Assembly (NCBI RefSeq): GCF_014646075.1
Contig: NZ_BMMT01000001.1
Location: forward strand, 583,930-647,929
Source of the DNA: Saccharopolyspora thermophila
GTDB taxonomy: Bacteria; Actinomycetota; Actinomycetes; Mycobacteriales; Pseudonocardiaceae
Direction: 5' to 3'
Length of the DNA stretch: 64,000 nt
The notes under the pieces: model-generated
What the model was told of the DNA's origin: nothing
What the model saw: the letters and a program-made list of their open reading frames with translations, nothing else
The model's database searches: none
Position numbers and translations under genes: made by a program
Shown here: positions 1 through 64,000 of the stretch, piece by piece
Position numbering within the stretch: the first letter of the stretch is position 1
Layout of the letters: the number at the start of each line of letters is the position of its first letter

Positions 1-15
1 CCGCCGGAATCCGAA

Positions 16-582
16 GTGCACGTGGACACCGACGTGCTCGCCATGCGCGCCCCGCTGGTGCGGGTGCACCGCGACGACGAAGGCACCTGGTCCTTCGACG
101 GTCCGGGTCAGGCACCGCGGCCGTCGAAGAAGACGGTGCTCAGCGCGGTGGTCGGGGCGTGGCCGCACGTCGCCGCGCTGTCCGACCTGGACCGCGGCGG
201 CGCCGTCGTGTGGTCCTGGAAGCACCACGGCTGGGCCAGCGAGTTCGCGTGCCGGTGCGGCAACTGCGAGCAGCCCGTGGCCACCGACATCGACCGCGGC
301 AGCTGGCCGTCCGACCTGCAGCCGCACATCATCGTCAACGTCGAGCAGGCCGCGCTGTCCGGCCAGGTGTCGCTGACCGACATGATCTCCACCCCGGGCG
401 GCATCGCCCTCCTCGGCCCCGGCGACCACCGGCGCACCGCCGATGTGATGACCCCGGTCGCGCTGGCCAACGTGATCCGCCGCTGGCCGCACACCATGCA
501 GGCGCTGCGCGCCCTCAAGGAAGGCCGGGGCATGCGCTGGAACCCGGAGAACCTCAGCTGGCACGAGTACGTGGTGTCCTGA
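16..582 (+). CDS. Hypothetical protein, 5' end uncertain
   Basis: I do not recognise this 188-residue protein. The frame is open to the window edge, so the GTG at 16 is only the first visible start and the gene may begin upstream. The protein looks soluble, with no signal peptide or membrane segment. A CxCxxC cluster (CRCGNC) near residue 80 could bind a metal. The N-terminus resembles actinobacterial proteins of unknown function that follow LVRVHRDDEG with an acidic/aromatic stretch. It converges on the next gene with a 52-base gap. The coding assignment is fairly safe from codon use; the function is open. Confidence 0.7.
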   Translation: MHVDTDVLAMRAPLVRVHRDDEGTWSFDGPGQAPRPSKKTVLSAVVGAWPHVAALSDLDRGGAVVWSWKHHGWASEFACRCGNCEQPVATDIDRGSWPSDLQPHIIVNVEQAALSGQVSLTDMISTPGGIALLGPGDHRRTADVMTPVALANVIRRWPHTMQALRALKEGRGMRWNPENLSWHEYVVS

Positions 583-634
583 TCGGGACGTCCCGGATCG
601 TTCGGCACCGAGGCGTGAGACGACCCGGTGCGCT

Positions 635-1165
635 TCAGGCGTTCTCGGTGAGCTTCGGGTCGTTCTCGAGGACCTTGGAGTAGAGGACCTCCAGGAGCCA
701 GCGGCCGAACATCGAGGAGCCGAACTCCGCCGTGCGGTCCTCCGGGTGCAGCACCACCTCGGCCGGACCTTCCAGACCCGCGTTGACCACGCCCACGCCG
801 TAGTAGTCGAGTTCCAGCATCGGCCACGGCCGGTACGGGTTGTTCGGCGGCAGCACCACGACGCACGGCGCGAGCGTCAGCAACGTCCCGCAGGCCCGCA
901 GCGCGTGCCTGGTGTGCGACACCGGCACCAGGATGCCGAGCAGGTCGACCGCCGCCACCGGCACGTGGTCGTGCAGGCTCGGTTCCGACCAGGACCGGAT
1001 CCACGACGGGTTGAGCTCGGGCGCCCACCCGTGGTGGATGCGCCACCGGTGGACGTCGTGCCGGATGCGCGCCACGGCCGCGAACCGCGCGCCGAGAACC
1101 TCCACGTCCGGGATCAACTGGCCGTCCCACCCGAGTGCGTCGGCCGCGTGCTGGAGCTGCTGCAC
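635..1165 (-). CDS. Hypothetical protein
   Basis: This 176-residue protein is of unknown function. The GTG at 1165 is chosen because the frame turns coding-like there (QQLQHAADALGWDG) and the frame upstream lacks protein character. The sequence is rich in Trp and His (HDVHRWRIHHGW) with a Pro-rich NPYRPWP segment, has no clear membrane span, and looks like a small alpha/beta protein. It is divergent from the potassium channel gene, sharing a 156-base promoter region. No domain is recognised. Confidence 0.65.
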   Translation of the reverse strand: MQQLQHAADALGWDGQLIPDVEVLGARFAAVARIRHDVHRWRIHHGWAPELNPSWIRSWSEPSLHDHVPVAAVDLLGILVPVSHTRHALRACGTLLTLAPCVVVLPPNNPYRPWPMLELDYYGVGVVNAGLEGPAEVVLHPEDRTAEFGSSMFGRWLLEVLYSKVLENDPKLTENA

Positions 1166-1321
1166 CGGTGCATGGTAAGGCCCGGGGGCCCGTCGCTGGG
1201 AGCGGGTTTTCCGGCCTGCAGGAGAACTCGCGGCGAACACCGGTGCCGCGGTCACACCGGCCGTGTGCGAAGGAGTTACTGTCGGCGCCGTGAGCGGTTC
1301 AGCAGTCGGGGAGCACGGGGC

Positions 1322-2422
1322 ATGATGCGGCGCGGTCCGAGGAAGTTGTCGCACCCCTTCGGCCGGGGGCGCGTCGACGAGGAGGAGCTGTCCAACCGTC
1401 CCGATTTCGCGCTCGTCGGCGTGATCCGGATGCCAGGCACCGTGATCAGCCCGGTGCGCTCGATCATCAAGCGGATCATCGGCGCCCTGCTGGCGCTGAC
1501 CGCGGCGGTGTTCATCGTCTACGCGGGGCGGGACGGCTACCGCGACACCGCCGGTGGCGAACTGGACCTGCTCGACGCCTTCTACTACGCGACGGTGTCG
1601 CTGTCCACCACCGGCTACGGCGACATCACCCCGGTGAGCCCGCACGCCCGCTTGGTGAACGTGCTGATCATCACCCCGCTGCGGGTGCTGTTCCTGATCG
1701 TGCTGGTCGGTACCACACTGGAGGTGCTCACTGAGCGCTCCAGGCAGGCGTTCAGGATCCAACGCTGGAGGTCGAAGGTGCGCGACCACGTGGTCGTCAT
1801 CGGATACGGAACCAAGGGCCGGTCGGCGGTCACCTCGTTGCTCGGCGACGGCGCGGACGCGGGCCGCATCGTGGTCGTCGACACCGACCAGCGCGCACTG
1901 GAGGCCGCGTCCGCGCAGGGTTTGGTCACCGTCAACGGCTCCGGCACGCGCTCCGACGTGTTGCGGGTCGCGGGCGTGCCGCGAGCGCGGGCGATCGTGG
2001 TGGCGCCGGCCCGCGACGACACCGCGGTGCTGGTCACCCTGACCGCGCGGGAACTGGCGCCGAAGGCGCAGATCGTGGCCGCCGTGCGGGAGGCCGAGAA
2101 CGTGCACCTGCTGCGGCAGTCCGGGGCGGACTCGGTGGTGGTCTCCAGCGAGACGGCGGGCCGGTTGCTCGGTATGGCCACCTCGACGCCGTCGGTGGTG
2201 GAGATGTTCGAGGACCTGCTGACCCCGGACGTGGGGCTGGCGATCGCCGAGCGGGAGGTGGAGCCGCAGGAGGTGGGCGGTTCGCCGCGGCACCTGTCGG
2301 ACATCGTGCTCGGTGTCGTCCGCGAGGGGAAGCTGTACCGGGTGGACGCGCCGGAGGCCGACGCGATCGAGTCCGGCGACCGGCTGCTCTATGTGAAGAA
2401 GGTGACCCCGGCCGAACCCTGA
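1322..2422 (+). CDS. Two-TM potassium channel with RCK/TrkA-N domain
   Basis: A 366-residue ligand-gated K+ channel subunit of the plasma membrane. TM1 is about residues 50-68, the selectivity filter TTGYGD is at 96-101, and TM2 is about 112-135, followed by a cytosolic RCK domain whose Rossmann motif GYGTKGRS starts near 161 and a C-terminal TrkA-C-like part. This two-TM-plus-RCK layout is that of MthK-type channels. ATG 1322 is used because the earlier frame is not protein-like; ATG 1325 is equally possible. In mycobacteria the homologue (Rv3200c) also lies beside nudC-uvrD2-whiB7; here several genes have been inserted between them. Confidence 0.9.
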   Translation: MMRRGPRKLSHPFGRGRVDEEELSNRPDFALVGVIRMPGTVISPVRSIIKRIIGALLALTAAVFIVYAGRDGYRDTAGGELDLLDAFYYATVSLSTTGYGDITPVSPHARLVNVLIITPLRVLFLIVLVGTTLEVLTERSRQAFRIQRWRSKVRDHVVVIGYGTKGRSAVTSLLGDGADAGRIVVVDTDQRALEAASAQGLVTVNGSGTRSDVLRVAGVPRARAIVVAPARDDTAVLVTLTARELAPKAQIVAAVREAENVHLLRQSGADSVVVSSETAGRLLGMATSTPSVVEMFEDLLTPDVGLAIAEREVEPQEVGGSPRHLSDIVLGVVREGKLYRVDAPEADAIESGDRLLYVKKVTPAEP

Positions 2423-2462
2423 ACCGTCGGCGCTCTCCCGGATATCTGGGAATATCGACGGC

Positions 2463-2894
2463 GTGGGTAGGCGACGAGGTTCGGCATCGGTGCTGCCGAT
2501 CCTGCTTGTCCTGGGTGTCCTGGGCGTGGTGGTGGCCGTGCTCGCGGTGTGGCCGCTGCTGGCCGCGAGGGGAGAAAGGCGGACCGCGTTGCGCCCGGCG
2601 ACGGCCACCGTCGTCGAGTCGCGGCCCTGCGGTGCGCGGTCGGCCCGCGACCTGGTGTCGGTGGAGATCGACGGCGTGGTGCGGCAGGCCCCGTTCGACG
2701 GCTGCGGGCACACCCGCGGCCAGAAGCTGGCGGTCCAGGTGCCCGCCGACGCGGGCGCCGACCTCGTGGTCCGCCCGGCGGGGGCGTCGGACTCCGAACT
2801 GGACGACCTGGCACAGCGGGCGTACTGGGTGCTGCTGACCCTGGCCGCGGTGGCGGGCGGCTGCTACGGCGTGATGCTGCACCGCCGCGCGTGA
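2463..2894 (+). CDS. Small membrane protein, DUF3592-like
   Basis: A 143-residue protein with an N-terminal TM (about residues 11-36), an extracytoplasmic beta-type domain with two Cys (SRPCGAR and DGCGHTRGQ), and a second TM near the C-terminus (about 120-138). That two-TM layout is typical of actinobacterial DUF3592-type proteins, which have no known role. GTG 2463 is the start. It lies 40 bases after the channel gene on the same strand, so co-transcription is possible. Confidence 0.7.
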   Translation: MGRRRGSASVLPILLVLGVLGVVVAVLAVWPLLAARGERRTALRPATATVVESRPCGARSARDLVSVEIDGVVRQAPFDGCGHTRGQKLAVQVPADAGADLVVRPAGASDSELDDLAQRAYWVLLTLAAVAGGCYGVMLHRRA

Positions 2895-2901
2895 CGCGCG
2901 G

Positions 2902-4125
2902 TCAGTCGACGTCGGACGGCGCGGCCAGCCAGGTGTTGCACTGGGTGACCTCGTTCTTCTGGAAACCCTGCTGCACCCAGGCGTAGTTGGTCTCCATGCT
3001 GCCGTGGTCGCGGACCCCGGTGTTCTCGTCGCCGCGCGCGGCGGAGTCCTCCAGGGCGGGGAAGATGTAGTCGTTGCTGACGCCGCCGTTCTGCAGCGCC
3101 GCCAGCGTCATCCCCTCGAAGCACGTGGCCTGCAGCTCCGAGCGCCGGGTCAGCTCCAGGCCCGCCTCGGTGGTGCTGCCGCCCGCCTCGTACTGCGCGT
3201 CGCCGTAGGCGCTGCTGATGCCGGTCATGCCCTGCAGCGCGTGGCCGAACTCGTGCGCGAACTGGCCGAGGTACACGCCGGCCTCGGACACCTGCTCCAC
3301 CTCGGCGTAGTACCGCGCGGTCATGTAGATCGTGTGGTTGCCCGGGCAGTACATGGCGGTCTGGTTCCACCGCCTGGTGCCGCAGGGGCTTTCCACGTCG
3401 TCGGCGGTGGTGACGACGTTCGGGGTCTCCACCGGCAGGCCCGCCGATTCCAGCGCCGGGGTCCACGCGGCCATCAGGCACGGCAGCGCCGCCTGGTAGA
3501 AGGCGTCCTGCGAGGCCACGTCGGTGTCGAAGGCAGGCAGGTCGCAGGGGGTGTTCACCGCCCCGTTGCCGGGCACGTTGATGGGGTGGTCGCCCAGTGC
3601 TGACACGGGCCGCGGCCCGGTGTCCGAGCTGTCGCCGGTGCTGGTGTCCTCGCTGCTGGAGAGCTCGCTGGACGTGGTCGAGCCGGACTCCGCCGAGGAG
3701 GTGTCGGCGCTGCTGGTCGCGTGGTCCGCCGCGCTGTGCTGCGCGGAGCTGACGGCCACCGCGCCGATCGTGCCCACGCCGATGAGGGCGACGCCGACCA
3801 GGACCAACGTGATCACCAGGCCGCTGCCGCCCTGGCGTTGCGGCGGCGGGACCGGCGCGAACCGGGGCGGCGGCATCGGTTGCGGCGGCTGCATCGGCGG
3901 CACCGGGGCGAGCCGCATCGTCGTCTGCTGCGGCAGCGGCCGGGCGGCCGGCGGCGGCGCGACCGGGCGCGTCGGCGGGTGCGGGCGCGGCGGGCGGGTC
4001 TGCGGCGGTTGGGGGCCGCGCGGCGCTGGGCCCGGCGGGTGCGGGCGTGGGCCGTGGTTGTGCTGCGGTGGCCAGGGCTGCCGTGGCGGCTGCGGGCCGC
4101 GCGGTGGCGGTGGCCAGTGCGTCAT
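2902..4125 (-). CDS. Membrane-anchored neutral zinc metallopeptidase
   Basis: A 407-residue protein of the putative neutral zinc metallopeptidase (YpfJ) family. A very Pro-rich cytoplasmic N-terminus (residues 5-100) leads to one TM (about 102-125), a Ser/Thr/Asp linker (126-172) and the catalytic domain outside the cell. The zinc motif HEFGH is at 291-295, with a conserved ELQATCFEG further on whose Glu (330) is the expected third ligand. ATG 4125 is chosen because it opens the Pro-rich region. The 3' end faces the preceding gene with a 7-base gap. Confidence 0.88.
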   Translation of the reverse strand: MTHWPPPPRGPQPPRQPWPPQHNHGPRPHPPGPAPRGPQPPQTRPPRPHPPTRPVAPPPAARPLPQQTTMRLAPVPPMQPPQPMPPPRFAPVPPPQRQGGSGLVITLVLVGVALIGVGTIGAVAVSSAQHSAADHATSSADTSSAESGSTTSSELSSSEDTSTGDSSDTGPRPVSALGDHPINVPGNGAVNTPCDLPAFDTDVASQDAFYQAALPCLMAAWTPALESAGLPVETPNVVTTADDVESPCGTRRWNQTAMYCPGNHTIYMTARYYAEVEQVSEAGVYLGQFAHEFGHALQGMTGISSAYGDAQYEAGGSTTEAGLELTRRSELQATCFEGMTLAALQNGGVSNDYIFPALEDSAARGDENTGVRDHGSMETNYAWVQQGFQKNEVTQCNTWLAAPSDVD

Positions 4126-4257
4126 GCGGCTCCCCCCGCGATGAGTCCGGTGTGGACGGTTGGGTCCGGGGCGGAACGCGGCCACCAATCCGTCATGTTC
4201 GGCGACCACTCCCGTTGATCATGCCCGTTGCGGTCCGCAGCTTAGCCGCGGGCCGCT

Positions 4258-5895
4258 ATGGTTCGGGCCGTGTTGACCAAACGGGGCCTCGCGTGGGCGG
4301 TGACCGGGCTGCTCCTGGGCGTGCCCGGGGCGGCAGTGGCGCAGGAACAACCGGTGGACACGCTGCCGGGCGCGGTCTCCAGCGCGGTGCGGATGAAGCT
4401 GGAGCGCGACGGTCGGCTCTCGATCACCGAGCAGATCACCGTTCCCGCTGGTCGAACCGTCGAACGCACCGTGCCGCTGCGCCAACCCGCCGGCGACGGG
4501 GCGGAACGCGTCTACACCGTCTCGGACGCCGCCGTGGACGGCAGCGGCAGCGTCCGGGTCGACGCCGAGAACCTGCACGTCACGCTGCATCCGGGTGTGT
4601 CGACCCTGCGCTACGCCGTGCGCGGGGCGGTGGCCGATGCCGGTGAGCTGCAGGAAGTGCGCTGGCAGGTGTCGGGTGGCTGGAACGTGCCGGTGGACCG
4701 GGTCGAGATCACCTCCCTGCTCAGCCCGCAGATCCCGCGGGAGATCCAGTGCCTGGCCGGTCCGGTCGGCAGCACCGACCGCTGCGCCCGGTTCGAGCTC
4801 ACCCACACCCAGGCCGTGCACGCGCTCGCCTATGGGCTGGCCCCGGGCGAGCGCATGGACTTCACGTTCAGGATCCCGGCGGGCACCGTCCCGGCGAACG
4901 CGGTCACCGAACAGCACTTCGGCCTCGCCCGGGCCTTCGCGCTGACACCGGTCACCGGCGCCGGGCTCGCGGGCATCGGGCTGCTGCTGGTCGGCGGCAT
5001 CGGTCTGCTCTGGTACGCGCGCGGCCGGGACGCGCGCGCCTTCGCCGCGGACGCCGGGCACGTCGAGGTGCTCATGATCGACGAGCGGGGTGCCGTCACG
5101 TTCGCCTCCCCGGACGGCGTGCTGCCCGGCCAGCTCGGCACCGTTGTCGACGAGCGGGTCGACCCCGTGGACGTGACCGCCACCGTCCTGGACCTGGCTG
5201 TCCGCAACTACCTGTGGATCGAGGAACTACCCGGCGGCGACTGGCGGTTCGTCCGGCTCAACCCGGCCGACGACTCGCTGCGCCCGTTCGAGCGGGCCGT
5301 CTACGACCTGGTGCTCGGCGACACCGGGGAGGTGCGGCTGTCCGACCTCGGGCGGCTGGATTTGTCCCGCGTCCGGGAGGCGCTGTACGCCGAGGTCGTG
5401 GCGAAGGACTGGTTCGCTCGCCAGCCTGGCTCCGAGCGGAACCTGTTCTGGTGGCTGGGCGTCGGCATCGCCCTCGGCGGCGCGGTGCTGACCGCGGTGC
5501 TGGCCCTGACCAGCTCGCTCGGCCTGCTCGGGATCGGGGTGCTGCTCGGCGGTGTCGTCGCGGCGTTCGGCGCCCGCCTGGTGCCCGCCCGTACCCGGCG
5601 TGGCAGCGCGCTGGTGGTCCAGGTGCGGGGACTGCGGCGCTACCTGCACGACGTCTCGGCGGACTCGCTGCCCGCGGCGGACCGCGAGACGGTGTTCTCC
5701 CGCTCCCTGCCCTACGCCGTGGTGCTCGGCGAAACGGAGCGCTGGCTGGCGGAGTTCGCCGGGCTCGACCCGGCGGCCGACGGCACGCCCGGCCTGTACT
5801 GGTACGGCACCCCGGGCGAGACCGCGGATCTGCGCTCGTTCCAGCGGAATTTCCCGCACCTCGTCGCCAAGCTCAACGAAACCTTCGCCCGCTGA
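4258..5895 (+). CDS. DUF2207 domain membrane protein
   Basis: A 545-residue exported membrane protein. A signal peptide ends at AVAQ (about residue 29), an extracellular beta-rich DUF2207 domain covers about 30-225, a TM is at about 231-254, and a cytosolic region is followed by a hydrophobic hairpin at about 396-445 and a C-terminal tail. This is the usual DUF2207 layout; the function is unknown. GTG 4270 is an alternative start that keeps the signal peptide. It is divergent from the zinc metallopeptidase. Confidence 0.85.
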   Translation: MVRAVLTKRGLAWAVTGLLLGVPGAAVAQEQPVDTLPGAVSSAVRMKLERDGRLSITEQITVPAGRTVERTVPLRQPAGDGAERVYTVSDAAVDGSGSVRVDAENLHVTLHPGVSTLRYAVRGAVADAGELQEVRWQVSGGWNVPVDRVEITSLLSPQIPREIQCLAGPVGSTDRCARFELTHTQAVHALAYGLAPGERMDFTFRIPAGTVPANAVTEQHFGLARAFALTPVTGAGLAGIGLLLVGGIGLLWYARGRDARAFAADAGHVEVLMIDERGAVTFASPDGVLPGQLGTVVDERVDPVDVTATVLDLAVRNYLWIEELPGGDWRFVRLNPADDSLRPFERAVYDLVLGDTGEVRLSDLGRLDLSRVREALYAEVVAKDWFARQPGSERNLFWWLGVGIALGGAVLTAVLALTSSLGLLGIGVLLGGVVAAFGARLVPARTRRGSALVVQVRGLRRYLHDVSADSLPAADRETVFSRSLPYAVVLGETERWLAEFAGLDPAADGTPGLYWYGTPGETADLRSFQRNFPHLVAKLNETFAR

Positions 5896-6069
5896 CCGCG
5901 TTTCGTGACCGGACGCCTCCGCTGAGCGACGAAAACCGTTGTGATGCGGCTGAACGGGTGATGTACGCGGCCTGTCGGCCCGATTCGAAATCCGTTCCGA
6001 ACGCCGCTGTGCCAGGCTAAGGTGTTCGCAGTTCCTGGGGGTGTCCACAGGGTCCAGAAGGGATCTGGG

Positions 6070-6483
6070 ATGACAAGCGCAGACAGAGCTGGCTTCGCTG
6101 GGGTGGCCGAGGGCGTCAAGGCCGTGGCAGCGCAGACGCAGTGGATCAATCAGCAGGTCAGCTCGGGCCAGTTGGCCCTGAAGCCCGAATCCGCGGAAGC
6201 AGCCGCCAAGGTCTGCGAAAACGAGATCCGGGAACTGCAGCAGCTCGTGCGGCGAGCGGACCTGATCACGCGGGTCAGCGGGCTCGGCAACTACCCCAAC
6301 GGGCAGCAGCTGGCGCAGCGCTTCGTCGACAAGGCGACCCTGAAGGGCGTCGGAGCGGTCGACCTGATCCGCCAGATGCAGGACGAGTTGCGAAAGATGG
6401 CGGACGCCTACCGCGCTGCGGCCAAGGACTACCGCGCGATCGACGAACAGCACGCCCAAGACATTCAGCGAGGTTTGAAGTGA
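6070..6483 (+). CDS. Helical ESX-associated small protein
   Basis: A 137-residue, largely helical protein without a membrane segment, first in a run of four tightly packed genes (small helical protein, DUF3558 lipoprotein, PPE-like protein, EspG). The ATG at 6070 follows GAAGGGA at a normal distance; an upstream GTG at 6022 has no such site. Size and composition recall WXG100-type helical hairpin proteins, but no clear WxG motif is visible, so that link rests on context. Its TGA overlaps the next start (GTGA). Confidence 0.75.
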   Translation: MTSADRAGFAGVAEGVKAVAAQTQWINQQVSSGQLALKPESAEAAAKVCENEIRELQQLVRRADLITRVSGLGNYPNGQQLAQRFVDKATLKGVGAVDLIRQMQDELRKMADAYRAAAKDYRAIDEQHAQDIQRGLK

Positions 6484-7028
6484 GCCTGTTTTCCCGGTCC
6501 CTGGTCGCTGGAACCACCGGTCTGGTGCTGGTCGGGCTGGCCGCGTGCACGGGTGGGTCGAGCAGCGGCACCGGCGGTACCAGCACCGGCATGGATTCCC
6601 CGACGTCGCAGGCCGGGCGTTCCGGGCTGGCGGACTTCGACGTGTGCAACTTCTTCACCCCCGAGGACCTCGCGGCCCTCGGCGTGCACGGGCCGGGCGA
6701 ACCGGACAACACACTCGAATCCGAGCCCGGCTGCAACTACCGGGGCGACGTCAAGGACGTCACGCTGTACAAGGCCCCGGACACCACGTTCGACGCCTAC
6801 AGCCGCAGGAACTTCGGCGAGCTGAGGCAGTACGAGATCGGCGGCCGGAAGGCGGCCAACGGTGTGACGGCCGGGTCGGAGGGGCAGGGCATCTGCTCCA
6901 CCTTCCTCGAGGCCGGTGGCGGCACGGTCGTCATCACGGTCACCGGTCTGATGCGCGACTCGGTCGCGGACCCGTGCGGCGAAGCGGAGCGGGCGGCGCG
7001 GCAGGTCGAACCGAGACTTCCTGAGTGA
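6480..7028 (+). CDS. DUF3558-type lipoprotein
   Basis: A 182-residue lipoprotein. The signal sequence ends in a lipobox LAAC with the lipidated Cys at residue 23, followed by a Gly/Ser/Thr linker. The mature domain matches the actinobacterial DUF3558 pattern (a CNFFTPEDLAALG-like opening, then a Cys pair around the core). The start is the GTG overlapping the upstream stop by four bases, which indicates translational coupling. DUF3558 lipoproteins often sit next to PPE-like and EspG genes in Pseudonocardiaceae, suggesting a surface role linked to ESX export; the activity is unknown. Confidence 0.88.
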   Translation: MSLFSRSLVAGTTGLVLVGLAACTGGSSSGTGGTSTGMDSPTSQAGRSGLADFDVCNFFTPEDLAALGVHGPGEPDNTLESEPGCNYRGDVKDVTLYKAPDTTFDAYSRRNFGELRQYEIGGRKAANGVTAGSEGQGICSTFLEAGGGTVVITVTGLMRDSVADPCGEAERAARQVEPRLPE

Positions 7029-7047
7029 CCAGGAGCTAGGGGGAGTC

Positions 7048-8523
7048 ATGGGAGGATTCACGGACTGGGTCGGGGATCGGATCAACGACGCCGGCAGGGC
7101 GATCCACGACGCGGGTGCCCCGGTCCTCGGTTACGACACCTACGCCCAGCAGGAGGCCCAGCAGCGGGCGGAGCAGGCGACCGATGCCGGCCAGCGCGAG
7201 CGCAACATACTGGAGCAGCGCAACCGGGCGCTCCAGGACGACGTGGTCGGCTACGACGACCCGGCGATCTCGCAGAACGTGAACTGGTCCGGCTACAGCC
7301 ACGAGGAGATCTACAACACCAACCAGAACTCGATCAACGAGGGCGAGGTCGCCAGGAGCGGCCAGGCGTGGGTGGAACTGGGCAAGGCGCTGCACGGGCG
7401 CGGCAGGGAGTTCAGCCGCGGACTCAACAACGCCATCAGCGACGGCTGGACGGGTGACGCGGCCGAGGCCGCCAAGAGCCTCGCGGACCCGGTGCAGGTG
7501 TGGATGGAGCGCAGCGGTGCGGCGTTCGAGGTCACCGGCAACAACCTGAAGAAGGCCGGGTCGGCCGCAGGGCAGGTGAAGCAGGCCGTGCCCGAGCCCG
7601 AGGGGCACAGCTGGGGGCGGACCGCGGTCGCGACCATCGCGACCGGGCCGTTCGGCGCTGGTGCCGACGCCCTGGCGCAGATGAACGAGCGCAAGGAGGC
7701 CGAGCGGGCCGCGCAGGAGACCATGGCGCGGGTGTACAGCCCGACGCTCGCCGACGTGGACGCGCAGATGCCGGCGTTCCAGGCACCGCAGGGCCACACC
7801 GTCTGCCCGCCGCCGATTCCGCCGCCGCCCCCGACCGAATGGAGGCCGCCGCACATCGGTGACGACCGGGGCACCGGTGACCAGAACGGCGGTGACGACC
7901 GGCAGCGCGGTACCGACGACCGGTCCTCCGACGGCCGCGACACCACCCGCGACTCCGACGACGCGGGGCGTGACGGCCGGGACCGGGACGGCTCCGGCCG
8001 GGACCGGGACGGCTCCGGTCGAGACCGGGACGGGACCGGCGACGGCTCCGGCCGGGACCGGGACGGGACCGGCGACGGCTCCGGCCGCGACCGCACGATC
8101 CCGTCCGGGACGACCAGCCAGTCGACCGGCCAGCCCGGTGGGTCCGGAATCGGGGTGCCCGGTGGGGTCGGTGCCGGTCTCGGTGCGGGCGGAGGCGGCG
8201 GTGTCGGCGGCGGCATGGCCGGTTTCGGCGCGGGCGCTGTCGGCGGTCTCGGGCGCGGCGTCGGTGCCGGTGGCCTGGCCGCCGGTGGGCGGGCTGGTGT
8301 CGGTGGTCTCGGCGCGGGCGCCGGGGCGGGAGCCGGGGCCGTGGGTGCCGCCGCCCGGGGCGCCGGTGCCGGTCGCGGGATGATGGGCGGCATGGGCGGT
8401 GCCGGGCGCCGCGGCCAGGGCGGGGAGGACGAGGAGCACGAGCGCCCGTCCTGGCTGGAGGAGCAGGACGACGTCTGGCTGAACGACATGCCCAGGACGG
8501 CCCCGCCGGTCCTCGGCGAGTGA
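7048..8523 (+). CDS. WXG/PPE-like ESX substrate with Gly-rich tail
   Basis: A 491-residue candidate type VII (ESX) export substrate. The N-terminal 240 residues are helical and carry a WTG motif at 134-136 (GWTGDAAE), as in WXG100/PPE-like helical hairpins. Then come a Pro stretch near 255, Asp/Arg/Gly octad-like repeats (GRDRDGSG and variants, about 310-350), a very Gly-rich part (about 360-450) and an acidic tail. AGGGGGAG precedes the ATG. The next gene is EspG, the cytosolic chaperone class for PPE proteins, which supports the assignment. It does not start like a mycobacterial PPE protein, so PPE-like is used loosely. Confidence 0.8.
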   Translation: MGGFTDWVGDRINDAGRAIHDAGAPVLGYDTYAQQEAQQRAEQATDAGQRERNILEQRNRALQDDVVGYDDPAISQNVNWSGYSHEEIYNTNQNSINEGEVARSGQAWVELGKALHGRGREFSRGLNNAISDGWTGDAAEAAKSLADPVQVWMERSGAAFEVTGNNLKKAGSAAGQVKQAVPEPEGHSWGRTAVATIATGPFGAGADALAQMNERKEAERAAQETMARVYSPTLADVDAQMPAFQAPQGHTVCPPPIPPPPPTEWRPPHIGDDRGTGDQNGGDDRQRGTDDRSSDGRDTTRDSDDAGRDGRDRDGSGRDRDGSGRDRDGTGDGSGRDRDGTGDGSGRDRTIPSGTTSQSTGQPGGSGIGVPGGVGAGLGAGGGGGVGGGMAGFGAGAVGGLGRGVGAGGLAAGGRAGVGGLGAGAGAGAGAVGAAARGAGAGRGMMGGMGGAGRRGQGGEDEEHERPSWLEEQDDVWLNDMPRTAPPVLGE

Positions 8524-8537
8524 GGGGGAGGACTGCG

Positions 8538-9356
8538 GTGGGCGTGGTGGCTCGCTGGCAACTCGTGCCGGTGCACCTGGACATCGTCCTGAAGTACCTG
8601 CAGATCGACGACCTGACGATGCCGCTGGACGTCCGGTCGTACGCGCGCACCACCGAGCAGCTCGGGCTGATGGCCAGGGCGGAGACCGAGCGGATGATCG
8701 CTGCGGGGATCATCGTCAACGACGAGGTCCACCCGCAGCTCGCCGCGGCGCTGCGGCTGCTGGCCCGGCCCTACCTGTGGGTGGACTCGCTGTGGTTCCC
8801 GCAGGCCGGGGACGACCACTGCTGGCGCGCGCTGGCGGCGCTGACCGAGGGCAACCGGGTGGTCCTGGGCGTGCAGACGCCCAGCGAGGACCCGAAGCAC
8901 GGCGGAATGCTGACCGTCGAGGTGCACGAGAACGTTTCGCTGCCGCAGGTGCTGCTGCCCACGTTGCCGCCGGCGCCGCCGGGCAACCGCGGCCCGGTGC
9001 GGGTGCCCGCGAGCTCGTTCCGCACCCAGGAGGTCGACGAGGACGAGGAGATCGACATCCTGCAGTCGGCGACGCCGAGGCGCGGCAGCAGCGGGGACCG
9101 GGAGTACGAGCGGTACCAGGCGATCGGCCGGGCCCCGCACGTCCGGGTCGGCCAGATCGCGGCCAACCTGCGCGACCAGTACGGCCGCACCCGGCGCACC
9201 CAGCCGATCAAGTGGTTCGACAACGTCCAACCGGACGGCCGCTATCTCGACCACAACGTGCGCGGCACCAGCGGCGAACAGCTCTACATGCTCACCCCGG
9301 CGGACGCGCGCCTGCTCGGGGCGGAGATCGACGCGCTGGTGGCCCAGGTCCGCTGA
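8538..9356 (+). CDS. ESX secretion-associated protein EspG
   Basis: A 272-residue EspG-family protein, the cytosolic chaperone that binds PPE-type substrates for ESX secretion. Family features seen are the N-terminal beta/alpha opening (LVPVHLDIVLKYL), the LARPYLWVDSLWF strand region and the C-terminal half after an acidic linker (EVDEDEEIDI). GTG 8538 is preferred over GTG 8520 because GGGGGAGG lies just before it; 8520 overlaps the upstream stop. It closes the ESX accessory operon. No membrane ESX component (EccB, EccC, EccD) is in the window. Confidence 0.88.
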   Translation: MGVVARWQLVPVHLDIVLKYLQIDDLTMPLDVRSYARTTEQLGLMARAETERMIAAGIIVNDEVHPQLAAALRLLARPYLWVDSLWFPQAGDDHCWRALAALTEGNRVVLGVQTPSEDPKHGGMLTVEVHENVSLPQVLLPTLPPAPPGNRGPVRVPASSFRTQEVDEDEEIDILQSATPRRGSSGDREYERYQAIGRAPHVRVGQIAANLRDQYGRTRRTQPIKWFDNVQPDGRYLDHNVRGTSGEQLYMLTPADARLLGAEIDALVAQVR

Positions 9357-9462
9357 ACCTGGGCCACTCCCGCCCCGCCGAGCACGTTCGGTTGTGACGA
9401 CACGCTGGAGAGTGGTGAAGGGGGCACGCGCAGGTTGACTCGACGCACGTAGGCTGCATGGC

Positions 9463-10788
9463 ATGGTCGAACCCCAGCTGCATCGCGTCACTCTGCCCAA
9501 CGGGCTGCGCGTGGTGCTGGCACCGGACTCGGCAGCGGGCCAAGCATCGTCAGGGCGGGCCCCTGTGGTCGGTGTCAGCGTGCACTACGACGTCGGCTTC
9601 CGCTCCGAACCGGAAGGGCGCACCGGATTCGCGCACCTGTTCGAGCATCTGATGTTCCAGGGCAGCGAAAGTCTGGAGAAACTCGCGCACTTCCGGCACG
9701 TGCAGGGCTCCGGCGGCACCTTCAACGGTTCGACACACCAGGACTACACGGACTACTACCAGGTCCTGCCGTCAGCGGCGCTCGAGCGCGCGCTGTTCCT
9801 CGAAGCCGACCGGATGCGCGCGCCGAAGATCACCGAGGAGAACCTGCGTAACCAGGTGGACGTGGTCAAGGAGGAGATCCGGCTCAACGTCCTCAACCGC
9901 CCCTACGGCGGGTTCCCCTGGATCCTGCTGCCGCCGGTGCTGTACTCGACCTTCGCCAACGCCCACAACGGCTACGGCGACTTCACCGACCTGGAACAGG
10001 CGACCATCGACGACTGCGCCGCGTTCTTCGACACCTACTACGCGCCCGGCAACGCGGTGCTCACGGTGACCGGCGACATCGACGTCGAGCGCACCGTCGA
10101 GTTGGTCCACAAGCACTTCGGCGACGTCCCGGCGCGGGAGGTCCCGCAGCGCCCGTCGTTCGCCGAGCCGTTCCCGGCCGGTGAGCTGCGCGGCAGCCAC
10201 GTCGACCGGCACGCCCCGCTGCCCGCGGTGGCGCTGGGTTACCGGCTGCCCGACCCGGTCGGCGAGCTGGACGCCTACCTGGCGAACGTGGTGCTGGCGG
10301 CGATCCTCTCCGACGGCGACGCATCCCGGCTGCAGCAACGGATGGTGCACAAGGAATCGCTCGTGGTGGACGTGCACACCGGGTGCGGTCTGATGGGCGC
10401 TCCGCTGGACGCCCGCGACCCCGACACCTTCACGGTCACCGCGATCCACACCCCCGAGGTCGGGGTGGACCGGGTGATCGGCGCGGTCGACGAGGAGCTG
10501 GAGAAGCTGGCGGCGGACGGCCCGAGCGCCGACGAGCTGGCCCGGGTCACCGCCCGCTGGGCGGCGAGCCTGTACCGGGAGCACGACCGGGTGGTCTCCC
10601 GGACCCTCGACCTGGGCAGCGCCGAGCTGCTGCACGGCCGCGCGGAGCTGATCTCCGAGCTGCCCGAGCGGATCGGCCAGGTCAGCGCCGAGGACGTGGC
10701 GGCCGCGGCGAAGGCGCTGCGGGCGGACGCGCGCGCGGTGCTGGAGATCCACCCCGCAGGTGACGACAAGAACGGAGGTGCGGCATGA
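9463..10788 (+). CDS. M16 metallopeptidase, catalytic subunit
   Basis: A 441-residue M16 (pitrilysin/processing-peptidase) family zinc protease. The inverted zinc motif HxxEH is present as HLFEH near residue 63, and the distal Glu lies in VKEEIRLN about 75 residues later, so the active site is complete. Length fits the 45-kDa half-size M16B class that works with a partner. It overlaps the next gene by four bases (ATGA), and that partner lacks the zinc motif, so the two probably form a heterodimer acting on small peptides. Confidence 0.92.
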   Translation: MVEPQLHRVTLPNGLRVVLAPDSAAGQASSGRAPVVGVSVHYDVGFRSEPEGRTGFAHLFEHLMFQGSESLEKLAHFRHVQGSGGTFNGSTHQDYTDYYQVLPSAALERALFLEADRMRAPKITEENLRNQVDVVKEEIRLNVLNRPYGGFPWILLPPVLYSTFANAHNGYGDFTDLEQATIDDCAAFFDTYYAPGNAVLTVTGDIDVERTVELVHKHFGDVPAREVPQRPSFAEPFPAGELRGSHVDRHAPLPAVALGYRLPDPVGELDAYLANVVLAAILSDGDASRLQQRMVHKESLVVDVHTGCGLMGAPLDARDPDTFTVTAIHTPEVGVDRVIGAVDEELEKLAADGPSADELARVTARWAASLYREHDRVVSRTLDLGSAELLHGRAELISELPERIGQVSAEDVAAAAKALRADARAVLEIHPAGDDKNGGAA

Positions 10789-12152
10789 CCCGCGCAACGC
10801 ACCGCAGCGCCGAGGAGATCGGCCGCACCGAACGAGGCCCACGCCCGCTCCCGCCGCTGGGCGACCCCCGCACCGGCCGCCCCCCGGCCACAGTGGACAC
10901 CGTGTTGGACAACGGCCTGCGGGTGATCGCCGCCCGGCACGGCGTGGTGCCGATGGTGGAGCTGCGCCTGCGGATTCCGTTCGCCGGGGAGGATTTGAAG
11001 CACCCGGCGCGCGCGGAGGTGCTGGCCGAAACCCTGTTGACCGGCACCGAGCGGCGTAACCGGGTCCAGGTGGACACCGACCTGGCCGCGGTGGGCGGTG
11101 ACCTGAACGCCGCGGTCGACCCCGAGCGGCTGAGCATCACCGGCGACGCGCTGGCCAGCGGCCTGGACACGCTGCTGGAGGTGCTGGCGGACGCGCTGAC
11201 CGGCGCGGTCTACCGCGACGAGGAGGTCGCCGGGGAACGCGCCCGGTTGGTGGAGCGGATCACCGTCGCGCGGTCCCAACCGCGGGTGATCGCGCGTGAG
11301 GAGCTGCAGCGGCACCGCTACGGCGACCACCCGTTCGTCCGCGAGGTGCCGCAGGCCGAGGACGTCGCCCAGGTCACCGCGGCGGAGGTCCGCGCGCTGC
11401 ACCGGGAGGCGGTGCTGCCGCGCGGCTCGGTGCTGGTGCTGGTCGGCGACATCGACCCGGACCAGGCGGTGGCCTCGGTGGCCCGGACCCTGTCCGGGTG
11501 GCAGTCCGCGGACAGCGCGCGCGAACTGCCGGCCCTGCCCCCGGTGCGCGGCGGTGACGTGCGGCTGGTGCACCGGCCCGGCGCGGTGCAGTCGCAGCTG
11601 CGGTTCTCCGCGCAGGCCCTCCCGCGCACCGATCCGCGGTACCCGGCGGCGCAGATCGCGAACCTGGTCTTCGGTGGTTACTTCTCCTCGCGCCTGGTGG
11701 AGAACATCCGCGAGGACAAGGGCTACACCTACGGCGCCCACTCGTTGTTCGAGTTCACCCCCGGCAACGGCACGGTGCTGGTCGACGCGGACACGGCCAG
11801 TGAGGTCACCGCCGCGGCGCTGTTGGAGACGCGGTACGAGCTGGCCCGGTTGGCGCTGGTGCCGCCCACCACCGCGGAGGTCGAGTCGGCCCGGCAGTAC
11901 GCCATCGGCAGCCTGCTCACCTCCACCGCCTCGCAGTCCGGCATGGCGTCCACGCTCGTCGCGCTGGCCGCGGCCGGGCTCGACCAGAGCTGGCTGGTCG
12001 CGCACCCGGAGCGGCTGCGCGAGGTGACTGTGGAGCAGGTGGCCGAGGCGGCGAAGCTGTTCGCGCCCACCGCGTTCACCGGTGTGGTGGTCGGCGACGC
12101 CGACAAGCTCGCCGACCAGCTGCGCCTGCTCGGCGGTGTGGAGCTGCCATGA
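10785..12152 (+). CDS. M16 family protein, non-catalytic partner
   Basis: A 455-residue M16 homologue. At the position of the zinc motif it reads HPARAEVLAE, so HxxEH is missing and it should not bind zinc. It keeps the substrate-binding signature of beta-type subunits (RLVENIREDKGYTYG). This is the usual division of labour in M16B pairs, with the upstream gene supplying the metal site. The start ATG overlaps the upstream TGA, so the two are probably made in equal amounts. Confidence 0.92.
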   Translation: MTRATHRSAEEIGRTERGPRPLPPLGDPRTGRPPATVDTVLDNGLRVIAARHGVVPMVELRLRIPFAGEDLKHPARAEVLAETLLTGTERRNRVQVDTDLAAVGGDLNAAVDPERLSITGDALASGLDTLLEVLADALTGAVYRDEEVAGERARLVERITVARSQPRVIAREELQRHRYGDHPFVREVPQAEDVAQVTAAEVRALHREAVLPRGSVLVLVGDIDPDQAVASVARTLSGWQSADSARELPALPPVRGGDVRLVHRPGAVQSQLRFSAQALPRTDPRYPAAQIANLVFGGYFSSRLVENIREDKGYTYGAHSLFEFTPGNGTVLVDADTASEVTAAALLETRYELARLALVPPTTAEVESARQYAIGSLLTSTASQSGMASTLVALAAAGLDQSWLVAHPERLREVTVEQVAEAAKLFAPTAFTGVVVGDADKLADQLRLLGGVELP

Positions 12153-12177
12153 CGTGCTCAGGCGGTGAGGCGGGCGA

Positions 12178-13104
12178 ATGACTTCCGACGTGTGCGCCGG
12201 TTCCGATTTCCAGCTGGACTCGGCACCACTGCTCTCAAGGTCTACTGTGGACAGAAGGGAGTGGTTACGGGACGCCCCGGACGGCGGCGCGACGCTGTGG
12301 GCCACGGGACGGGTTCTGCTCGTGGACGCCAAGGGCCGCACCCCGATCGACGCGAACGCGCGGTTGGTCATGCACCCGGCCACCGACTTCGGTGAGCGCC
12401 CGGCGCCCGGCGCCGTGCTGCTCGGCGCGGAGGACGACGTCAGCTACTGGGCCCTGCGCACCGAACACGACGGTGCACAGGACGGCTGGCTGGACCTGCG
12501 CACCGGCGGTGGCCTGCTGAACGACACCGACGCGGGGCTGTTCACCTGCGCGGTCGGGCTGCTCGGCTGGCACGACAACGCGCGGTACTGCGCGGTGTGC
12601 GGTGCGGCGACGACCCGGGTGCGCGCCGGGTGGGCGCGCCGCTGCACCGGCTGCGACCGGGAGGAGTACCCGCGGACCGACCCGGCGGTGATCTGCCTGG
12701 TACACGACGGCGCGGACCACGTGCTGCTGGCGCGCCAGCCGATCTGGCCGAAGGGCCGGTTCTCCGTGCTGGCCGGATTCGTCGAGGTCGGCGAGTCCCT
12801 GGAAGCGTGCGTGCGGCGCGAGGTGGCCGAGGAGGTCGGCGTCCAGGTCCGCGACATCCGCTACCTGGGCAGCCAGCCGTGGCCGTTCCCGCGGTCGCTG
12901 ATGCTCGGCTTCGCCGCGGTGGCGGACCGCTCCGCACCGCTGGTCCCGGCGGACGGCGAGATCGAGGAAGCCCGCTGGGTGCACCGCGACACGGTCCTGG
13001 CGGCCCTACGGTCCGACGGCGGCGAGATCGAAGGGCTCCGCCTACCTCCGGGCGTCTCCATCGCCTACCGCATGATTCGCGGCTGGGCCACCTGGCAGGG
13101 TTGA
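12178..13104 (+). CDS. nudC: NAD(+) diphosphatase / RNA decapping Nudix NudC
   Basis: A 308-residue NudC, which hydrolyses NADH/NAD+ to NMN(H) and AMP and can remove NAD caps from RNA. A four-Cys zinc ribbon (C138, C141, C156, C159) precedes the Nudix box (200-222, [11 protein letters not shown] and EVAEEVGV) and the family-specific SQPWPFP motif (232-238). It lies upstream of uvrD2, as in mycobacteria (Rv3199c-Rv3198c). The start could be up to about 20 codons further in, but ATG 12178 follows a GGGCGA-type site. Confidence 0.95.
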
Positions 13105-13235
13105 TCGACCGCGGCCGGTCGGGACCCGTTGCCGACCGGCCGCCTCCGGTTCGAGCGCATCACTGCTCGGTGCGTTTGACACGCGGGTTGGGGTGTGCGC
13201 CCGATCGGGGGAGGGCGTCTGCGAAGATGCCGGGC

Positions 13236-15329
13236 ATGACCGATCAGCCGCGACTCCTGGAAGGTTTGGATCCGGAGCAGCGGCAGGCGGTCATCGCACC
13301 ACGCGGCCCGGTGTGCGTGCTCGCGGGCGCGGGCACCGGGAAGACCCGCACGATCACCCACCGCATCGCCTACCTCGTACAACGCGGTCTGGTCGCACCG
13401 CAGCAGGTGCTCGCGGTGACGTTCACCGCCCGGGCGGCGGGGGAGATGCGCACCCGGCTGCGGGCCCTCGGCGCGGCCGGGGTGCAGGCGCAGACCTTCC
13501 ACGCGGCGGCGTTCCGGCAGTTGCGCTACTTCTGGCCGCGCGTGCACGAAACCCGGATGTGGCAGCTCATCGACAACAAGTTCCGGCTGGTCATGCGCGC
13601 CGCGAACAAGGTCGGGCTGGCCACGGAGAAGGAGGACGTGCGCGACCTGGCCGGGGAGATCGAGTGGGCCAAGGCCACCCTCGTCGGCCCCGAGCAGTAC
13701 CCGGCGGCCGCGGCTGCCGCGGGCCGGGAGGTCCCGGTGGCGCCGGAGCAGCTCAGCAAGGTCTTCGCCGCCTACGAGCAGCTGAAGAACCAGGCGCAGG
13801 CGCTGGACTTCGACGACCTGCTGCTGCACATCGCGGCGATCCTGGAGGATCGGCCCGAGATCGCCGAGGAGTTCCGCAGCCGCTACCGGTCGTTCGTCGT
13901 TGACGAGTACCAGGACGTCAACCCGCTGCAGCAGCGGGTGCTCGACGCGTGGCTCGGCAACCGCGACGACATCACCGTGGTCGGCGACGCCAACCAGACC
14001 ATCTACTCGTTCGCCGGCGCCTCCCCGCGTTGGCTGATCGGGTTCCCGCGCCGCTTCCCGGACGCCACCGTGGTGCGGCTGGAACGCGACTACCGCTCCA
14101 CGCCACAGGTGGTGGGCCTGGCCAACCAGGTCATCGGCGCCGCGCGGGAACGCCCGGCGGGGACGCGCCTGCGGCTGGTGGGGCAGCGCCCGGACGGTCC
14201 GCGCCCGGACTTCGCCGAGTACGACGACGAGACCGCGGAGGCCGAGGCGGTCGCCCGCCGGATCGCGAAGCTGGCCGGGCAGGGCGTTCCGCTGTCGGAG
14301 ATCGCGGTGTTGTTCCGGGTCAACGCGCAGTCGGAGGTCTACGAGAAGGCGTTGGCCGACGCGGAGATCCCGTACCAGGTGCGCGGTGGCGAGCGGTTCT
14401 TCGCGCGTGCCGAGGTGCGGCAGGCGATGACGGCGCTGCGCACCGCGGCCGCGCGTGGCGAGGCGGCCGAGGACCTACCCGCGGCGGTTCGCGCCGTCCT
14501 CGGTGAGATCGGGTTGACCGACGAGCCCCCGGCGGGTGGTGCCGCGCGGGAGCGCTGGGAGTCCCTGATCGCGCTGGTGGAACTGGCCGAGGAACTGGCC
14601 GCCGCGGTGCCGGACGCGGACCTGTCGCGCTATGTGGCGGAGCTGGACGCGCGCGCCGAATCGCAGCATCCGCCGACCGTGGAAGGGGTGACCCTCGCCT
14701 CGCTGCACGCCGCGAAGGGCCTCGAATGGGACGCGGTGTTCCTGGTCGGTCTGGTCGAGGGCACGCTGCCGATCCAGCACGCGGACACCGACGCGGCGGT
14801 GGAGGAGGAGCGGCGGCTGCTCTACGTGGGTGTGACGCGCGCTCGCGAACACCTGTTCCTGTCCTGGGCGCTGGCCCGCGGCGAGGGCGGCCGCCGGTAC
14901 CGCAGGCGCAGCCGCTTCCTGTACAACCTGGTGCCCGACGAGCACCCCGCTGCGCTGCCGACCAAGGCCAGGCAGCGCGAACTGCTGGATCGCGTCGCGA
15001 AGAAGCCCGCCAGGCCGCGGTGCCGGGTGTGTGGCACCGCGCTGACGAGCACGATGGACATCAAGCTCGGCCGTTGTGGCGACTGTCCGTCCGATGTGGA
15101 CGAAGACCTGCTGTCGCAGCTGAAGGCGTGGCGCAGCGAACGCGCCCGGCAGCTGAAGGTGCCCGCCTACGTGGTGTTCACCGACGCGACGCTGACCGCG
15201 ATCGCCGAGCAGCGGCCGACCGACGAGCGGGCGCTGGTGACGATCTCCGGCATCGGCGCGTCGAAGCTGGCGAAGTTCGGCTCCGACGTGCTCGCGCTGA
15301 TCCAGGGCGAGCGCCGCGGCGCGCGCTGA
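13236..15329 (+). CDS. uvrD2: ATP-dependent DNA helicase UvrD2
   Basis: A 697-residue SF1A 3'-5' DNA helicase. Walker A is GAGTGKT at 31-37, Walker B is DEYQD near 222, and motif IV/VI elements are present ([13 protein letters not shown]). A tetra-Cys motif (CRVC and CGDC, about 595-616) and a C-terminal HRDC domain (about 625-695) distinguish UvrD2 from UvrD1. Length is close to the mycobacterial protein (700). ATG 13236 ([10 protein letters not shown]) is used; ATG 13227 in the same frame is possible. It sits directly upstream of the whiB7 promoter. Confidence 0.95.
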
Positions 15330-15371
15330 AACCGCAGGTGGCGGGCGTTTTTCAGGCGATCGAGCGGAAAC

Positions 15372-15412
15372 TTTGAAAAATACGTTGCGGTCGGCACGGC
15401 GGTGCCAATAAT
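15372..15412 (+). promoter_or_regulatory. whiB7 promoter with AT-rich WhiB7 element
   Basis: An AT-rich stretch TTTGAAAAATA (15372-15382) ends two bases before a -35-like TTGCGG (15385-15390). A 16-base spacer leads to AATAAT (15407-15412), one mismatch from TATAAT. An AT-rich element abutting the -35 box is the known hallmark of WhiB7-activated promoters, where the WhiB7 AT-hook binds beside SigA region 4. The region is conspicuous in 70% GC DNA and supports autoregulation of whiB7. Confidence 0.8.
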
Positions 15413-15474
15413 CTGCAGGAGCGCGAGCCGTGGTCGGTCCTGACCCGGCCTCGAACCCGGAAGGAGGTGGCGAG

Positions 15475-15684
15475 GTGTCCACGATTCTGATGATGTGCAG
15501 CACCCCGAGCCGCCTCGTGGCCGGGGCTGTCGCGCTGTTCCGTGCTGCTGTCGCGCCAATCCATGTCACCGAGCCGGATGCCGGCTATGGCCGAGAGCTC
15601 AAGCCGCGCTGGTTCCGCGCGTTCCAGACCCTGGGCGAACCACGCCGGTCCGCACGTTGGCAAGTCCTTGATCCACTGATGTAG
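15475..15684 (+). CDS. whiB7 leader upstream ORF (uORF)
   Basis: A 69-codon ORF in the whiB7 leader, starting at GTG 15475 seven bases after a strong AAGGAGG site (15461-15467). The product (VSTILMMCSTPS start, KPRWFRAFQTLG middle) has no recognised domain. In mycobacteria and streptomycetes whiB7 mRNA carries an upstream ORF whose stalled translation under ribosome-targeting antibiotics lets transcription pass an attenuator. The stop lies 19 bases before a 13-bp hairpin here, which fits that arrangement. The peptide itself probably matters less than ribosome position. Confidence 0.75.
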   Translation: MSTILMMCSTPSRLVAGAVALFRAAVAPIHVTEPDAGYGRELKPRWFRAFQTLGEPRRSARWQVLDPLM

Positions 15685-15703
15685 GGACGCCTCAGGCTTC
15701 TCG

Positions 15704-15734
15704 TAGGCCGCGGACCATTCGGGTCCGCGGCCTA
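15704..15734 (+). terminator. Attenuator hairpin in the whiB7 leader
   Basis: TAGGCCGCGGACC (15704-15716) pairs perfectly over 13 bp with GGTCCGCGGCCTA (15722-15734) around a five-base loop. It is followed by a T-containing run and lies between the uORF stop and the whiB7 ribosome binding site. It is expected to end transcription unless leader translation is disturbed. Confidence 0.8.
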
Positions 15735-15803
15735 TTCGTCGTTCCCGGCGTTCCCTCCACAACCACCACAACCTGTCGCCCATCGAACACAGGAGGAAAC
15801 TGC

Positions 15804-16190
15804 ATGTTGACCGCGAGTGTCCCGATATCCAGCTCGGGCTCCGACCTCTCGCCGGGAACGGACACCGTGGCGGGACTGCTCGACCACACCCTGACGCTGG
15901 AGAGCGGCCGGCTGCCCTGCCACCGCGACCCGGACCTGTGGTTCGCCGAGAACCCGCGGGATCTGGAGCAGGCGAAGTCGCTGTGCGCGGACTGCCCGAT
16001 CAAGGCCGAATGCCTGGCCGGCGCCCTGTCCCGCGGCGAGCCCTGGGGAGTCTGGGGCGGCGAGATCTTCGAGCGCGGGGTGGTGGTGGCCCGCAAGCGG
16101 CCCCGCGGTCGCCCCCGCAAGCACCCGGTGCCCACCGAAGCACCGGCTGCCCAGACCAGCACACGACGAAGCCAGGAGCAGGCGGCATGA
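15804..16190 (+). CDS. whiB7: WhiB7 redox-sensing antibiotic-resistance regulator
   Basis: A 128-residue WhiB-family [4Fe-4S] protein. The cluster ligands are C39, C61, C64 and C70, the GVWGG turn is at 82-86, and a C-terminal AT-hook RPRGRPRKH at 99-107 distinguishes WhiB7 from other WhiB proteins. It binds primary sigma factor region 4 and activates intrinsic drug-resistance genes and itself. AGGAGG lies before ATG 15804. Location directly after uvrD2 matches mycobacteria (Rv3197A). The stop overlaps the next start (ATGA), so whiB7 leads an operon. Confidence 0.95.
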   Translation: MLTASVPISSSGSDLSPGTDTVAGLLDHTLTLESGRLPCHRDPDLWFAENPRDLEQAKSLCADCPIKAECLAGALSRGEPWGVWGGEIFERGVVVARKRPRGRPRKHPVPTEAPAAQTSTRRSQEQAA

Positions 16191-16411
16191 ACAGCACCAC
16201 CACGACGACCGATCCGCTCTTCGACCCCCGACCGACCACCGAGGTACGCATGATCACGCCCGAGGAACTGTTCCGATTACGCAATGACGAACTGCTGGCG
16301 GAAGCGGACCGACAACGCCTGGTCCGTCGGTTCGCCGCCGGACGCTGGTGGCGGCGGCTGGCCGACTACGCGAGTCGGCGAGCCGAACGCGCGTACGCTC
16401 GTGCCTCGTGA
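16187..16411 (+). CDS. Small basic ORF translationally coupled to whiB7
   Basis: A 74-residue protein of unknown function, Thr-rich at the start (NSTTTTTDPLF) and Arg-rich at the end. The middle part (ITPEELFRLRNDELLAEADRQRLV) is a likely helix. Its ATG overlaps the whiB7 stop and its own TGA overlaps the next GTG, so it is the middle of a three-gene coupled unit. Nothing shows an activity; an adaptor role or a mere translational bridge are both possible. Confidence 0.65.
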   Translation: MNSTTTTTDPLFDPRPTTEVRMITPEELFRLRNDELLAEADRQRLVRRFAAGRWWRRLADYASRRAERAYARAS

Positions 16412-17280
16412 CGGGACATTCGCACGACAACATCGACTGGGACGCGCACCTGCAGCGCCTGCGGGACGCCGACGAGTTCACCGCACCGGAGATCGCCGAG
16501 CTCGTCGGCACGCTGCTGCGGCCGACCGACCGCACCGTCCTCGAGATCGGTGCCGGGGCGGGCGGTACGGCCGCCGCTTTCGCGTCGGCGCTGGCGGAAA
16601 CGGGTGGTTCGGTGACCATCGTGGACGCCGCACCGCAACTGCTGGCCGCGGCGCGCAGCCGCGCCGAGCAGGTCTGCGACCGGGTCGCGGTCCGCGCGGT
16701 CGAAGCCGACGCGGCGGACGATTCGCTGCTCGACGCCGTGGGTGCGCAGGCGGACCTGGTCTACGCCGCGTTCGTTGTGCACCACCTGCCCGACCAGTTG
16801 GCCGCACTGCGCCGGTTGGCCAAGCTGGTGCGGCCCGGGGGACGCCTGGCGATCGTGGAGTTCGGCCTGCAGACCAGGGTGCTGCCCGCCGACATCGGCC
16901 TCGGCGAGCCCGGACTGGAAGCCAGGCTGATCGCGGCCCGCGAGGAGTGGTTCCAGCAGATGCGGGCCGGGATGGAGGGCGCGGTGCGGCTGCCGGTCGG
17001 CTGGCCCACCGCGCTGTCGCAGGCCGGACTCGTCGACGTGCACTCCTGGAGCTACCTGGTGGACCGCCCGGCACCGCTGGACGACCTCGGCCGCGCGGCG
17101 GTGTTGCGCCGACTGCAACTGCTGCGCCGGGACGCCGAAACCCGAGTCGCACCAGGGGACATCGAGGTGCTGGACCAACTCCTCGACGAGTCCGGCGAGC
17201 ACTGCGCCGCCCACCGCGACGACGTGTACTACCTGACCGCCAACACGGTCCACGTCGGCACCCGCCCGCAGGACGGGTAG
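16408..17280 (+). CDS. SAM-dependent methyltransferase in the whiB7 operon
   Basis: A 290-residue class I methyltransferase. Motif I is VLEIGAGAGG near residue 45, an acidic motif II lies near VTIVDAAPQLL, and the post-I/motif IV region reads LVYAAFVVHHL, as in Methyltransf_25/31 enzymes acting on small molecules. It lacks the Erm/KsgA N-terminal signature, so rRNA adenine dimethylation is not indicated. GTG 16408 overlaps the upstream stop (GTGA). Being coupled to whiB7, it should be induced by ribosome inhibitors. A drug-modifying role is an inference from context. Confidence 0.88.
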   Translation: MTGHSHDNIDWDAHLQRLRDADEFTAPEIAELVGTLLRPTDRTVLEIGAGAGGTAAAFASALAETGGSVTIVDAAPQLLAAARSRAEQVCDRVAVRAVEADAADDSLLDAVGAQADLVYAAFVVHHLPDQLAALRRLAKLVRPGGRLAIVEFGLQTRVLPADIGLGEPGLEARLIAAREEWFQQMRAGMEGAVRLPVGWPTALSQAGLVDVHSWSYLVDRPAPLDDLGRAAVLRRLQLLRRDAETRVAPGDIEVLDQLLDESGEHCAAHRDDVYYLTANTVHVGTRPQDG

Positions 17281-17296
17281 CCGGGCCGCCCGTCGA

Positions 17297-18607
17297 TCAC
17301 TCGGCGAAGCCGGGCTGCCAGCGGGTGATGATGTCGCGCGCTCCCACCTCGGCGTCGAGCTGGCACAGGATGCCGGTGGCGCCGAGCGTCACCCGGTGGA
17401 TCAGCAGGTAGTCCGGCGGCAGGTTCAGCGACCTGCCGGTCCGGAAGTCCGGGCTGCGCAGGTCGCCCACCCGTTCCGCCTGCTGCTGCAACCAGCGGCG
17501 GGTGAAGTGGAAGGTCTCGACCCGCACGGGGTCCACGAACGGTGCCAGGTAGGCCAGCACGTCCTCGGCGCGCAGGTTCACCTCGGGCTGCACGAACCGC
17601 TCCGCCCGCAGCAGCTCCAGCAGCTCCGCGGGCCGGTCCTCCAACGCCAGCCGCAGCATGCGGCCGAGGGTCGCGGGCAGCCCGTGCGGCAGCCGCGAGA
17701 CCGCTCCGAAGTCGATGACGGCCAGCCGGCCGTCCGGCAGCAGCATGAAGTTGCCCGGGTGCGGGTCCGCGTGCAGCAGTCCCACCCGCGCCGGTGCCGA
17801 GTAGTGGAACTCGGCGAGCCGCTGACCGGCCCGGTTGCGCTCCTCGCGCTCCCCGTTCGCGATGATCCGCGAGTACGGCGTACCGGTGACCCACTCCGTG
17901 ACGACGACCTTCGGTGAGCTGGCCACCACGGCTGGCACCAGCACGTCTTCGTCACCGCGGAACTCCCTGGCGAACGCCCGTTGGTTGTCGGCCTCGGTGC
18001 GGTAGTCCAGCTCCTCGACCATCCGATCCTGCAGCTCCGCCAGCAGCGGCTTGACCTCGGCACCCGGCGCCAACGACTGGAACAGGCGGGAGAGCCGCAT
18101 CAGCTGGCGCAGGTCGGACCGCAGCGCCTCGTCCGCACCCGGGTACTGCACCTTGACCGCGACCTCGCGCCCGTCGTGCCAGGTCGCCCGGTGCACCTGG
18201 CCGATGCTCGCCGCCGCGGCCGGGGTGTCGTCGAACTCGGCGAAGCGCTTGCGCCAGCCGCTTCCGAGCTGCTCGTCCAGCACCCGGTGCACGCTGCTGC
18301 TGGGCATCGGCGGGGCCGCCGACTGCAGCTTGGTCAGGGCCTCCCGGTACGGGCCGGCCAACTCGTCGGGGACAGCGGCCTCGAACACGCTCAACGCCTG
18401 GCCGAACTTCATCGCGCCGCCCTTGAGCTGCCCCAGCACCGCGAACAGCTGTTCCGCGGTCCGGGCCGAGACCTCGGCGTTGATCTCCGCCGCGTCCTGC
18501 CCGGTGAGCCGCTTTCCCCACCCGGCGGCCAGCCGGCCTGCGACACCGAGCGGCAGACTGGCGAGCTTGACGGTGCGGTGTGCTGCCCGGCGGGGAATGT
18601 CGGCCAC
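17297..18607 (-). CDS. ABC1/UbiB-type atypical protein kinase-like protein
   Basis: A 436-residue ABC1 (AarF/UbiB/COQ8) family ATP-binding protein. The family features are all present: the KxGQ motif (MKFGQALS), the Ala-rich nucleotide loop AAAASIGQVH, the catalytic Lys in AVKVQYPG, the HADPHPGNF loop and the metal-binding IDFG. The homologue in M. tuberculosis (Rv3197) lies beside whiB7 and has been linked to WhiB7-associated macrolide tolerance. Here it converges on the whiB7 operon, 16 bases after the methyltransferase stop. The substrate is unknown. Confidence 0.93.
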   Translation of the reverse strand: MADIPRRAAHRTVKLASLPLGVAGRLAAGWGKRLTGQDAAEINAEVSARTAEQLFAVLGQLKGGAMKFGQALSVFEAAVPDELAGPYREALTKLQSAAPPMPSSSVHRVLDEQLGSGWRKRFAEFDDTPAAAASIGQVHRATWHDGREVAVKVQYPGADEALRSDLRQLMRLSRLFQSLAPGAEVKPLLAELQDRMVEELDYRTEADNQRAFAREFRGDEDVLVPAVVASSPKVVVTEWVTGTPYSRIIANGEREERNRAGQRLAEFHYSAPARVGLLHADPHPGNFMLLPDGRLAVIDFGAVSRLPHGLPATLGRMLRLALEDRPAELLELLRAERFVQPEVNLRAEDVLAYLAPFVDPVRVETFHFTRRWLQQQAERVGDLRSPDFRTGRSLNLPPDYLLIHRVTLGATGILCQLDAEVGARDIITRWQPGFAE

Positions 18608-18899
18608 GAATTCTCCTTGGTGCGGGAAAACCCTCTCGACGTCCGAATTCCTCTTCGAAATCGCGGAACCCAGGACACATGCTAGAGCTTTCCGGCGACA
18701 CCATGGGCCGTGATCGACGACGTTGCACCACTGGCCGCATTCGGCATTGAGCCGAACCAGGGGACGGGGCGGTCACCGCTGCCGACAGGCGCGCGAGTAA
18801 CCCCCTGGCGCTCCGACCTCGGCCGGAGCGGTGTTCGAACGCTCGGGCGAAGGCGCTGCCGGGTGGGCGGCTCGGCGGCAGCCCACCCTGGCCCGGTGG
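18608..18899. other. Intergenic region upstream of the ABC1 gene
   Basis: About 290 bases between two same-strand genes. A frame of 73 codons on the minus strand (18682-18903) has no protein-like character and no good ribosome site. I see nothing else that can be supported, although a promoter for the ABC1 gene must lie here or upstream. Confidence 0.4.
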
Positions 18900-19049
18900 T
18901 CACGCCTTGCCGAGGATGCGGGTCATCTTGGTGCCACAGACCGGGCAGGTGCCCTTGGCCATGCGGCGACCGTTGGTTTCCGAGACCTCACCGGAAAAGT
19001 CGCGCTTCGCCCGGCACTTCACGCAGTAGCCGTTGTACGTGTCGGCCAC
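18900..19049 (-). CDS. DUF5679 small zinc-ribbon protein
   Basis: A 49-residue zinc-ribbon protein with two CxxC knuckles (YCVKC and CPVC) and the typical KRDFSGEV/NGRRMAKGTCP sequence of the DUF5679 family, common in actinobacteria and of unknown function. GTG 19049 follows GAAGGAGG at an ideal distance and gives a product of normal family size; a longer reading is not protein-like. Confidence 0.88.
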   Translation of the reverse strand: MADTYNGYCVKCRAKRDFSGEVSETNGRRMAKGTCPVCGTKMTRILGKA

Positions 19050-19278
19050 GGCTCCCCTCCTTCGTGTCGTGGCCCAGCCTTCGCCGCTGGGTCGCCTCCG
19101 GCCCGTCCTCCGGGCGGCTGGGGGAACGGTACATGCGGGCCAATGGACATGCATGCATAAAGAGCATCGCACGTTCAACTCAATGGAGTAATACCCCCGA
19201 TGATCACCGCCGGTGTTCGTTGCGGGAGAACTCACACGGGGATCCGTTTGTCGGGCGCACTCGCTAAGGTCCACTTTC

Positions 19279-19839
19279 GTGGCTGAACCCCAGGTCGAGG
19301 TCCGCCGCAGCAAGCGCCGCCGACAGACGGTGAGCGCCTACCGCGACGGCGACAAGATCGTGGTGTTGCTTCCGGCTCGGATGAGCCGGGCGGAGGAAAA
19401 GCGCTGGGTGGCGGACATGTTGAGCCGGTTGCAGCGCAGCGAGACGCGGCGTCGGTCGCCGGCCCGGGAATCCGACGAGGCGCTGACGCGCCGCTGCCAC
19501 GAGCTGTCGGCGAAGTACCTCGGCGGCCGGGCGGAGCCGCGCAGCGTCCGGTGGGTGCCCCCAATGCGTACGCGGTGGGCGTCCTGCACGCCCAGCGACG
19601 CGACCATTCGGGTGAGCGAGCGCCTCCGAGATGTACCCGGATGGGTGCTGGATTATGTGCTCGTCCACGAACTGGCGCACCTGCTGGTGCCCGGCCACGG
19701 CCCCGACTTCTGGAAGTGGGTGCGACGTTACCCGAAGACCGAGCGCGCCATCGGCTACCTGGAGGGCGTCTCCGCCGCCGCCCACCTCGGGCTCAGCCTC
19801 GACGACGACACGACCCAGCGGGTCGCGCCCGCGCGGTGA
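19279..19839 (+). CDS. YgjP-type M48-like metallopeptidase
   Basis: A 186-residue protein of the YgjP/DUF45 family. The zinc motif lies in VHELAHLLVPGHGPDFW, with a TRWASCT motif upstream as in the family (usually WGSC). Some YgjP members have been reported as nucleotide hydrolases rather than proteases, so the substrate is uncertain. GTG 19279 begins the conserved VEVRRSKRRRQTVSAY stretch. It is convergent with the zinc metalloprotease gene, separated by a shared hairpin. Confidence 0.85.
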   Translation: MAEPQVEVRRSKRRRQTVSAYRDGDKIVVLLPARMSRAEEKRWVADMLSRLQRSETRRRSPARESDEALTRRCHELSAKYLGGRAEPRSVRWVPPMRTRWASCTPSDATIRVSERLRDVPGWVLDYVLVHELAHLLVPGHGPDFWKWVRRYPKTERAIGYLEGVSAAAHLGLSLDDDTTQRVAPAR

Positions 19840-19862
19840 CGAGCACCCGCGAGGTGCTCGTC
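19838..19862. terminator. Bidirectional terminator hairpin
   Basis: GACGAGCACC (19838-19847) pairs perfectly with GGTGCTCGTC (19853-19862) around a five-base loop, between two convergent genes whose stops flank it. It probably ends transcription from both sides. Confidence 0.7.
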
Positions 19863-19863
19863 G

Positions 19864-21270
19864 TCAGCTCTCGTCGTCGCGCTGGGACGAACCGCCCTCG
19901 GACTCGTCGTCGGACTCCGCGGAGTCGTCGGCCTCGGCGCGCCGGAGCGCGGCGATCGGGTCGTCCAGCTCCGCCGGGGCCGCGCCCCACCGGTCCGCGA
20001 AGTCCAGTGGCTCGTCGAGGTCGGAGCTGTCCGGCAGGAAGTCGGGGTGGTCCCACACCCGGTCCCGGCTGTCGATGCCGTGCCGCTGGGTCATCAGCCG
20101 CCACAGGTTCGCCGCGTCCCGCATCCGCCGCGGCCGCAACTCCAGGCCGATGAGCGTGGCGAAGGTCTGCTCGGCCGGGCCGCCGCTGGCGCGCCGCCGC
20201 CGGACCATCTCGCTGAGCGCGTTCGCCCCCGGCAGCCGGTCGCCCACGGCGTCCGCGACGACCACGTCGACCCAGCCCTCGACCAGCGCGAGCAGCGTCT
20301 CCAGGCGGGTGAGCGCCGCCTGTTGCTCCGGGGTGGTCTTCGGTTCGAGCATCCCGGAGCCCATCAGGTCCTGCATCGAGCTCGGGTTGGTCGGATCAAT
20401 CTTGCTGGCCAGGTCCTCGAGCGCGCTGGTGTCGATGCGGATGCCGCGCGCGTACTCCTCGACGGTCGCCAGCAGCCGCTGGCCCAGCCACGGGACGTGG
20501 CGGAACAGCCGGTGGTGCGCGGCCTCCCGCGCGGCGAGGAACACGGTGGCCTCGCTGATCGGCCGGTCCAGGCCGTCGACGAAGCGCTCGATGTTGGCCG
20601 GCAGCAGCGCGGCGGTGCCCTGCGGCCCCAGCGGCAGCCCGATGTCGGTGGAGGTCAGCACCTCACCGCCGAGCTGGGCCAGACCGTTGCCGAGTTGCGA
20701 GCCGAAGGTCATCCCGCCCATCTGGCCGAGCATGGACAGCAGCGGCCCGGCGGCCTGCTTGGCCTCCTCCGGCAGCGCCTCCAGCCACGCGCTGGACATC
20801 CGCTTCGCGACCGGGTCGCACAGCTGCTGCCAGGTGGGCAGCGTCTTTTCCACCCAGTCGACCGACGACCAGGTCTGCACCGCGCGCACCCCGGTGGGCA
20901 GTGCCGTGGTGGGGTCGAGCCACAGCTCGGCGAGCCGCACCGCGTCCTCGATCGCCCGGACCTGCTCCTGGCTGGGGCGCTCGGTGCGCTTGGTGTTGTG
21001 CAGCTGCTGCACCGCGAGCTGCTTGGCGAGGTCGTAGTTCACCGGCCCGGTGCTGCTGCCGGAGTGGCTGAGCGCCTGGCCCAGCTGCGTCAGCATCTGC
21101 CCGAGCTGGCTGATGTCGAAGTTCGGCATGCCGCCCGGTCCGATGCCGCCGAAACCGAAACCCATGTCCCCGGGGTTTCCGGCGCCACCCTCAGAGCGGC
21201 CTTGCGACGAGTCGCCCTTGTCAGGGTCGTCGGGGTCCTGCGGGCCGAACCCGAACGGCAAGTTGGTCAT
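19864..21270 (-). CDS. Zinc-dependent metalloprotease, DUF2342 family
   Basis: A 468-residue protein of the actinobacterial zinc-dependent metalloprotease family (Pfam DUF2342, Rv3195-like). The N-terminus is Gly/Asp-rich (FGFGPQDPDDPDKG). The core carries the AAREAAHHRLF motif typical of the family and a second conserved region GWVDVVVADAVGDRLPG. The C-terminus is acidic. ATG 21270 opens the Gly-rich leader. It is divergent from the PDZ protease; the same neighbours occur in mycobacteria (Rv3195, Rv3194c). Confidence 0.88.
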   Translation of the reverse strand: MTNLPFGFGPQDPDDPDKGDSSQGRSEGGAGNPGDMGFGFGGIGPGGMPNFDISQLGQMLTQLGQALSHSGSSTGPVNYDLAKQLAVQQLHNTKRTERPSQEQVRAIEDAVRLAELWLDPTTALPTGVRAVQTWSSVDWVEKTLPTWQQLCDPVAKRMSSAWLEALPEEAKQAAGPLLSMLGQMGGMTFGSQLGNGLAQLGGEVLTSTDIGLPLGPQGTAALLPANIERFVDGLDRPISEATVFLAAREAAHHRLFRHVPWLGQRLLATVEEYARGIRIDTSALEDLASKIDPTNPSSMQDLMGSGMLEPKTTPEQQAALTRLETLLALVEGWVDVVVADAVGDRLPGANALSEMVRRRRASGGPAEQTFATLIGLELRPRRMRDAANLWRLMTQRHGIDSRDRVWDHPDFLPDSSDLDEPLDFADRWGAAPAELDDPIAALRRAEADDSAESDDESEGGSSQRDDES

Positions 21271-21413
21271 AGCTCCACCGTACGCGGCCCGAGCAGGTCG
21301 TTTGAACCGTCCTGGAACTCGTCCTGCGCTCCACCGCCGCGCAGCCACGCATCGTGTCCGCGGACGTGAACACCGCACACATCGCCGACAGCGAACACGT
21401 ACGCTGTCGCCTC

Positions 21414-22439
21414 GTGAACCGCCGCACGTGGACGCTGCTGACAAGTGTCGCCCTGGTCGTCATCTTCGGTCTGCTCGGTGCGTTCGTCCGGGTGCCGTAC
21501 GTGGCGCTCGGGCCGGGGCCCACCTTCGACACCCTCGGCGTCAACGGGGACGTCCCGGTGATCAGCATCGAGGGGCAGCAGACCTTCCCGACCGGCGGGC
21601 ACCTGAACATGACCACGGTGTCGGTGACCGACCACCTGTCGCTGTTCGGCGCCATGGGGTTGTGGGCCAGCGGCCGGTACGCGCTGGCGCCGCGCGAGCT
21701 GTACTTCCCGCCGGACAAGAGCGAGCAGCAGATCGAGCAGGAGAACGCCGAGGCGTTCACCGACTCGCAGACCACGGCGGAGACGGCCGCCCTGCGCTAC
21801 CTGGGCTACCCGATGAAGGTGCTGGCCGGGGAGGTGGTCAAGGGCAGCCCGGCGGACGGCGTGCTGGCCCCCGGCGACCACCTGCTGGCGGCCAACGGCA
21901 GGCCGATCACCGATGCACCGTCGGTGCGCGCCGCGCTGGCCGGCACCCGGCCCGGCGACCGGGTGGAGATCCGGTTCCGGCACGCCGACCAGCCGGAGCG
22001 GGTGGCCACCGTGCAGCTGGCGCAGAACCCCCACGGCGACCAGCAGGGCTTCCTGGGCGTGGCGCCGGTGGAGCAACCGGACGTCAACTTCGACATCAAG
22101 ATCAGCCTGGCCGACGTGGGCGGCCCGTCGGCGGGGTTGATGTTCGCTTTGGCGATCATCGACAAGCTGACGCCGGGCGAGCTCAACGGCGGGCAGTTCG
22201 TGGCGGGCACCGGGGAGATCGACCCGGCCGGCAGGGTGGGCCCGATCGGCGGCATCCCGTTCAAGATGGTGAAGGCCCACGAGGCGGGGGCGAGGATCTT
22301 CCTCGTCCCGGCGGACAACTGCGCCGAGGCGAAGGCGCAGGCGCCGGACGGGCTCGAACTGGTCCGCGTCGCAACGCTCGACGACGCGATGAAGTCACTG
22401 GACGCGATCCGCGCCGGCCAGGTCCCGCCGAGCTGCTGA
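21414..22439 (+). CDS. YlbL-type PDZ/Lon-like serine protease
   Basis: A 341-residue membrane-anchored protease. An N-terminal TM (about residues 6-26) is followed by a PDZ domain (about 130-215, LAGEVVKGSPADGVL) and a Lon-type S16 catalytic domain. The Ser-Lys dyad is intact: Ser239 in GGPSAG and Lys284 in GGIPFKM. Length matches Rv3194c (340). GTG 21414 is chosen because the TM segment follows at the normal distance. The active site should face outward. Confidence 0.93.
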   Translation: MNRRTWTLLTSVALVVIFGLLGAFVRVPYVALGPGPTFDTLGVNGDVPVISIEGQQTFPTGGHLNMTTVSVTDHLSLFGAMGLWASGRYALAPRELYFPPDKSEQQIEQENAEAFTDSQTTAETAALRYLGYPMKVLAGEVVKGSPADGVLAPGDHLLAANGRPITDAPSVRAALAGTRPGDRVEIRFRHADQPERVATVQLAQNPHGDQQGFLGVAPVEQPDVNFDIKISLADVGGPSAGLMFALAIIDKLTPGELNGGQFVAGTGEIDPAGRVGPIGGIPFKMVKAHEAGARIFLVPADNCAEAKAQAPDGLELVRVATLDDAMKSLDAIRAGQVPPSC

Positions 22440-22498
22440 CCTCGACCGGGGCACCCCGCGCCGGCTGCCGCCGGTGCTGGGCACACCCCTCGGGCTGG

Positions 22499-23035
22499 TC
22501 ACTCCGCGAAGGTGGCGCGCAGGGCGGCCAGCAGGTTCGGCGCCAGCCGCGGGTCCTGGATCACCTCGCCGCCTTCCGCGCCTTCGGCGCGCAGGCGCAT
22601 CACGCAGGCTTCGCCGCCGTCCCGCAGCACCGCCGCCACCAGGCGCGCCTCCCGGCGCTCCGGGTGCTCGGCCGCCACCCGGCGGGCCTCGTCCGCGTCG
22701 CCGGGCAGCTCCGCCTCCGCCTCCGGCGGCAGCACCACGATCTCCTGCACGAGCGCGCAGCCGGAGACCTGGTCGGGCCACGCGATGCGGCCGAGCGCCT
22801 CGGCGAGGTCCTCCGCCGGCAGCGACTCCTGCGCGATCGGGGTCAGCGGCGAGTCCGGGTCGAGCTGGTCGGCCAGGCCGGGTTCGGCGGCCAGCAGCTG
22901 GCGGGTGGGCACGAGCGCGAACACCTGGGTCGGCTGGTCCCAGCCGGCGGCGCCGACGAACTCCTCGATCTCGCGGGCGGCTGACGGCAGGGCCGCGGCG
23001 AGGTCCTCGGGGGTCTGCGGTGGCATGCCGCCCAT
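22499..23035 (-). CDS. PPA1309 family protein
   Basis: A 178-residue cytosolic protein of the PPA1309 family, found across actinobacteria beside UPF0182 and the PDZ protease. Family traits are the N-terminal AAREIEEFVGAAGWDQP and the LVPTRQLL and LPAEDLAEALGRIAWPDQV segments. The function is not known. ATG 23026 is an alternative start. It converges on the PDZ protease gene. Confidence 0.85.
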   Translation of the reverse strand: MGGMPPQTPEDLAAALPSAAREIEEFVGAAGWDQPTQVFALVPTRQLLAAEPGLADQLDPDSPLTPIAQESLPAEDLAEALGRIAWPDQVSGCALVQEIVVLPPEAEAELPGDADEARRVAAEHPERREARLVAAVLRDGGEACVMRLRAEGAEGGEVIQDPRLAPNLLAALRATFAE

Positions 23036-23213
23036 GGTCGCACCGCCGGTCCCCGGAACCCCGGCCGCGTCGATGACCTGCGAAGGTTGTCGTTTTCATC
23101 CATTTCGCGAACGCCCTTCCAGGAACTTTCGGGCAGGGTCGTAGAGTTGAACATCACGGGGGCGGCCGCGGGTCGTACCCCAGCCCTGCTGACCGTCACC
23201 AGGAGCGTGCGTC

Positions 23214-26120
23214 GTGGCCATGCGGCCCCCGGTAGGAATGCCGAAACTGTCCCGGCGGAGCCGGGTCCTGCTGATCCTGGGCGGCATCGTGCTGGTCGCC
23301 CTGATCGCCGGATCGCGACTGCTGGGTACCTACGTGGACTGGCTGTGGTACGGCGAGGTCGGCTACCGGCAGGTCTTCACCACCCAGCTGCTGTCCCGCA
23401 CCGGCCTGGGCGTGGCCGCGGCGGTCTTCCTGGGTGCCGTGCTCGCGCTGAACCTGTGGCTGGCCTACCGCAACCGGCCGGTGTTCGTGCCGGTCAGCGG
23501 TCCGGACGACCCGCTGGCCCGGTACCGGACGGTGATCACCGAGCGGTCCCGGTTGTTCGGGCTGGGCGTGCCGATCGTGGTCGGACTGATCGGCGGCCTG
23601 GCCGCGCAGGCCGACTGGCAGACGCTGCAGCTGTTTCTGCACAGCGTGCCGTTCGGGCAGGTCGACCCCGAGTTCGGCAACGACATCAGCTTCTACACCT
23701 TTGAACTGCCGTTCTGGCGCTTCCTGCTGTCGTGGGGCTTCATCGCGGTCACGGTGTCGTTCGTCGGCTCGCTGATCACCCACTACATCTTCGGCGGCAT
23801 CCGGCTGGCCGGCCGCTCCGGTCAGCTGTCCATGCCCGCGCGCATCCAGCTGGCCGTGCTGGCCGGGCTGTTCGTGCTGCTCAAGGCGGTCGACTACTTC
23901 CTGGACCGCTACGATCTGCTGCTGTCCTCGCGCAACCCGCTGTTCACCGGTGCCAGCTACACCGACCTGAACGCGGTGATGCCCGCGAAGCTGATCCTGA
24001 TGTGCATCGCGGTGTTCTGCGCGCTGGCGTTCTTCGCGGTGATCTTCCTGCGCAACCTGCAGATCCCGGCGCTGGCCACGGTGCTGCTGGTGCTGTCCAG
24101 CGTGGTCGTCGGGGCGGTCTGGCCCGCGCTGCTGGAGCAGTTCTCGGTCCGCCCGAACGCCAACCAGCGGGAGGCGCAGTCCATCGAGCGGAACCTGGCG
24201 GCGACCAAGGCGGCGTTCGGCATCGGGGACAACCGCGTCCAGGTCATCGACTACCCGGGCCGGACCCAGCTGCAGCCCAGCGAGGTCGCCGCCGACCAGG
24301 GCACCATCCCCAACATCCGGCTGCTCGACCCGAACGTGCTGGCCCCGACGTTCACCCAGCTGACCCAGCAGTACAACTTCTACGGCTTCGCCGACAAGCT
24401 CGACGTCGACCGCTACCGCGACGCCAACGGGGAGCTGCAGGACTACCTGGTCGCGCTGCGCGAGATCAACACCGACCGGCTGGCGGTGAACCAGCAGAAC
24501 TGGATCAACCGGCACACCGTCTACACGCACGGCAACGGGTTCGTCGCCGCTCCGGCGGACCGCGTCGACTCCACCTTCAAGGAGGGCGCCACCCAGGGTG
24601 GCTACCCGGTCTTCCAGATCAGCGACGTGGCCAACAACGGCCAGGGCGCGATCCCGGTCGAGCAGCCGCGCGTGTACTACGGCGAGCTGGTGGGCCGTAA
24701 CGACTACGCGATCGTCGGCGGCAACCCGGGTGAGCCGCCGCGCGAGTACGACACGGACACGCAGCAGTACACCTACACCGGCAAGGGCGGCGTCCCGGTG
24801 GGCAGCCTGTTCCACCGGTTGGTGTTCGGCGCCTACTACGGTGAGCGGAACTTCCTGTTCAGCGGCGCCATCGGCACCGATTCGAAGATCATCTACGAGC
24901 GTAATCCGCGGGACCGGGTGCAGAAGGTCGCGCCGTGGCTGAAACTCGACGGCGACCCGTATCCGGCGGTGGTGGACGGCCGCATCAAGTGGATCGTCGA
25001 CGGCTACACGACGCTGAACAACTACCCGTACTCGCAGCTGACCGAGCTGGGCGAGGCCACCAACGACACGCTCACCGGCGTCGAACGGCAGCCCAACCAG
25101 AAGATCAACTACATCCGCAACTCGGTCAAGGCCACCGTGGACGCCTACGACGGGACGGTCGACCTCTACGCGGTCGACCAGAACGACCCGGTGCTCAAGG
25201 CATGGGAAGGCGTCTTCCCGGGCGTGGTCAAGCCGGCCAGCGAGATCAGCCCGCAGCTGCGCGAGCACTTCCGCTACCCGGAGGACATCTTCAAGGTGCA
25301 GCGCAAGCTGCTCACCCAGTACCACGTGGACAACCCGGGTGACTTCTTCTCCAACCAGACGTTCTGGGAGGTGCCGTCCGACCCCACCAGCCGCGGTGCC
25401 GTGGCCAGCGGTGAGGGCCAGCAGCCGCCGTACTACCTGCTGGCCCAGATCGAGGGCCAGGACAAGCCGCAGTTCCAGCTGACCAGCGCGCTCACCGCGC
25501 TGCGGCGGCAGAACCTCGCGGCCTGGGTGTCGGCGTCCTCCGACCCGGAGGACTACGGCAAGCTCACCGTGCTGCGGTTGCCGACCAACACCCAGACCCC
25601 GGGCCCCAATCAGGTGCAGAACCAGATGGAGTCCACCCCGGAGGTCACCGAGAACCGCACCCTGTTCAACAACCCGAACGTGACGGCGATCTTCGGCAAC
25701 CTGCTGACGCTGCCGGTCGCGGGCGGCCTGCTCTACGTCGAACCGATCTACATCCAGCGCAACGAGGCCGAGGCGTACCCGCAGCTCGCCCGGGTGCTGG
25801 TGTCCTTCGGCGGGAAGGTCGGCTTCTCCGAGACCCTCGCCGGGGCGCTGGAGGAGGTCTTCGGCTCCGGGGCCGGGCAGTCCACCGGGCAGATCCCGGA
25901 CCAGCAGCTGCCGCCGGCGACGCAGGGCCAGCAGCCCCCGCCGGGGGTGAACACGCCGGTCAGCCCCCAGCTGAACCAGGCGGTGACCGACATCCGAACC
26001 GCTCTGGACCGCATCCGGCAGGCCCAGCAGTCCGGCAACTTCGCCGACCTCGGCGCGGCCTACCAGCAGCTCGACGACGCGGTGCGGCGCTTCGAGCAGG
26101 CGCAAAGCAACGGCGGCTGA
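23214..26120 (+). CDS. UPF0182 family large membrane protein
   Basis: A 968-residue UPF0182 protein (Rv3193c-like). Seven or so hydrophobic segments fill the first 330 residues; the remaining 600 residues form a large extracytoplasmic domain rich in Tyr and Asn, ending in a Gln/Pro-rich linker and a short helical tail. Function is unknown. AGGAG lies nine bases before GTG 23214; ATG 23220 is equally usable. It has its own downstream hairpin and divides from the PPA1309 gene. Confidence 0.92.
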   Translation: MAMRPPVGMPKLSRRSRVLLILGGIVLVALIAGSRLLGTYVDWLWYGEVGYRQVFTTQLLSRTGLGVAAAVFLGAVLALNLWLAYRNRPVFVPVSGPDDPLARYRTVITERSRLFGLGVPIVVGLIGGLAAQADWQTLQLFLHSVPFGQVDPEFGNDISFYTFELPFWRFLLSWGFIAVTVSFVGSLITHYIFGGIRLAGRSGQLSMPARIQLAVLAGLFVLLKAVDYFLDRYDLLLSSRNPLFTGASYTDLNAVMPAKLILMCIAVFCALAFFAVIFLRNLQIPALATVLLVLSSVVVGAVWPALLEQFSVRPNANQREAQSIERNLAATKAAFGIGDNRVQVIDYPGRTQLQPSEVAADQGTIPNIRLLDPNVLAPTFTQLTQQYNFYGFADKLDVDRYRDANGELQDYLVALREINTDRLAVNQQNWINRHTVYTHGNGFVAAPADRVDSTFKEGATQGGYPVFQISDVANNGQGAIPVEQPRVYYGELVGRNDYAIVGGNPGEPPREYDTDTQQYTYTGKGGVPVGSLFHRLVFGAYYGERNFLFSGAIGTDSKIIYERNPRDRVQKVAPWLKLDGDPYPAVVDGRIKWIVDGYTTLNNYPYSQLTELGEATNDTLTGVERQPNQKINYIRNSVKATVDAYDGTVDLYAVDQNDPVLKAWEGVFPGVVKPASEISPQLREHFRYPEDIFKVQRKLLTQYHVDNPGDFFSNQTFWEVPSDPTSRGAVASGEGQQPPYYLLAQIEGQDKPQFQLTSALTALRRQNLAAWVSASSDPEDYGKLTVLRLPTNTQTPGPNQVQNQMESTPEVTENRTLFNNPNVTAIFGNLLTLPVAGGLLYVEPIYIQRNEAEAYPQLARVLVSFGGKVGFSETLAGALEEVFGSGAGQSTGQIPDQQLPPATQGQQPPPGVNTPVSPQLNQAVTDIRTALDRIRQAQQSGNFADLGAAYQQLDDAVRRFEQAQSNGG

Positions 26121-26135
26121 CCAGGCCGTGGCAGA

Positions 26136-26171
26136 ACCGGGGCGGGACCGTGCGAGCGGCCCCGCCCCGGT
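26136..26171 (+). terminator. Terminator after the UPF0182 gene
   Basis: ACCGGGGCGGG (26136-26146) pairs over 11 bp with CCCGCCCCGGT (26161-26171), 15 bases after the UPF0182 stop. Confidence 0.65.
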
Positions 26172-26275
26172 CGCGTTCCGGGCCCTCCATTCGAGTGCAC
26201 AATGACGCTCGTCACTTTTTCTGGCAGGCGATTTGCACTAGACTCCGTCGGCCCGTTAAAGTTAAGGACACACGA

Positions 26276-26349
26276 CGCGGGGTGGAGCAGCTCGGTAGCT
26301 CGCTGGGCTCATAACCCAGAGGTCGCAGGTTCGAATCCTGTCCCCGCTA
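26276..26349 (+). tRNA. Initiator tRNA-fMet (CAT), copy 1
   Basis: A 74-base tRNA with CAT anticodon. The unpaired first position (C1 opposite T72) and the three G:C pairs next to the anticodon loop (GGG...CCC) mark it as an initiator. CCA is not encoded. It is identical to the copy at 26694. Confidence 0.97.
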
Positions 26350-26693
26350 CGATTGACAGGAAAGGGTTCCGGCGTTCGCCGGGGCCCTTTCCTTTTTCCT
26401 TTCTTACGGGTTTCCAGGTTTGCCTGTACCTGGAAGACCTGGGTGTGGATCCGTGCGGTGCGGTGGCTTGCGTCGGCTCCGCGGTTCGCGTGGTGGTCCG
26501 GCCTGCTCGCGGACCAGCGCTTTCGCTTCGCTCCCGCGGGTCGTTCGCGCTGCGGGACCCCATTGCTTCGCGGTGTTGCGTTTGTGCTGGTGGGGAGGGG
26601 TCCGGAGGAGTTGGGGGACCCCCTTGTTCGTCGGTTTCGGCGGGGGTGTAGTGTTGGAGGCACAACAGAACGCGACTGGTTTCCAGTCGCTGG
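26350..26693. other. Spacer between the two initiator tRNA genes
   Basis: 344 bases holding a terminator at its left end. Reading frames cross it on both strands, but none starts with a plausible ribosome site or has protein-like sequence. I see no other feature. Confidence 0.5.
26358..26397 (+). terminator. Intrinsic terminator after tRNA-fMet copy 1
   Basis: AGGAAAGGG (26358-26366) pairs with CCCTTTCCT (26385-26393), with an inner CCGGC/GCCGG stem, and is followed by a run of T. Confidence 0.85.
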
Positions 26694-26767
26694 CGCGGGG
26701 TGGAGCAGCTCGGTAGCTCGCTGGGCTCATAACCCAGAGGTCGCAGGTTCGAATCCTGTCCCCGCTA
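26694..26767 (+). tRNA. Initiator tRNA-fMet (CAT), copy 2
   Basis: Identical over all 74 bases to the copy at 26276, with the same initiator traits. It has its own upstream spacer and its own terminator. Confidence 0.97.
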
Positions 26768-26772
26768 CTGAC

Positions 26773-26808
26773 CGAAACGGGTCCCTGGTTCGCCAGGGAC
26801 CCGTTTCG
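26773..26808 (+). terminator. Terminator after tRNA-fMet copy 2
   Basis: A 16-bp perfect stem, CGAAACGGGTCCCTGG (26773-26788) with its complement at 26793-26808, closed by a TTCG tetraloop. It could also serve the small minus-strand gene that ends at 26847. Confidence 0.85.
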
Positions 26809-26846
26809 CTTCGTCGGGGTTCTCCGCCGCTCGCTCGGGGCTCGGC

Positions 26847-27068
26847 TCAGCCGAGGCCGGACGCCCACTTGCGGGCGCAGGCCGGCGAGCAGACCCGACC
26901 CTCGCCCCGGACCACTCCTGCCGGGCGCATCGCTCGGCCGCAGACCATGCAGGAGTCGGTCTCGCCGTCGCGCGGGCGGGGCACCAGGGACCTGGCCCGT
27001 TCGGCAACCTTGTTGGTCACCTTCGTCCTGCTCTCGTTGACCTTGGTACGCAACCAACTGCGATGCAC
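26847..27068 (-). CDS. Small zinc-finger-like hypothetical protein
   Basis: A 73-residue basic protein of unknown function. Its C-terminal half has CMVCG and, 17 residues later, CSPAC, a spacing that suggests a zinc knuckle. The N-terminal half is Arg/Lys-rich and may be partly untranslated if a later start is used. It points towards the second initiator tRNA. The Cys pattern supports a real gene; nothing indicates a specific role. Confidence 0.5.
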   Translation of the reverse strand: MHRSWLRTKVNESRTKVTNKVAERARSLVPRPRDGETDSCMVCGRAMRPAGVVRGEGRVCSPACARKWASGLG

Positions 27069-27414
27069 GTGCCCGCACCTCCTGAATCGGCCGCCTGGGT
27101 GGCCGCCAACTGGGCGGCCATGAGCAGAGTGCGTGTGACCTGCTGTAGTTGGTCAACTCCAGAACGTGATAGCACCTCTTTGCGCGCCGAAGAACCCCCA
27201 TCCAGGGGAACCGCGGGCATGTCGGTTGCAATCCGTGCCCGTCCTGGACCGATGCCGTGTGCGGCGCGTGTTCGGCGCCGCCGCCGGGGCAGTCGTCCGG
27301 CGCTCGCGCCAATGGCGCAACCGTTCGTCCACTTGGACCAGTCCACTGCAACCACAGTGGACAGAACTGGGGACCATTGTGGACAGCGCTGCGGTCGCGT
27401 GGCACCGTGGTGGT
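27069..27414. other. Divergent intergenic region upstream of padR-type gene
   Basis: 346 bases between the minus-strand zinc-finger gene and the PadR gene. The right part carries the GTCCA/TGGAC repeat cluster listed separately. No gene is supported; frames through it lack coding character. Confidence 0.5.
27327..27383. promoter_or_regulatory. Putative PadR operator cluster
   Basis: Three sites share the half-site GTCCA/TGGAC: GTCCA-CT-TGGAC (27327-27338), a perfect 8-bp inverted repeat GTCCACTG...CAGTGGAC with a 6-base spacer (27341-27362), and GTGGAC (27378-27383). They lie just before the PadR gene and suggest autoregulation. Confidence 0.55.
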
Positions 27415-27912
27415 GTGACCGAGCTGAATGCGACATCCGCTGCCCTGTTGGGCCTACTGCACGAAGGTCCGAAGACCGGTGGCCAGCTGGTTGCGGCTGC
27501 CACCGAGCGCTTCGGAGGGTTCTTCAGCGTGACCCGCAGCCAGGTTTACCGTGAGCTGCCCGCGCTGACCGATGCCGGCCTGCTTCGCCTGGGCAAGCAG
27601 GGGCCGCGCTCCAGCCAGCAGTACGCGATCACCGCGGCCGGCAAGCGCGCCTTCAAGTCCTGGTTGAACACCGAACCGGGGCCGGACAACGTCCGCAGCC
27701 CGCTGATCCTGCGGCTGGTGTACTCGGGCTCGCTGACGCCCAAGCAGCGCGCCGCGCTGGTGGAGTCCGCCCGCGCCCAGTACGCGGTGCGGCTGGACGA
27801 GGCCAAAAACGCCGCGAAGGCCGCCAGCGACCCCTACGAGAAGGCCGCTGCCGACTTCACCGTGGCCTACAACCGGGCGATCATCAAGCTGCTGGATTCG
27901 ATTCCGGACTGA
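27415..27912 (+). CDS. PadR family transcriptional regulator
   Basis: A 165-residue PadR-type regulator. The winged helix covers about residues 5-85 ([21 protein letters not shown], then the recognition part [18 protein letters not shown]), and the C-terminal PadR helical domain is shorter (about 90-165) and Ala/Arg-rich. GTG 27415 is used because conserved sequence starts there; no strong ribosome site helps the choice. Its likely target is itself, since no adjacent transporter or enzyme gene points to another, and inverted repeats lie directly upstream. Confidence 0.85.
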
Positions 27913-27927
27913 CTCCGCGAACGCCAA

Positions 27928-27953
27928 ACGGGCCGTCCTGGTGGGCGGCCCGT
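27928..27953 (+). terminator. Terminator after the PadR gene
   Basis: ACGGGCCG (27928-27935) pairs with CGGCCCGT (27946-27953), 15 bases after the PadR stop and 23 bases before prfB. Confidence 0.55.
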
Positions 27954-27976
27954 CCGCGGAGGGTACCCTGAGCACT

Positions 27977-29086
27977 GTGAATCCCGACGTCGCCGCTGCG
28001 CTCAAAGAACTGTCCAACACCCTCGAGGGCATCGAGAGCGTGATGGACCTGGACGCTCTGCGCGCGAATATCGCGGAGCTGGAGGCCGAGGCTGCCAAGC
28101 CCGACCTCTGGGACGACGTCGAACACGCGCAGCGGGTCAGCAGTCAGCTCGTGCACCGGCAGGCCGAACTACGCAAGATCACCGAGCTGCGGCAGCGGCT
28201 CGAGGACCTCGAGGTGCTCTACGAGCTCAGCGAGGACGAGGGCGACGCCGCCGGGCTCGCCGAGGCCGACCAGGAGCGCGACCGCCTGCGCAAGGACCTC
28301 GAGGCCCTCGAGGTGCGCACCCTGCTGTCCGGCGAGTACGACGAGCGCGAGGCGATGGTGACCATCCGCGCCGAGGCCGGTGGCGTCGACGCGGCCGACT
28401 TCGCCGAGATGCTGATGCGGATGTACCTGCGCTGGGCGGAGCGGCACTCCTACCCGGTCGAGGTCTACGACACGTCCTACGCCGAGGAGGCGGGGCTGAA
28501 GTCGGCGACCTTCCGGGTCAACGCCCCCTACGCCTACGGCACCCTGTCCGTCGAGCAGGGCACCCACCGCCTGGTGCGCATCTCGCCGTTCGACAACCAG
28601 GGACGGCGCCAGACGTCCTTCGCGGGCGTCGAGGTGCTGCCGGTCGTGGAGGAGACCGACCACGTCGAGATCTCGGAGAAGGACATCCGGGTTGACGTCT
28701 TTCGGTCCTCGGGCCCCGGCGGCCAGAGCGTGAACACCACCGACTCCGCGGTCCGCATCACGCACCTGCCGACCGGCATCGTGGTGTCGTGCCAGAACGA
28801 GAAGTCGCAGCTGCAGAACAAGGCCGCCGCGATGCGCGTGCTCCAGTCCAAGCTGCTGGCCCGCAAGAGGGAGGAGGAGCGCGCCGAGCTGGACGCGCTC
28901 AAGGACAGCGGGTCCAGCTGGGGCAACCAGATGCGCTCCTACGTGCTGCACCCGTACCAGATGGTCAAGGACCTGCGCACCGAGTACGAGGTCGGCAACC
29001 CCGACGCGGTGCTCGACGGCGACATCGACGGCTTCCTCGAGGCCGGCATCCGGTGGCGCCGCCAGCAGCAGCACAGCGCGGCCTGA
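27977..29086 (+). CDS. prfB: Peptide chain release factor 2
   Basis: A 369-residue RF2, which ends translation at UGA and UAA. The stop-codon recognition tripeptide is SPF (ISPFDNQG) and the catalytic GGQ lies in [11 protein letters not shown] near residue 248. There is no in-frame TGA near the 5' end, so the programmed frameshift of other prfB genes is absent, as usual in actinobacteria. GTG 27977 gives a normal N-terminus ([18 protein letters not shown]). It opens the prfB-ftsE-ftsX-smpB series. Confidence 0.96.
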
Positions 29087-29188
29087 CCAGCACGGTCCGT
29101 GGCCTGCGAAGTCGCAGGTGATCAGCGGTGCTCCCGCCGGTCCGGGTGAGCGAAGTCCCCCTAACGGTCGCGGGTAAACTCACGCCCC

Positions 29189-29878
29189 GTGATCCGCCTA
29201 GAGCACGTGTCCAAGACGTACAAGACGTCGACCCGGCCCGCTCTCGATGATGTGTCGGTCAACATCGACAAGGGCGAGTTCGTGTTCCTGATCGGCCCCT
29301 CCGGGTCGGGCAAGTCGACGTTCATGCGGTTGCTGCTGCGCGAGGACGTGCCCACCCGCGGGCGGGTCTTTGTCGCCGACTGGAACGTCGCCAAGCTGCC
29401 GCGGCGCCGCGTCCCCCGGCTGCGCCAGCGCATCGGCTGCGTGTTCCAGGACTTCCGGCTGCTGAACAACAAGACCGTCGCGGAGAACGTGGCGTTCGCG
29501 CTGGAAGTGATCGGCAAACCCCGCAACGACATCCGGCGGGTGGTGCCGCAGGTGTTGCAGCTGGTCGGTCTGGACAGCAAGGCCGACCGGATGCCGCACG
29601 AGCTCTCCGGTGGTGAGCAGCAGCGCGTGGCCATCGCCCGGGCGTTCGTCAACCGGCCGCTGGTGCTGCTGTGCGACGAGCCGACCGGGAACCTGGACCC
29701 CGACACCAGCCAGGACATCATGCTGCTACTGGAGCGCATCAACCGCACCGGCACCACGGTCGTCATGGCCACCCACGACCACTCCATCGTCGACTCGATG
29801 CGGCGGCGTGTCGTCGAACTCAGCCTCGGGCGGGTCATCCGCGACGACGCCCGCGGCGTCTACGGCGTCGGCCGCTGA
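29189..29878 (+). CDS. ftsE: Cell division ATP-binding protein FtsE
   Basis: A 229-residue ABC ATPase that partners FtsX and controls peptidoglycan hydrolases at the septum. Walker A is GPSGSGKST at 36-44, the Q-loop follows ([10 protein letters not shown]), the signature is LSGGEQQR near 139, and Walker B is [14 protein letters not shown] 29189 is the start. FtsX follows after 56 bases. Confidence 0.96.
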
Positions 29879-29934
29879 CCGCGCCCGAGCACCCCGAGGA
29901 CAACACCCCGACCCGGCAGGAAAGCTGACACAAG

Positions 29935-30837
29935 ATGCGCGCGAGCTTCGTATTCAGCGAGGTCGTCAACGGCCTTCGGCGCAACGTGACGATGACCATC
30001 GCGATGATCCTGACCACCGCCATCTCGGTCGGCCTGCTCGGCGGTGGTCTCCTGGTGGTCCGCCTGATCGACAAGATGCAGGAGACCTACCAGGACCGCG
30101 TCGAGGTCGTGGTGTTCATGACCGACGACGTCAGCGCCAACGACGACGACTGCACCCAGCAGCCGTGCGCCAAGATCAAGGCCGACCTCAAACGCATCCC
30201 CGGGGTCGAGTCGGTGACGTTCGAGAACCGCCAGCAGGCGTTCGAGAACTTCAACAAGGTGTTCGAGTCGCAGCCGGAGCTGCGTGACGTCGCCCGCGCC
30301 GAGGCGATGCCCGCCTCGCTGCGCGTCAAACTGTCCGACCAGGAGCAGTTCCCGGCGATCCAGCAGCAGTTCACCGGCCGTCCCGGAGTGGACAGCGTGG
30401 TCGACCAGGCCGAGTACCTCAACCGACTGTTCGACGTGCTCAACGGCATCCGCAACGCGACGTTCTCGGTCGCGCTGGTGCAGGCGCTGGCGGCCCTGCT
30501 GCTGATCTCCAACACCATCCAGCTGTCCGCGTTCACCCGGCGCACCGAGACCGGCATCATGCGCCTGGTCGGCGCCACCCGCTGGTACACGCAGCTGCCG
30601 TTCCTGCTGGAGGCGGTGGTCTCCGGCCTGATCGGCGCGATCCTGGCCATCATCGGGCTGCTGATCGCCAAGGCCACGTTCATCGACCGGGTCATGTCGC
30701 CGGTGTTCGGCACCGGCATCATCCCCAACGTCGAGTGGGGCGACATCGCGCTGGTCTCGCCGGTCCTGCTGCTGGTCGCCGCGGCCGTGTCGGCGGTCAC
30801 CGGCTACGTGACGCTGCGCCTGTACGTGCGGCTGTAG
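29935..30837 (+). CDS. ftsX: Cell division permease-like protein FtsX
   Basis: A 300-residue FtsX with four TM segments (about 22-42, 175-195, 225-245, 275-296). The large extracellular loop between TM1 and TM2 recruits peptidoglycan hydrolases or their activators, and here contains two Cys ([10 protein letters not shown]). The coupling motif near TM2 ([14 protein letters not shown]) is normal. It pairs with FtsE upstream. Confidence 0.96.
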
Positions 30838-30877
30838 CCGCCGAAACTCGCGTGACTCGGCGGTTAAGGTTGTTCGT

Positions 30878-31354
30878 ATGGTGAAGGAACGTGGCCGCAA
30901 GCTCATCGCGCAGAACCGCAGGGCGCGGCACGACTGGTCGGTGCTGGACACCTACGAGACCGGGATCGTGCTGACCGGGACGGAGGTCAAGAGCCTGCGG
31001 CAGGGCAAGGCACAGCTGGCCGATGGTTTCGCCACGGTGGACGACGGCGAGGTGTGGCTGCGCAACGTCCACATCCCCGAGTACACCGAGGGGACGTGGA
31101 CCAACCACGAGCCGCGCCGGTCCCGCAAGCTCCTGCTGCACAAGCACGAGATCCGCCGCCTCATCGGCAAGATCAAGGAGAGCGGGCTGAGCCTGATTCC
31201 CATGTCGATGTACTTCTCCGACGGCAGGGCCAAGGTCGAACTGGCCCTGGCCCGCGGTAAGAAGGCGTACGACAAGAGGCAGGACATGGCCCGCCGCGAC
31301 GCCCAGCGGGAGATGCAGCGCGCCATCGGCCGGGCCCGCAAGGGCGTGCGGTAG
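30878..31354 (+). CDS. smpB: SsrA-binding protein SmpB
   Basis: A 158-residue SmpB, the tmRNA partner in rescue of stalled ribosomes. Family landmarks are [13 protein letters not shown] at the start, [16 protein letters not shown], and the basic C-terminal tail ([18 protein letters not shown]) that enters the mRNA channel. It lies about 350 bases upstream of the tmRNA gene. Confidence 0.97.
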
Positions 31355-31612
31355 GTGCCGCGCAGCGACGCCGACGTCCCGGCGTGGCTCGCCGAGCTGG
31401 GCGTGCCCGGGCTGGTCGACCTCCACACGCACTTCCTGCCGGGGCGGGTGTCACGCAAGGTGTGGGCGTACTTCGACCAGGCCGGCACGCACCACGGCAC
31501 CGAGTGGCCGATCCACTACCGGCACGCCGAGACCACCCGGCTGACCATCCTTCGCGACATGCGCGCTGTGCTGGACGACACGTCGGCCCGGCTGCTCAAT
31601 GTGCGTTCGTGA
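31355..31612 (+). pseudogene. Amidohydrolase remnant with internal deletion
   Basis: An 85-codon in-frame remnant of an Amidohydro_2-type metal-dependent hydrolase, normally about 280 residues. The N-terminus is intact, including the first metal motif DLHTHFLP, up to about residue 68 (RLTILRDM). It then joins RAVLDDTSARLLNVRS, which looks like the family's C-terminal end. About 200 residues, including the remaining metal ligands and the catalytic acid, are missing, so it cannot be active. GTG 31355 directly follows the smpB stop. Confidence 0.7.
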
Positions 31613-31707
31613 TCAATTCGGGGATGGGGGAGTAATAGCGGGGCGGTGACGCGTTATCCTGGTGTACACCGGTTCGACAGGCGGACCGGAAGGCAGGTTG
31701 GATCCCA

Positions 31708-32078
31708 GGGGGTGAACGGTTTCGACTTCGTGAGTTGATCCGAGGGAAGCGTGCCGGTGCAGGCGAGAGACCACCGTCAAGCGTCGTCGCAAACAAATAA
31801 GCGCCGACAAGAGTCAGCGCGGGTACGTCCTCGCCGCCTGAGCGAGGAGCGACCCTGTCGGACCGGGAGCGCCTCCGACCCGGAATCCGGCATCAGCTAG
31901 GAGGCTCCACTGCCAGGTCCGGTCGCGGGACCTGGTGGGACACCGAACAGCGACTGGGCTCGTCACACCGGCTGGTTCGCGAGACCGGTGGAGCCGAGTA
32001 GAGGCATAGCGGACTGCGCACGGAGAAGCCTCGGCGAGGCCGCGAAGGACCCGGGTTCGATTCCCGGCACCTCCACCA
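31708..32078 (+). ncRNA. ssrA: Transfer-messenger RNA
   Basis: A one-piece tmRNA of 371 bases. The 5' end GGGGGTG pairs with CACCTCC before the encoded ACCA (32068-32078), and the T-arm GGGTTCGATTCCC is standard. The tag reading frame starts at the resume codon GCC 31803 and runs 12 codons to TGA 31839, giving ADKSQRGYVLAA. The 3' 116 bases are also the antisense end of the recombinase gene, which marks the insertion site of the following element. Confidence 0.93.
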
Positions 32079-33693
32079 AATTAGTCATTGCACGAACACC
32101 TTCCTTCGAGGCCCTGGCTGGCGCGTTGTCGCTGGTCAGGGCCTTGTTCGTGACTGCTGCTGTGTCGTGGTCGGTGCTGGGTTGGGGGATGCGGTACCTG
32201 GGGATGATGGTGCTGGCGCTGGTGATCTTGACTTCGGCGATGAGGGTTTCGATCAGGGCTTTGCGGGTCTGGTCGCTGCCGGAGTCGATGACCCTGGTGA
32301 TGTGATCGGCGATCTTGACGAGCATGGCCGCTTCGGGGACGGTGGGCTCGGCGTCGAGAGCGGCGGCGAGTTCCTCACGGCGGGCGTGCAGTTGCTTGCT
32401 AGGGGCGCGCAGCTCGGCGAGGCGTTGGCCGACCAACTCCTCATCGAGGGTGCCGTTTTCGAACGCGGTGAGGTAGCGGTCGATCTTGCCGTTGGTCTCC
32501 GTGATCTTGGCCTCCACCGAGGCGAGTTCGGCTTGCTGGGTGTCGTGCCCGGCGCGGTGTTGCCGCTGGGCTTCGGCCACGGCGTCGGCGATGAGCGTGT
32601 GGTGGTCGCGGTAGAAGCTCGCGAGTGCGTCGAGCACGGCTTGCTCGACGGCGTCGGCGTTGATGCGGTGCCCGTCGCATTTGGTGGTGTCGTAGCGGGA
32701 GCGGGTGAAGCAGGTGTAGTAGCGGTAGACCTTGTTCTTGCCGGTGGCGCGGGTGCCGATCATGGCTTTGCCGCATTTCGGGCAGCGCATGAGTCCGGTG
32801 AGCTGGTAGTCGGAGCCGTTGGCGCGTCGGTGGGCGTGGTCCTCGCCGCGTTCGGCGAGCAGGCGTTGTGCTTCTTCGAAGGTCTCGGTGTCGATCAGGG
32901 GTGTGTGGCAGTCGTTCACGGTGATCTCCCGGAAGGACAGTTCGCCGATGTAGATCCGGTTCGAGAGGACTCGCAGGACTTGGTAGGCGGACCAGGTGCC
33001 GCCGGTGGTGGTGCGGTGACCTCGCTCGTTGAGCACCCGGGCGACGACCTTGGAGCCCAACCGGTCGTAGGTGTACAGCCGGAAGATCAACCGCACGATC
33101 GGTGACTCGTCGGTGTGGGGCACGAGCCGGTGGGTGTCGTGGGCGACGGTGTAGCCGAAGGGACGGCGACCGCCTTTCCACAGCCCTTTGGCGGCTTTGC
33201 GTTCCATGCCGTTGATCACGCGGTCGATGATGGTGTCGCGTTCGAACTGGGCGAACATGCCCAGCATCTGCACCAGCATCCGGCCCATCGGCGTGGAGGT
33301 GTCGAACGGTTCCGTGGCGGAGCGGAACACCACGCCGCACTGGTCGAGTTCGTCGAGCAGGGTCACCATGTCCCGCAGGTTCCGGGAGAACCGGTCCACT
33401 CGGTAGACCAGCAGCACATCGATCAACCCCGCTCGCGCGGCGGCCAGTGCCCGTTGCAGGTCATCCCGCTCGGTGGTCGCGCCCGAGGCGTCGTCGGAAA
33501 ACCGCATGGCCACATGCCAACCGGGCTGAGACTCCACATAGGACTTCAACCGTTCGTCTTGCGCCTCGATGGAGTAGGGCTGGTGTTCGTCGTCGGTGGA
33601 ACGCCGCATGTAGACCACGACCCGTACCGTGTCGAGATCATCCAGCGTCATCGCCGCGTTTTTGGTGCGTCGCGCGGTGCTCGATCGCCCCAT
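31963..33693 (-). CDS. Large serine recombinase (integrase) of the ssrA element
   Basis: A 576-residue large serine recombinase, the likely integrase. The resolvase-like catalytic domain has nucleophile Ser32 (YMRRST) and the conserved YRVDRFSRN and ERDTIIDRV motifs. A recombinase domain, a zinc ribbon (CPKCGKAM, about residue 307) and a long coiled coil (about 390-450) follow. The last 39 codons are antisense to the tmRNA 3' end, so the C-terminus (VEVPGIEPGSF and onward) is encoded by attachment-site DNA. GGGAG precedes ATG 33693. Confidence 0.92.
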   Translation of the reverse strand: MGRSSTARRTKNAAMTLDDLDTVRVVVYMRRSTDDEHQPYSIEAQDERLKSYVESQPGWHVAMRFSDDASGATTERDDLQRALAAARAGLIDVLLVYRVDRFSRNLRDMVTLLDELDQCGVVFRSATEPFDTSTPMGRMLVQMLGMFAQFERDTIIDRVINGMERKAAKGLWKGGRRPFGYTVAHDTHRLVPHTDESPIVRLIFRLYTYDRLGSKVVARVLNERGHRTTTGGTWSAYQVLRVLSNRIYIGELSFREITVNDCHTPLIDTETFEEAQRLLAERGEDHAHRRANGSDYQLTGLMRCPKCGKAMIGTRATGKNKVYRYYTCFTRSRYDTTKCDGHRINADAVEQAVLDALASFYRDHHTLIADAVAEAQRQHRAGHDTQQAELASVEAKITETNGKIDRYLTAFENGTLDEELVGQRLAELRAPSKQLHARREELAAALDAEPTVPEAAMLVKIADHITRVIDSGSDQTRKALIETLIAEVKITSASTIIPRYRIPQPSTDHDTAAVTNKALTSDNAPARASKEGVRAMTNLVEVPGIEPGSFAASPRLLRAQSAMPLLGSTGLANQPV

Positions 33694-33723
33694 GAAAAGA
33701 CTCCCTCAGTGTTCCTTTTCGAT

Positions 33724-33761
33724 GGCCGATCCGGGCCATTTCTTGCTGGCCCGGATCGGCC
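33724..33761. terminator. Perfect 15-bp hairpin upstream of the recombinase
   Basis: GGCCGATCCGGGCCA (33724-33738) and its complement (33747-33761) with an eight-base loop, 30 bases before the recombinase start and about 100 after the small gene upstream. It is probably a terminator isolating recombinase expression. Confidence 0.6.
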
Positions 33762-33863
33762 GTGAACAAAACTGTTTTTCTGGTGAAAAGAGCCGACTAA
33801 GAACCGACTAACACCGCAGGTCACAGCAGGTATCGCGCATGGTTGCATTATCCCTCGTCGTGG

Positions 33864-34127
33864 TCATCTTGGGAAGGTGATATGTCTGGTTTTAGGCGGC
33901 TTTTTCGTCGTCGGTCGGGGTCTCTTCCTGTTGTATCCATTCATTGACAAAGCGGCGAGTGTGATGACCGCGCGGCGGTATTCTTCGGCGGTCATCGGCT
34001 CGGTCTCGATCCGTTCCACCGTAACGTCGGCGCGGCCTGGCCTGCGGCGAAGCGGCACGACATTGCTGTCCGCATCACCTGCGCTGTCGGTGTGATCGGG
34101 GCGGTTTTCGGGGTTGTGGGGGCACAT
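33864..34127 (-). CDS. Small hypothetical element protein
   Basis: An 87-residue protein of unknown function. GGAGG lies before ATG 34127. The middle part (TVERIETEPMTAEEYRRAVITLAALS) is a likely helix pair; the C-terminus is very basic (RKRPRPTTKKPPKT). Similar small ORFs with an EEYRRAV-type stretch are common in actinomycete integrative elements near the integrase. A DNA-binding or directionality role would suit place and charge, but nothing proves it. Confidence 0.65.
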   Translation of the reverse strand: MCPHNPENRPDHTDSAGDADSNVVPLRRRPGRADVTVERIETEPMTAEEYRRAVITLAALSMNGYNRKRPRPTTKKPPKTRHITFPR

Positions 34128-34491
34128 AGGGCACCTCCGGGTGCCCGCGAGCCCGCATCGTGGGCGGGAGTTCGCGGGCGCTGGTCGGCAGCAAGGGGTA
34201 ACCGTCGACGCAGCGGGCACACGCCAGCCGGATCACCCGAACCCCGTGCCGTGTCAGGCTTTCCAGGGGTGCGGGCACGCGCCATGACGCGCGCTGTGGT
34301 GGCTGGCGGTTCCAGGCTGAACAAGGCCGGTGGGCTTCGACTCCCCGACTGCACTTCGGGCACCCGTCGGGGCCAGCGATCACCGGCCGGAGTTGTGGGC
34401 TCTCACCGCCCACGATCAGCGAGACCACCGGCGAGACCGGGGCGAGACTGCGGGTCTCGTCTCGTTTTTCCGGTCTCGGTGTCTCGATCAT
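34075..34491 (-). CDS. Possible zinc-ribbon ORF overlapping the iteron array
   Basis: A possible 138-residue protein with a CPKC near residue 45 and a CARC about 45 residues later, a zinc-ribbon spacing. The start is uncertain (ATG 34491 lies inside the CGAGACC array) and the 3' end overlaps the next gene by 53 bases. The N-terminus is an Glu-Thr stretch that simply translates the DNA repeat. It may be real from the Cys pattern onward. Confidence 0.4.
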   Translation of the reverse strand: MIETPRPEKRDETRSLAPVSPVVSLIVGGESPQLRPVIAGPDGCPKCSRGVEAHRPCSAWNRQPPQRASWRVPAPLESLTRHGVRVIRLACARCVDGYPLLPTSARELPPTMRARGHPEVPYVPPQPRKPPRSHRQRR

Positions 34492-34524
34492 GGTCTCGGC
34501 TGTGGTCTCGCGCGGGGCGAGACA
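34420..34524. repeat. CGAGACC/GGTCTCG iteron array 1
   Basis: Within 105 bases there are ten copies of CGAGAC(C/T/A) or its complement: direct at 34420, 34432, 34443 and 34518; inverted at 34453, 34459, 34472, 34481, 34492 and 34504. Spacing is mostly 11-13 bases. This is an iteron-like protein-binding array, with orientation switching in its middle. Confidence 0.75.
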
Positions 34525-34575
34525 CGGGGCGGGTCGACCAGAGAGCACAGACGACCGTGTCGCGTTGTCAAGGAG

Positions 34576-35937
34576 TCAGGCGGGACGCCGCCACCGCTGC
34601 CACGGTTGCCGCGTGGGCGTCCTATGGCTGGTGGTGTCCTCGTCGAGATCGGGGTCGGTGAGCACGATGTCGCCGACGTCGAGCCCGCGCCGGTTGGCCT
34701 CGCGCATCTCGTCGGTGACGCCGTCGAGGTAGGCGCCCTCGTCGTCATCGTCATCGTCGAGCGGTGACGGCGGGCGTGTGGCCAACTCGGCGAGCACCCT
34801 GGGAGTGCCGTCGTCCGTGGTGCCGCCGATCACGGTGGGCAGCTCGCCCAATCGCACCCGCCGGGCTTGCTCGGGCACGGCGGTGACCACGGACCACACC
34901 TCGCCCGCCGGGCCGTCTAGGTGGCCGTGCTCGCGGGACGCGGTCGCCACGGGGACGGGGGAATGCTTGGCCTGCAAGGCTTTTCGCAAGCCCTGTTCGC
35001 GGCGGGCGCTGGTGGTCCAGATCAGCACCATGCCCGCCAATCGCCGCGCCACATCGAAACGGTCGGTGTAGGGCTTGCCGGAGCCGGTGTAGCGGTCGAT
35101 CTTGTCCGCGACACGGCGCAGGGGGTCGGTGCCGGTGTCGTGTTCCAGGAAGAACCCCAGCCAGCGGCCGTTTTCGTGCCAGCAGCCGTAGCCGTCCGGG
35201 GTGATCTTGTTGCAGTAGAACTCGGTAATCGACTCCTCGGAGCGCCACGTGTGCAGACCCTCGCGGCCGAAATCCCGCTCATCGGCGGCGAACCCGCCGA
35301 GCCCGGCACGGCGGGAGTAGTCGGCCAGCTCAGCGAAGAACTGAGTCACCCCCAACAAGTGGCCCAGCCTGGGCGATTCGAGGATGCGGCGCAGCCGATC
35401 CGCGTGCGTGGACGGACGCGGCGGACTCGTGCCGTCCTGGGCGGCGCGCAGCTCCGCGCCGCGATAGCCCAGCAGGTAGTGAAACGGCTTCGAGCCACCG
35501 TCAGCGCGATACGGCTGCGTGCGCCACAACACGCCCAAATCAGCCAAGTGCAGCAAGCGATGCTGTGCCCGCGACATCGACGGAAACACCAACGCGCGAA
35601 GCTGCTCCGTGGTCAAAACATGATGTTCAGCAACCAGTTCCAGCACCAGACGATCCCGAGGCGTCAGCTTCGCCCACAGCGCCCCGTCCGGCTCTCCGCC
35701 CGCCGCCCTGCGGCGGCGCCCCCGCGCGGCAGACGTGAACTGAGACTGATTGCGACCAATCAGTCGGACACCCGCGCCGCGCGCCTTGTCCCCGCCCCGA
35801 CCTGCGGAGTTAGGAACAACACCCCCTGCGGATGCCCCTGCGGCCCTGGGACGCACCGCACCCGTCGTCCCATCCGCAGCCCCACCCGCCGCGCCAGCCG
35901 CGCGGGCGTGAGCCTCCTTGTGTCTGCGGTCAGCCAT
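34576..35937 (-). CDS. Replication-relaxation family protein
   Basis: A 453-residue protein of the replication-relaxation (Replic_Relax) family, found on actinomycete plasmids and integrative elements and thought to act in replication or mobilisation. An Ala/Gly/Arg-rich N-terminus (about 1-90) is followed by a winged helix (LTPRDRLVLELVAEHHVLTTEQL), the core with GRWLGFFLEHDTGTDPLRR, and an acidic C-terminus (DDDDDDEG). ATG 35937 (MADRRHKEAHARA) is the start. It ends about 50 bases right of iteron array 1, which would be a natural binding site. Confidence 0.85.
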   Translation of the reverse strand: MADRRHKEAHARAAGAAGGAADGTTGAVRPRAAGASAGGVVPNSAGRGGDKARGAGVRLIGRNQSQFTSAARGRRRRAAGGEPDGALWAKLTPRDRLVLELVAEHHVLTTEQLRALVFPSMSRAQHRLLHLADLGVLWRTQPYRADGGSKPFHYLLGYRGAELRAAQDGTSPPRPSTHADRLRRILESPRLGHLLGVTQFFAELADYSRRAGLGGFAADERDFGREGLHTWRSEESITEFYCNKITPDGYGCWHENGRWLGFFLEHDTGTDPLRRVADKIDRYTGSGKPYTDRFDVARRLAGMVLIWTTSARREQGLRKALQAKHSPVPVATASREHGHLDGPAGEVWSVVTAVPEQARRVRLGELPTVIGGTTDDGTPRVLAELATRPPSPLDDDDDDEGAYLDGVTDEMREANRRGLDVGDIVLTDPDLDEDTTSHRTPTRQPWQRWRRPA

Positions 35938-36422
35938 CGACACCACCCCTCGGTCAAAGGAACCCTGGACGCCCCTGAAGTCCGGAAAAACGGCCCTCAT
36001 GGGACGCGATCAAGAAAAATGTGACCAACGACACACTTCAGGGTTGGTGGTGTGGTGGCTGCCGGTCGCCCGTCGCCAACGCGCGAGCATGATCACCGGC
36101 CTCCTCCAGTGTGCCAAGAACCCAAGCACTACAGGAGAGGCAATTGACGGCCCGATTTTGGACACCAACACCCGCACGTTCACGCGCACGGAGCAGCGCA
36201 GCTCGTTAGGCACGCCGGTGCCGGTCGATCTGCGGCTACGGGTGGAAGTGAGCCCGGTGCACCCGCGTCGGGTGGGGCTCCGGGCCTCGCGTTACTCGCG
36301 ACTCTCCCACCTCGCCCGGCCCGAGGGATAGTTATTCCCAAGGAAGTTGGGCGACGAGCATTCCGCCCTTGCAGGGGCGTGACCAGCGATGTTGTTCCGC
36401 TGTGGGCGGCAGGTCGCGTGGT
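35938..36422. other. Gene-poor stretch right of the replication-relaxation gene
   Basis: 485 bases. Open frames exist on both strands (for example 36010-36213 minus), but none has convincing protein character; a GGAGAGG followed by TTG at about 36143 opens only 21 codons. It probably holds the promoter of the replication-relaxation gene. I see no strong repeat. Confidence 0.4.
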
Positions 36423-36854
36423 TCAGCCGTTCCAGCCGTGCCAGAAGGGCGTGCGGTCCTCCCCAGCGGCGACGAGGGCGTTCTTCAGCGCGCCGGGCCG
36501 GACGTCGGTGTCGGCGAGTTGGTCAAGAGGCAACCAGTGAAACTCCAGGTGGTCTTCCTGGCTGACCGGCTCTGCGGCGTCGATGGACACCTCGAAGACG
36601 AGGTTGATTTCGTGGTGGGTCACGCCGTCCTCGATGTAGCCGTGTTCGACAGCCCCGACGAAGCCCGCGATCTTGGCGTCGGTGCCGAGTTCTTCGGCGA
36701 GTTCGCGCACGAGGGCGACTTCCACCCGCTCACCCGGTTCGACGTGGCCGCCGGGCAGAAACGACCAGGACTTGGTGCGCTGACGCACCAGGAGAAGTTG
36801 ACCACCGCGGCGGATGACGGCCCTGGCGATGATCTCGGTGGTCGCGGCGCTCAT
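36423..36854 (-). CDS. Nudix hydrolase
   Basis: A 143-residue Nudix hydrolase with a complete Nudix box at residues 34-56 (GGHVEPGERVEVALVREL then EEL), acting on a nucleoside diphosphate derivative that cannot be predicted. It is the first cargo gene right of the replication gene and is divergent from the phosphotransferase gene with a 42-base gap, so the two probably share a promoter region. Confidence 0.9.
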   Translation of the reverse strand: MSAATTEIIARAVIRRGGQLLLVRQRTKSWSFLPGGHVEPGERVEVALVRELAEELGTDAKIAGFVGAVEHGYIEDGVTHHEINLVFEVSIDAAEPVSQEDHLEFHWLPLDQLADTDVRPGALKNALVAAGEDRTPFWHGWNG

Positions 36855-36896
36855 GCGTGCCTTTCCTGTCGGTCGCTGCCTCTAGGGTTGCGTATC

Positions 36897-37874
36897 GTGG
36901 CGATCTCGGAGCTTACCGTTGAGGATGTCGCAGCGGGTGTGGCGGAGGTGTTGCCGGAAGCCGCTCCGGTTCGCCCCGTTCGTGCCCTTCGCCGTGGCCG
37001 AAGCCATGTGTCGTGGGTGCTGGAGTCGCCGCGCGGCCGGCTGGTCGGCAAGGTGCTGCTTGGCTGTCCGCGCGACGGGTTCATGGAACGGCTCGCCGAG
37101 CATCGGCGGGTCTGGGAGCACGGCGTTCTCGTCCCTCCTGTGCTGGCCTTCACTGACTCCTGCCCTGCCGTGGGTGGGCAACCGCTGACGGTGTTCGAGT
37201 ACCTGCCGGGCGTGGATGCCGAAGAAGCGTTGCCCTCGGTGGATGCCGATAGGGCGCTTGCGTTGATGCGCGATACCGGAGCGGCGCTGGCTCGGCTGCA
37301 TCAGGTTCCGGTCGGTGGCTTCGGTGATGCTGTCGGCGGGCTTGGTGTGGGTCCTGCCTCGTGGGGTGCGGTGGTCGCGGGGCGAGCCGCGTGGCTGCGT
37401 GACGCCTATCGGAGTCTGGACGAGGCACCGTTGGCGTTGGTTGAGGCCGGAATTGGCTTGCTGTGCCGGTTGGCCGACGACGTGTCGCCAAACGTGCGCC
37501 CAGCCGTGGCGCACTTGGACGTGTACTTGCCGAACATCCTGGTGGATGACAAGGGCCGGTTCCGAATTTTGCTCGATCTTGAGCATGTCCGGTGGGTCGA
37601 TCCGGTCATGGATTTCGTCAAGCCAGCTATGTGGATGTTCGCCGAACGACCAGCATGGGCCGATGCCTTCGCCGATGGTTACCGGTCGGCCGGTACGTGG
37701 CCGGAACGCTGGTCAGAGCGGCTGTCCGTCGCGACGGGATTGGAACTGTTGACCGGCGTGCAGTACTGGATACGGGTTGCTGATCATGAAATGCGAGAGG
37801 ACTACCTGCGTCGGCTACGGGCATGGGTCCGCTCGGACGGTGCCGCTCACGTCTGGGCGTCGATCAGGCCATGA
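36897..37874 (+). CDS. APH-family phosphotransferase
   Basis: A 325-residue aminoglycoside/choline-kinase-like protein. The catalytic loop is HLDVYLPNIL (Asp near residue 205, metal-binding Asn) and the second metal motif is LLDLEHVRW. Drug-resistance APH enzymes and small-molecule kinases share this fold; nothing here tells which. GTG 36897 begins the protein-like sequence (AISELTVEDVAAG). Its 3' end overlaps the convergent P-loop kinase gene by 11 bases. Proximity to the glycosyltransferase operon may mean it phosphorylates a sugar. Confidence 0.85.
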   Translation: MAISELTVEDVAAGVAEVLPEAAPVRPVRALRRGRSHVSWVLESPRGRLVGKVLLGCPRDGFMERLAEHRRVWEHGVLVPPVLAFTDSCPAVGGQPLTVFEYLPGVDAEEALPSVDADRALALMRDTGAALARLHQVPVGGFGDAVGGLGVGPASWGAVVAGRAAWLRDAYRSLDEAPLALVEAGIGLLCRLADDVSPNVRPAVAHLDVYLPNILVDDKGRFRILLDLEHVRWVDPVMDFVKPAMWMFAERPAWADAFADGYRSAGTWPERWSERLSVATGLELLTGVQYWIRVADHEMREDYLRRLRAWVRSDGAAHVWASIRP

Positions 37875-38511
37875 GCAGGTCGGCGACTCGGCAGGCGTAG
37901 GCGTCCCAGTCCTGTTTGGCCGTGTCGATGACGCACAGTGGCAAGGGCGAGGTCCTTGCCCAGGCCATCAAGTCGTCTTGCGCACACCTGATGTGCTCGG
38001 CTCGCGCGGCATCGGTGGTGCCGAAGCCTTCCAAGTAGCGTGCCCATTTCGCTCCACGTTGCAAGCGCGTGGATTCCACGCATTGAGCGCGGATGCGGTG
38101 ATCAGGGACGCGCAGGAGCACCAGGTGCAGGCCGAGAGCGCTAAGGCGCTGTTCAAGGTCCCGGAGAACCGCGCGGTCCAGCGGTAGCCCGTACATCGGG
38201 GCGTCAAAGCCGAGCCCTTCCAGCACGCAGGTCGGTGTCCACGCGGCCGCGAAACGATGACGGGGCAGGGTACTGGCGTGAAATCGTCGGTCGATCTCTT
38301 CGAGGAAGGCTGTCAAGGCTTCCAGCCACGACAGGATGTTGGCCGCGTGCTCGTGTTGCTGGCCGGGTGTGTAGGTGCGGGTGGTGATGGTCGCCGCTTG
38401 CGGCATCGTGATCAGTGTTTGGCATCCGTCCTTGACGAGCCGCGCGACGGTGCGCTGATAGACCGAGGTTTTTCCCGCGCCCCAGACTCCGGCCAGCACG
38501 CATCCCCTCAC
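37864..38511 (-). CDS. P-loop kinase-like ATPase
   Basis: A 215-residue P-loop protein. The Walker A GVWGAGKTS at residues 8-16, just after a short beta strand, and the general length resemble deoxynucleoside or thymidylate kinases, with a lid-like region near RLQRGAKWARYLEGF. The substrate is unknown. Its ATG overlaps the upstream stop by four bases, and it is the last gene of a five-gene overlapping operon (epimerase, GT4, HprK-like kinase). Confidence 0.8.
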   Translation of the reverse strand: MRGCVLAGVWGAGKTSVYQRTVARLVKDGCQTLITMPQAATITTRTYTPGQQHEHAANILSWLEALTAFLEEIDRRFHASTLPRHRFAAAWTPTCVLEGLGFDAPMYGLPLDRAVLRDLEQRLSALGLHLVLLRVPDHRIRAQCVESTRLQRGAKWARYLEGFGTTDAARAEHIRCAQDDLMAWARTSPLPLCVIDTAKQDWDAYACRVADLLMA

Positions 38512-39554
38512 CGCTGCGTCCCGTGATAAGCCGCTGCGGCCACGTCCGGTAACTCGCTCGGATCGGTCCAGGCCAGCGCGAGAACCGGCATCGTCTCGGC
38601 AAGGCGGAGCCAGAACTCACTATCCCTAGCGGAAACTTCGGCGTTTCGGGCGAGGAGGGGACGCAGGTTAAGCCAGTCTTCCGCGAAGAAGTCTTCCACG
38701 CTGAAGTCGAGATGCTGCTGGACGAATCCGCTATCCGGGTTCATTACGGGTGTCGAGGGCGAGCGCGTGAGGATCACGATCCGCTGTATCTCGGTAATTG
38801 GCAGCGTCGGGCGGCCTACCAGCCGGGAGACTTCCCACGGTGTGAGTTCGATTTTGCCGTCGACGAGGTGTCGTCCCCGGACGGGCTCGAAGTCGGTGAG
38901 GGCGTTGGCCAGGGTGGGAGAGCCGCCGATGCCCTCTGGGGTGAAGCGCCACGCCAGCGGAACGCCGATGGCATGCCATTGGCGACCACGCCTCGGGATG
39001 AGCACGGCGCGGTCGTTGGCGACTGGGTGCGCGCCGTGGTCTTCGATGAGGTGTGTCAGCACGGTGGTTTTGCCTGAACCGGGATGCCCACCGATGAGCA
39101 CGCCGTGGCCGTCGATGTCGACCGCTGCGGCGTGCACGCAGCGACCTGCCTGGATTTCGCCTCCACGCATGAGGAGTTGCCGCACCACGCGAGTGCCGAT
39201 GCTGGCCGCCACCCTGGGCTGTTCGGCGGCGATGACCAACAGATCAGGAGTCGCGGTGATCACGTGGTCCGGCGCGTATTCGGGAAGCAGGACTTCGTGC
39301 CCCTCGGTGATCCAGGCTCGATAGCGCTGATCAGGGTGGCTGGTGCGCAGGGCGGTGGCGGGCTGGTCGGCCAGTGATCTCCGGGCGTCGGCGACAGCAG
39401 CCGAGTCGCAGCTGATCGACACCGTGATGTCCGGCTCGCCGTCCAGGGTGGGCACGAGGAACGGGCTCACGTAGTGACGCATCGCCTCGTGGACCGGTTC
39501 GGGCGCGACGACGGAGCAGGTGCAGGGGCCGAGGTTGAGGAGTCGAGTGCTCAT
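38508..39554 (-). CDS. HprK-like kinase
   Basis: A 348-residue protein with an HPr-kinase-type C-terminal domain. The P-loop GGHPGSGKTT (155-164) is preceded by VHAAAVDIDGHGVLI, the arrangement seen in HprK-like kinases of RiPP and polysaccharide clusters. The DRAVLIPR and GIPLAWRF-like segments also fit. Related enzymes phosphorylate a Ser or a sugar-like acceptor. ATG 39554 overlaps the upstream glycosyltransferase stop (ATGA). No HPr or obvious precursor peptide is nearby. Confidence 0.82.
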   Translation of the reverse strand: MSTRLLNLGPCTCSVVAPEPVHEAMRHYVSPFLVPTLDGEPDITVSISCDSAAVADARRSLADQPATALRTSHPDQRYRAWITEGHEVLLPEYAPDHVITATPDLLVIAAEQPRVAASIGTRVVRQLLMRGGEIQAGRCVHAAAVDIDGHGVLIGGHPGSGKTTVLTHLIEDHGAHPVANDRAVLIPRRGRQWHAIGVPLAWRFTPEGIGGSPTLANALTDFEPVRGRHLVDGKIELTPWEVSRLVGRPTLPITEIQRIVILTRSPSTPVMNPDSGFVQQHLDFSVEDFFAEDWLNLRPLLARNAEVSARDSEFWLRLAETMPVLALAWTDPSELPDVAAAAYHGTQR

Positions 39555-40822
39555 CGGCGTCCTTCCGCTGCGGTTCCGGTTGTCTGTCGCCGGAGCCAAC
39601 GGGGTTGTCCGGGCCGAGTGGTTTGCGGGTCCCCGAGGGCGTCTTGATCGGCGTGTTCGATCAGCCAACGGGGCACGCCCGCGCAGTGGTTGTCGATGGC
39701 AGGGCTCGGCCCCGGTGGCAGCGTGGTGAGCCAGGCTCGACCCTGCCGCACCAGATCAGCGCCGATACGTTGCCAGGACAACTCCCCCTCGACGCAGCGG
39801 CGGCCGGCTCGGCCGATCTCGCTGAGAGCGGTGGGATCGCGCATCAGCGCGGCGATCCGGGCAGGCCACTGGCTGAGAGCGTCCTCCACGACCACACCGG
39901 GATGGTTGGGCGGTAGTCCGGTCACGGCTTCGCTAGTGCCCAGGACAGGCAGTCCGGCGGCGAGATAGTCCAGGACCTTCATCTTCGCGCCCGACCCGGC
40001 TGTGAGCGGGGCGAGAGCCAGCGTCGTCCCTCGAAGACCGTCGTTGATCGTATCCACGCGGCCAGTGAACTCGATTCCGCTGCCATCGTGGGTCAGTTCG
40101 GCAGGCCCGCGGCCGATGACCCGGACCCGAACATCGAGATCGTCAGCATGGAGCGCGGGAAGGATCGTACTGCGGATCGCGTCGACCGCTCGGGCGTTGG
40201 GCTGATAGTAGAGGTTGCCGAGAAACACCAGCGTCGCGGCGTTGGCATCCGGCCCCCAACAGTGGCGCTGCTGCGGGTCCGCGCCATTGGGCAGCAAGGC
40301 TGTTCGGACGCTCGGCACGCCTGTGGTGGCCGCCATCGTGGTCTCGTTGCGGGTCGAGACGATCACATTGTCGGCTGTGCGCAGCGCGACACGCTGTATC
40401 GTCGCGTGGCCCTCGACGGTCTCCGCAGGTTCGCCCAGGCTGGCCGCGACGGCGGCATCATCATCGTGCACGTCGTAAACGAGCCGCGCATCAAGCAGTC
40501 GGGCCAGGTCACGCCCGATTGACACCAGCGATTCGGCCTCGCACAGAACAACAAAGTCCACCGTGGCGAGGTCGAGCAGTCCGGCAAGCGCGTTGGGGGT
40601 GTAAAAGTCGTTCGGGTGCACCAACGCGAGATCGAACGGCCAGTCGGCTGCGGTTCCGTAGTCCGCGCCTCTATCACACAGCACCATCGTGACGGCGGCA
40701 CCCGCTCGATGGCTGTGTTCGGCGAGCGCCAAGGTTCGGGCGGGTGTGCCCGCCAAGGCTTGACCGCGCCACACATTCGGCGTGTCCAGCAAAAAGACAA
40801 GGCTTGGAACCGTAATGCTCAC
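39551..40822 (-). CDS. Family 4 glycosyltransferase
   Basis: A 423-residue GT-B glycosyltransferase. The C-terminal donor domain has LVFLGNLYYQPN, VRVIGRGP and the GSGAKMKVLDYLAAGLP stretch with a following Thr-Ser-Glu, typical of the GT4 family, which uses nucleotide sugars with retention. The N-terminal acceptor domain shows a DVHDDDAAVAASLG segment. The stop overlaps the next gene and its own ATG overlaps the epimerase stop. The upstream epimerase could make its donor sugar. Confidence 0.9.
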   Translation of the reverse strand: MSITVPSLVFLLDTPNVWRGQALAGTPARTLALAEHSHRAGAAVTMVLCDRGADYGTAADWPFDLALVHPNDFYTPNALAGLLDLATVDFVVLCEAESLVSIGRDLARLLDARLVYDVHDDDAAVAASLGEPAETVEGHATIQRVALRTADNVIVSTRNETTMAATTGVPSVRTALLPNGADPQQRHCWGPDANAATLVFLGNLYYQPNARAVDAIRSTILPALHADDLDVRVRVIGRGPAELTHDGSGIEFTGRVDTINDGLRGTTLALAPLTAGSGAKMKVLDYLAAGLPVLGTSEAVTGLPPNHPGVVVEDALSQWPARIAALMRDPTALSEIGRAGRRCVEGELSWQRIGADLVRQGRAWLTTLPPGPSPAIDNHCAGVPRWLIEHADQDALGDPQTTRPGQPRWLRRQTTGTAAEGRR

Positions 40823-41805
40823 GATGCCTTTCCCTCCGGCTCGTCGATACCCGTGCGCAGATCAGCCGTGATCGCGTGTTGGATGCCCTCATGCAACGAC
40901 GTGCGCGGCCACCACGGCACGATCTCGCGCAAGCGGTTCGCATTGGCGCACGACACCGGCCGTGAGCGGCGACGGAGCCGGGTCGAGTCCACCCGTGTTT
41001 CCAGGTGTCGGCCGGTCAGGCTGGCAACCAGGTCCACCAGTTCACGACCAGACACCGGAGTCCCCGCGCCGACGTTGACGACAGCCGGCTCAGCCCTGCG
41101 CAGCAAGACGACCAATGCCTCAGCAACGTCATCGACGTAAACGAAGTCACGTGCCTCGTCGAGGTCCCCGAGATGCAGAACCCGTCCGCGTCGCGCCTGC
41201 CGCAGAATCTCGGGCAGCAGGTGGGGATGTGGATCGCCAGGACCGTACACATTGAACAGCCGCGCTACCACGGATTCGCAGTGGCCAAGCCGGTGGGCCT
41301 GATCGCACACCAACCGTTCGCCCAGCAGTTTGGACCAGCCGTACGCGCCCTGCGGTCCCACGCGATCGTCCTCGCCATGCGGGCTCTCGCTCGGCGCGTA
41401 CACGTCAGCAGTCGACGCGAACAGCAGCCGTTGCGGCGGACGGACGGCGCAGGCATCCAACACGTTCTGTGTGCCCATGACGTTGATGTCCAAGGTTTCG
41501 GCGGGCGATGTCTCGCAGTCAGGGATGAAGTGCCGTGCGGCCAGATGCATCACACCCCACGGACGTGCGGTCATCATCAGTCGAATGAACTCAGCACGAT
41601 GGCGAATATCGAGGACCCGAACGCGTACCTCGGCGCTGTCGGCGAATTCGTCCAGCCGGTGCAGGGTTCCGGCGCTGCCGTCGTCTACTGCCACGACACG
41701 AAAGCCCTGGGCGCGAAGGCATCTCACCACGGGCACGCCGATGAGACCGGCGGCCCCGGTGACGAGCACGGTGCGAGGCGTCTTGTCACTGGTCGTCGAG
41801 AGCAT
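40819..41805 (-). CDS. NAD-dependent sugar epimerase/dehydratase (extended SDR)
   Basis: A 328-residue extended short-chain dehydrogenase. The NAD motif GAAGLIG lies near residue 17, the catalytic pair YGWSK (Tyr-x3-Lys) and the Ser/Thr in FASTADVY are present, and RLFNVYGPGDP is the sugar-nucleotide signature. It probably converts a nucleotide hexose for the following glycosyltransferase. AAAGGA precedes ATG 41805. The 5' end lies within the end of the membrane-protein gene (20-base overlap). Confidence 0.92.
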   Translation of the reverse strand: MLSTTSDKTPRTVLVTGAAGLIGVPVVRCLRAQGFRVVAVDDGSAGTLHRLDEFADSAEVRVRVLDIRHRAEFIRLMMTARPWGVMHLAARHFIPDCETSPAETLDINVMGTQNVLDACAVRPPQRLLFASTADVYAPSESPHGEDDRVGPQGAYGWSKLLGERLVCDQAHRLGHCESVVARLFNVYGPGDPHPHLLPEILRQARRGRVLHLGDLDEARDFVYVDDVAEALVVLLRRAEPAVVNVGAGTPVSGRELVDLVASLTGRHLETRVDSTRLRRRSRPVSCANANRLREIVPWWPRTSLHEGIQHAITADLRTGIDEPEGKAS

Positions 41806-42301
41806 GGCGTCCTTTCGGCGGGTGGGCGCGTACGTCGTCACGCCCCGGTCCCTGTGGTCGTCGATCTTGTCGTAACTGGGGAGATTGCTGCGAATACTTA
41901 TCGTGTTCTGGGTCGTCGGAGCTGCCGATTTCCAGCGCCTCCAGACCTGCCCGCGTGACCGCGCTCGGGAGGGTGGGGGTGTCATCGGCGAGGACCAGCC
42001 GTGGCATCACCGAGGTGGACAGAAGGTCTTGGACATACGGCCGTACGGGGGTGACTTCCTCCACCGGCTCGTCCGGGTGGACGGTGGGCCAGCCCGGCGT
42101 GTCGTCCGGTTCGGAAAGGTGGTGCTTACCCATCGCTGTCCGCACGGGCTCAGCGGTTTCCGAGGGTAGGTAGAACCGGGCGAAGCGTGCAGCGGCCTTG
42201 GCCGCGCGGACCTCTTTGCGCCAGGCCGACCAGGACCACCACGCGATCCACAGCAGCAACGCCGCGAGGGGTGTCAGCGCAAGGCATGCCCAGCCGTTCA
42301 C
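41786..42301 (-). CDS. Single-pass membrane protein
   Basis: A 171-residue protein with one N-terminal TM (about residues 4-24, LALTPLAALLLWIAWW) and a hydrophilic, Pro/Asp-rich cytosolic tail. It has no recognised domain. It is the first gene of the overlapping operon with the epimerase. It may anchor the pathway at the membrane or belong to the element backbone. Confidence 0.6.
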   Translation of the reverse strand: MNGWACLALTPLAALLLWIAWWSWSAWRKEVRAAKAAARFARFYLPSETAEPVRTAMGKHHLSEPDDTPGWPTVHPDEPVEEVTPVRPYVQDLLSTSVMPRLVLADDTPTLPSAVTRAGLEALEIGSSDDPEHDKYSQQSPQLRQDRRPQGPGRDDVRAHPPKGRHALDDQ

Positions 42302-42333
42302 GGCACATCACGTCGAGACCGCGAGCACGCACG

Positions 42334-42824
42334 TCAGATGTCGCGCACGCGGTTCGATTCCGCCCGTTGCCCGGTGTCGGAGCCACCGGAGGATTCCGCG
42401 CTTGCGTCACACTCGGGAGGCGGCTTCGGGCGAACGACCAGCAACCGTGCGCCGGTTGCCCGGAGACGATGCGTGAGCGCGTCAGCAATCGTCGCGTCCG
42501 ACGCCAGGTGCGCGGCGCTGATGGTGACCGCCGCAAACGAATCTGGCAGCCGCACAATCCGGAAAGCCCTGGGCGGGTCACCACGTCGCCCGCGATGCCG
42601 TAGTCGACGAACACCCCACACAGCCGCAGCCGCTCTTGCCAGCAGAACCGCTCCAGCACTCTTCGGCAGGCACGGACATACCGGGCACGACGATGGCTTG
42701 AACGGATGTAGCCATACACCACGGGACGTCCGGTGGGCACCGATCGGAAGATCGGCGGCGTCGACAACAGGCGCTCCAACTCCCCGATACGTTGATCCAA
42801 CGGCCCATAGCTGAACTCGTTCAT
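42334..42824 (-). pseudogene. Resolvase-like gene with a -1 frameshift
   Basis: The 5' part (MNEFSYGPLDQRIGELERLL, then VVYGYIRSSHRRARYVRACRRVL and CGVFVDYGIAGDVVTRPG) resembles a serine-resolvase N-terminal fold without an obvious intact active site. Near 42565-42583 the frame must shift by -1 to continue as FRIVRLPDSFAAVTISAAHL to the end at 42334; without it, translation runs into non-protein sequence. A lost base in or near the CCCAGGG run explains this. Confidence 0.65.
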
Positions 42825-42828
42825 GGCT

Positions 42829-43038
42829 TCAGAACCCCTCCCGAAGCCGACAGGCCAGCCGCACTTGCGAACACGGCCACGGCTTGCCGCATTGGTCGCA
42901 ATGGGTGTCCGGTCTCGCACCACCGGGCCGATGCAGCAGTAGCGCCAAGCAGATCAGCTCGTAGAGCAATACCGGTTCCGGCACGGCGCGGCGCTCACCG
43001 GTGCTCGGCTCCGGCGTGACCGCCAGAAGAGTTGCCAT
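42829..43038 (-). CDS. Small zinc-knuckle hypothetical protein
   Basis: A 69-residue protein ending CDQCGKPWPCSQVRLAC, with four Cys in a zinc-finger-like spacing, after a helical LLYELICLALLL stretch. This type occurs in clusters of small ORFs beside XRE regulators in actinomycete elements. ATG 43038 is used; a longer reading from 43173 is possible but less protein-like. It lies 4 bases before the resolvase-like pseudogene, so the two form a unit. Confidence 0.55.
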   Translation of the reverse strand: MATLLAVTPEPSTGERRAVPEPVLLYELICLALLLHRPGGARPDTHCDQCGKPWPCSQVRLACRLREGF

Positions 43039-43262
43039 GTCCAGCCACCCACTCCCGTCTCTTGCGTTCGCGGTCTTGGGCGGCACCTGGCGTTGGGGCG
43101 GGGAGCCACCGAGCGCTACTTGATCGGGGTTGCGCTCGATGTGCCCGGTCGGGGGTCGGGCGTTTCCCAACACCAGGTGCCTTGACGATCAGGGAACCGG
43201 GTGGGTCCGGATGTGCGTCACGATGTGCGTGCAACAGCCACACCGGCAGCCACCAGCCGTTA

Positions 43263-43279
43263 TGCTGATCTAGTCAGCA
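43263..43279. promoter_or_regulatory. Inverted repeat upstream of the XRE regulator
   Basis: TGCTGA (43263-43268), five bases, TCAGCA (43274-43279), about 30 bases before the XRE gene start and overlapping a TATGCT that could be its -10. This is a plausible autoregulatory operator. Confidence 0.5.
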
Positions 43280-43309
43280 CCCCCATGGACACTCGGAAGA
43301 GTGATCGAC

Positions 43310-44620
43310 ATGGCCCGCGAACCCGAGACCATCGCCCAGCAGCGTCGCGCCCTGGGCGAACAGCTCGCCGCGTTCCGGCAGGCCGCCGACCTGACCCAAA
43401 GGCAACTGGCCAAGGCCGCGTTCTGCGACCGCACGACGGTGACCCACATCGAGAAGGGACGCGCCCGCGCCGACGAACGGTTCTGGCAAGCGTGCGACGA
43501 CGCGGTAGGGGCAGACGGCGTGCTACTGGCGGCCTTCCACGACCTGGTAGCTGCCAAACAAGCCCACGATCAGCAGGAACAGCAAACACGACTCGCGCAG
43601 GCCCGAGCGCGCGCCAAATCGCTGAGCACGAACGGGCACGCCGCTCCCGCGCCTGCGTCACCAATGATCGACACTGTGGGACTGGTCGATCCCCCCACGC
43701 CTTCCGTCCGGCTCGACAGCGGTTACGTCGAAACGCTGCGTAGCCGCATCGGCGAGCTTGTTGACCTCGATATCCAGTTCGGCGGCGACCAGTCCTCCGG
43801 GGTCGCCCTCCAGCTCTTCCGCTCGGTTCACCGCAAACTCGGGGCCAGCCAGTGCGACCCCAGCATCGAACGCGACCTGTACGCCGCAGCCGGCGAACTC
43901 GGCGAAGTCACGGGGTGGCTGCTCTACGACGCGGGCAAACACGATCTCGTGCGCCGCATCAACCACGAAGCCCTGCACCTGTCCCGCTTGGCCGGGGACC
44001 ACAGCATGGAGCTGCTGATCTTGCAGAACATGGCCATGCACGCCGGTCACCTCGGCCGTCCCGTGGAAGCCCTGCGCATCGCGCGCATGGTGCTGGAAAC
44101 CAACACGCTCTCGCCCCGGCTGGAAGCCCTCTTTCGGACCCGCGAAGCCCGCGCACTGGCGCTGGCAGGTGACGAGACCACGGCCGAACGCACGTTCCGC
44201 CAAGCCCACTCCCTGTACCTGGACGGTGTACGCGACGACGACCCGGCATGGGCCTGGTGGATCAACGACCAAGAGTTGGCCTGGCACGAAGCCATGATCC
44301 AGGCGGACTCGGCCGACTGGAACCAGGCGGCCGACACCTTCCAAGCCTCCATCGAGGTCACCCCAGGCCGTGAAGTGCGACGCCGCTACAACCACCTCGC
44401 CTCCCTGCTCAACGCGCAGATTCGTGCGCAAGCGTGGCGGGACGCAGACCAAACGATCGAGCGCGTCATGCCTTACGTCGACGAGGTCGGCTCAACCCGA
44501 ACCGCAACCACCCTCTTGGGCGCGCTCGATCAGCTCGACGTCACCCACGCCAAGCCCTCAGTCCGCGACGCAGCCTGCCAGCTCCGGAGCATCCTGGTCG
44601 ACGCCGGATACGGGCACTAA
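43310..44620 (+). CDS. XRE regulator with TPR-like C-terminal domain
   Basis: A 436-residue regulator. An N-terminal HTH_XRE (about residues 10-65, ALGEQLAAFRQAADLTQRQLA and TVTHIEKGRARADE) is followed by a linker and a long helical repeat region (about 120-430) of TPR type. Actinomycete regulators of this build often control small adjacent loci and respond to a ligand. ATG 43310 lies ten bases after GGAAG; GTG 43301 is too close. It is divergent from the small minus-strand ORFs and convergent with the methyltransferase gene. Confidence 0.88.
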   Translation: MAREPETIAQQRRALGEQLAAFRQAADLTQRQLAKAAFCDRTTVTHIEKGRARADERFWQACDDAVGADGVLLAAFHDLVAAKQAHDQQEQQTRLAQARARAKSLSTNGHAAPAPASPMIDTVGLVDPPTPSVRLDSGYVETLRSRIGELVDLDIQFGGDQSSGVALQLFRSVHRKLGASQCDPSIERDLYAAAGELGEVTGWLLYDAGKHDLVRRINHEALHLSRLAGDHSMELLILQNMAMHAGHLGRPVEALRIARMVLETNTLSPRLEALFRTREARALALAGDETTAERTFRQAHSLYLDGVRDDDPAWAWWINDQELAWHEAMIQADSADWNQAADTFQASIEVTPGREVRRRYNHLASLLNAQIRAQAWRDADQTIERVMPYVDEVGSTRTATTLLGALDQLDVTHAKPSVRDAACQLRSILVDAGYGH

Positions 44621-45519
44621 CCCGCGCCGACCACAGCCCGAGCGATGTTGCCGATATCAGCCGGGCGCACTCGGCAACACCCGCCCACGATCCGTGCACC
44701 GTCAGCCACCCACTGCCGGGCTTGCACTGCGGAATACCGCGACGGTCCCAGCCACGTCCGGCGCTGCGCATCCCAGCCCTCGCCGCTGTTCGGATAGACG
44801 ATCACCGGCTTCCCGGTCACTTCACGTGCCGTGGCGATCGCGGCTGGCACGTCGGACGGGGCACAACAGTTGACGCCCACTGCCACAACCTCCGGCACAT
44901 CTCTGGCGAGCGCGAACGCCTCCGCCATCGGTTGCCCGGCGCGCGTGCGATTCCCGTCGATGTTGTATGTCAGCCACGCAGGAATGCCGATCCCGGAAAC
45001 CACGATCATCAACGCTTCCGCCTCGTCGATGTCCGGCACCGTCTCCAGCGCCAGCACATCCGGCCCCGCGTCCGCCAGCACCTCCAGGTGGGGACGGTGC
45101 CATGCCGCCAACTCAGCCACGCTCAACCCGTAGCGGCCCCGATACTCCGACCCATCGGCCAAGGCTGCACCATACGGGCCGAGCGAGGCCGCCACCCACC
45201 GCTCACGCCCGTCATCGGCCATCTCAGCGCGGGCAGCCTGCGCCAGCTCGACGCTGCGCCGCAACAACCGACCAGCGTCATCCCGCCCGATGCCCCGCTC
45301 CGCGAAGCCATCGAAGGATGCCTGGTAGCTCGCCGTCGTCGCGATCACGGCGCCCGCGCGGAAGAACGCCAGGTGAGCGGCCTTGATCTCCTCGGGAGCG
45401 TCCACCAACAACCGCGCCGACCACAAAGGGTCCGAGAGATCATGCCCGCGCGCCTCAAGCTCGGTCGCCAAACCACCATCCGTGATCAGAGGAGCGCCGT
45501 TCGTTTCGAGGAAGCCCAC
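44617..45519 (-). CDS. mmuM: Homocysteine S-methyltransferase
   Basis: A 300-residue zinc-dependent homocysteine methyltransferase, probably using S-methylmethionine or SAM to make methionine. The zinc Cys ligands are in VGVNCCAP and IVGGCCRV, and the domain opens with the family LITDGGLATELEARG. Length is normal. It overlaps the 3' end of the XRE gene by four bases on the opposite strand. As element cargo it may recycle homocysteine, but the chromosomal need is not clear. Confidence 0.9.
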   Translation of the reverse strand: MGFLETNGAPLITDGGLATELEARGHDLSDPLWSARLLVDAPEEIKAAHLAFFRAGAVIATTASYQASFDGFAERGIGRDDAGRLLRRSVELAQAARAEMADDGRERWVAASLGPYGAALADGSEYRGRYGLSVAELAAWHRPHLEVLADAGPDVLALETVPDIDEAEALMIVVSGIGIPAWLTYNIDGNRTRAGQPMAEAFALARDVPEVVAVGVNCCAPSDVPAAIATAREVTGKPVIVYPNSGEGWDAQRRTWLGPSRYSAVQARQWVADGARIVGGCCRVRPADIGNIARAVVGAG

Positions 45520-45560
45520 AAGGTCACTCTAAGCCCCGATCGCCTTCCTCTCGTCCCGCG

Positions 45561-46255
45561 TCAGCGCAGCCCCACCGGATATCGTCCCTCGCCCTTCCAA
45601 CGCCGCAGGATTCGGCGGCCATAGTTGTTCGTTCCGGCGATCCGGTCCAGCTCCGCGCCGGTCGGCGTGCGGCCCTTGGTCCACTCGGTCTGGTAGTAGG
45701 CCCACATCCGTTGTTCCGCTGTCGGCTGGGTCTGCTGGCGGGACTGGCCCGAGACCAGCGAGAGCCTTACCGGCCGTTCGGTCCCGTCGCCGGTCTCGGT
45801 GGTCTCGTTTCGGGTCTCGTTGGTGGTCTCGGCGTGGCGGCGCTTGAGCGCGCGGTTCAGCAGCTCGACCGACAGCAGCAATGCCAGCGGCGGGCAGGCG
45901 GCAACCGCGACCGCCAGCACACTCAGCTCCGGCGCGGCGGCCACGTTGGCGCAGAGCGAGAGGGAGACCCCGAACAGGAACAACAGCCACGCCGACCACT
46001 GACCGCCGCCGCGCCTGCGTGCGTGGTGTCCGGTCTTCCACAGCTCCACCGTGGCTGTCATCAACATGCCGTCCACGATCAGCGGCCAGATCGCCGCTGT
46101 GATCTCGTCCGCGCCGAACCGCACGCGAACTCCCGGCCGTGCCGGTACGAGGCATAGGCAGCGCCCAGCGCAACCAACGCGGTGCAGGCGCACCGCAACC
46201 ACAGCGCCCGATCCCCGCGAGGAGTCTGGGCGTTCGACTCGGTGGCGGCGGTCAT
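45561..46255 (-). pseudogene. DUF2637 membrane protein with a -1 frameshift
   Basis: The 5' part (MTAATESNAQTPRGDRALWL, then one TM and ASYRHGREFA) and the 3' part (VRFGADEITAAIWPLIVDGMLM onward, three more TMs and a Glu-Thr linker) together form a DUF2637 protein, typical of actinomycete integrative plasmids. The join near 46122-46132 needs a -1 shift, explained by one lost G (TTCGCGTGCGG against TTCGCGGTGCGG). The C-terminal part is a helical DNA-binding-like tail. Iteron array 2 lies inside its linker. Confidence 0.75.
45792..45831. repeat. GGTCTCG iteron array 2
   Basis: Four direct copies of GGTCTCG at 45792, 45801, 45813 and 45825 within 40 bases, and one CGAGACC at 45750. The heptamer is the same as in array 1, 11.3 kb away. 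In the coding frame it reads Glu-Thr repeats. Confidence 0.75.
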
Positions 46256-46476
46256 CGGCGACCACCGCCCGCACGGCGACCCATCGTCGTCGGGTCGACT
46301 CCGGCCAGCTCGGCGCAGCGGTCGATGCGGACGAACACCTGTGAGCCGGTCATCGACCGGCCGACAGGAACGGACACGGAGCCACGAGTGAGTAGGTAGT
46401 CCAGTCCACAGATGACGCAGGCCAGCCCATCGGCCTGGGCGTCGGTCAGTCCGGTGATGATCTCTTCGCGGTTCAC
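46252..46476 (-). CDS. Small hypothetical protein upstream of the DUF2637 gene
   Basis: A 74-residue protein. A CVICG pair lies near residue 20, in ADGLACVICGLDYLLTRGS, and the C-terminal part has a short helix CAELAGVDPTTM. The ATG overlaps the stop of the frame above and its stop overlaps the DUF2637 ATG (ATGA), so the two are coupled. Small ORFs of this type commonly precede DUF2637 in these elements. The function is unknown. Confidence 0.65.
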   Translation of the reverse strand: MNREEIITGLTDAQADGLACVICGLDYLLTRGSVSVPVGRSMTGSQVFVRIDRCAELAGVDPTTMGRRAGGGRR

Positions 46477-46580
46477 TGGGCACCACCGCCCGAGAACACG
46501 CGACGAGTACCCACCGGCTTGATCCTGATCTCAGGGCCTTCCGCCGTTAGGGTGTTCGTGTTCTGAAGCGTTAGGCCCAC
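46473..46580 (-). CDS. Possible 35-codon ORF
   Basis: A possible short ORF from GTG 46580 (LTLQNTNTLTAEGPEIRIKP) whose stop overlaps the next ATG by four bases. That overlap is the main support; there is no good ribosome site. Confidence 0.3.
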   Translation of the reverse strand: MGLTLQNTNTLTAEGPEIRIKPVGTRRVFSGGGAQ

Positions 46581-46587
46581 GTCGATC

Positions 46588-46615
46588 GAAGCGCCCCGCT
46601 CAGGCGGGGCGCTTC
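46588..46615 (-). terminator. 12-bp hairpin downstream of the ATPase gene
   Basis: GAAGCGCCCCGC (46588-46599) and its complement (46604-46615) with a four-base loop. It lies 154 bases past the stop of the minus-strand ATPase gene and before the DUF2637 unit, separating the two. Confidence 0.65.
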
Positions 46616-46768
46616 GCCTTGGCTCGTTCCGGATCACTCTGGCGCCGGCCGATCCCCCATGCCCCCACGGCACGGTGGTTGCTCGTCGGGGGAATGCTCC
46701 TCGCCCGGAAGCCGTTCCCAGCCTGGGTGGAGCTGACGCGAAGGACTCCCAGGTTCAGGCATCCGTGG

Positions 46769-49501
46769 TTACCCGCGCCAGAGAACCTTGGCCCTACGTT
46801 CGCTGCCGAAGCCCAAACCGTGTCGATAGATTTCCGCTACCCAGTAGCGACCGTCCTTTCCGCGAGCGAAAACGCCGGATTTAACAAGAAAATCAGCTTC
46901 GTCTGCGGAAAGATTGACATCTTCCAGTCTGAAGGGAACGTTTACCGTAACGTGCTGAAGCCTGGCCAGGAGGCTGCCAACTTGTGGATTCTCCTGCCGG
47001 ATCGAATCGATCTTGTTCTTACTGCATTCGAGCAGTGCTTTACGCATAGCAGTCGGTGCGAGTACGCGGTCGTCCCAGGAGGGATACTCGACGGAAAGGC
47101 GGGAGGATTCTTTCAGGAACACGACGACATCTCGAGCCTGAACCTGGTCATTGAAATCGCCGAGTGCTGCCGGAACCCAAAGGTGTGATCGGGCCTCCTT
47201 GGATCGCTCTGTGCCCATTTTCCAGCCCCACACCGGAATAAGTTTGTCAACAAGTTCACTATAAGGCATCTCAACAATCTGCGACAAAGGCGGGGGTGCT
47301 GGGTGTGCGTGCGCGTAGACCGTTACCCATAGCGCCAAGCGTAGTGCTTCTTCCTGGTTCCACCGCAAGGCGTAGGGCTCATAGCGGGCGAGGAGCTGGC
47401 CACTGTTCTGCGATACCGCCTCGGTCACCAGATCCCATCGGACGAAAACCACCAAACCAAATGGGCGTCCCCGAAGGGAACGAAGCCAGGTGAGCACGTC
47501 TGTCAGTAGTACGCGCAGGGCCGTCCGCTTGGGGGAGGTGTCCATGGACTGCAGAAGGTCCTCGAGTCCGTCTATGACGAACACGGCCTGTGCGCGCTTG
47601 CCAAGTTCGGTCAGTGCGGCCTCCGCCCGACCATCGCCCGAAGTAGGTACCCCCGCCGCAGCGGCCAGGCACTCAAGCCAGAGGCGTCGCCAACCGAGTT
47701 CGTCACTCCCGTCGAGGGACACGAAGCCGTGCTTCAACTTGTCCCTGATCGCCTGGCTGGTATCTGCCTTGGCGCCTTCCCCGCTGTGCTTCGCTGCGAA
47801 CGCGTCTCGCAGGTCTTGCGGGGTCAGTTCGTGGTATTTGAGGTTGTCCGACTCCAGGACGGGGACAATGGGCAGATCTTGCTTGACACCGTCGATGCCG
47901 GACAGCGACGCGAACTGCCGCCAGGTGCGGGCGGCGCACGCCTTCGAATACAAGAAAGTCTTACCGGCACCCTTCGCGCCAACGACCAGAGACAGCGGAG
48001 GCTCCGTGCGATGGTCGCCCAATAGTCTGCGTAGCGGGTCGGTCACCAGGAAACCGCTGGCAGATGTCAGTCCCATCTCCTCGGCGTAAATAAACTCGCC
48101 AGCAGTCTTGGCCAGTTGTCGGCGAAGTGGCTCGTAGTCGATCGTCTCCGCGTGTTTTTCAATGGTTGCAGAACCCGTCGGGATTGGCGTCGGTACGATT
48201 GACTCTATTGCTGCGGACAGTTGACAAGTGTCCAGAACGCGCAGAACTCCGTCCCATGTCGACGGAAGCGCCAGCATTTCCTCCCGAAAAGGACTGAGCA
48301 CGGGGCGGGAAAGGATGTCTGAGTCCACGCCACTGCCGGACTCCGTATTCCGTCCTCCTGCTGGTGGCTGCAGCGCGGCAAGGAGTGCGGCGCTGAGGGA
48401 ATCGGATGCTGATTGCGCCTGAGCCGCGTGCACATCCTGCCGGTACTGCGTAATGATCACGGAACTGGCTGGGTCCGTACCCTGCACGGCGGGCGCTTGG
48501 CGACCTAGTTGACGTATCAACGTCTCGGTACCGGCGAGCGACTGATGACTCAGGGTCGTGACGAACACCCGCTGTACCCGGGGATCGAGGAGAACGGGGG
48601 CGGACAGCTCCGATGCTCCGGCGCGGAGATCAATCACAACGGTGTCTGCGTCCATGCGCGTCGCCAGAGCCGCGAGCGCCTCGGTGAGAAAATAGGGCGA
48701 GCGGCCGGGCGTAAGAAGATCTGCTGGTTCGATTCTTGGCGGAGTGAGAAAGGGCCTCCTTGTTGCGGGAACCACGGTCAGGCGCCCGCCGCCGGGGTGA
48801 TGACCAACCTGCTGGTTCGGCAGATAAGCAGCGGCGATATCCACGGCCGCTGCCCAATCGCCGTCTTCGCCGCCCTGCAGGAGAGCAAGAAAGTCTTCGT
48901 AGCTAAAGTCGAGTTGGCCACCTTGGGCCTTGTGCATCCATGTGATACCAGGTGCTTCCAGGTCAGCATCGATAAGCAACACGTTGCCGCCGCGCCGGGC
49001 AATAACGTCGGCCATCGCGACTGCATGAACTGTGCGCCCGACGCCGCCCTTGAAGGAGTGAAACGCTATTATCTCGACGTTCCCGGGGAGGCGGTCGCTG
49101 ACGGGACGATCAAACGGGTCCGCCAGTTCTCGCGTTATGTGCTTTTCGCGAAGCAGCGGTATGCGGCGTGCTGTCGGCTCATTCTCCGGATCGGGAACCA
49201 GCACAACCGGAATTCCGGTGAAATCTCTCGTGCGCGGGTCATCAAGGCCGAGCATGAGCTGATCGCCATCGAATTCCGTCGAGCCGGCTCCAAAAACCTC
49301 GTCGAGCCATTCCCGTACCTGTCTCGTGTCGGTGCCGGAAGCAACGACGAGTTCCAGGTTGTCCCACCAGCTGTCTGCGGCGATCAACCAACGCGGCCAC
49401 GCACCGGTGGACGCAAGGAGTGCCAGATGCTCGTCAATGTCAACCCAGGTGAACAGGTGCTCCGGAGGTGGAGGCGTCTTCGTCTCGGTCGGCTCAGCCA
49501 C
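46769..49501 (-). CDS. Double P-loop KGGVGR/AAA ATPase of a candidate defence pair
   Basis: A 910-residue protein. After an N-terminal domain of about 140 residues comes a ParA/MinD-like domain with the variant P-loop KGGVGRT (151-157) and DADLEAPG. A second P-loop GAKGAGKT (about 505-512) starts an AAA/STAND-like ATPase with Walker B VFVIDGLEDLL near 640 and a helical C-terminus. KGGVGR-type ATPases are known from actinobacterial conflict and FxSxx-type loci. The HEPN-like gene ends 13 bases upstream, forming a sensor/effector-like pair. Confidence 0.82.
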   Translation of the reverse strand: MAEPTETKTPPPPEHLFTWVDIDEHLALLASTGAWPRWLIAADSWWDNLELVVASGTDTRQVREWLDEVFGAGSTEFDGDQLMLGLDDPRTRDFTGIPVVLVPDPENEPTARRIPLLREKHITRELADPFDRPVSDRLPGNVEIIAFHSFKGGVGRTVHAVAMADVIARRGGNVLLIDADLEAPGITWMHKAQGGQLDFSYEDFLALLQGGEDGDWAAAVDIAAAYLPNQQVGHHPGGGRLTVVPATRRPFLTPPRIEPADLLTPGRSPYFLTEALAALATRMDADTVVIDLRAGASELSAPVLLDPRVQRVFVTTLSHQSLAGTETLIRQLGRQAPAVQGTDPASSVIITQYRQDVHAAQAQSASDSLSAALLAALQPPAGGRNTESGSGVDSDILSRPVLSPFREEMLALPSTWDGVLRVLDTCQLSAAIESIVPTPIPTGSATIEKHAETIDYEPLRRQLAKTAGEFIYAEEMGLTSASGFLVTDPLRRLLGDHRTEPPLSLVVGAKGAGKTFLYSKACAARTWRQFASLSGIDGVKQDLPIVPVLESDNLKYHELTPQDLRDAFAAKHSGEGAKADTSQAIRDKLKHGFVSLDGSDELGWRRLWLECLAAAAGVPTSGDGRAEAALTELGKRAQAVFVIDGLEDLLQSMDTSPKRTALRVLLTDVLTWLRSLRGRPFGLVVFVRWDLVTEAVSQNSGQLLARYEPYALRWNQEEALRLALWVTVYAHAHPAPPPLSQIVEMPYSELVDKLIPVWGWKMGTERSKEARSHLWVPAALGDFNDQVQARDVVVFLKESSRLSVEYPSWDDRVLAPTAMRKALLECSKNKIDSIRQENPQVGSLLARLQHVTVNVPFRLEDVNLSADEADFLVKSGVFARGKDGRYWVAEIYRHGLGFGSERRAKVLWRG

Positions 49502-49514
49502 GGTGTTGTACCCC

Positions 49515-49940
49515 TCAGTCCTGCTCGCACCATGAGATCAGGGCGCGGAGCGCTGCATCTGCCTCTTTCTCGTCTGCGGCGTCGAGCTTTGCACCATAGC
49601 GCCATGCTTGGTGCAACTCCGCCACGTCGACGGTGTTGCGTCGAGACCGGTGCAATCGGCACCGCTGAAGCCGTTCAAGGTGCTTCGAAACCATCCGTGG
49701 CAGTCGAAGATCCTTTGCCAGCTTCCGGAGATCGTGTGTGTTCTCCAAGGCCGAGGTATCGCTGTGGCCGCCACGATCCAGTAGTCGCTCCTTCAGACCG
49801 CACTCGGCAGCGTAAAACAAGAGCAAACAGACAGTGGCTGCGTCTCTGGTGCCGTGCACCCGGTCTGCGCTGGCCCGCAGTTGGTCTCGTCGTGATCGCA
49901 GCGGCTTCTTCCCCACATGAAGCACCATGGCGGTGATCAT
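49515..49940 (-). CDS. HEPN-like protein, candidate effector
   Basis: A 141-residue helical protein. It has the look of HEPN domains: YAAECGLKERLL in one helix, then HDLRKLAKDL, then an AWRYGAKL segment. A RMVSKH at residues 82-87 fits the R-phi-x3-H RNase motif, although a single match of that length may be chance. HEPN RNases are common toxic effectors of defence systems. ATG 49940 is the start (an internal ATG at codon 5 is also possible). The ATPase gene follows after 13 bases, probably as one operon. Confidence 0.6.
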   Translation of the reverse strand: MITAMVLHVGKKPLRSRRDQLRASADRVHGTRDAATVCLLLFYAAECGLKERLLDRGGHSDTSALENTHDLRKLAKDLRLPRMVSKHLERLQRCRLHRSRRNTVDVAELHQAWRYGAKLDAADEKEADAALRALISWCEQD

Positions 49941-49950
49941 GTCAGCTCAC

Positions 49951-49967
49951 CGTGACATCTGGTCACG
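49951..49967. promoter_or_regulatory. Inverted repeat before the HEPN-like gene
   Basis: CGTGAC, five bases, GTCACG (49951-49967), ten bases upstream of the HEPN-like ATG. The position suits an operator or a repressor site for the pair. Confidence 0.45.
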
Positions 49968-50048
49968 TAATCACACTGGTCTCTGCAGACTCCACCCGTT
50001 CTTACCAGCGGCGGTAGCTGTACATGCCCCGGAGCAGCGCCGAATGTT

Positions 50049-50092
50049 CGCCGGCGAAGCCCTGCGCGCCTACGAGCAGGGCTTCGCCGGCG
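50049..50092 (-). terminator. 16-bp hairpin at the chromosomal boundary
   Basis: CGCCGGCGAAGCCCTG (50049-50064) pairs perfectly with its complement (50077-50092) around a 12-base loop, 20 bases past the stop of the minus-strand membrane protein gene. It is the probable terminator of that gene. Confidence 0.7.
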
Positions 50093-50112
50093 CCGAGTGG
50101 TGTCCGTTGCCG

Positions 50113-50814
50113 CTATGCCGGGCTGGGCTCGGTGACCCGTGGGGTGGTTCGGCGGCGGGAGATCAGGCGGGTGGTCAGGACGAGGAGTTGGCAGAGCGGG
50201 GAGGGGAAGCCCAGGGCGATGCCCATCGCAATGTCGACCACGGGCGCCGCGACCGCGGCGACGAACACCCCGGTCGGTGCGGTCGGCGGCTTCGCCGGCT
50301 TGGCCCACGGGGTGCGGCGCCACGGCTTGGCCACCGACAGCCATGCCTGGAAGGCGATGGCCGAGGCCATCAGGGCGGTGCCCACCAGTTGTGGCAGTGG
50401 TGGGGTCGGCAGTCCCGCCCGTGCCGCCTCGCCGGCGGCCTCCAGAGCGTCGGAGAGGATGAAGATGCCCGCGTAGAGCTGGACCACGGTGATCGCGAAC
50501 TTCGCCACCACCCACCAGTTGCGCAGGATTCCCCAGGCAGTGGACGCGCCCAGCATGATTCCGGTGAACGCCGCGGCGTTCGCGAACGGCGCCAGCAGGT
50601 GCATGTCCACCACGTGCGCCATGGAGGTCGCGCTGATCCGCACGGTCTGGTCGTCGCTGCCATAACTCACCGTGAGAAGCGCGAACAGCACGAGCGCGAA
50701 CGCCATCCAGCCCACCGAGGTGAGCACGTGTAACCACACGACTGCCTGTCGCCAGCGTTGCGATGTTCCTTTGGCCACCTGCACAGCCTGCGGCCGGCGG
50801 TCGCCGCCGCACAT
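50113..50814 (-). CDS. Multi-pass membrane protein
   Basis: A 233-residue integral membrane protein with about five hydrophobic segments (VVWLHVLTSVGWMAFALVLF at the start, then HLLAPFANAAAFTGIML, WVVAKFAITVVQLYAGIF and two more). It resembles DUF2269-type proteins, but I am not sure. GTG 50778 is an alternative start, dropping the Gly/Arg-rich opening. No partner is evident. Confidence 0.7.
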   Translation of the reverse strand: MCGGDRRPQAVQVAKGTSQRWRQAVVWLHVLTSVGWMAFALVLFALLTVSYGSDDQTVRISATSMAHVVDMHLLAPFANAAAFTGIMLGASTAWGILRNWWVVAKFAITVVQLYAGIFILSDALEAAGEAARAGLPTPPLPQLVGTALMASAIAFQAWLSVAKPWRRTPWAKPAKPPTAPTGVFVAAVAAPVVDIAMGIALGFPSPLCQLLVLTTRLISRRRTTPRVTEPSPA

Positions 50815-50906
50815 CCGGTGGATTCCGGAGATTCCCCCGACCCGACCCCCACCCGCTTTTCACCCCACGGCGAGATCGGGACGACCGGGCCGGCCCCGCT
50901 GTGGGT

Positions 50907-52859
50907 TCAATCGACCGTGCCGATCCAGAGGTGGTCGCGGGCGCGGGTCATCGCCACCAGGCGCTGGCGGTTCAGCGCTTCGCGCTCCTCCCGGTAGCCC
51001 CCGGACAGCAGCGGCTCGTCGGGCAGGAACACGCTACGGAACTCCGTGCCCTTCGCACGGTGCACGGTGCCCACGTGCACGTGATCCGGTTCGCGGCCAT
51101 CCCACTTGTCCAGCGGACGCACCCGGAATCCGGCCGCGCGCAGCGCGCCCGCCCAGTGCTCGGCCGCGCTCCTGGTGTGCGTGAGCACCGCCGCGTCGGC
51201 GCCGTCGTCGAGGTCGCGCAGCGCGGCCACCAGCGCCTCCTCCTGGTTGGCACCCCGCCACTCGACGACCTCGCCGCCGCGCAGCACCGGCCACGCCGCG
51301 CGCAGCTCCACCGCGGGACCGTCGTCGAGGTCGTCGAACCGGTTGATCGCCGCCAGCTGCCCGGCCCGCGCCACGACGGCCGCCCGGTTCCGGTAGTTGC
51401 GTCGCAGCAGTTCACCGCGCCCCCGCAACGAGATCCCGGCTTCGGACAACCGCCACCCGCCCGCGGACACCTGCTGCTGGCCGTCACCCACCAGCAGCAG
51501 CTGGTTCGGGCCGTCGCCGCTGATCGCACGCACCAACCGCAGCCCGATGAGGGTGAGGTCCTGCACCTCGTCGACGACCACGGCGGTGTACGGGCGCGGC
51601 AGCGGTCGGCGCTCCAGCTCCTTCAGGGCCCGCATCAGCACGTCGTTGTGGTCGAACGCGTCCCGTTCGGACAGCTGCCGCTCGTACTCGCAGTAGAACT
51701 GCCAGACCCTGGCCCGCAGGTCCGCCGGGAGCTGCTGACCGCGCCCCTTGCGCGGCACCGAGCGGTAGGTCTCCAGTGAGCCGATGCCGCGGCCCTTGAT
51801 CACCCGGTCGACCTCGTCCTTCCAGTAATCCCGGGCACTGCGGAAGCTCCGCAGTGGCGCGGCCAGCCCGTCGTCCTGCCACACCGCGTCGAAAGCGTCC
51901 TCGACCTGCTGCTCGTCGACCTCCGTGGCGCGGCCGCGCTCGGCCAGGAAGTCGCGTGCCCACGCGTGTCGGTGGGTGAACTCGACGCGCCGCGACAGCT
52001 GCGGCGCCAGCGACCAAAACTGCTTCTCGGCGATCCGCGGCAGCGTCCGCACGTGCGTGGTGAACAGCAGCTTCCCGGTGGTGCGCCGCGCCAGGTACGC
52101 CAACCGGTGCAGGGCCAGCACCGACTTGCCGGTCCCGGCCGCTCCGGTGATCCGGGCCGGACCGGAATAGTGCCGCCGCACCGCGCCCAGCTGCGCGTCG
52201 TCCAGGAAGATCCGCCAGTCCCGGAACGGCCGCTCCGGCGCCTGTTCCCGGTGTTCCCGGCGCAGGTCGCGCACGAACAAGGCCGCCGTCCGGCCGCCCA
52301 GCTGCCCGGCACCGCGGGGTTGCGGGATGCGCTGCGGATTCCACAGCACCGGGACCAAATCCAACGTTCGGCTGTCCAGGTGGTGGGCGATGGCCAGCGC
52401 GTCGGCCGGTTCCAGCAGCCGTTCACCGCGCCCCAGCACCCGGTCCAGCTCGGTCTCATCGATCGCCAGGTGCTCGCCCCGGTCGCCGCTGGTGGGGCTG
52501 CCCGCGGGCACCACGACCACGGTGCGGGCCACCGCCTCGGTCACCATGTCCGGCCCGACCGACGCGCCCGACAGCAGTTCGGCGGTCCACACGAACGCCG
52601 CCCGCGAGGTCTCCCAGTCCGGTTCGGTATCGCGCAGCAGGACCACCAGCACCCCGAGCGGTCCGACGAGCACCGCGTCCGGCCGGTTCTGCGGGGTGTG
52701 CGGGGCAAACTGGTTGAGCAGCGTGTACCAGCCGTCGTCGCGCTCCACGGCGAACCGCTGCAGCACCCGGCTCTGCCAGGGCGGCAGCAACCGGTCGCGC
52801 AGTTCCGCCTCGGCCTCGCGGCGCAGTCGTTCCTGCCAGTGGTGCGACGTTTCGGTCAC
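50907..52859 (-). CDS. UvrD/Rep-like SF1 helicase with nuclease-related N-terminus
   Basis: A 650-residue SF1A helicase. The N-terminal part (about 1-190) resembles nuclease-related (NERD) domains in position, though catalytic residues are not certain. The helicase has Walker A ITGAAGTGKS near 235, Walker B VVVDEVQDL, motif III LLVGDGQQQVS and motif VI LVAMTRARDHLWIG. GTG 52859 follows GGGAGG. Such NERD-helicases may act in DNA repair or defence. It lies in chromosomal context between a membrane protein and a DUF885 gene. Confidence 0.88.
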   Translation of the reverse strand: MTETSHHWQERLRREAEAELRDRLLPPWQSRVLQRFAVERDDGWYTLLNQFAPHTPQNRPDAVLVGPLGVLVVLLRDTEPDWETSRAAFVWTAELLSGASVGPDMVTEAVARTVVVVPAGSPTSGDRGEHLAIDETELDRVLGRGERLLEPADALAIAHHLDSRTLDLVPVLWNPQRIPQPRGAGQLGGRTAALFVRDLRREHREQAPERPFRDWRIFLDDAQLGAVRRHYSGPARITGAAGTGKSVLALHRLAYLARRTTGKLLFTTHVRTLPRIAEKQFWSLAPQLSRRVEFTHRHAWARDFLAERGRATEVDEQQVEDAFDAVWQDDGLAAPLRSFRSARDYWKDEVDRVIKGRGIGSLETYRSVPRKGRGQQLPADLRARVWQFYCEYERQLSERDAFDHNDVLMRALKELERRPLPRPYTAVVVDEVQDLTLIGLRLVRAISGDGPNQLLLVGDGQQQVSAGGWRLSEAGISLRGRGELLRRNYRNRAAVVARAGQLAAINRFDDLDDGPAVELRAAWPVLRGGEVVEWRGANQEEALVAALRDLDDGADAAVLTHTRSAAEHWAGALRAAGFRVRPLDKWDGREPDHVHVGTVHRAKGTEFRSVFLPDEPLLSGGYREEREALNRQRLVAMTRARDHLWIGTVD

Positions 52860-53057
52860 GGCGCCTCCCGGTGTCCTGCGTGGCACGGTCGGCTCGCACG
52901 AGCGGGAGGGAACCGCTGCTCCGGCAGCCTCCCGCGTCCGGTGGCACCGGCGCGCGGGGAATCGACCGCGGGTCGAGCACGTTCGGAATGTCGAATCTAG
53001 TTGGTCCCGCGGCGGATTCGGCCCGCTTCGCGGCGGATCACCTGGATGTCGCAGGAG

Positions 53058-54707
53058 TCAGGACAGCTCCTCGGCCACCAGGACGTCCAATGCGGACAGC
53101 GGGAGGGCGCCGTGCCGCAGCAGCACGTCGTGGAACCGGCGGATGTCGAAACCCGCCCCGAGGCGCTGCTCGGCGGCGGCCCGGATGCGCTGGATCTCCA
53201 ACCGCCCCACCAGATACGACAGCGCCTGTCCCGGGTAGATGATGTAGCGGTCGACCTCGGAGGCCGCCTCCAGCTCCGACAGTGTCGTGTTGGCCTGCAT
53301 GTCCGCCAGGGCGCGCTGGCGGCTCCAGCCGAAGGCGTGCAGCCCGGTGTCCACCACCAGCCGCGCGGCGCGCAGCAGGTCCTGCACCACCATGCCCAGT
53401 CTCGCCAGGTCGTCGGAGTACAGGCCCATCTCGTCGGCCAGTCGCTCGGCGTAGAGGCCCCAGCCCTCGGTGTAGGCGTTGATGTTGACCAGCCGCCGCA
53501 GCATGGGCAGGTCGGTGCGCTCCTGCGCCAGGCTGATCTGCAGGTGGTGGCCGGGCGTCACCTCGTGGAAGGCGATCACCTCGGAGGCGTAGCGGGGACG
53601 CTGCTCGGCCCGCGACGTGTTGGCGAAATACACGCCGGGCCGCGAGCCGTCCAGCGCCGGTGGCAGGTAGAAACCGATCGGGGTGCTGTCCGACGGCGTG
53701 CCGGGCACCTCGCGCACCTCGCACGGCTGGCTCGGCAGCCGTCCGAACCACTGCGGCGCAGCGGTTTCCGCGCGGGCGATCGCCTTGCGCGCCGACGCCA
53801 GCAGTTCCTCGCCGTCCCGCCAGAACAGCGCCGGGTCGGTCTGCAACCGCCGCAGCACCGCGTCCGGGTTGCGCTCCCCCCACACGCGCCCGCCGAGTTC
53901 GGCGATCTCGCCGCGCAGTTCGGCGAGCCGCGCCCGACCGGTCTCGTGCAGCTCCTCGGGAGTGCGGTCGGTGGTGGTGTGCGCCCGCGTCAGCCGCTGG
54001 TAGATCTCCCGCCCACCGGGCAGCCAGCACAGGCCCGGCTGGTCGGCGCTGCGCGCGTGCGGCGCGATCTCGGTCGCGAGCACGTCCCGGTACTCCCGCA
54101 GCGCCGGGTGCACGACCTCGGCCACCACCCGCCTGCGCTCCTCGGCCAGTTCTGGGTCGTGCAGGTCGGGGGTCAGCAGCGGGTCGGAGTCCGGTTCGCC
54201 GAGGTAGCCGTCGAGGTGCTCGATCGCGTTGTCCACCAGCGGCCGCACCGGGACGCGACCCGCGGCGACGCCGTCGCGGTGCCGCTGCGCGGCCGCCCGG
54301 GTGAACTCGGGGATCGTCCGCAACCGGCGCAGGAAGTCCGCGCCCTGCCGGGGGTCGGCCACCGGCACCTGCCCGAGGCGGAACAGCAGGCCGGCCACCG
54401 GCGCGAACAGGTTGCCGACCACGGTGTACTCCGGTGCGTACGCGTCGAACTGGTCGACCACCGCCTGCGCCTGCTGGACCACCACCGCGATCGTCAGCCG
54501 GTCGTCCAGCGCGGCGTGCGTGGTGTCCACCGCCATCGCGCGCACCCGGATGTCCTCGGCGCGTTCCCGCAACGCCAGCTCGGCTTCGGCGCTGATGTCC
54601 GGCAACCGGTCGTCGCGGTCCCGGAAGCCGTAGAGGGTGGCGCTCACCGGGTCGGCGTCGAACAGGACGGCCAGCAGTTCGTCAGCGAGGTGCGTGGGCG
54701 TGCTCAC
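53058..54707 (-). CDS. DUF885 family metallopeptidase-like protein
   Basis: A 549-residue DUF885 protein. The zinc motif HEVTPGHHLQ lies near residue 376, and the family features VNINAYTEGWGLYAE and GQALSYLVGRLEI follow. It is likely a cytosolic zinc carboxypeptidase-like enzyme, since there is no signal peptide. GTG 54707 gives the normal N-terminus (STPTHLADELLAVLFDADP). It is divergent from the GNAT gene with a 59-base gap. Confidence 0.92.
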   Translation of the reverse strand: MSTPTHLADELLAVLFDADPVSATLYGFRDRDDRLPDISAEAELALRERAEDIRVRAMAVDTTHAALDDRLTIAVVVQQAQAVVDQFDAYAPEYTVVGNLFAPVAGLLFRLGQVPVADPRQGADFLRRLRTIPEFTRAAAQRHRDGVAAGRVPVRPLVDNAIEHLDGYLGEPDSDPLLTPDLHDPELAEERRRVVAEVVHPALREYRDVLATEIAPHARSADQPGLCWLPGGREIYQRLTRAHTTTDRTPEELHETGRARLAELRGEIAELGGRVWGERNPDAVLRRLQTDPALFWRDGEELLASARKAIARAETAAPQWFGRLPSQPCEVREVPGTPSDSTPIGFYLPPALDGSRPGVYFANTSRAEQRPRYASEVIAFHEVTPGHHLQISLAQERTDLPMLRRLVNINAYTEGWGLYAERLADEMGLYSDDLARLGMVVQDLLRAARLVVDTGLHAFGWSRQRALADMQANTTLSELEAASEVDRYIIYPGQALSYLVGRLEIQRIRAAAEQRLGAGFDIRRFHDVLLRHGALPLSALDVLVAEELS

Positions 54708-54766
54708 AGCCCCATCCTGCCGCACAGGTCCGGCTCCGGCTCCGCACCGCGGGGGAGAATGGACGC

Positions 54767-55588
54767 GTGGACCCGCTGCACGACCCGGACGACGAGGCAC
54801 TGCTCAGCCCCCGGCAGGCCCGCGACCTCGCGGAGCTGGTCGAGACGGCACGGCTGGCCTCGGCCGTCGTCCGCTACGGGCTGCGCACCCGGGTCGGAGC
54901 GGCCACCGTGGTGCTCAACCAGGACAACCCGCTGCCCACCGCGAACCACGCCTGCGCACTGTGGGGCACGCTCGCCGAGGTCGCCGGTACCCTGCTGGAG
55001 CTGGAGCAGGTCTTCGCCGAGGCGGGGCGGGCCGAGGCCGTCGTCTACGCCTCGCCGACCACCGTCGCGGAGATCGAGGGCATCGCCGACGACGCCGGGT
55101 GGCGTGCGGTGGAGGAGCAGATCGTGCTGCTGCACCGGCTGCGCCAGGAGATCAGGGGGCTGACGCGGCCCGCGGAGGACCGCGACCTGCCCGGGATCGT
55201 CGAGCTGATCGCTGACGACACCGGGCTGTCCGGGGCGGGGGAGCGGCGGCTCCTGCGCAACCTGGGCCACCGCGTCGACGACGTCCGCTGCGTGCTGCAG
55301 GTTGTCGACGACCCCGGCGCCGACCGCATCGCCGGTTTCGCGCAGGGCTTCGTCGACCGCGGGATCGGCCTGGTGGAGCACGTCGTCGTGCGCCCCGGGC
55401 GGCGGCGCCGCGGGATCGGGCGGGAGCTGATCTCGCAGGCGGTGGAGGAGCTCCGCGACCGCGGCGCACTGCTCGTCGCGACGCACACCGAGGAAGGCGG
55501 GAACGCGGAGCGGTTCGCCGAGGCGTGCGGCTTCGAGATGGCCTACCCGGTCACCGCGTACGCGCGGCGGATCGACGACCTGCTGTGA
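54767..55588 (+). CDS. GNAT family N-acetyltransferase
   Basis: A 273-residue protein with a helical N-terminal part of unknown role (about 1-135) and a C-terminal GNAT domain. The acetyl-CoA pyrophosphate loop is VVRPGRRRRGIGREL, followed by a standard GNAT C-terminus (GGNAERFAEACGFEM). The acceptor is unknown. GTG 54767 is the start; the gene shares a short divergent promoter region with the DUF885 gene. Confidence 0.9.
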   Translation: MDPLHDPDDEALLSPRQARDLAELVETARLASAVVRYGLRTRVGAATVVLNQDNPLPTANHACALWGTLAEVAGTLLELEQVFAEAGRAEAVVYASPTTVAEIEGIADDAGWRAVEEQIVLLHRLRQEIRGLTRPAEDRDLPGIVELIADDTGLSGAGERRLLRNLGHRVDDVRCVLQVVDDPGADRIAGFAQGFVDRGIGLVEHVVVRPGRRRRGIGRELISQAVEELRDRGALLVATHTEEGGNAERFAEACGFEMAYPVTAYARRIDDLL

Positions 55589-55737
55589 CCGGGCTGCGCG
55601 CGGACAAGGAGCCTGCCCGCGGGAATAACCGCGCACGTCGACGGGTTTGCCGGGTGGGCCCGCGCCCGGAAGTCGATTGACCGCGTCGGCTCCGCGTGAT
55701 GTGCTTAGTTCGCCTAACCAGTTTGGGGAGGACAACG

Positions 55738-57000
55738 GTGTCTGCCAGCTCGGCAACGTCGGACGAGACCACCGAGAACCCGGGCACCGGGTCCCTGCCC
55801 CGCGAGATCTGGATCCTGGTCGTCGGCAGCTTCATCGTCGCCGTCGGCATGGGCATCGTGGCCCCCGCCCTGCCCACCTTCGCCACCAGCTTCGACGTCG
55901 GCGTGACCGCGGCGTCGTTTTTGATCAGCGCATTCGCCCTGATGCGGCTGGCGTTCGCGCCGGCCAGCGGGCGGCTGGTGGCGTTCTTCGGGGAACGCCC
56001 GATCTACGTGTGGGGCATCAGCATCGTCGGCGTCAGCAGCGCCGCCTGCGCCTTCGCCGACTCGTACTGGCAGCTGCTGCTGTTCCGCACCCTCGGCGGC
56101 ACCGGCTCCACGATGTTCACCGTCTCCGCGGTGGCGCTGCTGGTGCGCCTGTCCCCACCACACCTGCGCGGGCGGGCGTCCGGGGTGTGGGCCACGAGCT
56201 TCCTGCTGGGCAACGTCTCCGGGCCGATCATCGGTGGCGTCATGGTCGGCTACTCCCTGCGGCTGCCGTTCCTCACCTATGGTGTGGCGCTGTTCGTCGC
56301 CGCCTTCGTCGGCTGGCTGATGCTGCGTAAGTCCACGCTCGCCGCGCCGCAGCCCAAATCCGACGCGCCGACGATGACGGTCCGCCAGGCGCTGCGCCAC
56401 CGCACCTACCGCGCGGCGCTGCTGTCCAACTTCAGCAACGGCTGGACGGTCTACGGCGTCCGCATCGCACTGGTCCCGCTGTTCGTGGTGGAAGTCCTGC
56501 GCGCCCCGCAGTCCATGGCGGGTGTCGCGCTGTCGGTGTTCGCCGCGGGCAACGCGGCGGTGCTGATGCTCTCCGGCCGCATCGCCGACCAGCGCGGCCG
56601 CAAACCCATGGTGCTCGCCGGGCTGGCGATCTCCGGCGTCGGCTCCGGCGTCCTCGGCTTCACCGACGCCGTCCCGTGGTTCCTCGCCGCCTCCCTGGTC
56701 GCCGGTGTCGGCGCGGGGATGCTCAACCCGGCGCAGAACGCGGCCGTGGCCGACGTGGTCGGCGCGAAGGGCCGCGGCGGGCCGGTGCTCGCCGCGTTCC
56801 AGATGGCGGCCGACTGCGGCGCGATTCTCGGCCCGCTGGCCGCCGGGGTGCTCGCCGACACCGTGTCGTACCAGGCCGCGTTCGCGATCACCGGCGGCAC
56901 CGCGATCCTCGCGCTGCTGGTCTGGATCGGGGCGCCCGAAACCCGCCCGGCCGCAGCGGAGCGGCGCGACGAGCCAGCGGAGCTCGACGAAGCGGCCTGA
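55738..57000 (+). CDS. MFS transporter
   Basis: A 420-residue major facilitator with 12 predicted TMs and an N-terminal cytosolic tail rich in Ser/Thr. The loop between TM2 and TM3 (SGRLVAFFGERPIYVWG) and between TM8 and TM9 (SGRIADQRGRKPMVLAG) carry the MFS motif. It probably exports a drug or metabolite by H+ antiport (DHA1 type). GGGGAGG precedes GTG 55738. It stands alone on this strand. Confidence 0.92.
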   Translation: MSASSATSDETTENPGTGSLPREIWILVVGSFIVAVGMGIVAPALPTFATSFDVGVTAASFLISAFALMRLAFAPASGRLVAFFGERPIYVWGISIVGVSSAACAFADSYWQLLLFRTLGGTGSTMFTVSAVALLVRLSPPHLRGRASGVWATSFLLGNVSGPIIGGVMVGYSLRLPFLTYGVALFVAAFVGWLMLRKSTLAAPQPKSDAPTMTVRQALRHRTYRAALLSNFSNGWTVYGVRIALVPLFVVEVLRAPQSMAGVALSVFAAGNAAVLMLSGRIADQRGRKPMVLAGLAISGVGSGVLGFTDAVPWFLAASLVAGVGAGMLNPAQNAAVADVVGAKGRGGPVLAAFQMAADCGAILGPLAAGVLADTVSYQAAFAITGGTAILALLVWIGAPETRPAAAERRDEPAELDEAA

Positions 57001-57110
57001 TCGCTCCCGCAGTCGGGAGGTGTCCGCTCGAAGGCTGCCGGGTATCCCGGCACTGACGCCGTAGCCCACGCGCCGCGGCTGGAGCCTGCTCGCCCACGCG
57101 GGAGGACGAC

Positions 57111-57350
57111 ATGAGCATTTTCACCGGTATCCCGGGCCACGAGCTGACCGAGGAACTCCTGCTGCGGGAACTGCGCCACCTGCACGAGACCCGGCACGAG
57201 ACGTTCCTGCACGGTTCCGCCGACTCGCTGCGGGAGCACACGGCGCGCACCTTCGAACTGGAACAGGAATACCTGCGGCGGCACCCGGAACGCGAGGTGG
57301 ACCCCCGCCGCACCCGCGCCGGTGCGAGAGGGGAGCCGCAACATGCCTGA
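57111..57350 (+). CDS. DUF6158 family protein
   Basis: A 79-residue protein of the DUF6158 family: IFTGIPGHELTEELLLREL at the start and HLHETRHETFLHGS in the middle, with a His/Glu-rich composition. Function unknown. It overlaps the next gene by eight bases, implying co-translation with the oxidoreductase. Confidence 0.85.
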   Translation: MSIFTGIPGHELTEELLLRELRHLHETRHETFLHGSADSLREHTARTFELEQEYLRRHPEREVDPRRTRAGARGEPQHA

Positions 57351-58680
57351 ACCACGCGTCATGATCATCGGTGGCGGCCACTGCGGCCTGACGCTGGCGC
57401 TGCGCCTGCGGCGCACGCTGCGGCCCGGCGAGGCCAGGGTCACCGTCATCGACACCCAGCCGCACATGACGTACCAGCCGTTCCTGCCCGAAGCCGCGGC
57501 CGGTTCGCTCGAACCGCGGCACGTGGTGGTTCCGCTGCGGGAGGCGCTGCGCGGGTGCGAGGTGCTGACCGCGCAGGTCACCGGCATCGACCACACGCGG
57601 CAGCAACTGACCGCGATGCTCGGCGACGGCAAGGTCGAGCACTTCGGCTACGACATCCTGGTGGTCGTGCCGGGCTCCATCTCACGGGCGCTGCCGATCC
57701 CGGGCCTGGCCGAGCAGGGCGTCGGCTTCAAGACCATCGGCGAGGCGATCTACCTGCGCAACCACGTGCTGTCCAGATTGGACATCGCCGCCAGCACGGG
57801 TGACGAGAAGCTCCGCCGCAGGCTGCTGACCTTCGTGTTCGTCGGCGGCGGCTACGCGGGCATCGAGGCGATGGCGGAGCTGGAGAGCATGGCCCGTTAC
57901 GCCATCCGCCGGTACCCGCCGGTGTCGCCGCAGGACATGCGGTGGGTGCTGGTCGAGGCGATGGGCCGGATCATGCCCGAGGTGAGCCCGCCGATGAGCG
58001 AGTACACCAAGCGGCTGCTCGAGGAACGCGGCATCGAGGTCAGGCTCAACACCACGGCGAAGTCCTTCGTGGACGGACACGTGGTGCTCTCCGACGGCGA
58101 CGAGTTCGACTCCGACACCGTGGTGTGGACGGCCGGGGTCAAACCGCACCCGATGCTGGAGGAAAGCGACCTGCCGCGGGACGCCAAGGGGCGCGTCGAG
58201 TGCACCGCCACGCTCCAGGTTCGCGGCTGCCGCAACGTGTTCGCCGCCGGCGACTGCGCGGCCATCCCCGACCTGACCAGCAGCGACCCGGACGCCCTGT
58301 GCAGCCCGTCGGCCCAGCACGCGGTGCGCCAGGCGAAGGTGTTGGCGGACAACATCGTCGCGCTGCTGCGCGGCAGGGAACTCACCGACTACAGGCACCG
58401 GTACGCCGGGTCGGTTGCCGGGCTCGGGCTGTTTCAGGGGGCGGCCGAGGTCCGCGGGATCAAGCTCAAGGGCGTCCCCGCGTGGCTGCTGCACCGCGGC
58501 TACCACCTGGCGAGGATGCCGACGCTGTCCCGCAAGGCCCGCATCCTCGGCGACTGGCTGATGGAACTGCCGTTCCCCCGTCAGGCGGTGGCGCTGGGCG
58601 AGCTGCACGACCCCCGCGCCGAGTTCATCAAGGCCGCCAACACCCGCGGACTGCCCAGCCCGCACGGCCAGGCGGGGTGA
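57343..58680 (+). CDS. NAD(P)/FAD-dependent oxidoreductase, NDH-2-like
   Basis: A 445-residue flavoprotein of the type II NADH dehydrogenase class. The FAD motif IIGGGHCGL opens the protein, the NAD(P) motif VGGGYAGIEA is near 165, and the second FAD motif lies in NVFAAGDCAAIPD. The C-terminal part (about 330-445) is the normal membrane-associated extension. It may reduce a quinone. ATG 57343 is inside the end of the DUF6158 gene. UdgX follows five bases after the stop. Confidence 0.9.
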   Translation: MPEPRVMIIGGGHCGLTLALRLRRTLRPGEARVTVIDTQPHMTYQPFLPEAAAGSLEPRHVVVPLREALRGCEVLTAQVTGIDHTRQQLTAMLGDGKVEHFGYDILVVVPGSISRALPIPGLAEQGVGFKTIGEAIYLRNHVLSRLDIAASTGDEKLRRRLLTFVFVGGGYAGIEAMAELESMARYAIRRYPPVSPQDMRWVLVEAMGRIMPEVSPPMSEYTKRLLEERGIEVRLNTTAKSFVDGHVVLSDGDEFDSDTVVWTAGVKPHPMLEESDLPRDAKGRVECTATLQVRGCRNVFAAGDCAAIPDLTSSDPDALCSPSAQHAVRQAKVLADNIVALLRGRELTDYRHRYAGSVAGLGLFQGAAEVRGIKLKGVPAWLLHRGYHLARMPTLSRKARILGDWLMELPFPRQAVALGELHDPRAEFIKAANTRGLPSPHGQAG

Positions 58681-58684
58681 GCGG

Positions 58685-59314
58685 GTGGCCGGCGCGCAGG
58701 AGTACGTCCCGGCGGGCACGGGCCTGCCGGAGCTGCGCCGCGCCGTCCAGGACTGCCAGGGCTGCGGGCTGTACCGCAACGCCACCCAGGCGGTTTTCGG
58801 GGAGGGCCGCGAGTCCGCGCGCGTCATGGTGATCGGCGAGCAGCCGGGCGAGAAGGAGGACCGGCAGGGCCGGCCGTTCGTCGGGCCCGCCGGGCGGATG
58901 CTGGACCGGGCGCTGGTGGACGTCGGCATCGACCGAACGGAGGTCTATGTGACCAACGCCACCAAGCACTTCAAGTTCTCTCGGGAGCGCGGCAAGCGCC
59001 GGATCCACCAGAAGCCGTCCCGGACCGAGGTCCGCGCCTGCCGCCCGTGGCTGGAGGCGGAACTGCGGGTCGTCCGGCCCGACCTGGTGATCTGTCTGGG
59101 CGCGACGGCCGCCCAGGGGCTGCTAAGGCCGTCGTTCCGGATCACCCAGGAACGTGGCGCGGTGCTCGAACTGCCCGAACACGACGCGCGGGTGGTGGCC
59201 ACGATCCACCCGTCGGCGATCCTGCGGGCCGAGGACCGGGAGACGATGTACCAGGGCTTCGTCGCCGACCTGCGGGTGGCGGCGGGCGTCCTGCGCTCAC
59301 TCCAGGCCGGGTAG
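58685..59314 (+). CDS. udgX: UdgX-type uracil-DNA glycosylase
   Basis: A 209-residue [4Fe-4S] uracil-DNA glycosylase. The motif GEQPGEKEDRQG and FVGPAG match family 4/5 UDGs, and the loop GKRRIHQKP places His108 as the residue that forms a covalent bond to the abasic site in UdgX enzymes. CQGCGLY and two further Cys fit the cluster. UdgX reacts suicidally with uracil in DNA rather than turning over. GTG 58685 is the start, four bases after the upstream stop. The gene appears complete. Confidence 0.92.
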   Translation: MAGAQEYVPAGTGLPELRRAVQDCQGCGLYRNATQAVFGEGRESARVMVIGEQPGEKEDRQGRPFVGPAGRMLDRALVDVGIDRTEVYVTNATKHFKFSRERGKRRIHQKPSRTEVRACRPWLEAELRVVRPDLVICLGATAAQGLLRPSFRITQERGAVLELPEHDARVVATIHPSAILRAEDRETMYQGFVADLRVAAGVLRSLQAG

Positions 59315-60637
59315 CGGCACCACGCCGTGCTCCCACCGCACCAACCGCTGCGCCTTGCCGGTCACGGCGCGGGGGACGTGGTCCGGCGGCAGCACCCGCA
59401 CCAGGCAGCTGATGCCCAGCCGCGCGAGCAGCGCGGCGGTCAGGTCCCGCTCCAGCGACCCGGTGTCGCCGAGCGGGTCGCGCGGCTCCACGGCGATCCG
59501 CAGCTCCGGCCGCGAGCGGTCCCGCCGGTCCTCCACGACCAGGTAGTGCGGCGCGACCCGCGGATCGGCCAGCAGCACCGCCTCGATCTCGGACGGGAAC
59601 ACGTTGACCCCCCGGATGATCAGCATGTCGTCGGTGCGCCCGAGCACGCGTGTCATCCGCCGCAGCGTGCGCGCCGAACCCGGCACCGGGCCGCTCAGCG
59701 CGGCGACGTCCCCGGTGCGGTACCGCAGCAGCGGCGTCCCGGTCTTGGTCAGCGTGGTGAACACCAGCTCCCCGGGCTCGCCGTCCGGCACCGGCCGCCC
59801 GTCCGGCCCCACCACCTCGGGGAAGAAGTGGTCCTCCGCGACGTTCAGCAACCCCTCGGAATCCAGCGACTCGCACGCCACGCCCGGCCCGATGACCTCG
59901 GTCAGGCCGTAGATGTTGAGCGCCCGCAGCCCCAGCAGCCCCTCGATCCCCACCCGCATCTCCTCGGTCCACGGTTCGGCGCCGAACAACCCGACCCGCA
60001 GCGACAGCTGCTCGGCGGTGATCCCGGTGGACGCGAACGCCTCTCCGAGGTAGACGGCGTACGACGGCGTGCAGCACAACACGTCGGGCCGCAGGTCGAG
60101 CAGCAGCCGCAGCTGCCGGTCGGTGGCCCCGCTGGACACCGGCAGCACCGTCGCGCCGAGCCGGGTGGCCCCGTGGTGCACGCCCAGCCCCCCGGTGAAC
60201 AGCCCGTATCCGTAGGCGCAGTGCACGAAGCTCCGCCGCGACACCCCGGCCCCGCCCAGCGCCCGCGCCATGACCTGGGCCCACACGTCCACGTCGCGCG
60301 CGGTGTAGGCGACCAGCGTCGGCCGCCCCTTGGTCCCGGATGAGCCGTGCACGCACACGACATCCTCGGCTGGCGCCGACCGCATCCCGAACGGGTAGTG
60401 GTCCCAGAAGTCCTGCTTCGTGACGAACGGCAGCCGGGGCAGGTCGTCCAGGCTCACGTCGGCACCGCGGTCGACCCCGCAGGTCCGCAGCCGCCCGGCC
60501 TGCACCCCGCCGGCGGCCAACAACCGGTCGACGAGCCGCCGCAACCGCTGTTCCTGCAGCTCACGGCGTCTTTCAGGATCAGCCCCCTCGGCCTCGGGAG
60601 CCACCAGCGAAGGCTTCGCGCGCTGTGCTCTGGCCAC
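59297..60637 (-). CDS. Phenylacetate-CoA ligase-type AMP-forming ligase
   Basis: A 446-residue adenylate-forming ligase of the PaaK type. The phosphate loop is SSGTKGRPT, then the YGLTEVIGPG motif and the C-terminal RTDDMLIIRGVNVFP hinge with KAQRLVRW near the end. It activates an aryl or acyl acid to its CoA ester. Its 3' end overlaps udgX by 18 bases. GTG 60637 is used. No paa genes are nearby. Confidence 0.88.
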   Translation of the reverse strand: MARAQRAKPSLVAPEAEGADPERRRELQEQRLRRLVDRLLAAGGVQAGRLRTCGVDRGADVSLDDLPRLPFVTKQDFWDHYPFGMRSAPAEDVVCVHGSSGTKGRPTLVAYTARDVDVWAQVMARALGGAGVSRRSFVHCAYGYGLFTGGLGVHHGATRLGATVLPVSSGATDRQLRLLLDLRPDVLCCTPSYAVYLGEAFASTGITAEQLSLRVGLFGAEPWTEEMRVGIEGLLGLRALNIYGLTEVIGPGVACESLDSEGLLNVAEDHFFPEVVGPDGRPVPDGEPGELVFTTLTKTGTPLLRYRTGDVAALSGPVPGSARTLRRMTRVLGRTDDMLIIRGVNVFPSEIEAVLLADPRVAPHYLVVEDRRDRSRPELRIAVEPRDPLGDTGSLERDLTAALLARLGISCLVRVLPPDHVPRAVTGKAQRLVRWEHGVVPLPGLE

Positions 60638-60783
60638 GCCCCACGGTGTAGCAGCTCCCACCACCACCCGGCTAGATCCAACCAGGGGGACCCCCTGAAA
60701 ACCCCTCCGGCGGCCTGTTGTACTGTGTTCACACACGAGCTGAACGGCCGAGGGAAAGGCCGGAAGGCCGGACAATCAAACAA

Positions 60784-60856
60784 GGGGCTGTAGCGCAGTT
60801 GGTAGCGCACTTGACTGGCAGTCAAGGGGTCACGGGTTCGAATCCCGTCAGCTCCA
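60784..60856 (+). tRNA. tRNA-Ala (GGC)
   Basis: A 73-base tRNA. The acceptor stem GGGGCTG pairs with CAGCTCC, discriminator A; the anticodon loop CTGGCAG gives GGC (Ala). CCA is not encoded. Its 3' end is the probable attachment site of the following element. Confidence 0.96.
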
Positions 60857-60864
60857 CGCAGTCT

Positions 60865-60908
60865 AGAGGGCCGGTTACCAGGGAGAAATACCAGGTAACC
60901 GGCCCTCT
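60865..60908. terminator. 15-bp hairpin between tRNA-Ala and the integrase
   Basis: AGAGGGCCGGTTACC (60865-60879) and its complement (60894-60908) with a 14-base loop. Placed between the convergent tRNA and integrase remnant, it probably ends transcription from both. Confidence 0.65.
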
Positions 60909-60938
60909 GGCTATCCGACGGTCGGTTCGATGGCCGGT

Positions 60939-61837
60939 CTACACGGCTCGGAGCTGTGGACCATCTGTGGACCGACGCAGGTGTTTCGAGAGCAAAGCAC
61001 CGGCATTGGTGACCGACTGGTGGCTGGTGTGCAGGTACCGCTGCGTCGTGGTGAGTGATGCGTGACCGGCGATCTTGCGCAGGTCGTGCACCTTCACCCC
61101 GGCATCGGCCAGCCACGTGAGCCCGGTGTGGCGGAGGTCATGCCGACGCAGGTGTTCGTACCCGAGCTTGGTCATGACCTCGTCCCAGTGCGTGGCGTCG
61201 CGAAGCACTGCGGTGGTGATCCGGCCGCCGCGTGGTCCAGTGAAGAGCCGGGCGTCGGGGCTCCCGTTCGTTGCAGCGATGCGCCTGCTGACAAGTTCGC
61301 GGATCTCCTCGATGAGCGGCACCGTGCGGGCGCGTTGCCCTTGGTTCCCTTGTCGACCAACCCGCCCGGCGCTGTGGTGGTCTGTCGCCGGAGGGTCCAT
61401 TTCCATTCCGTGGTGTCGATGTCCTTGACCCGACAGCCGGACACCTCGCCGATACGGGCCGCCGTGCACGCAGCGAAGATCACGACGTCACCCCAGCCCG
61501 TGTACTCGTTGAACGACCGAGCGACGAGAGCATCGGCCAGGCGCTTCAGCGAATCCCAGTCGGGAAGCGCCAGGGAACGCGGATCGTCCAGCTCGTCTTC
61601 GGCCTGGCGGAACTCGCGCTGCCATCCTGTGACGCGCGCCGGGTTCTGGTCGATCAGGCCATCGCGCACGGCCTGTTCCATAACGCGCACCAGCACAGCA
61701 AGGCTGTTTTTGATCGTGGACATGCTGTGCTCGTCCGCGATCCAGCCGTGAACGGCTCGATCAACCGCGCCGTTCGTGATCATGCGAACCGGGATGTGGC
61801 CGAGCGTCGGAACGACGCGCTTTCGCCACGCGCTTGG
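60939..61837 (-). pseudogene. Tyrosine integrase remnant (N-terminal loss and frameshift)
   Basis: The core-binding part begins abruptly at about 61837 (RKRVVPTLGHIPVRMI); roughly the first 60 residues expected are missing, and upstream sequence belongs to the SpdA-like gene. The first catalytic Arg is in AARIGEVSG. At about 61335-61341 a -1 shift (one lost G in a GGG run) is needed to continue as GQRARTVPLIEE. The remaining catalytic residues lie in HDLRHTGLTWL and AGHASLTTTQRYLH. It is not expected to be active. Confidence 0.8.
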
Positions 61838-62103
61838 GCGTCCCAGGCCAGCAACAGCGGCGCGACGATCAACGCCGCCCACAACCCCGACAGGGCCGTC
61901 TGCGGGGCCGCCGTACGCCACCGCGCCCACCGCTGCTGACGCTCCCGCCGCCGCTCCCGCCGCTCCTGGCGGGCCTGCTCGGCCCGGCGTTCCTCGCGGT
62001 CCCGGCGAGTCTGCTCCCGCACTGCGTCAGCCTCGGCCTGCGCCTTCGCGGCCTCGGCCCTCGCGATCGTCCGCGCCGCACGCGGGTCGTAAATCGTGGT
62101 CAT
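61780..62103 (-). pseudogene. SpdA-like membrane protein, C-terminally truncated
   Basis: A 107-codon protein with a long charged Arg/Glu/Gln helix (RRDREERRAEQARQERRE) and one TM (SGLWAALIVAPLLLAW). It resembles the mobile SpdA-type proteins of actinomycete elements. The last 18 or so codons (to 61780) translate integrase DNA in the wrong frame, so the natural C-terminus is lost to the same deletion that removed the integrase start. It overlaps the next gene by four bases. Confidence 0.6.
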
Positions 62104-62330
62104 CGCCCGCTCACCCCCAACCGCGGAGCCGGGGCGAGCTCGGCGAGCCGGTCAACCCCGACCATCACCAACCGCAGCACCGCACCCACACCAACCAGCA
62201 GCAGCACCGGCAACACCGTGACCACCGCGAAGCGACCCACCACGAGCAGCACCAGCAGCAGCATCGGCAGCACAACCAACACCAGCAGCTCAACCAGCCG
62301 GGACCCGGCCCAGCCCAGCGCCGTCTTCAT
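62100..62330 (-). CDS. Small membrane protein of the element
   Basis: A 76-residue, very hydrophobic protein with two TM segments (LVELLVLVVLPMLLLVLLVV and VVTVLPVLLLVGVGAVL). It is of the SpdD/spread class in place and size, possibly helping intramycelial spread of the element. ATG 62330 is chosen because it overlaps the upstream stop; its own stop overlaps the SpdA-like start. Confidence 0.65.
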   Translation of the reverse strand: MKTALGWAGSRLVELLVLVVLPMLLLVLLVVGRFAVVTVLPVLLLVGVGAVLRLVMVGVDRLAELAPAPRLGVSGR

Positions 62331-62807
62331 CACGCACCCCCCACCACTGCGGTCAGCAGGGCGGCGACGAACAGCCACAGCCAGTGCCAGGACTGGTCCA
62401 GCACGTACGCGCCGGTCCCGAGGTTCGGGTTGTCGTCGTGACCGTCACGGGGAGCGCCGAGCCGGTAGAACCCGGCGTTCCCGCTGATCGCGGCCAGCCG
62501 TGCGAGGGTGAAGCGGCGGTCGGCCCAGTAGTGGGTCACCGCGGACACCACCTGGCCGAGCACGAACCCGACCGGGGTGATCGCCAGGCCCAGCACCGCC
62601 CACACGAGCGCGACGACCAGCGCCGTCACGGCGGTGTAGGTGGCGACGTGCTTGAAGCAGTTCCACCGGCCGACCCAGTTGCGCAGGTGCTTGTGCCCGG
62701 CCTGGTGGCTGGTCTGCACCCAGTGATCCGCCACGTTTGTGCGCCACCAGCAGGCTCGGCAGCACCGCCGCGAACGTCACCGCGGCGTCGAGGTTCCCGA
62801 TGCTCAT
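62330..62807 (-). pseudogene. DUF3307-like membrane protein with a +1 frameshift
   Basis: The 5' part (SIGNLDAAVTFAAVLPSLLVAH) and the 3' part (VADHWVQTSHQAGHKHLRNW onward, three TMs) together form a DUF3307-like membrane protein. The join at about 62734-62740 needs a shift, explained by one extra A in an AAA run (CACAAACGTGG). From GTG 62734 a 134-residue 3' part could still be made. Confidence 0.6.
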
Positions 62808-63205
62808 CACCGGCTCACCCCCACCAGCTCGCCGCGCACCCGGCGCGGGGCCGGGGCGTTGACCGGCGCGAAGACCTCGGCCACCTTGGCGCGGATCGCC
62901 TGGATCAGCGCGTACTCGTCCGTACCGGGCTCGGTCTCCTCGATGGTCAGCTGCGCTTCCTCGATCACGTCGGCCGAGTCGTTGAGCAGCGTGTCGAACA
63001 GCACTTGCCGCGCGTAGTCGGCGTCCAGCTCCGACAACTGCGCGCCCCCCTTGATGACCACGTAGAACACCGCCACGATGTCCTCATAGGACAGCGGCAC
63101 GACCATCGCGACCTGCAACGCCGCCGGGGTCTCGCTGCTCTGCCGCAGCGCAGCAACGAACTCGGTGCGCTGCCCGTTGACCAGTCCATAAGTTTTGTGC
63201 GTCAT
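62807..63205 (-). CDS. Hypothetical element protein
   Basis: A 132-residue acidic protein of unknown function, with helical segments (ELDADYARQVLFDTLLNDSADVI) and no membrane span. Its stop overlaps the next start (TGATG), and it lies one base after the HTH gene, so it belongs to the same operon. It is probably a plasmid-backbone protein of this class of element. Confidence 0.6.
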   Translation of the reverse strand: MTHKTYGLVNGQRTEFVAALRQSSETPAALQVAMVVPLSYEDIVAVFYVVIKGGAQLSELDADYARQVLFDTLLNDSADVIEEAQLTIEETEPGTDEYALIQAIRAKVAEVFAPVNAPAPRRVRGELVGVSR

Positions 63206-63206
63206 C

Positions 63207-63470
63207 TCAGGCCACCTCCTTGCCGTCCTGGTGGGCGGCGTCGGTGGCCGACGCGGCCTCGGACGCGGACGGCTCGATCGGGGCCATGCCCAGGCTCATG
63301 AGGTAGGCGTTCAGCGACTCGGCCGGGATGCGCAGCGCGCCGTTGCCGAACCCGACCCGCACGGAGTGCAGCCGCCCGGACTCCGCCAGGCGGTAGACCG
63401 TCGAAACGTGGACGTCGAGCATCTGGGCGACTGCCTTGACTCGGTACATCCGAGTACCGTTGACCTGCAT
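63207..63470 (-). CDS. Excisionase-like helix-turn-helix protein
   Basis: An 87-residue protein. Residues about 8-60 form a MerR/excisionase-type winged HTH (MYRVKAVAQMLDVHVSTVYRLAESGRLHSVRVG then LRIPAESLNAYL), followed by an acidic tail. This kind of small HTH near the integrase of actinomycete elements usually acts as Xis, directing excision. It opens the minus-strand operon, opposite the GntR gene. Confidence 0.8.
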   Translation of the reverse strand: MQVNGTRMYRVKAVAQMLDVHVSTVYRLAESGRLHSVRVGFGNGALRIPAESLNAYLMSLGMAPIEPSASEAASATDAAHQDGKEVA

Positions 63471-63498
63471 CGTTAGCGTTCCCTGCTTTCGATGTCCG

Positions 63499-63528
63499 CC
63501 CCGGTTGGTGTGCCAGCACCAACCGGGG
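63499..63528 (-). promoter_or_regulatory. 12-bp hairpin in the leader of the HTH operon
   Basis: CCCCGGTTGGTG (63499-63510) and its complement (63517-63528) with a six-base loop, 29 bases upstream of the HTH start. Inside a transcribed leader it could attenuate; otherwise it ends read-through. Confidence 0.45.
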
Positions 63529-63577
63529 CTTCGTGCTTCCTGTGCGAAACAGGCGAACCCTGCTTACACTGCAAGCT

Positions 63578-63655
63578 TAGCTATCAGTGTCATAACAGTG
63601 CAACCGTGACAACTGCTCTGTTCGAGTGATCTGACAGAGCTAGCTATCGCGATAG
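63578..63655. promoter_or_regulatory. Operator cluster between the HTH and GntR genes
   Basis: Two TAGCTATC sites (63578-63585 and 63641-63648), the second inside a perfect palindrome CTATCGCGATAG (63644-63655), and an inverted repeat GCTCTGT/ACAGAGC (63615-63640). It sits between divergent genes and ten bases before the GntR ATG, so GntR binding with control of both directions is likely. Confidence 0.6.
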
Positions 63656-63665
63656 AGTCGGGTCC

Positions 63666-64000
63666 ATGGGACTGAACCCCGGAGACAAGCGCCCCGCGTA
63701 CCAGCAGGTTGCAGACAACCTGCGGCGAATGATCGTTACCGGCGAGCTCGCGCCGGGCGACCAACTGCCGTCGATCTCCGCTCTCAGGGAGGAGTACGGC
63801 ATCTCACCCATGACAGCGCGGGCAGCGATCAAGGAGTTGAGCAGCGCTGGTCTGGTGGTCGTTCGCCAGGGGCAGGGTGCCTTCGTCCTCGAAGGTGCCG
63901 CAGCGAAGACCGATCTCACCGTTGACGACCTGGCCGAGCTCTTCCAGCAGCTCAGCTCGGCGGTCGAGACGCTCACCCAGCGGGTAGCTGAGATCGAGGC
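63666..64000 (+). CDS. GntR family regulator, cut by the window edge
   Basis: The first 111 codons of a GntR regulator, continuing past the window. The winged HTH is clear (residues about 12-75: YQQVADNLRRMIVTGEL, LPSISALREEYGIS, TARAAIKELSSAGLVV), with a GQGAFVL wing. What follows (DDLAELFQQLSSAVETLTQRV) is a likely coiled coil rather than a standard effector domain, as in KorSA-type repressors of integrative elements. It faces the excisionase-like operon and probably represses element transfer or excision. Confidence 0.85.
   Translation, partial: MGLNPGDKRPAYQQVADNLRRMIVTGELAPGDQLPSISALREEYGISPMTARAAIKELSSAGLVVVRQGQGAFVLEGAAAKTDLTVDDLAELFQQLSSAVETLTQRVAEIE

Follow-up and report, generated by a model that had tools for sequence, protein, structure and literature searches.

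A HEPN-fold protein and a fused double P-loop ATPase in Saccharopolyspora thermophila form a putative anti-phage gene pair related to candidate system PDC-M28

Introduction

The closest described relative of the gene pair reported here is PDC-M28, a candidate system in PADLOC composed of a small HEPN protein (A), a KGGVGR ATPase (B) and an Sll1717-like ATPase (C). The three-gene layout is inferred from the names of the models and from two plasmid loci, in Skermanella and Calothrix. The PDC set was produced by a guilt-by-embedding screen, and most of its members still await validation (PMC12988326); two other PDCs have been tested and showed no activity (PMC12409345). Literature searches on PDC-M28, KGGVGR and Sll1717 found no paper, and none was found on the present gene pair.

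Several HEPN families offer points of comparison in the available parts of Anantharaman et al. (2013, PMC3710099). An Ex3[KR] motif is described in many of them. In the AF0298-type and AbiV proteins the His of the Rx4-6H motif is typically absent and the Arg is kept; another conserved His, N-terminal to the Arg, may mark an alternative active site. HEPN domains fused to nucleotidyltransferases have lost Rx4-6H entirely or in part and are potential substrate-binding domains. MAE_18760-type HEPN proteins are encoded in an operon with a ParA/Soj ATPase, so that, as in the locus studied here, a HEPN protein adjoins a SIMIBI-class ATPase; our locus differs in that Rx4-6H is conserved in the MAE_18760 type and no second, fused ATPase is mentioned in those parts of the paper.

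The int-psu interval of P4 satellites and the gpA-gpQ interval of P2 phages have been defined as antiviral hotspots (Rousset et al., 2022, PMC9122126). When gene sets from these sites were cloned, 7 of 19 from P4-type elements were protective; for P2-type phages the figure, old-tin aside, was 3 of 8. At the P2 hotspot, roughly one P2-like phage in four encodes a putative partition system, which calls for caution in reading any occupant as a defence system. No HEPN-ATPase pair is described in the parts of that paper available to us.

Results and Discussion

Gene pair and flanking sequence

The DNA analyzed (the window) is a 64,000-nucleotide stretch of a S. thermophila contig. Both open reading frames proposed in a sequence-only reading were borne out; they lie on the minus strand, with 13 bases between the stop of the small gene and the start of the ATPase gene (Table 1). 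The small gene probably starts at base 49928 (MVLHVG), a start kept in homologues, and 49940 is less likely. Against six of seven homologues, both genes gave dN/dS values of 0.09–0.25 and therefore look to be under purifying selection; dS was not computable for the seventh (L013). The GC content of the pair is 0.606 vs 0.694 for the window.

The pair had been credited with its own terminator and an upstream inverted repeat. The former corresponds to a perfect, terminator-like repeat downstream of the ATPase gene. The latter is a 20-bp inverted repeat (50049–50092) that is more likely the terminator of a core gene (50113–50814, minus strand) than an operator of the pair, because it lies just past the 3' end of that gene; it is also close to the junction of core and variable DNA. 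A scan of 45000–51500 against Rfam gave no match at the gathering threshold.

Table 1. Coordinates of the gene pair, its motifs and its surroundings in the window
Feature	Position	Strand	Remarks
Variable region between ssrA and conserved core genes	32079..50160		pair at far end
Perfect 13-bp inverted repeat, terminator-like	46587..46616		downstream of ATPase gene
Double P-loop ATPase, 910 aa, GTG start	46769..49501	-	
Sll1717/STAND-like P-loop ATPase region, best stretch aa 627-840	46982..47623	-	NF047389 41.7 bits, below cut-off 75; PDC-M28C 1.3e-8
Walker B-like VFVIDGLED, aa 640-648	47558..47584	-	D644 invariant
Second Walker A GAKGAGKT, aa 508-515	47957..47980	-	intact P-loop
KGGVGR-motif (MinD/ParA-like) ATPase domain, aa 142-332	48506..49078	-	NF047398 168.5 bits, cut-off 90
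KGGVGRT deviant Walker A, P-loop Lys replaced by Arg	49031..49051	-	K, G, G, G, R invariant in nine diverse fused proteins
Small HEPN-fold protein	49515..49928	-	137 aa from conserved start; 141 aa if ATG at 49940
R110-Y111 (WRYG), HEPN protein	49596..49601	-	each in 11/12 aligned sequences
H65 (HDL motif), HEPN protein	49734..49736	-	11/12 aligned sequences
E42-C-G-L-K46 (Ex3K), HEPN protein	49791..49805	-	E, C, K identical in 12/12 aligned sequences

HEPN-fold protein and its candidate active site

HEPN domains were the best matches to the predicted structure of the small protein, which bears out the fold first suspected from its helical layout and, by this model, places the protein in the HEPN superfamily. 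Searches of PDB sequences found no plausible relative of it. The host genome contains a single copy.

The R82-H87 pair (R-phi-x3-H) that the sequence-only reading had singled out is present in the protein from the window. The Arg occurs in 14 of 15 alignment rows and the His in just two, one of them the window; we therefore rejected the pair as an active site. No other conserved instance of the canonical Rx4-6H motif was found in the small-protein alignments. A different set of residues stands out (Table 1, in the numbering of the 137-residue form) in an alignment of 12 sequences, which includes the window protein and 11 others that are 16–59% identical to it. By sequence, the Ex3K motif, H65 and R110 fit the alternative-site pattern of the AF0298-type and AbiV proteins. 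We know of no double ATPase partner for either of these.

The foremost alternative to a catalytic role is that the pair acts in defence with a HEPN domain that merely binds RNA or nucleotide, as a sensor or adaptor, and that the response is made by the ATPase or by its N-terminal 140 residues. The lack of a conserved Rx4-6H motif points this way, as do the precedent of the nucleotidyltransferase-fused HEPN domains described above and the N-terminal segment of the ATPase, for which neither Pfam nor NCBIfam holds a match. Against it, E42, C43, K46, H65 and R110 have persisted through the divergence of the aligned sequences, and AbiV, for all that it typically lacks the motif His, is called an RNase in the title of PDB entry 9bj6. 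We regard the non-catalytic version as a real possibility, but one that falls clearly short of even chances. We consider it somewhat probable that the HEPN protein is the effector, and put its being an active RNase at about evens.

Double P-loop ATPase

The large protein was described at the outset as a KGGVGRT MinD-like domain fused to a second P-loop ATPase, and both motifs were found (KGGVGRT and GAKGAGKT; Table 1). An alignment of 16 ATPase sequences shows little or no variation in SFKGGVGRT, GxKGxGKT and DGLEDLLQ, and in nine very diverse fused proteins the invariant residues comprise K151, G152, G153, G155 and R156 of the first P-loop; G508, K510, G511, G513 and K514 of the second; and D644. 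ParA/MinD partition ATPases have their catalytic P-loop Lys in a KGGxGK motif. We take the KGGVGR P-loop to retain the signature Lys of the MinD type and to have Arg at the catalytic Lys position; this Arg is found in all nine fused proteins aligned, which sets them apart from the partition ATPases. Only one protein in the host genome, the ATPase of the window, exceeds the cut-off of the KGGVGR family.

The P-loop of the second ATPase (aa 508) precedes the stretch that best matches the Sll1717 family model, and the NF047389 score falls short of the family cut-off (Table 1). Among the relatives scanned with the same model, L051 (130.7) and L053 (95.9) pass, and L021, L027, L050 and L052 fail. 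The label STAND-like, which we infer, comes from a weak NACHT match at aa 635–671, below its cut-off, together with the DGLED motif. A sequence search of the PDB with the ATPase matched only the first P-loop region.

Relation to PDC-M28

The window pair shares with PDC-M28 the order small HEPN protein, KGGVGR ATPase, Sll1717-like ATPase. It differs in that B and C form one polypeptide in place of two separate gene products, in that its small protein falls below the A model, and in its actinobacterial host. The ATPase gave weak matches of partial coverage to PDC-M28B (E = 2.7e-15) and PDC-M28C (best stretch aa 759–863; E value in Table 1), which we nonetheless counted as matches. The small protein had no match to PDC-M28A at E = 1, and its E. 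coli and Pantoea counterparts do not reach that model either; the same model gave 0.0033 for L021 and 2.4e-10 for L051.

Plasmid-borne relatives include both layouts. The Skermanella and Calothrix loci (L052 and L053) comprise three genes, an annotated HEPN protein followed by two separate proteins (445 and 508 residues in one plasmid, 464 and 503 in the other), and both match all three models (A, 7.5e-25 and 5.6e-14; B, 6.4e-95 and 2e-59; C, 1.5e-120 and 1.4e-81). Pantoea and Nostoc plasmids have fused pairs; the Nostoc pair matches A, B and C, and the one from Pantoea matches only B and C. When small-protein profiles of the window type and of the Nostoc/split type were compared with hhalign, the E value was 0.0006 and the probability 28%. 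With its B and C parts joined, the window pair counts as a variant of PDC-M28, and on these matches it is best filed as a divergent fused (A + BC) form of that candidate.

Two plasmid neighborhoods were also recorded. In the Calothrix plasmid (L053:1-9939), a type III restriction subunit, an AAA ATPase and a DUF450 protein are encoded close to the split locus, and the neighborhood may be a defence island. At the Nostoc locus, the nearest listed gene upstream is hsdR.

Distribution in actinobacteria

Conserved co-occurrence of the two genes had been anticipated, and they are adjacent in all 19 relatives first found. A scan of genome contigs that used the ATPase as query and is limited to close relatives located 15 loci, spread over Streptomyces, Actinomadura, Actinacidiphila and Nocardia, every one with the small gene just upstream. 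The small protein was matched in 5 of 297 genomes of the family and 2 of 396 of the phylum (the host's own included in each), and the pair is adjacent in all four of the other family genomes. Its prevalence is low and scattered. At L012 a stop codon interrupts the small gene. The Nocardia harenae copy (L018) is beside ribosomal-protein genes, which were recognized by eye from the starts of their reading frames.

The enrichment near other defence genes that was expected of such a system did not emerge around the actinobacterial copies, where no clear defence island was seen. Searches with 84 proteins of at least 190 residues, encoded within 4 kb of 16 of the 20 actinobacterial loci (L011, L014, L017 and L043 were omitted), gave only mad2, mad3 and mad8 matches at 1e-10, to at most six proteins; these are raw counts without a random control. 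Trees built from each of the two ATPase parts, with 15 rows apiece, place the actinobacterial, P2 and P4 copies in one group (100/99 in both); the deeper splits, with very long branches, are unsure.

Copies in phages and satellites

Fused pairs related to that of the window occupy both hotspots defined in P2 and P4. In a P2-like phage contig (L021), genes for a 158-residue small protein and an 895-residue ATPase lie between the portal (phrog_68) and gpA (phrog_91) genes. Relatives of the ATPase are present in 11 of 5426 complete E. coli genomes; ten of the eleven loci were opened, and all ten have the pair between a P4-type integrase gene beside tRNA-Leu and psu. The eleventh match (H12) is identical to H11 in strain name and coordinates. 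One of the E. coli loci (L027) has an IS21-family insertion ahead of psu. In E. coli 2018-01-1CC (L028:11665-14336) the P4-borne ATPase is split into two open reading frames, the second annotated as a KGGVGR ATPase, and the HEPN gene is full-length.

Among viral contigs, the ATPase profile found four loci, one full-length (L021) and three partial (L022–L024), and the small protein of the window had no match. Further scans of these contigs with L021 and E. coli queries returned L021's own contig or nothing. Named phage records yielded one partial match, to Microcystis phage Mic1, where no pair could be made out clearly, and none to the small protein.

Proposed function

The two genes form a cassette that is conserved, has spread horizontally and includes a HEPN-fold partner. 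Because the genes are adjacent in distant bacteria and located in known phage-defence hotspots, the pair is probably an anti-virus system, and we present it as a candidate. Both the observations and the interpretation of the sequence-only reading thus held in part. Defence against mobile genetic elements is, in our judgment, the likely role of the pair. With less assurance, we lean toward a fused cassette of PDC-M28 type directed at such elements, with the HEPN protein as its working partner.

In this scheme, the large protein would act as a sensor and switch driven by nucleotide. Nucleotide binding and dimerization are probable for its MinD-like KGGVGR domain, for which we propose poor hydrolysis, given the Arg in place of the P-loop Lys. 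Motion would come from the STAND-like second ATPase, whose P-loop is intact. The trigger may be invading DNA or a phage product, upon which the large protein would license the small one. The HEPN effector would most likely be a metal-independent RNase that uses E42/K46, H65 and R110/Y111 as an alternative site of AF0298/AbiV type, and its action would stop translation or growth.

The competing explanations overlap with this proposal and with each other. A toxin-antitoxin system, in which the ATPase restrains a HEPN RNase toxin and defence is a by-product or absent, seems to us unlikely. Least credible is a partition or maintenance system in which a ParA/MinD-like ATPase aids segregation of the element with the small protein as its adaptor: ParA-like matches (phrog_164 and several ParA models), the putative partition systems of P2-like phages and a ParB gene that follows the Pantoea pair by about 2.2 kb would suit it, but the Arg in the first P-loop of all nine diverse fused proteins, a neighboring gene that encodes a HEPN-fold protein and not ParB, the second ATPase fused on, and chromosomal copies that adjoin core genes, as in N. 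harenae, make it improbable.

For the defence reading, the family itself is a known candidate and the fused architecture is what is new. PDC-M28, a computer-predicted candidate, gains a short clonable form (~3.1 kb), a predicted fold and a testable active site, and related pairs have a natural setting in P4 satellites of the model host E. coli, which offer a clean experimental entry, and in a P2-like phage. If correct, the proposal would add a defence use of a MinD-type ATPase with an altered P-loop and another example of a HEPN domain whose active site is displaced. Only tentatively, and with somewhat less than even confidence, do we suggest that such pairs make up a phage-defence machine of a new class. 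A double ATPase, its MinD-like and STAND-like parts fused and its first P-loop changed from Lys to Arg, would sense infection and release a HEPN RNase with a non-canonical E/K-H-R site, the whole being a two-gene unit found from enterobacterial phages and satellites to soil actinomycetes.

Genomic setting in the window

The pair had been placed at the edge of an integrated element, and it does lie at the edge of a variable region (Table 1). The ssrA gene ends at 32078, and matches to the same genus resume at 50161–50922 in four of six genomes fetched; the fetched stretch of the remaining two matched at ssrA only. The region encodes a serine recombinase, a replication-relaxation protein, a NUDIX protein and a DUF2637 protein. 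No 14-mer is common to 31600–32300 and 33500–51000; with as many as three mismatches allowed, the tmRNA 3' end has no copy between 33276 and 57658. As no second att copy was found, membership of the pair in the recombinase element was not confirmed, and the pair may be a separate insertion. One other genome (G217) has a copy of the tmRNA 3' end approximately 27 kb from its ssrA, along with sequence 84% identical to the serine-recombinase region of the window; both lie beyond sequence matching 57222–60857 and 63722–64000 of the window.
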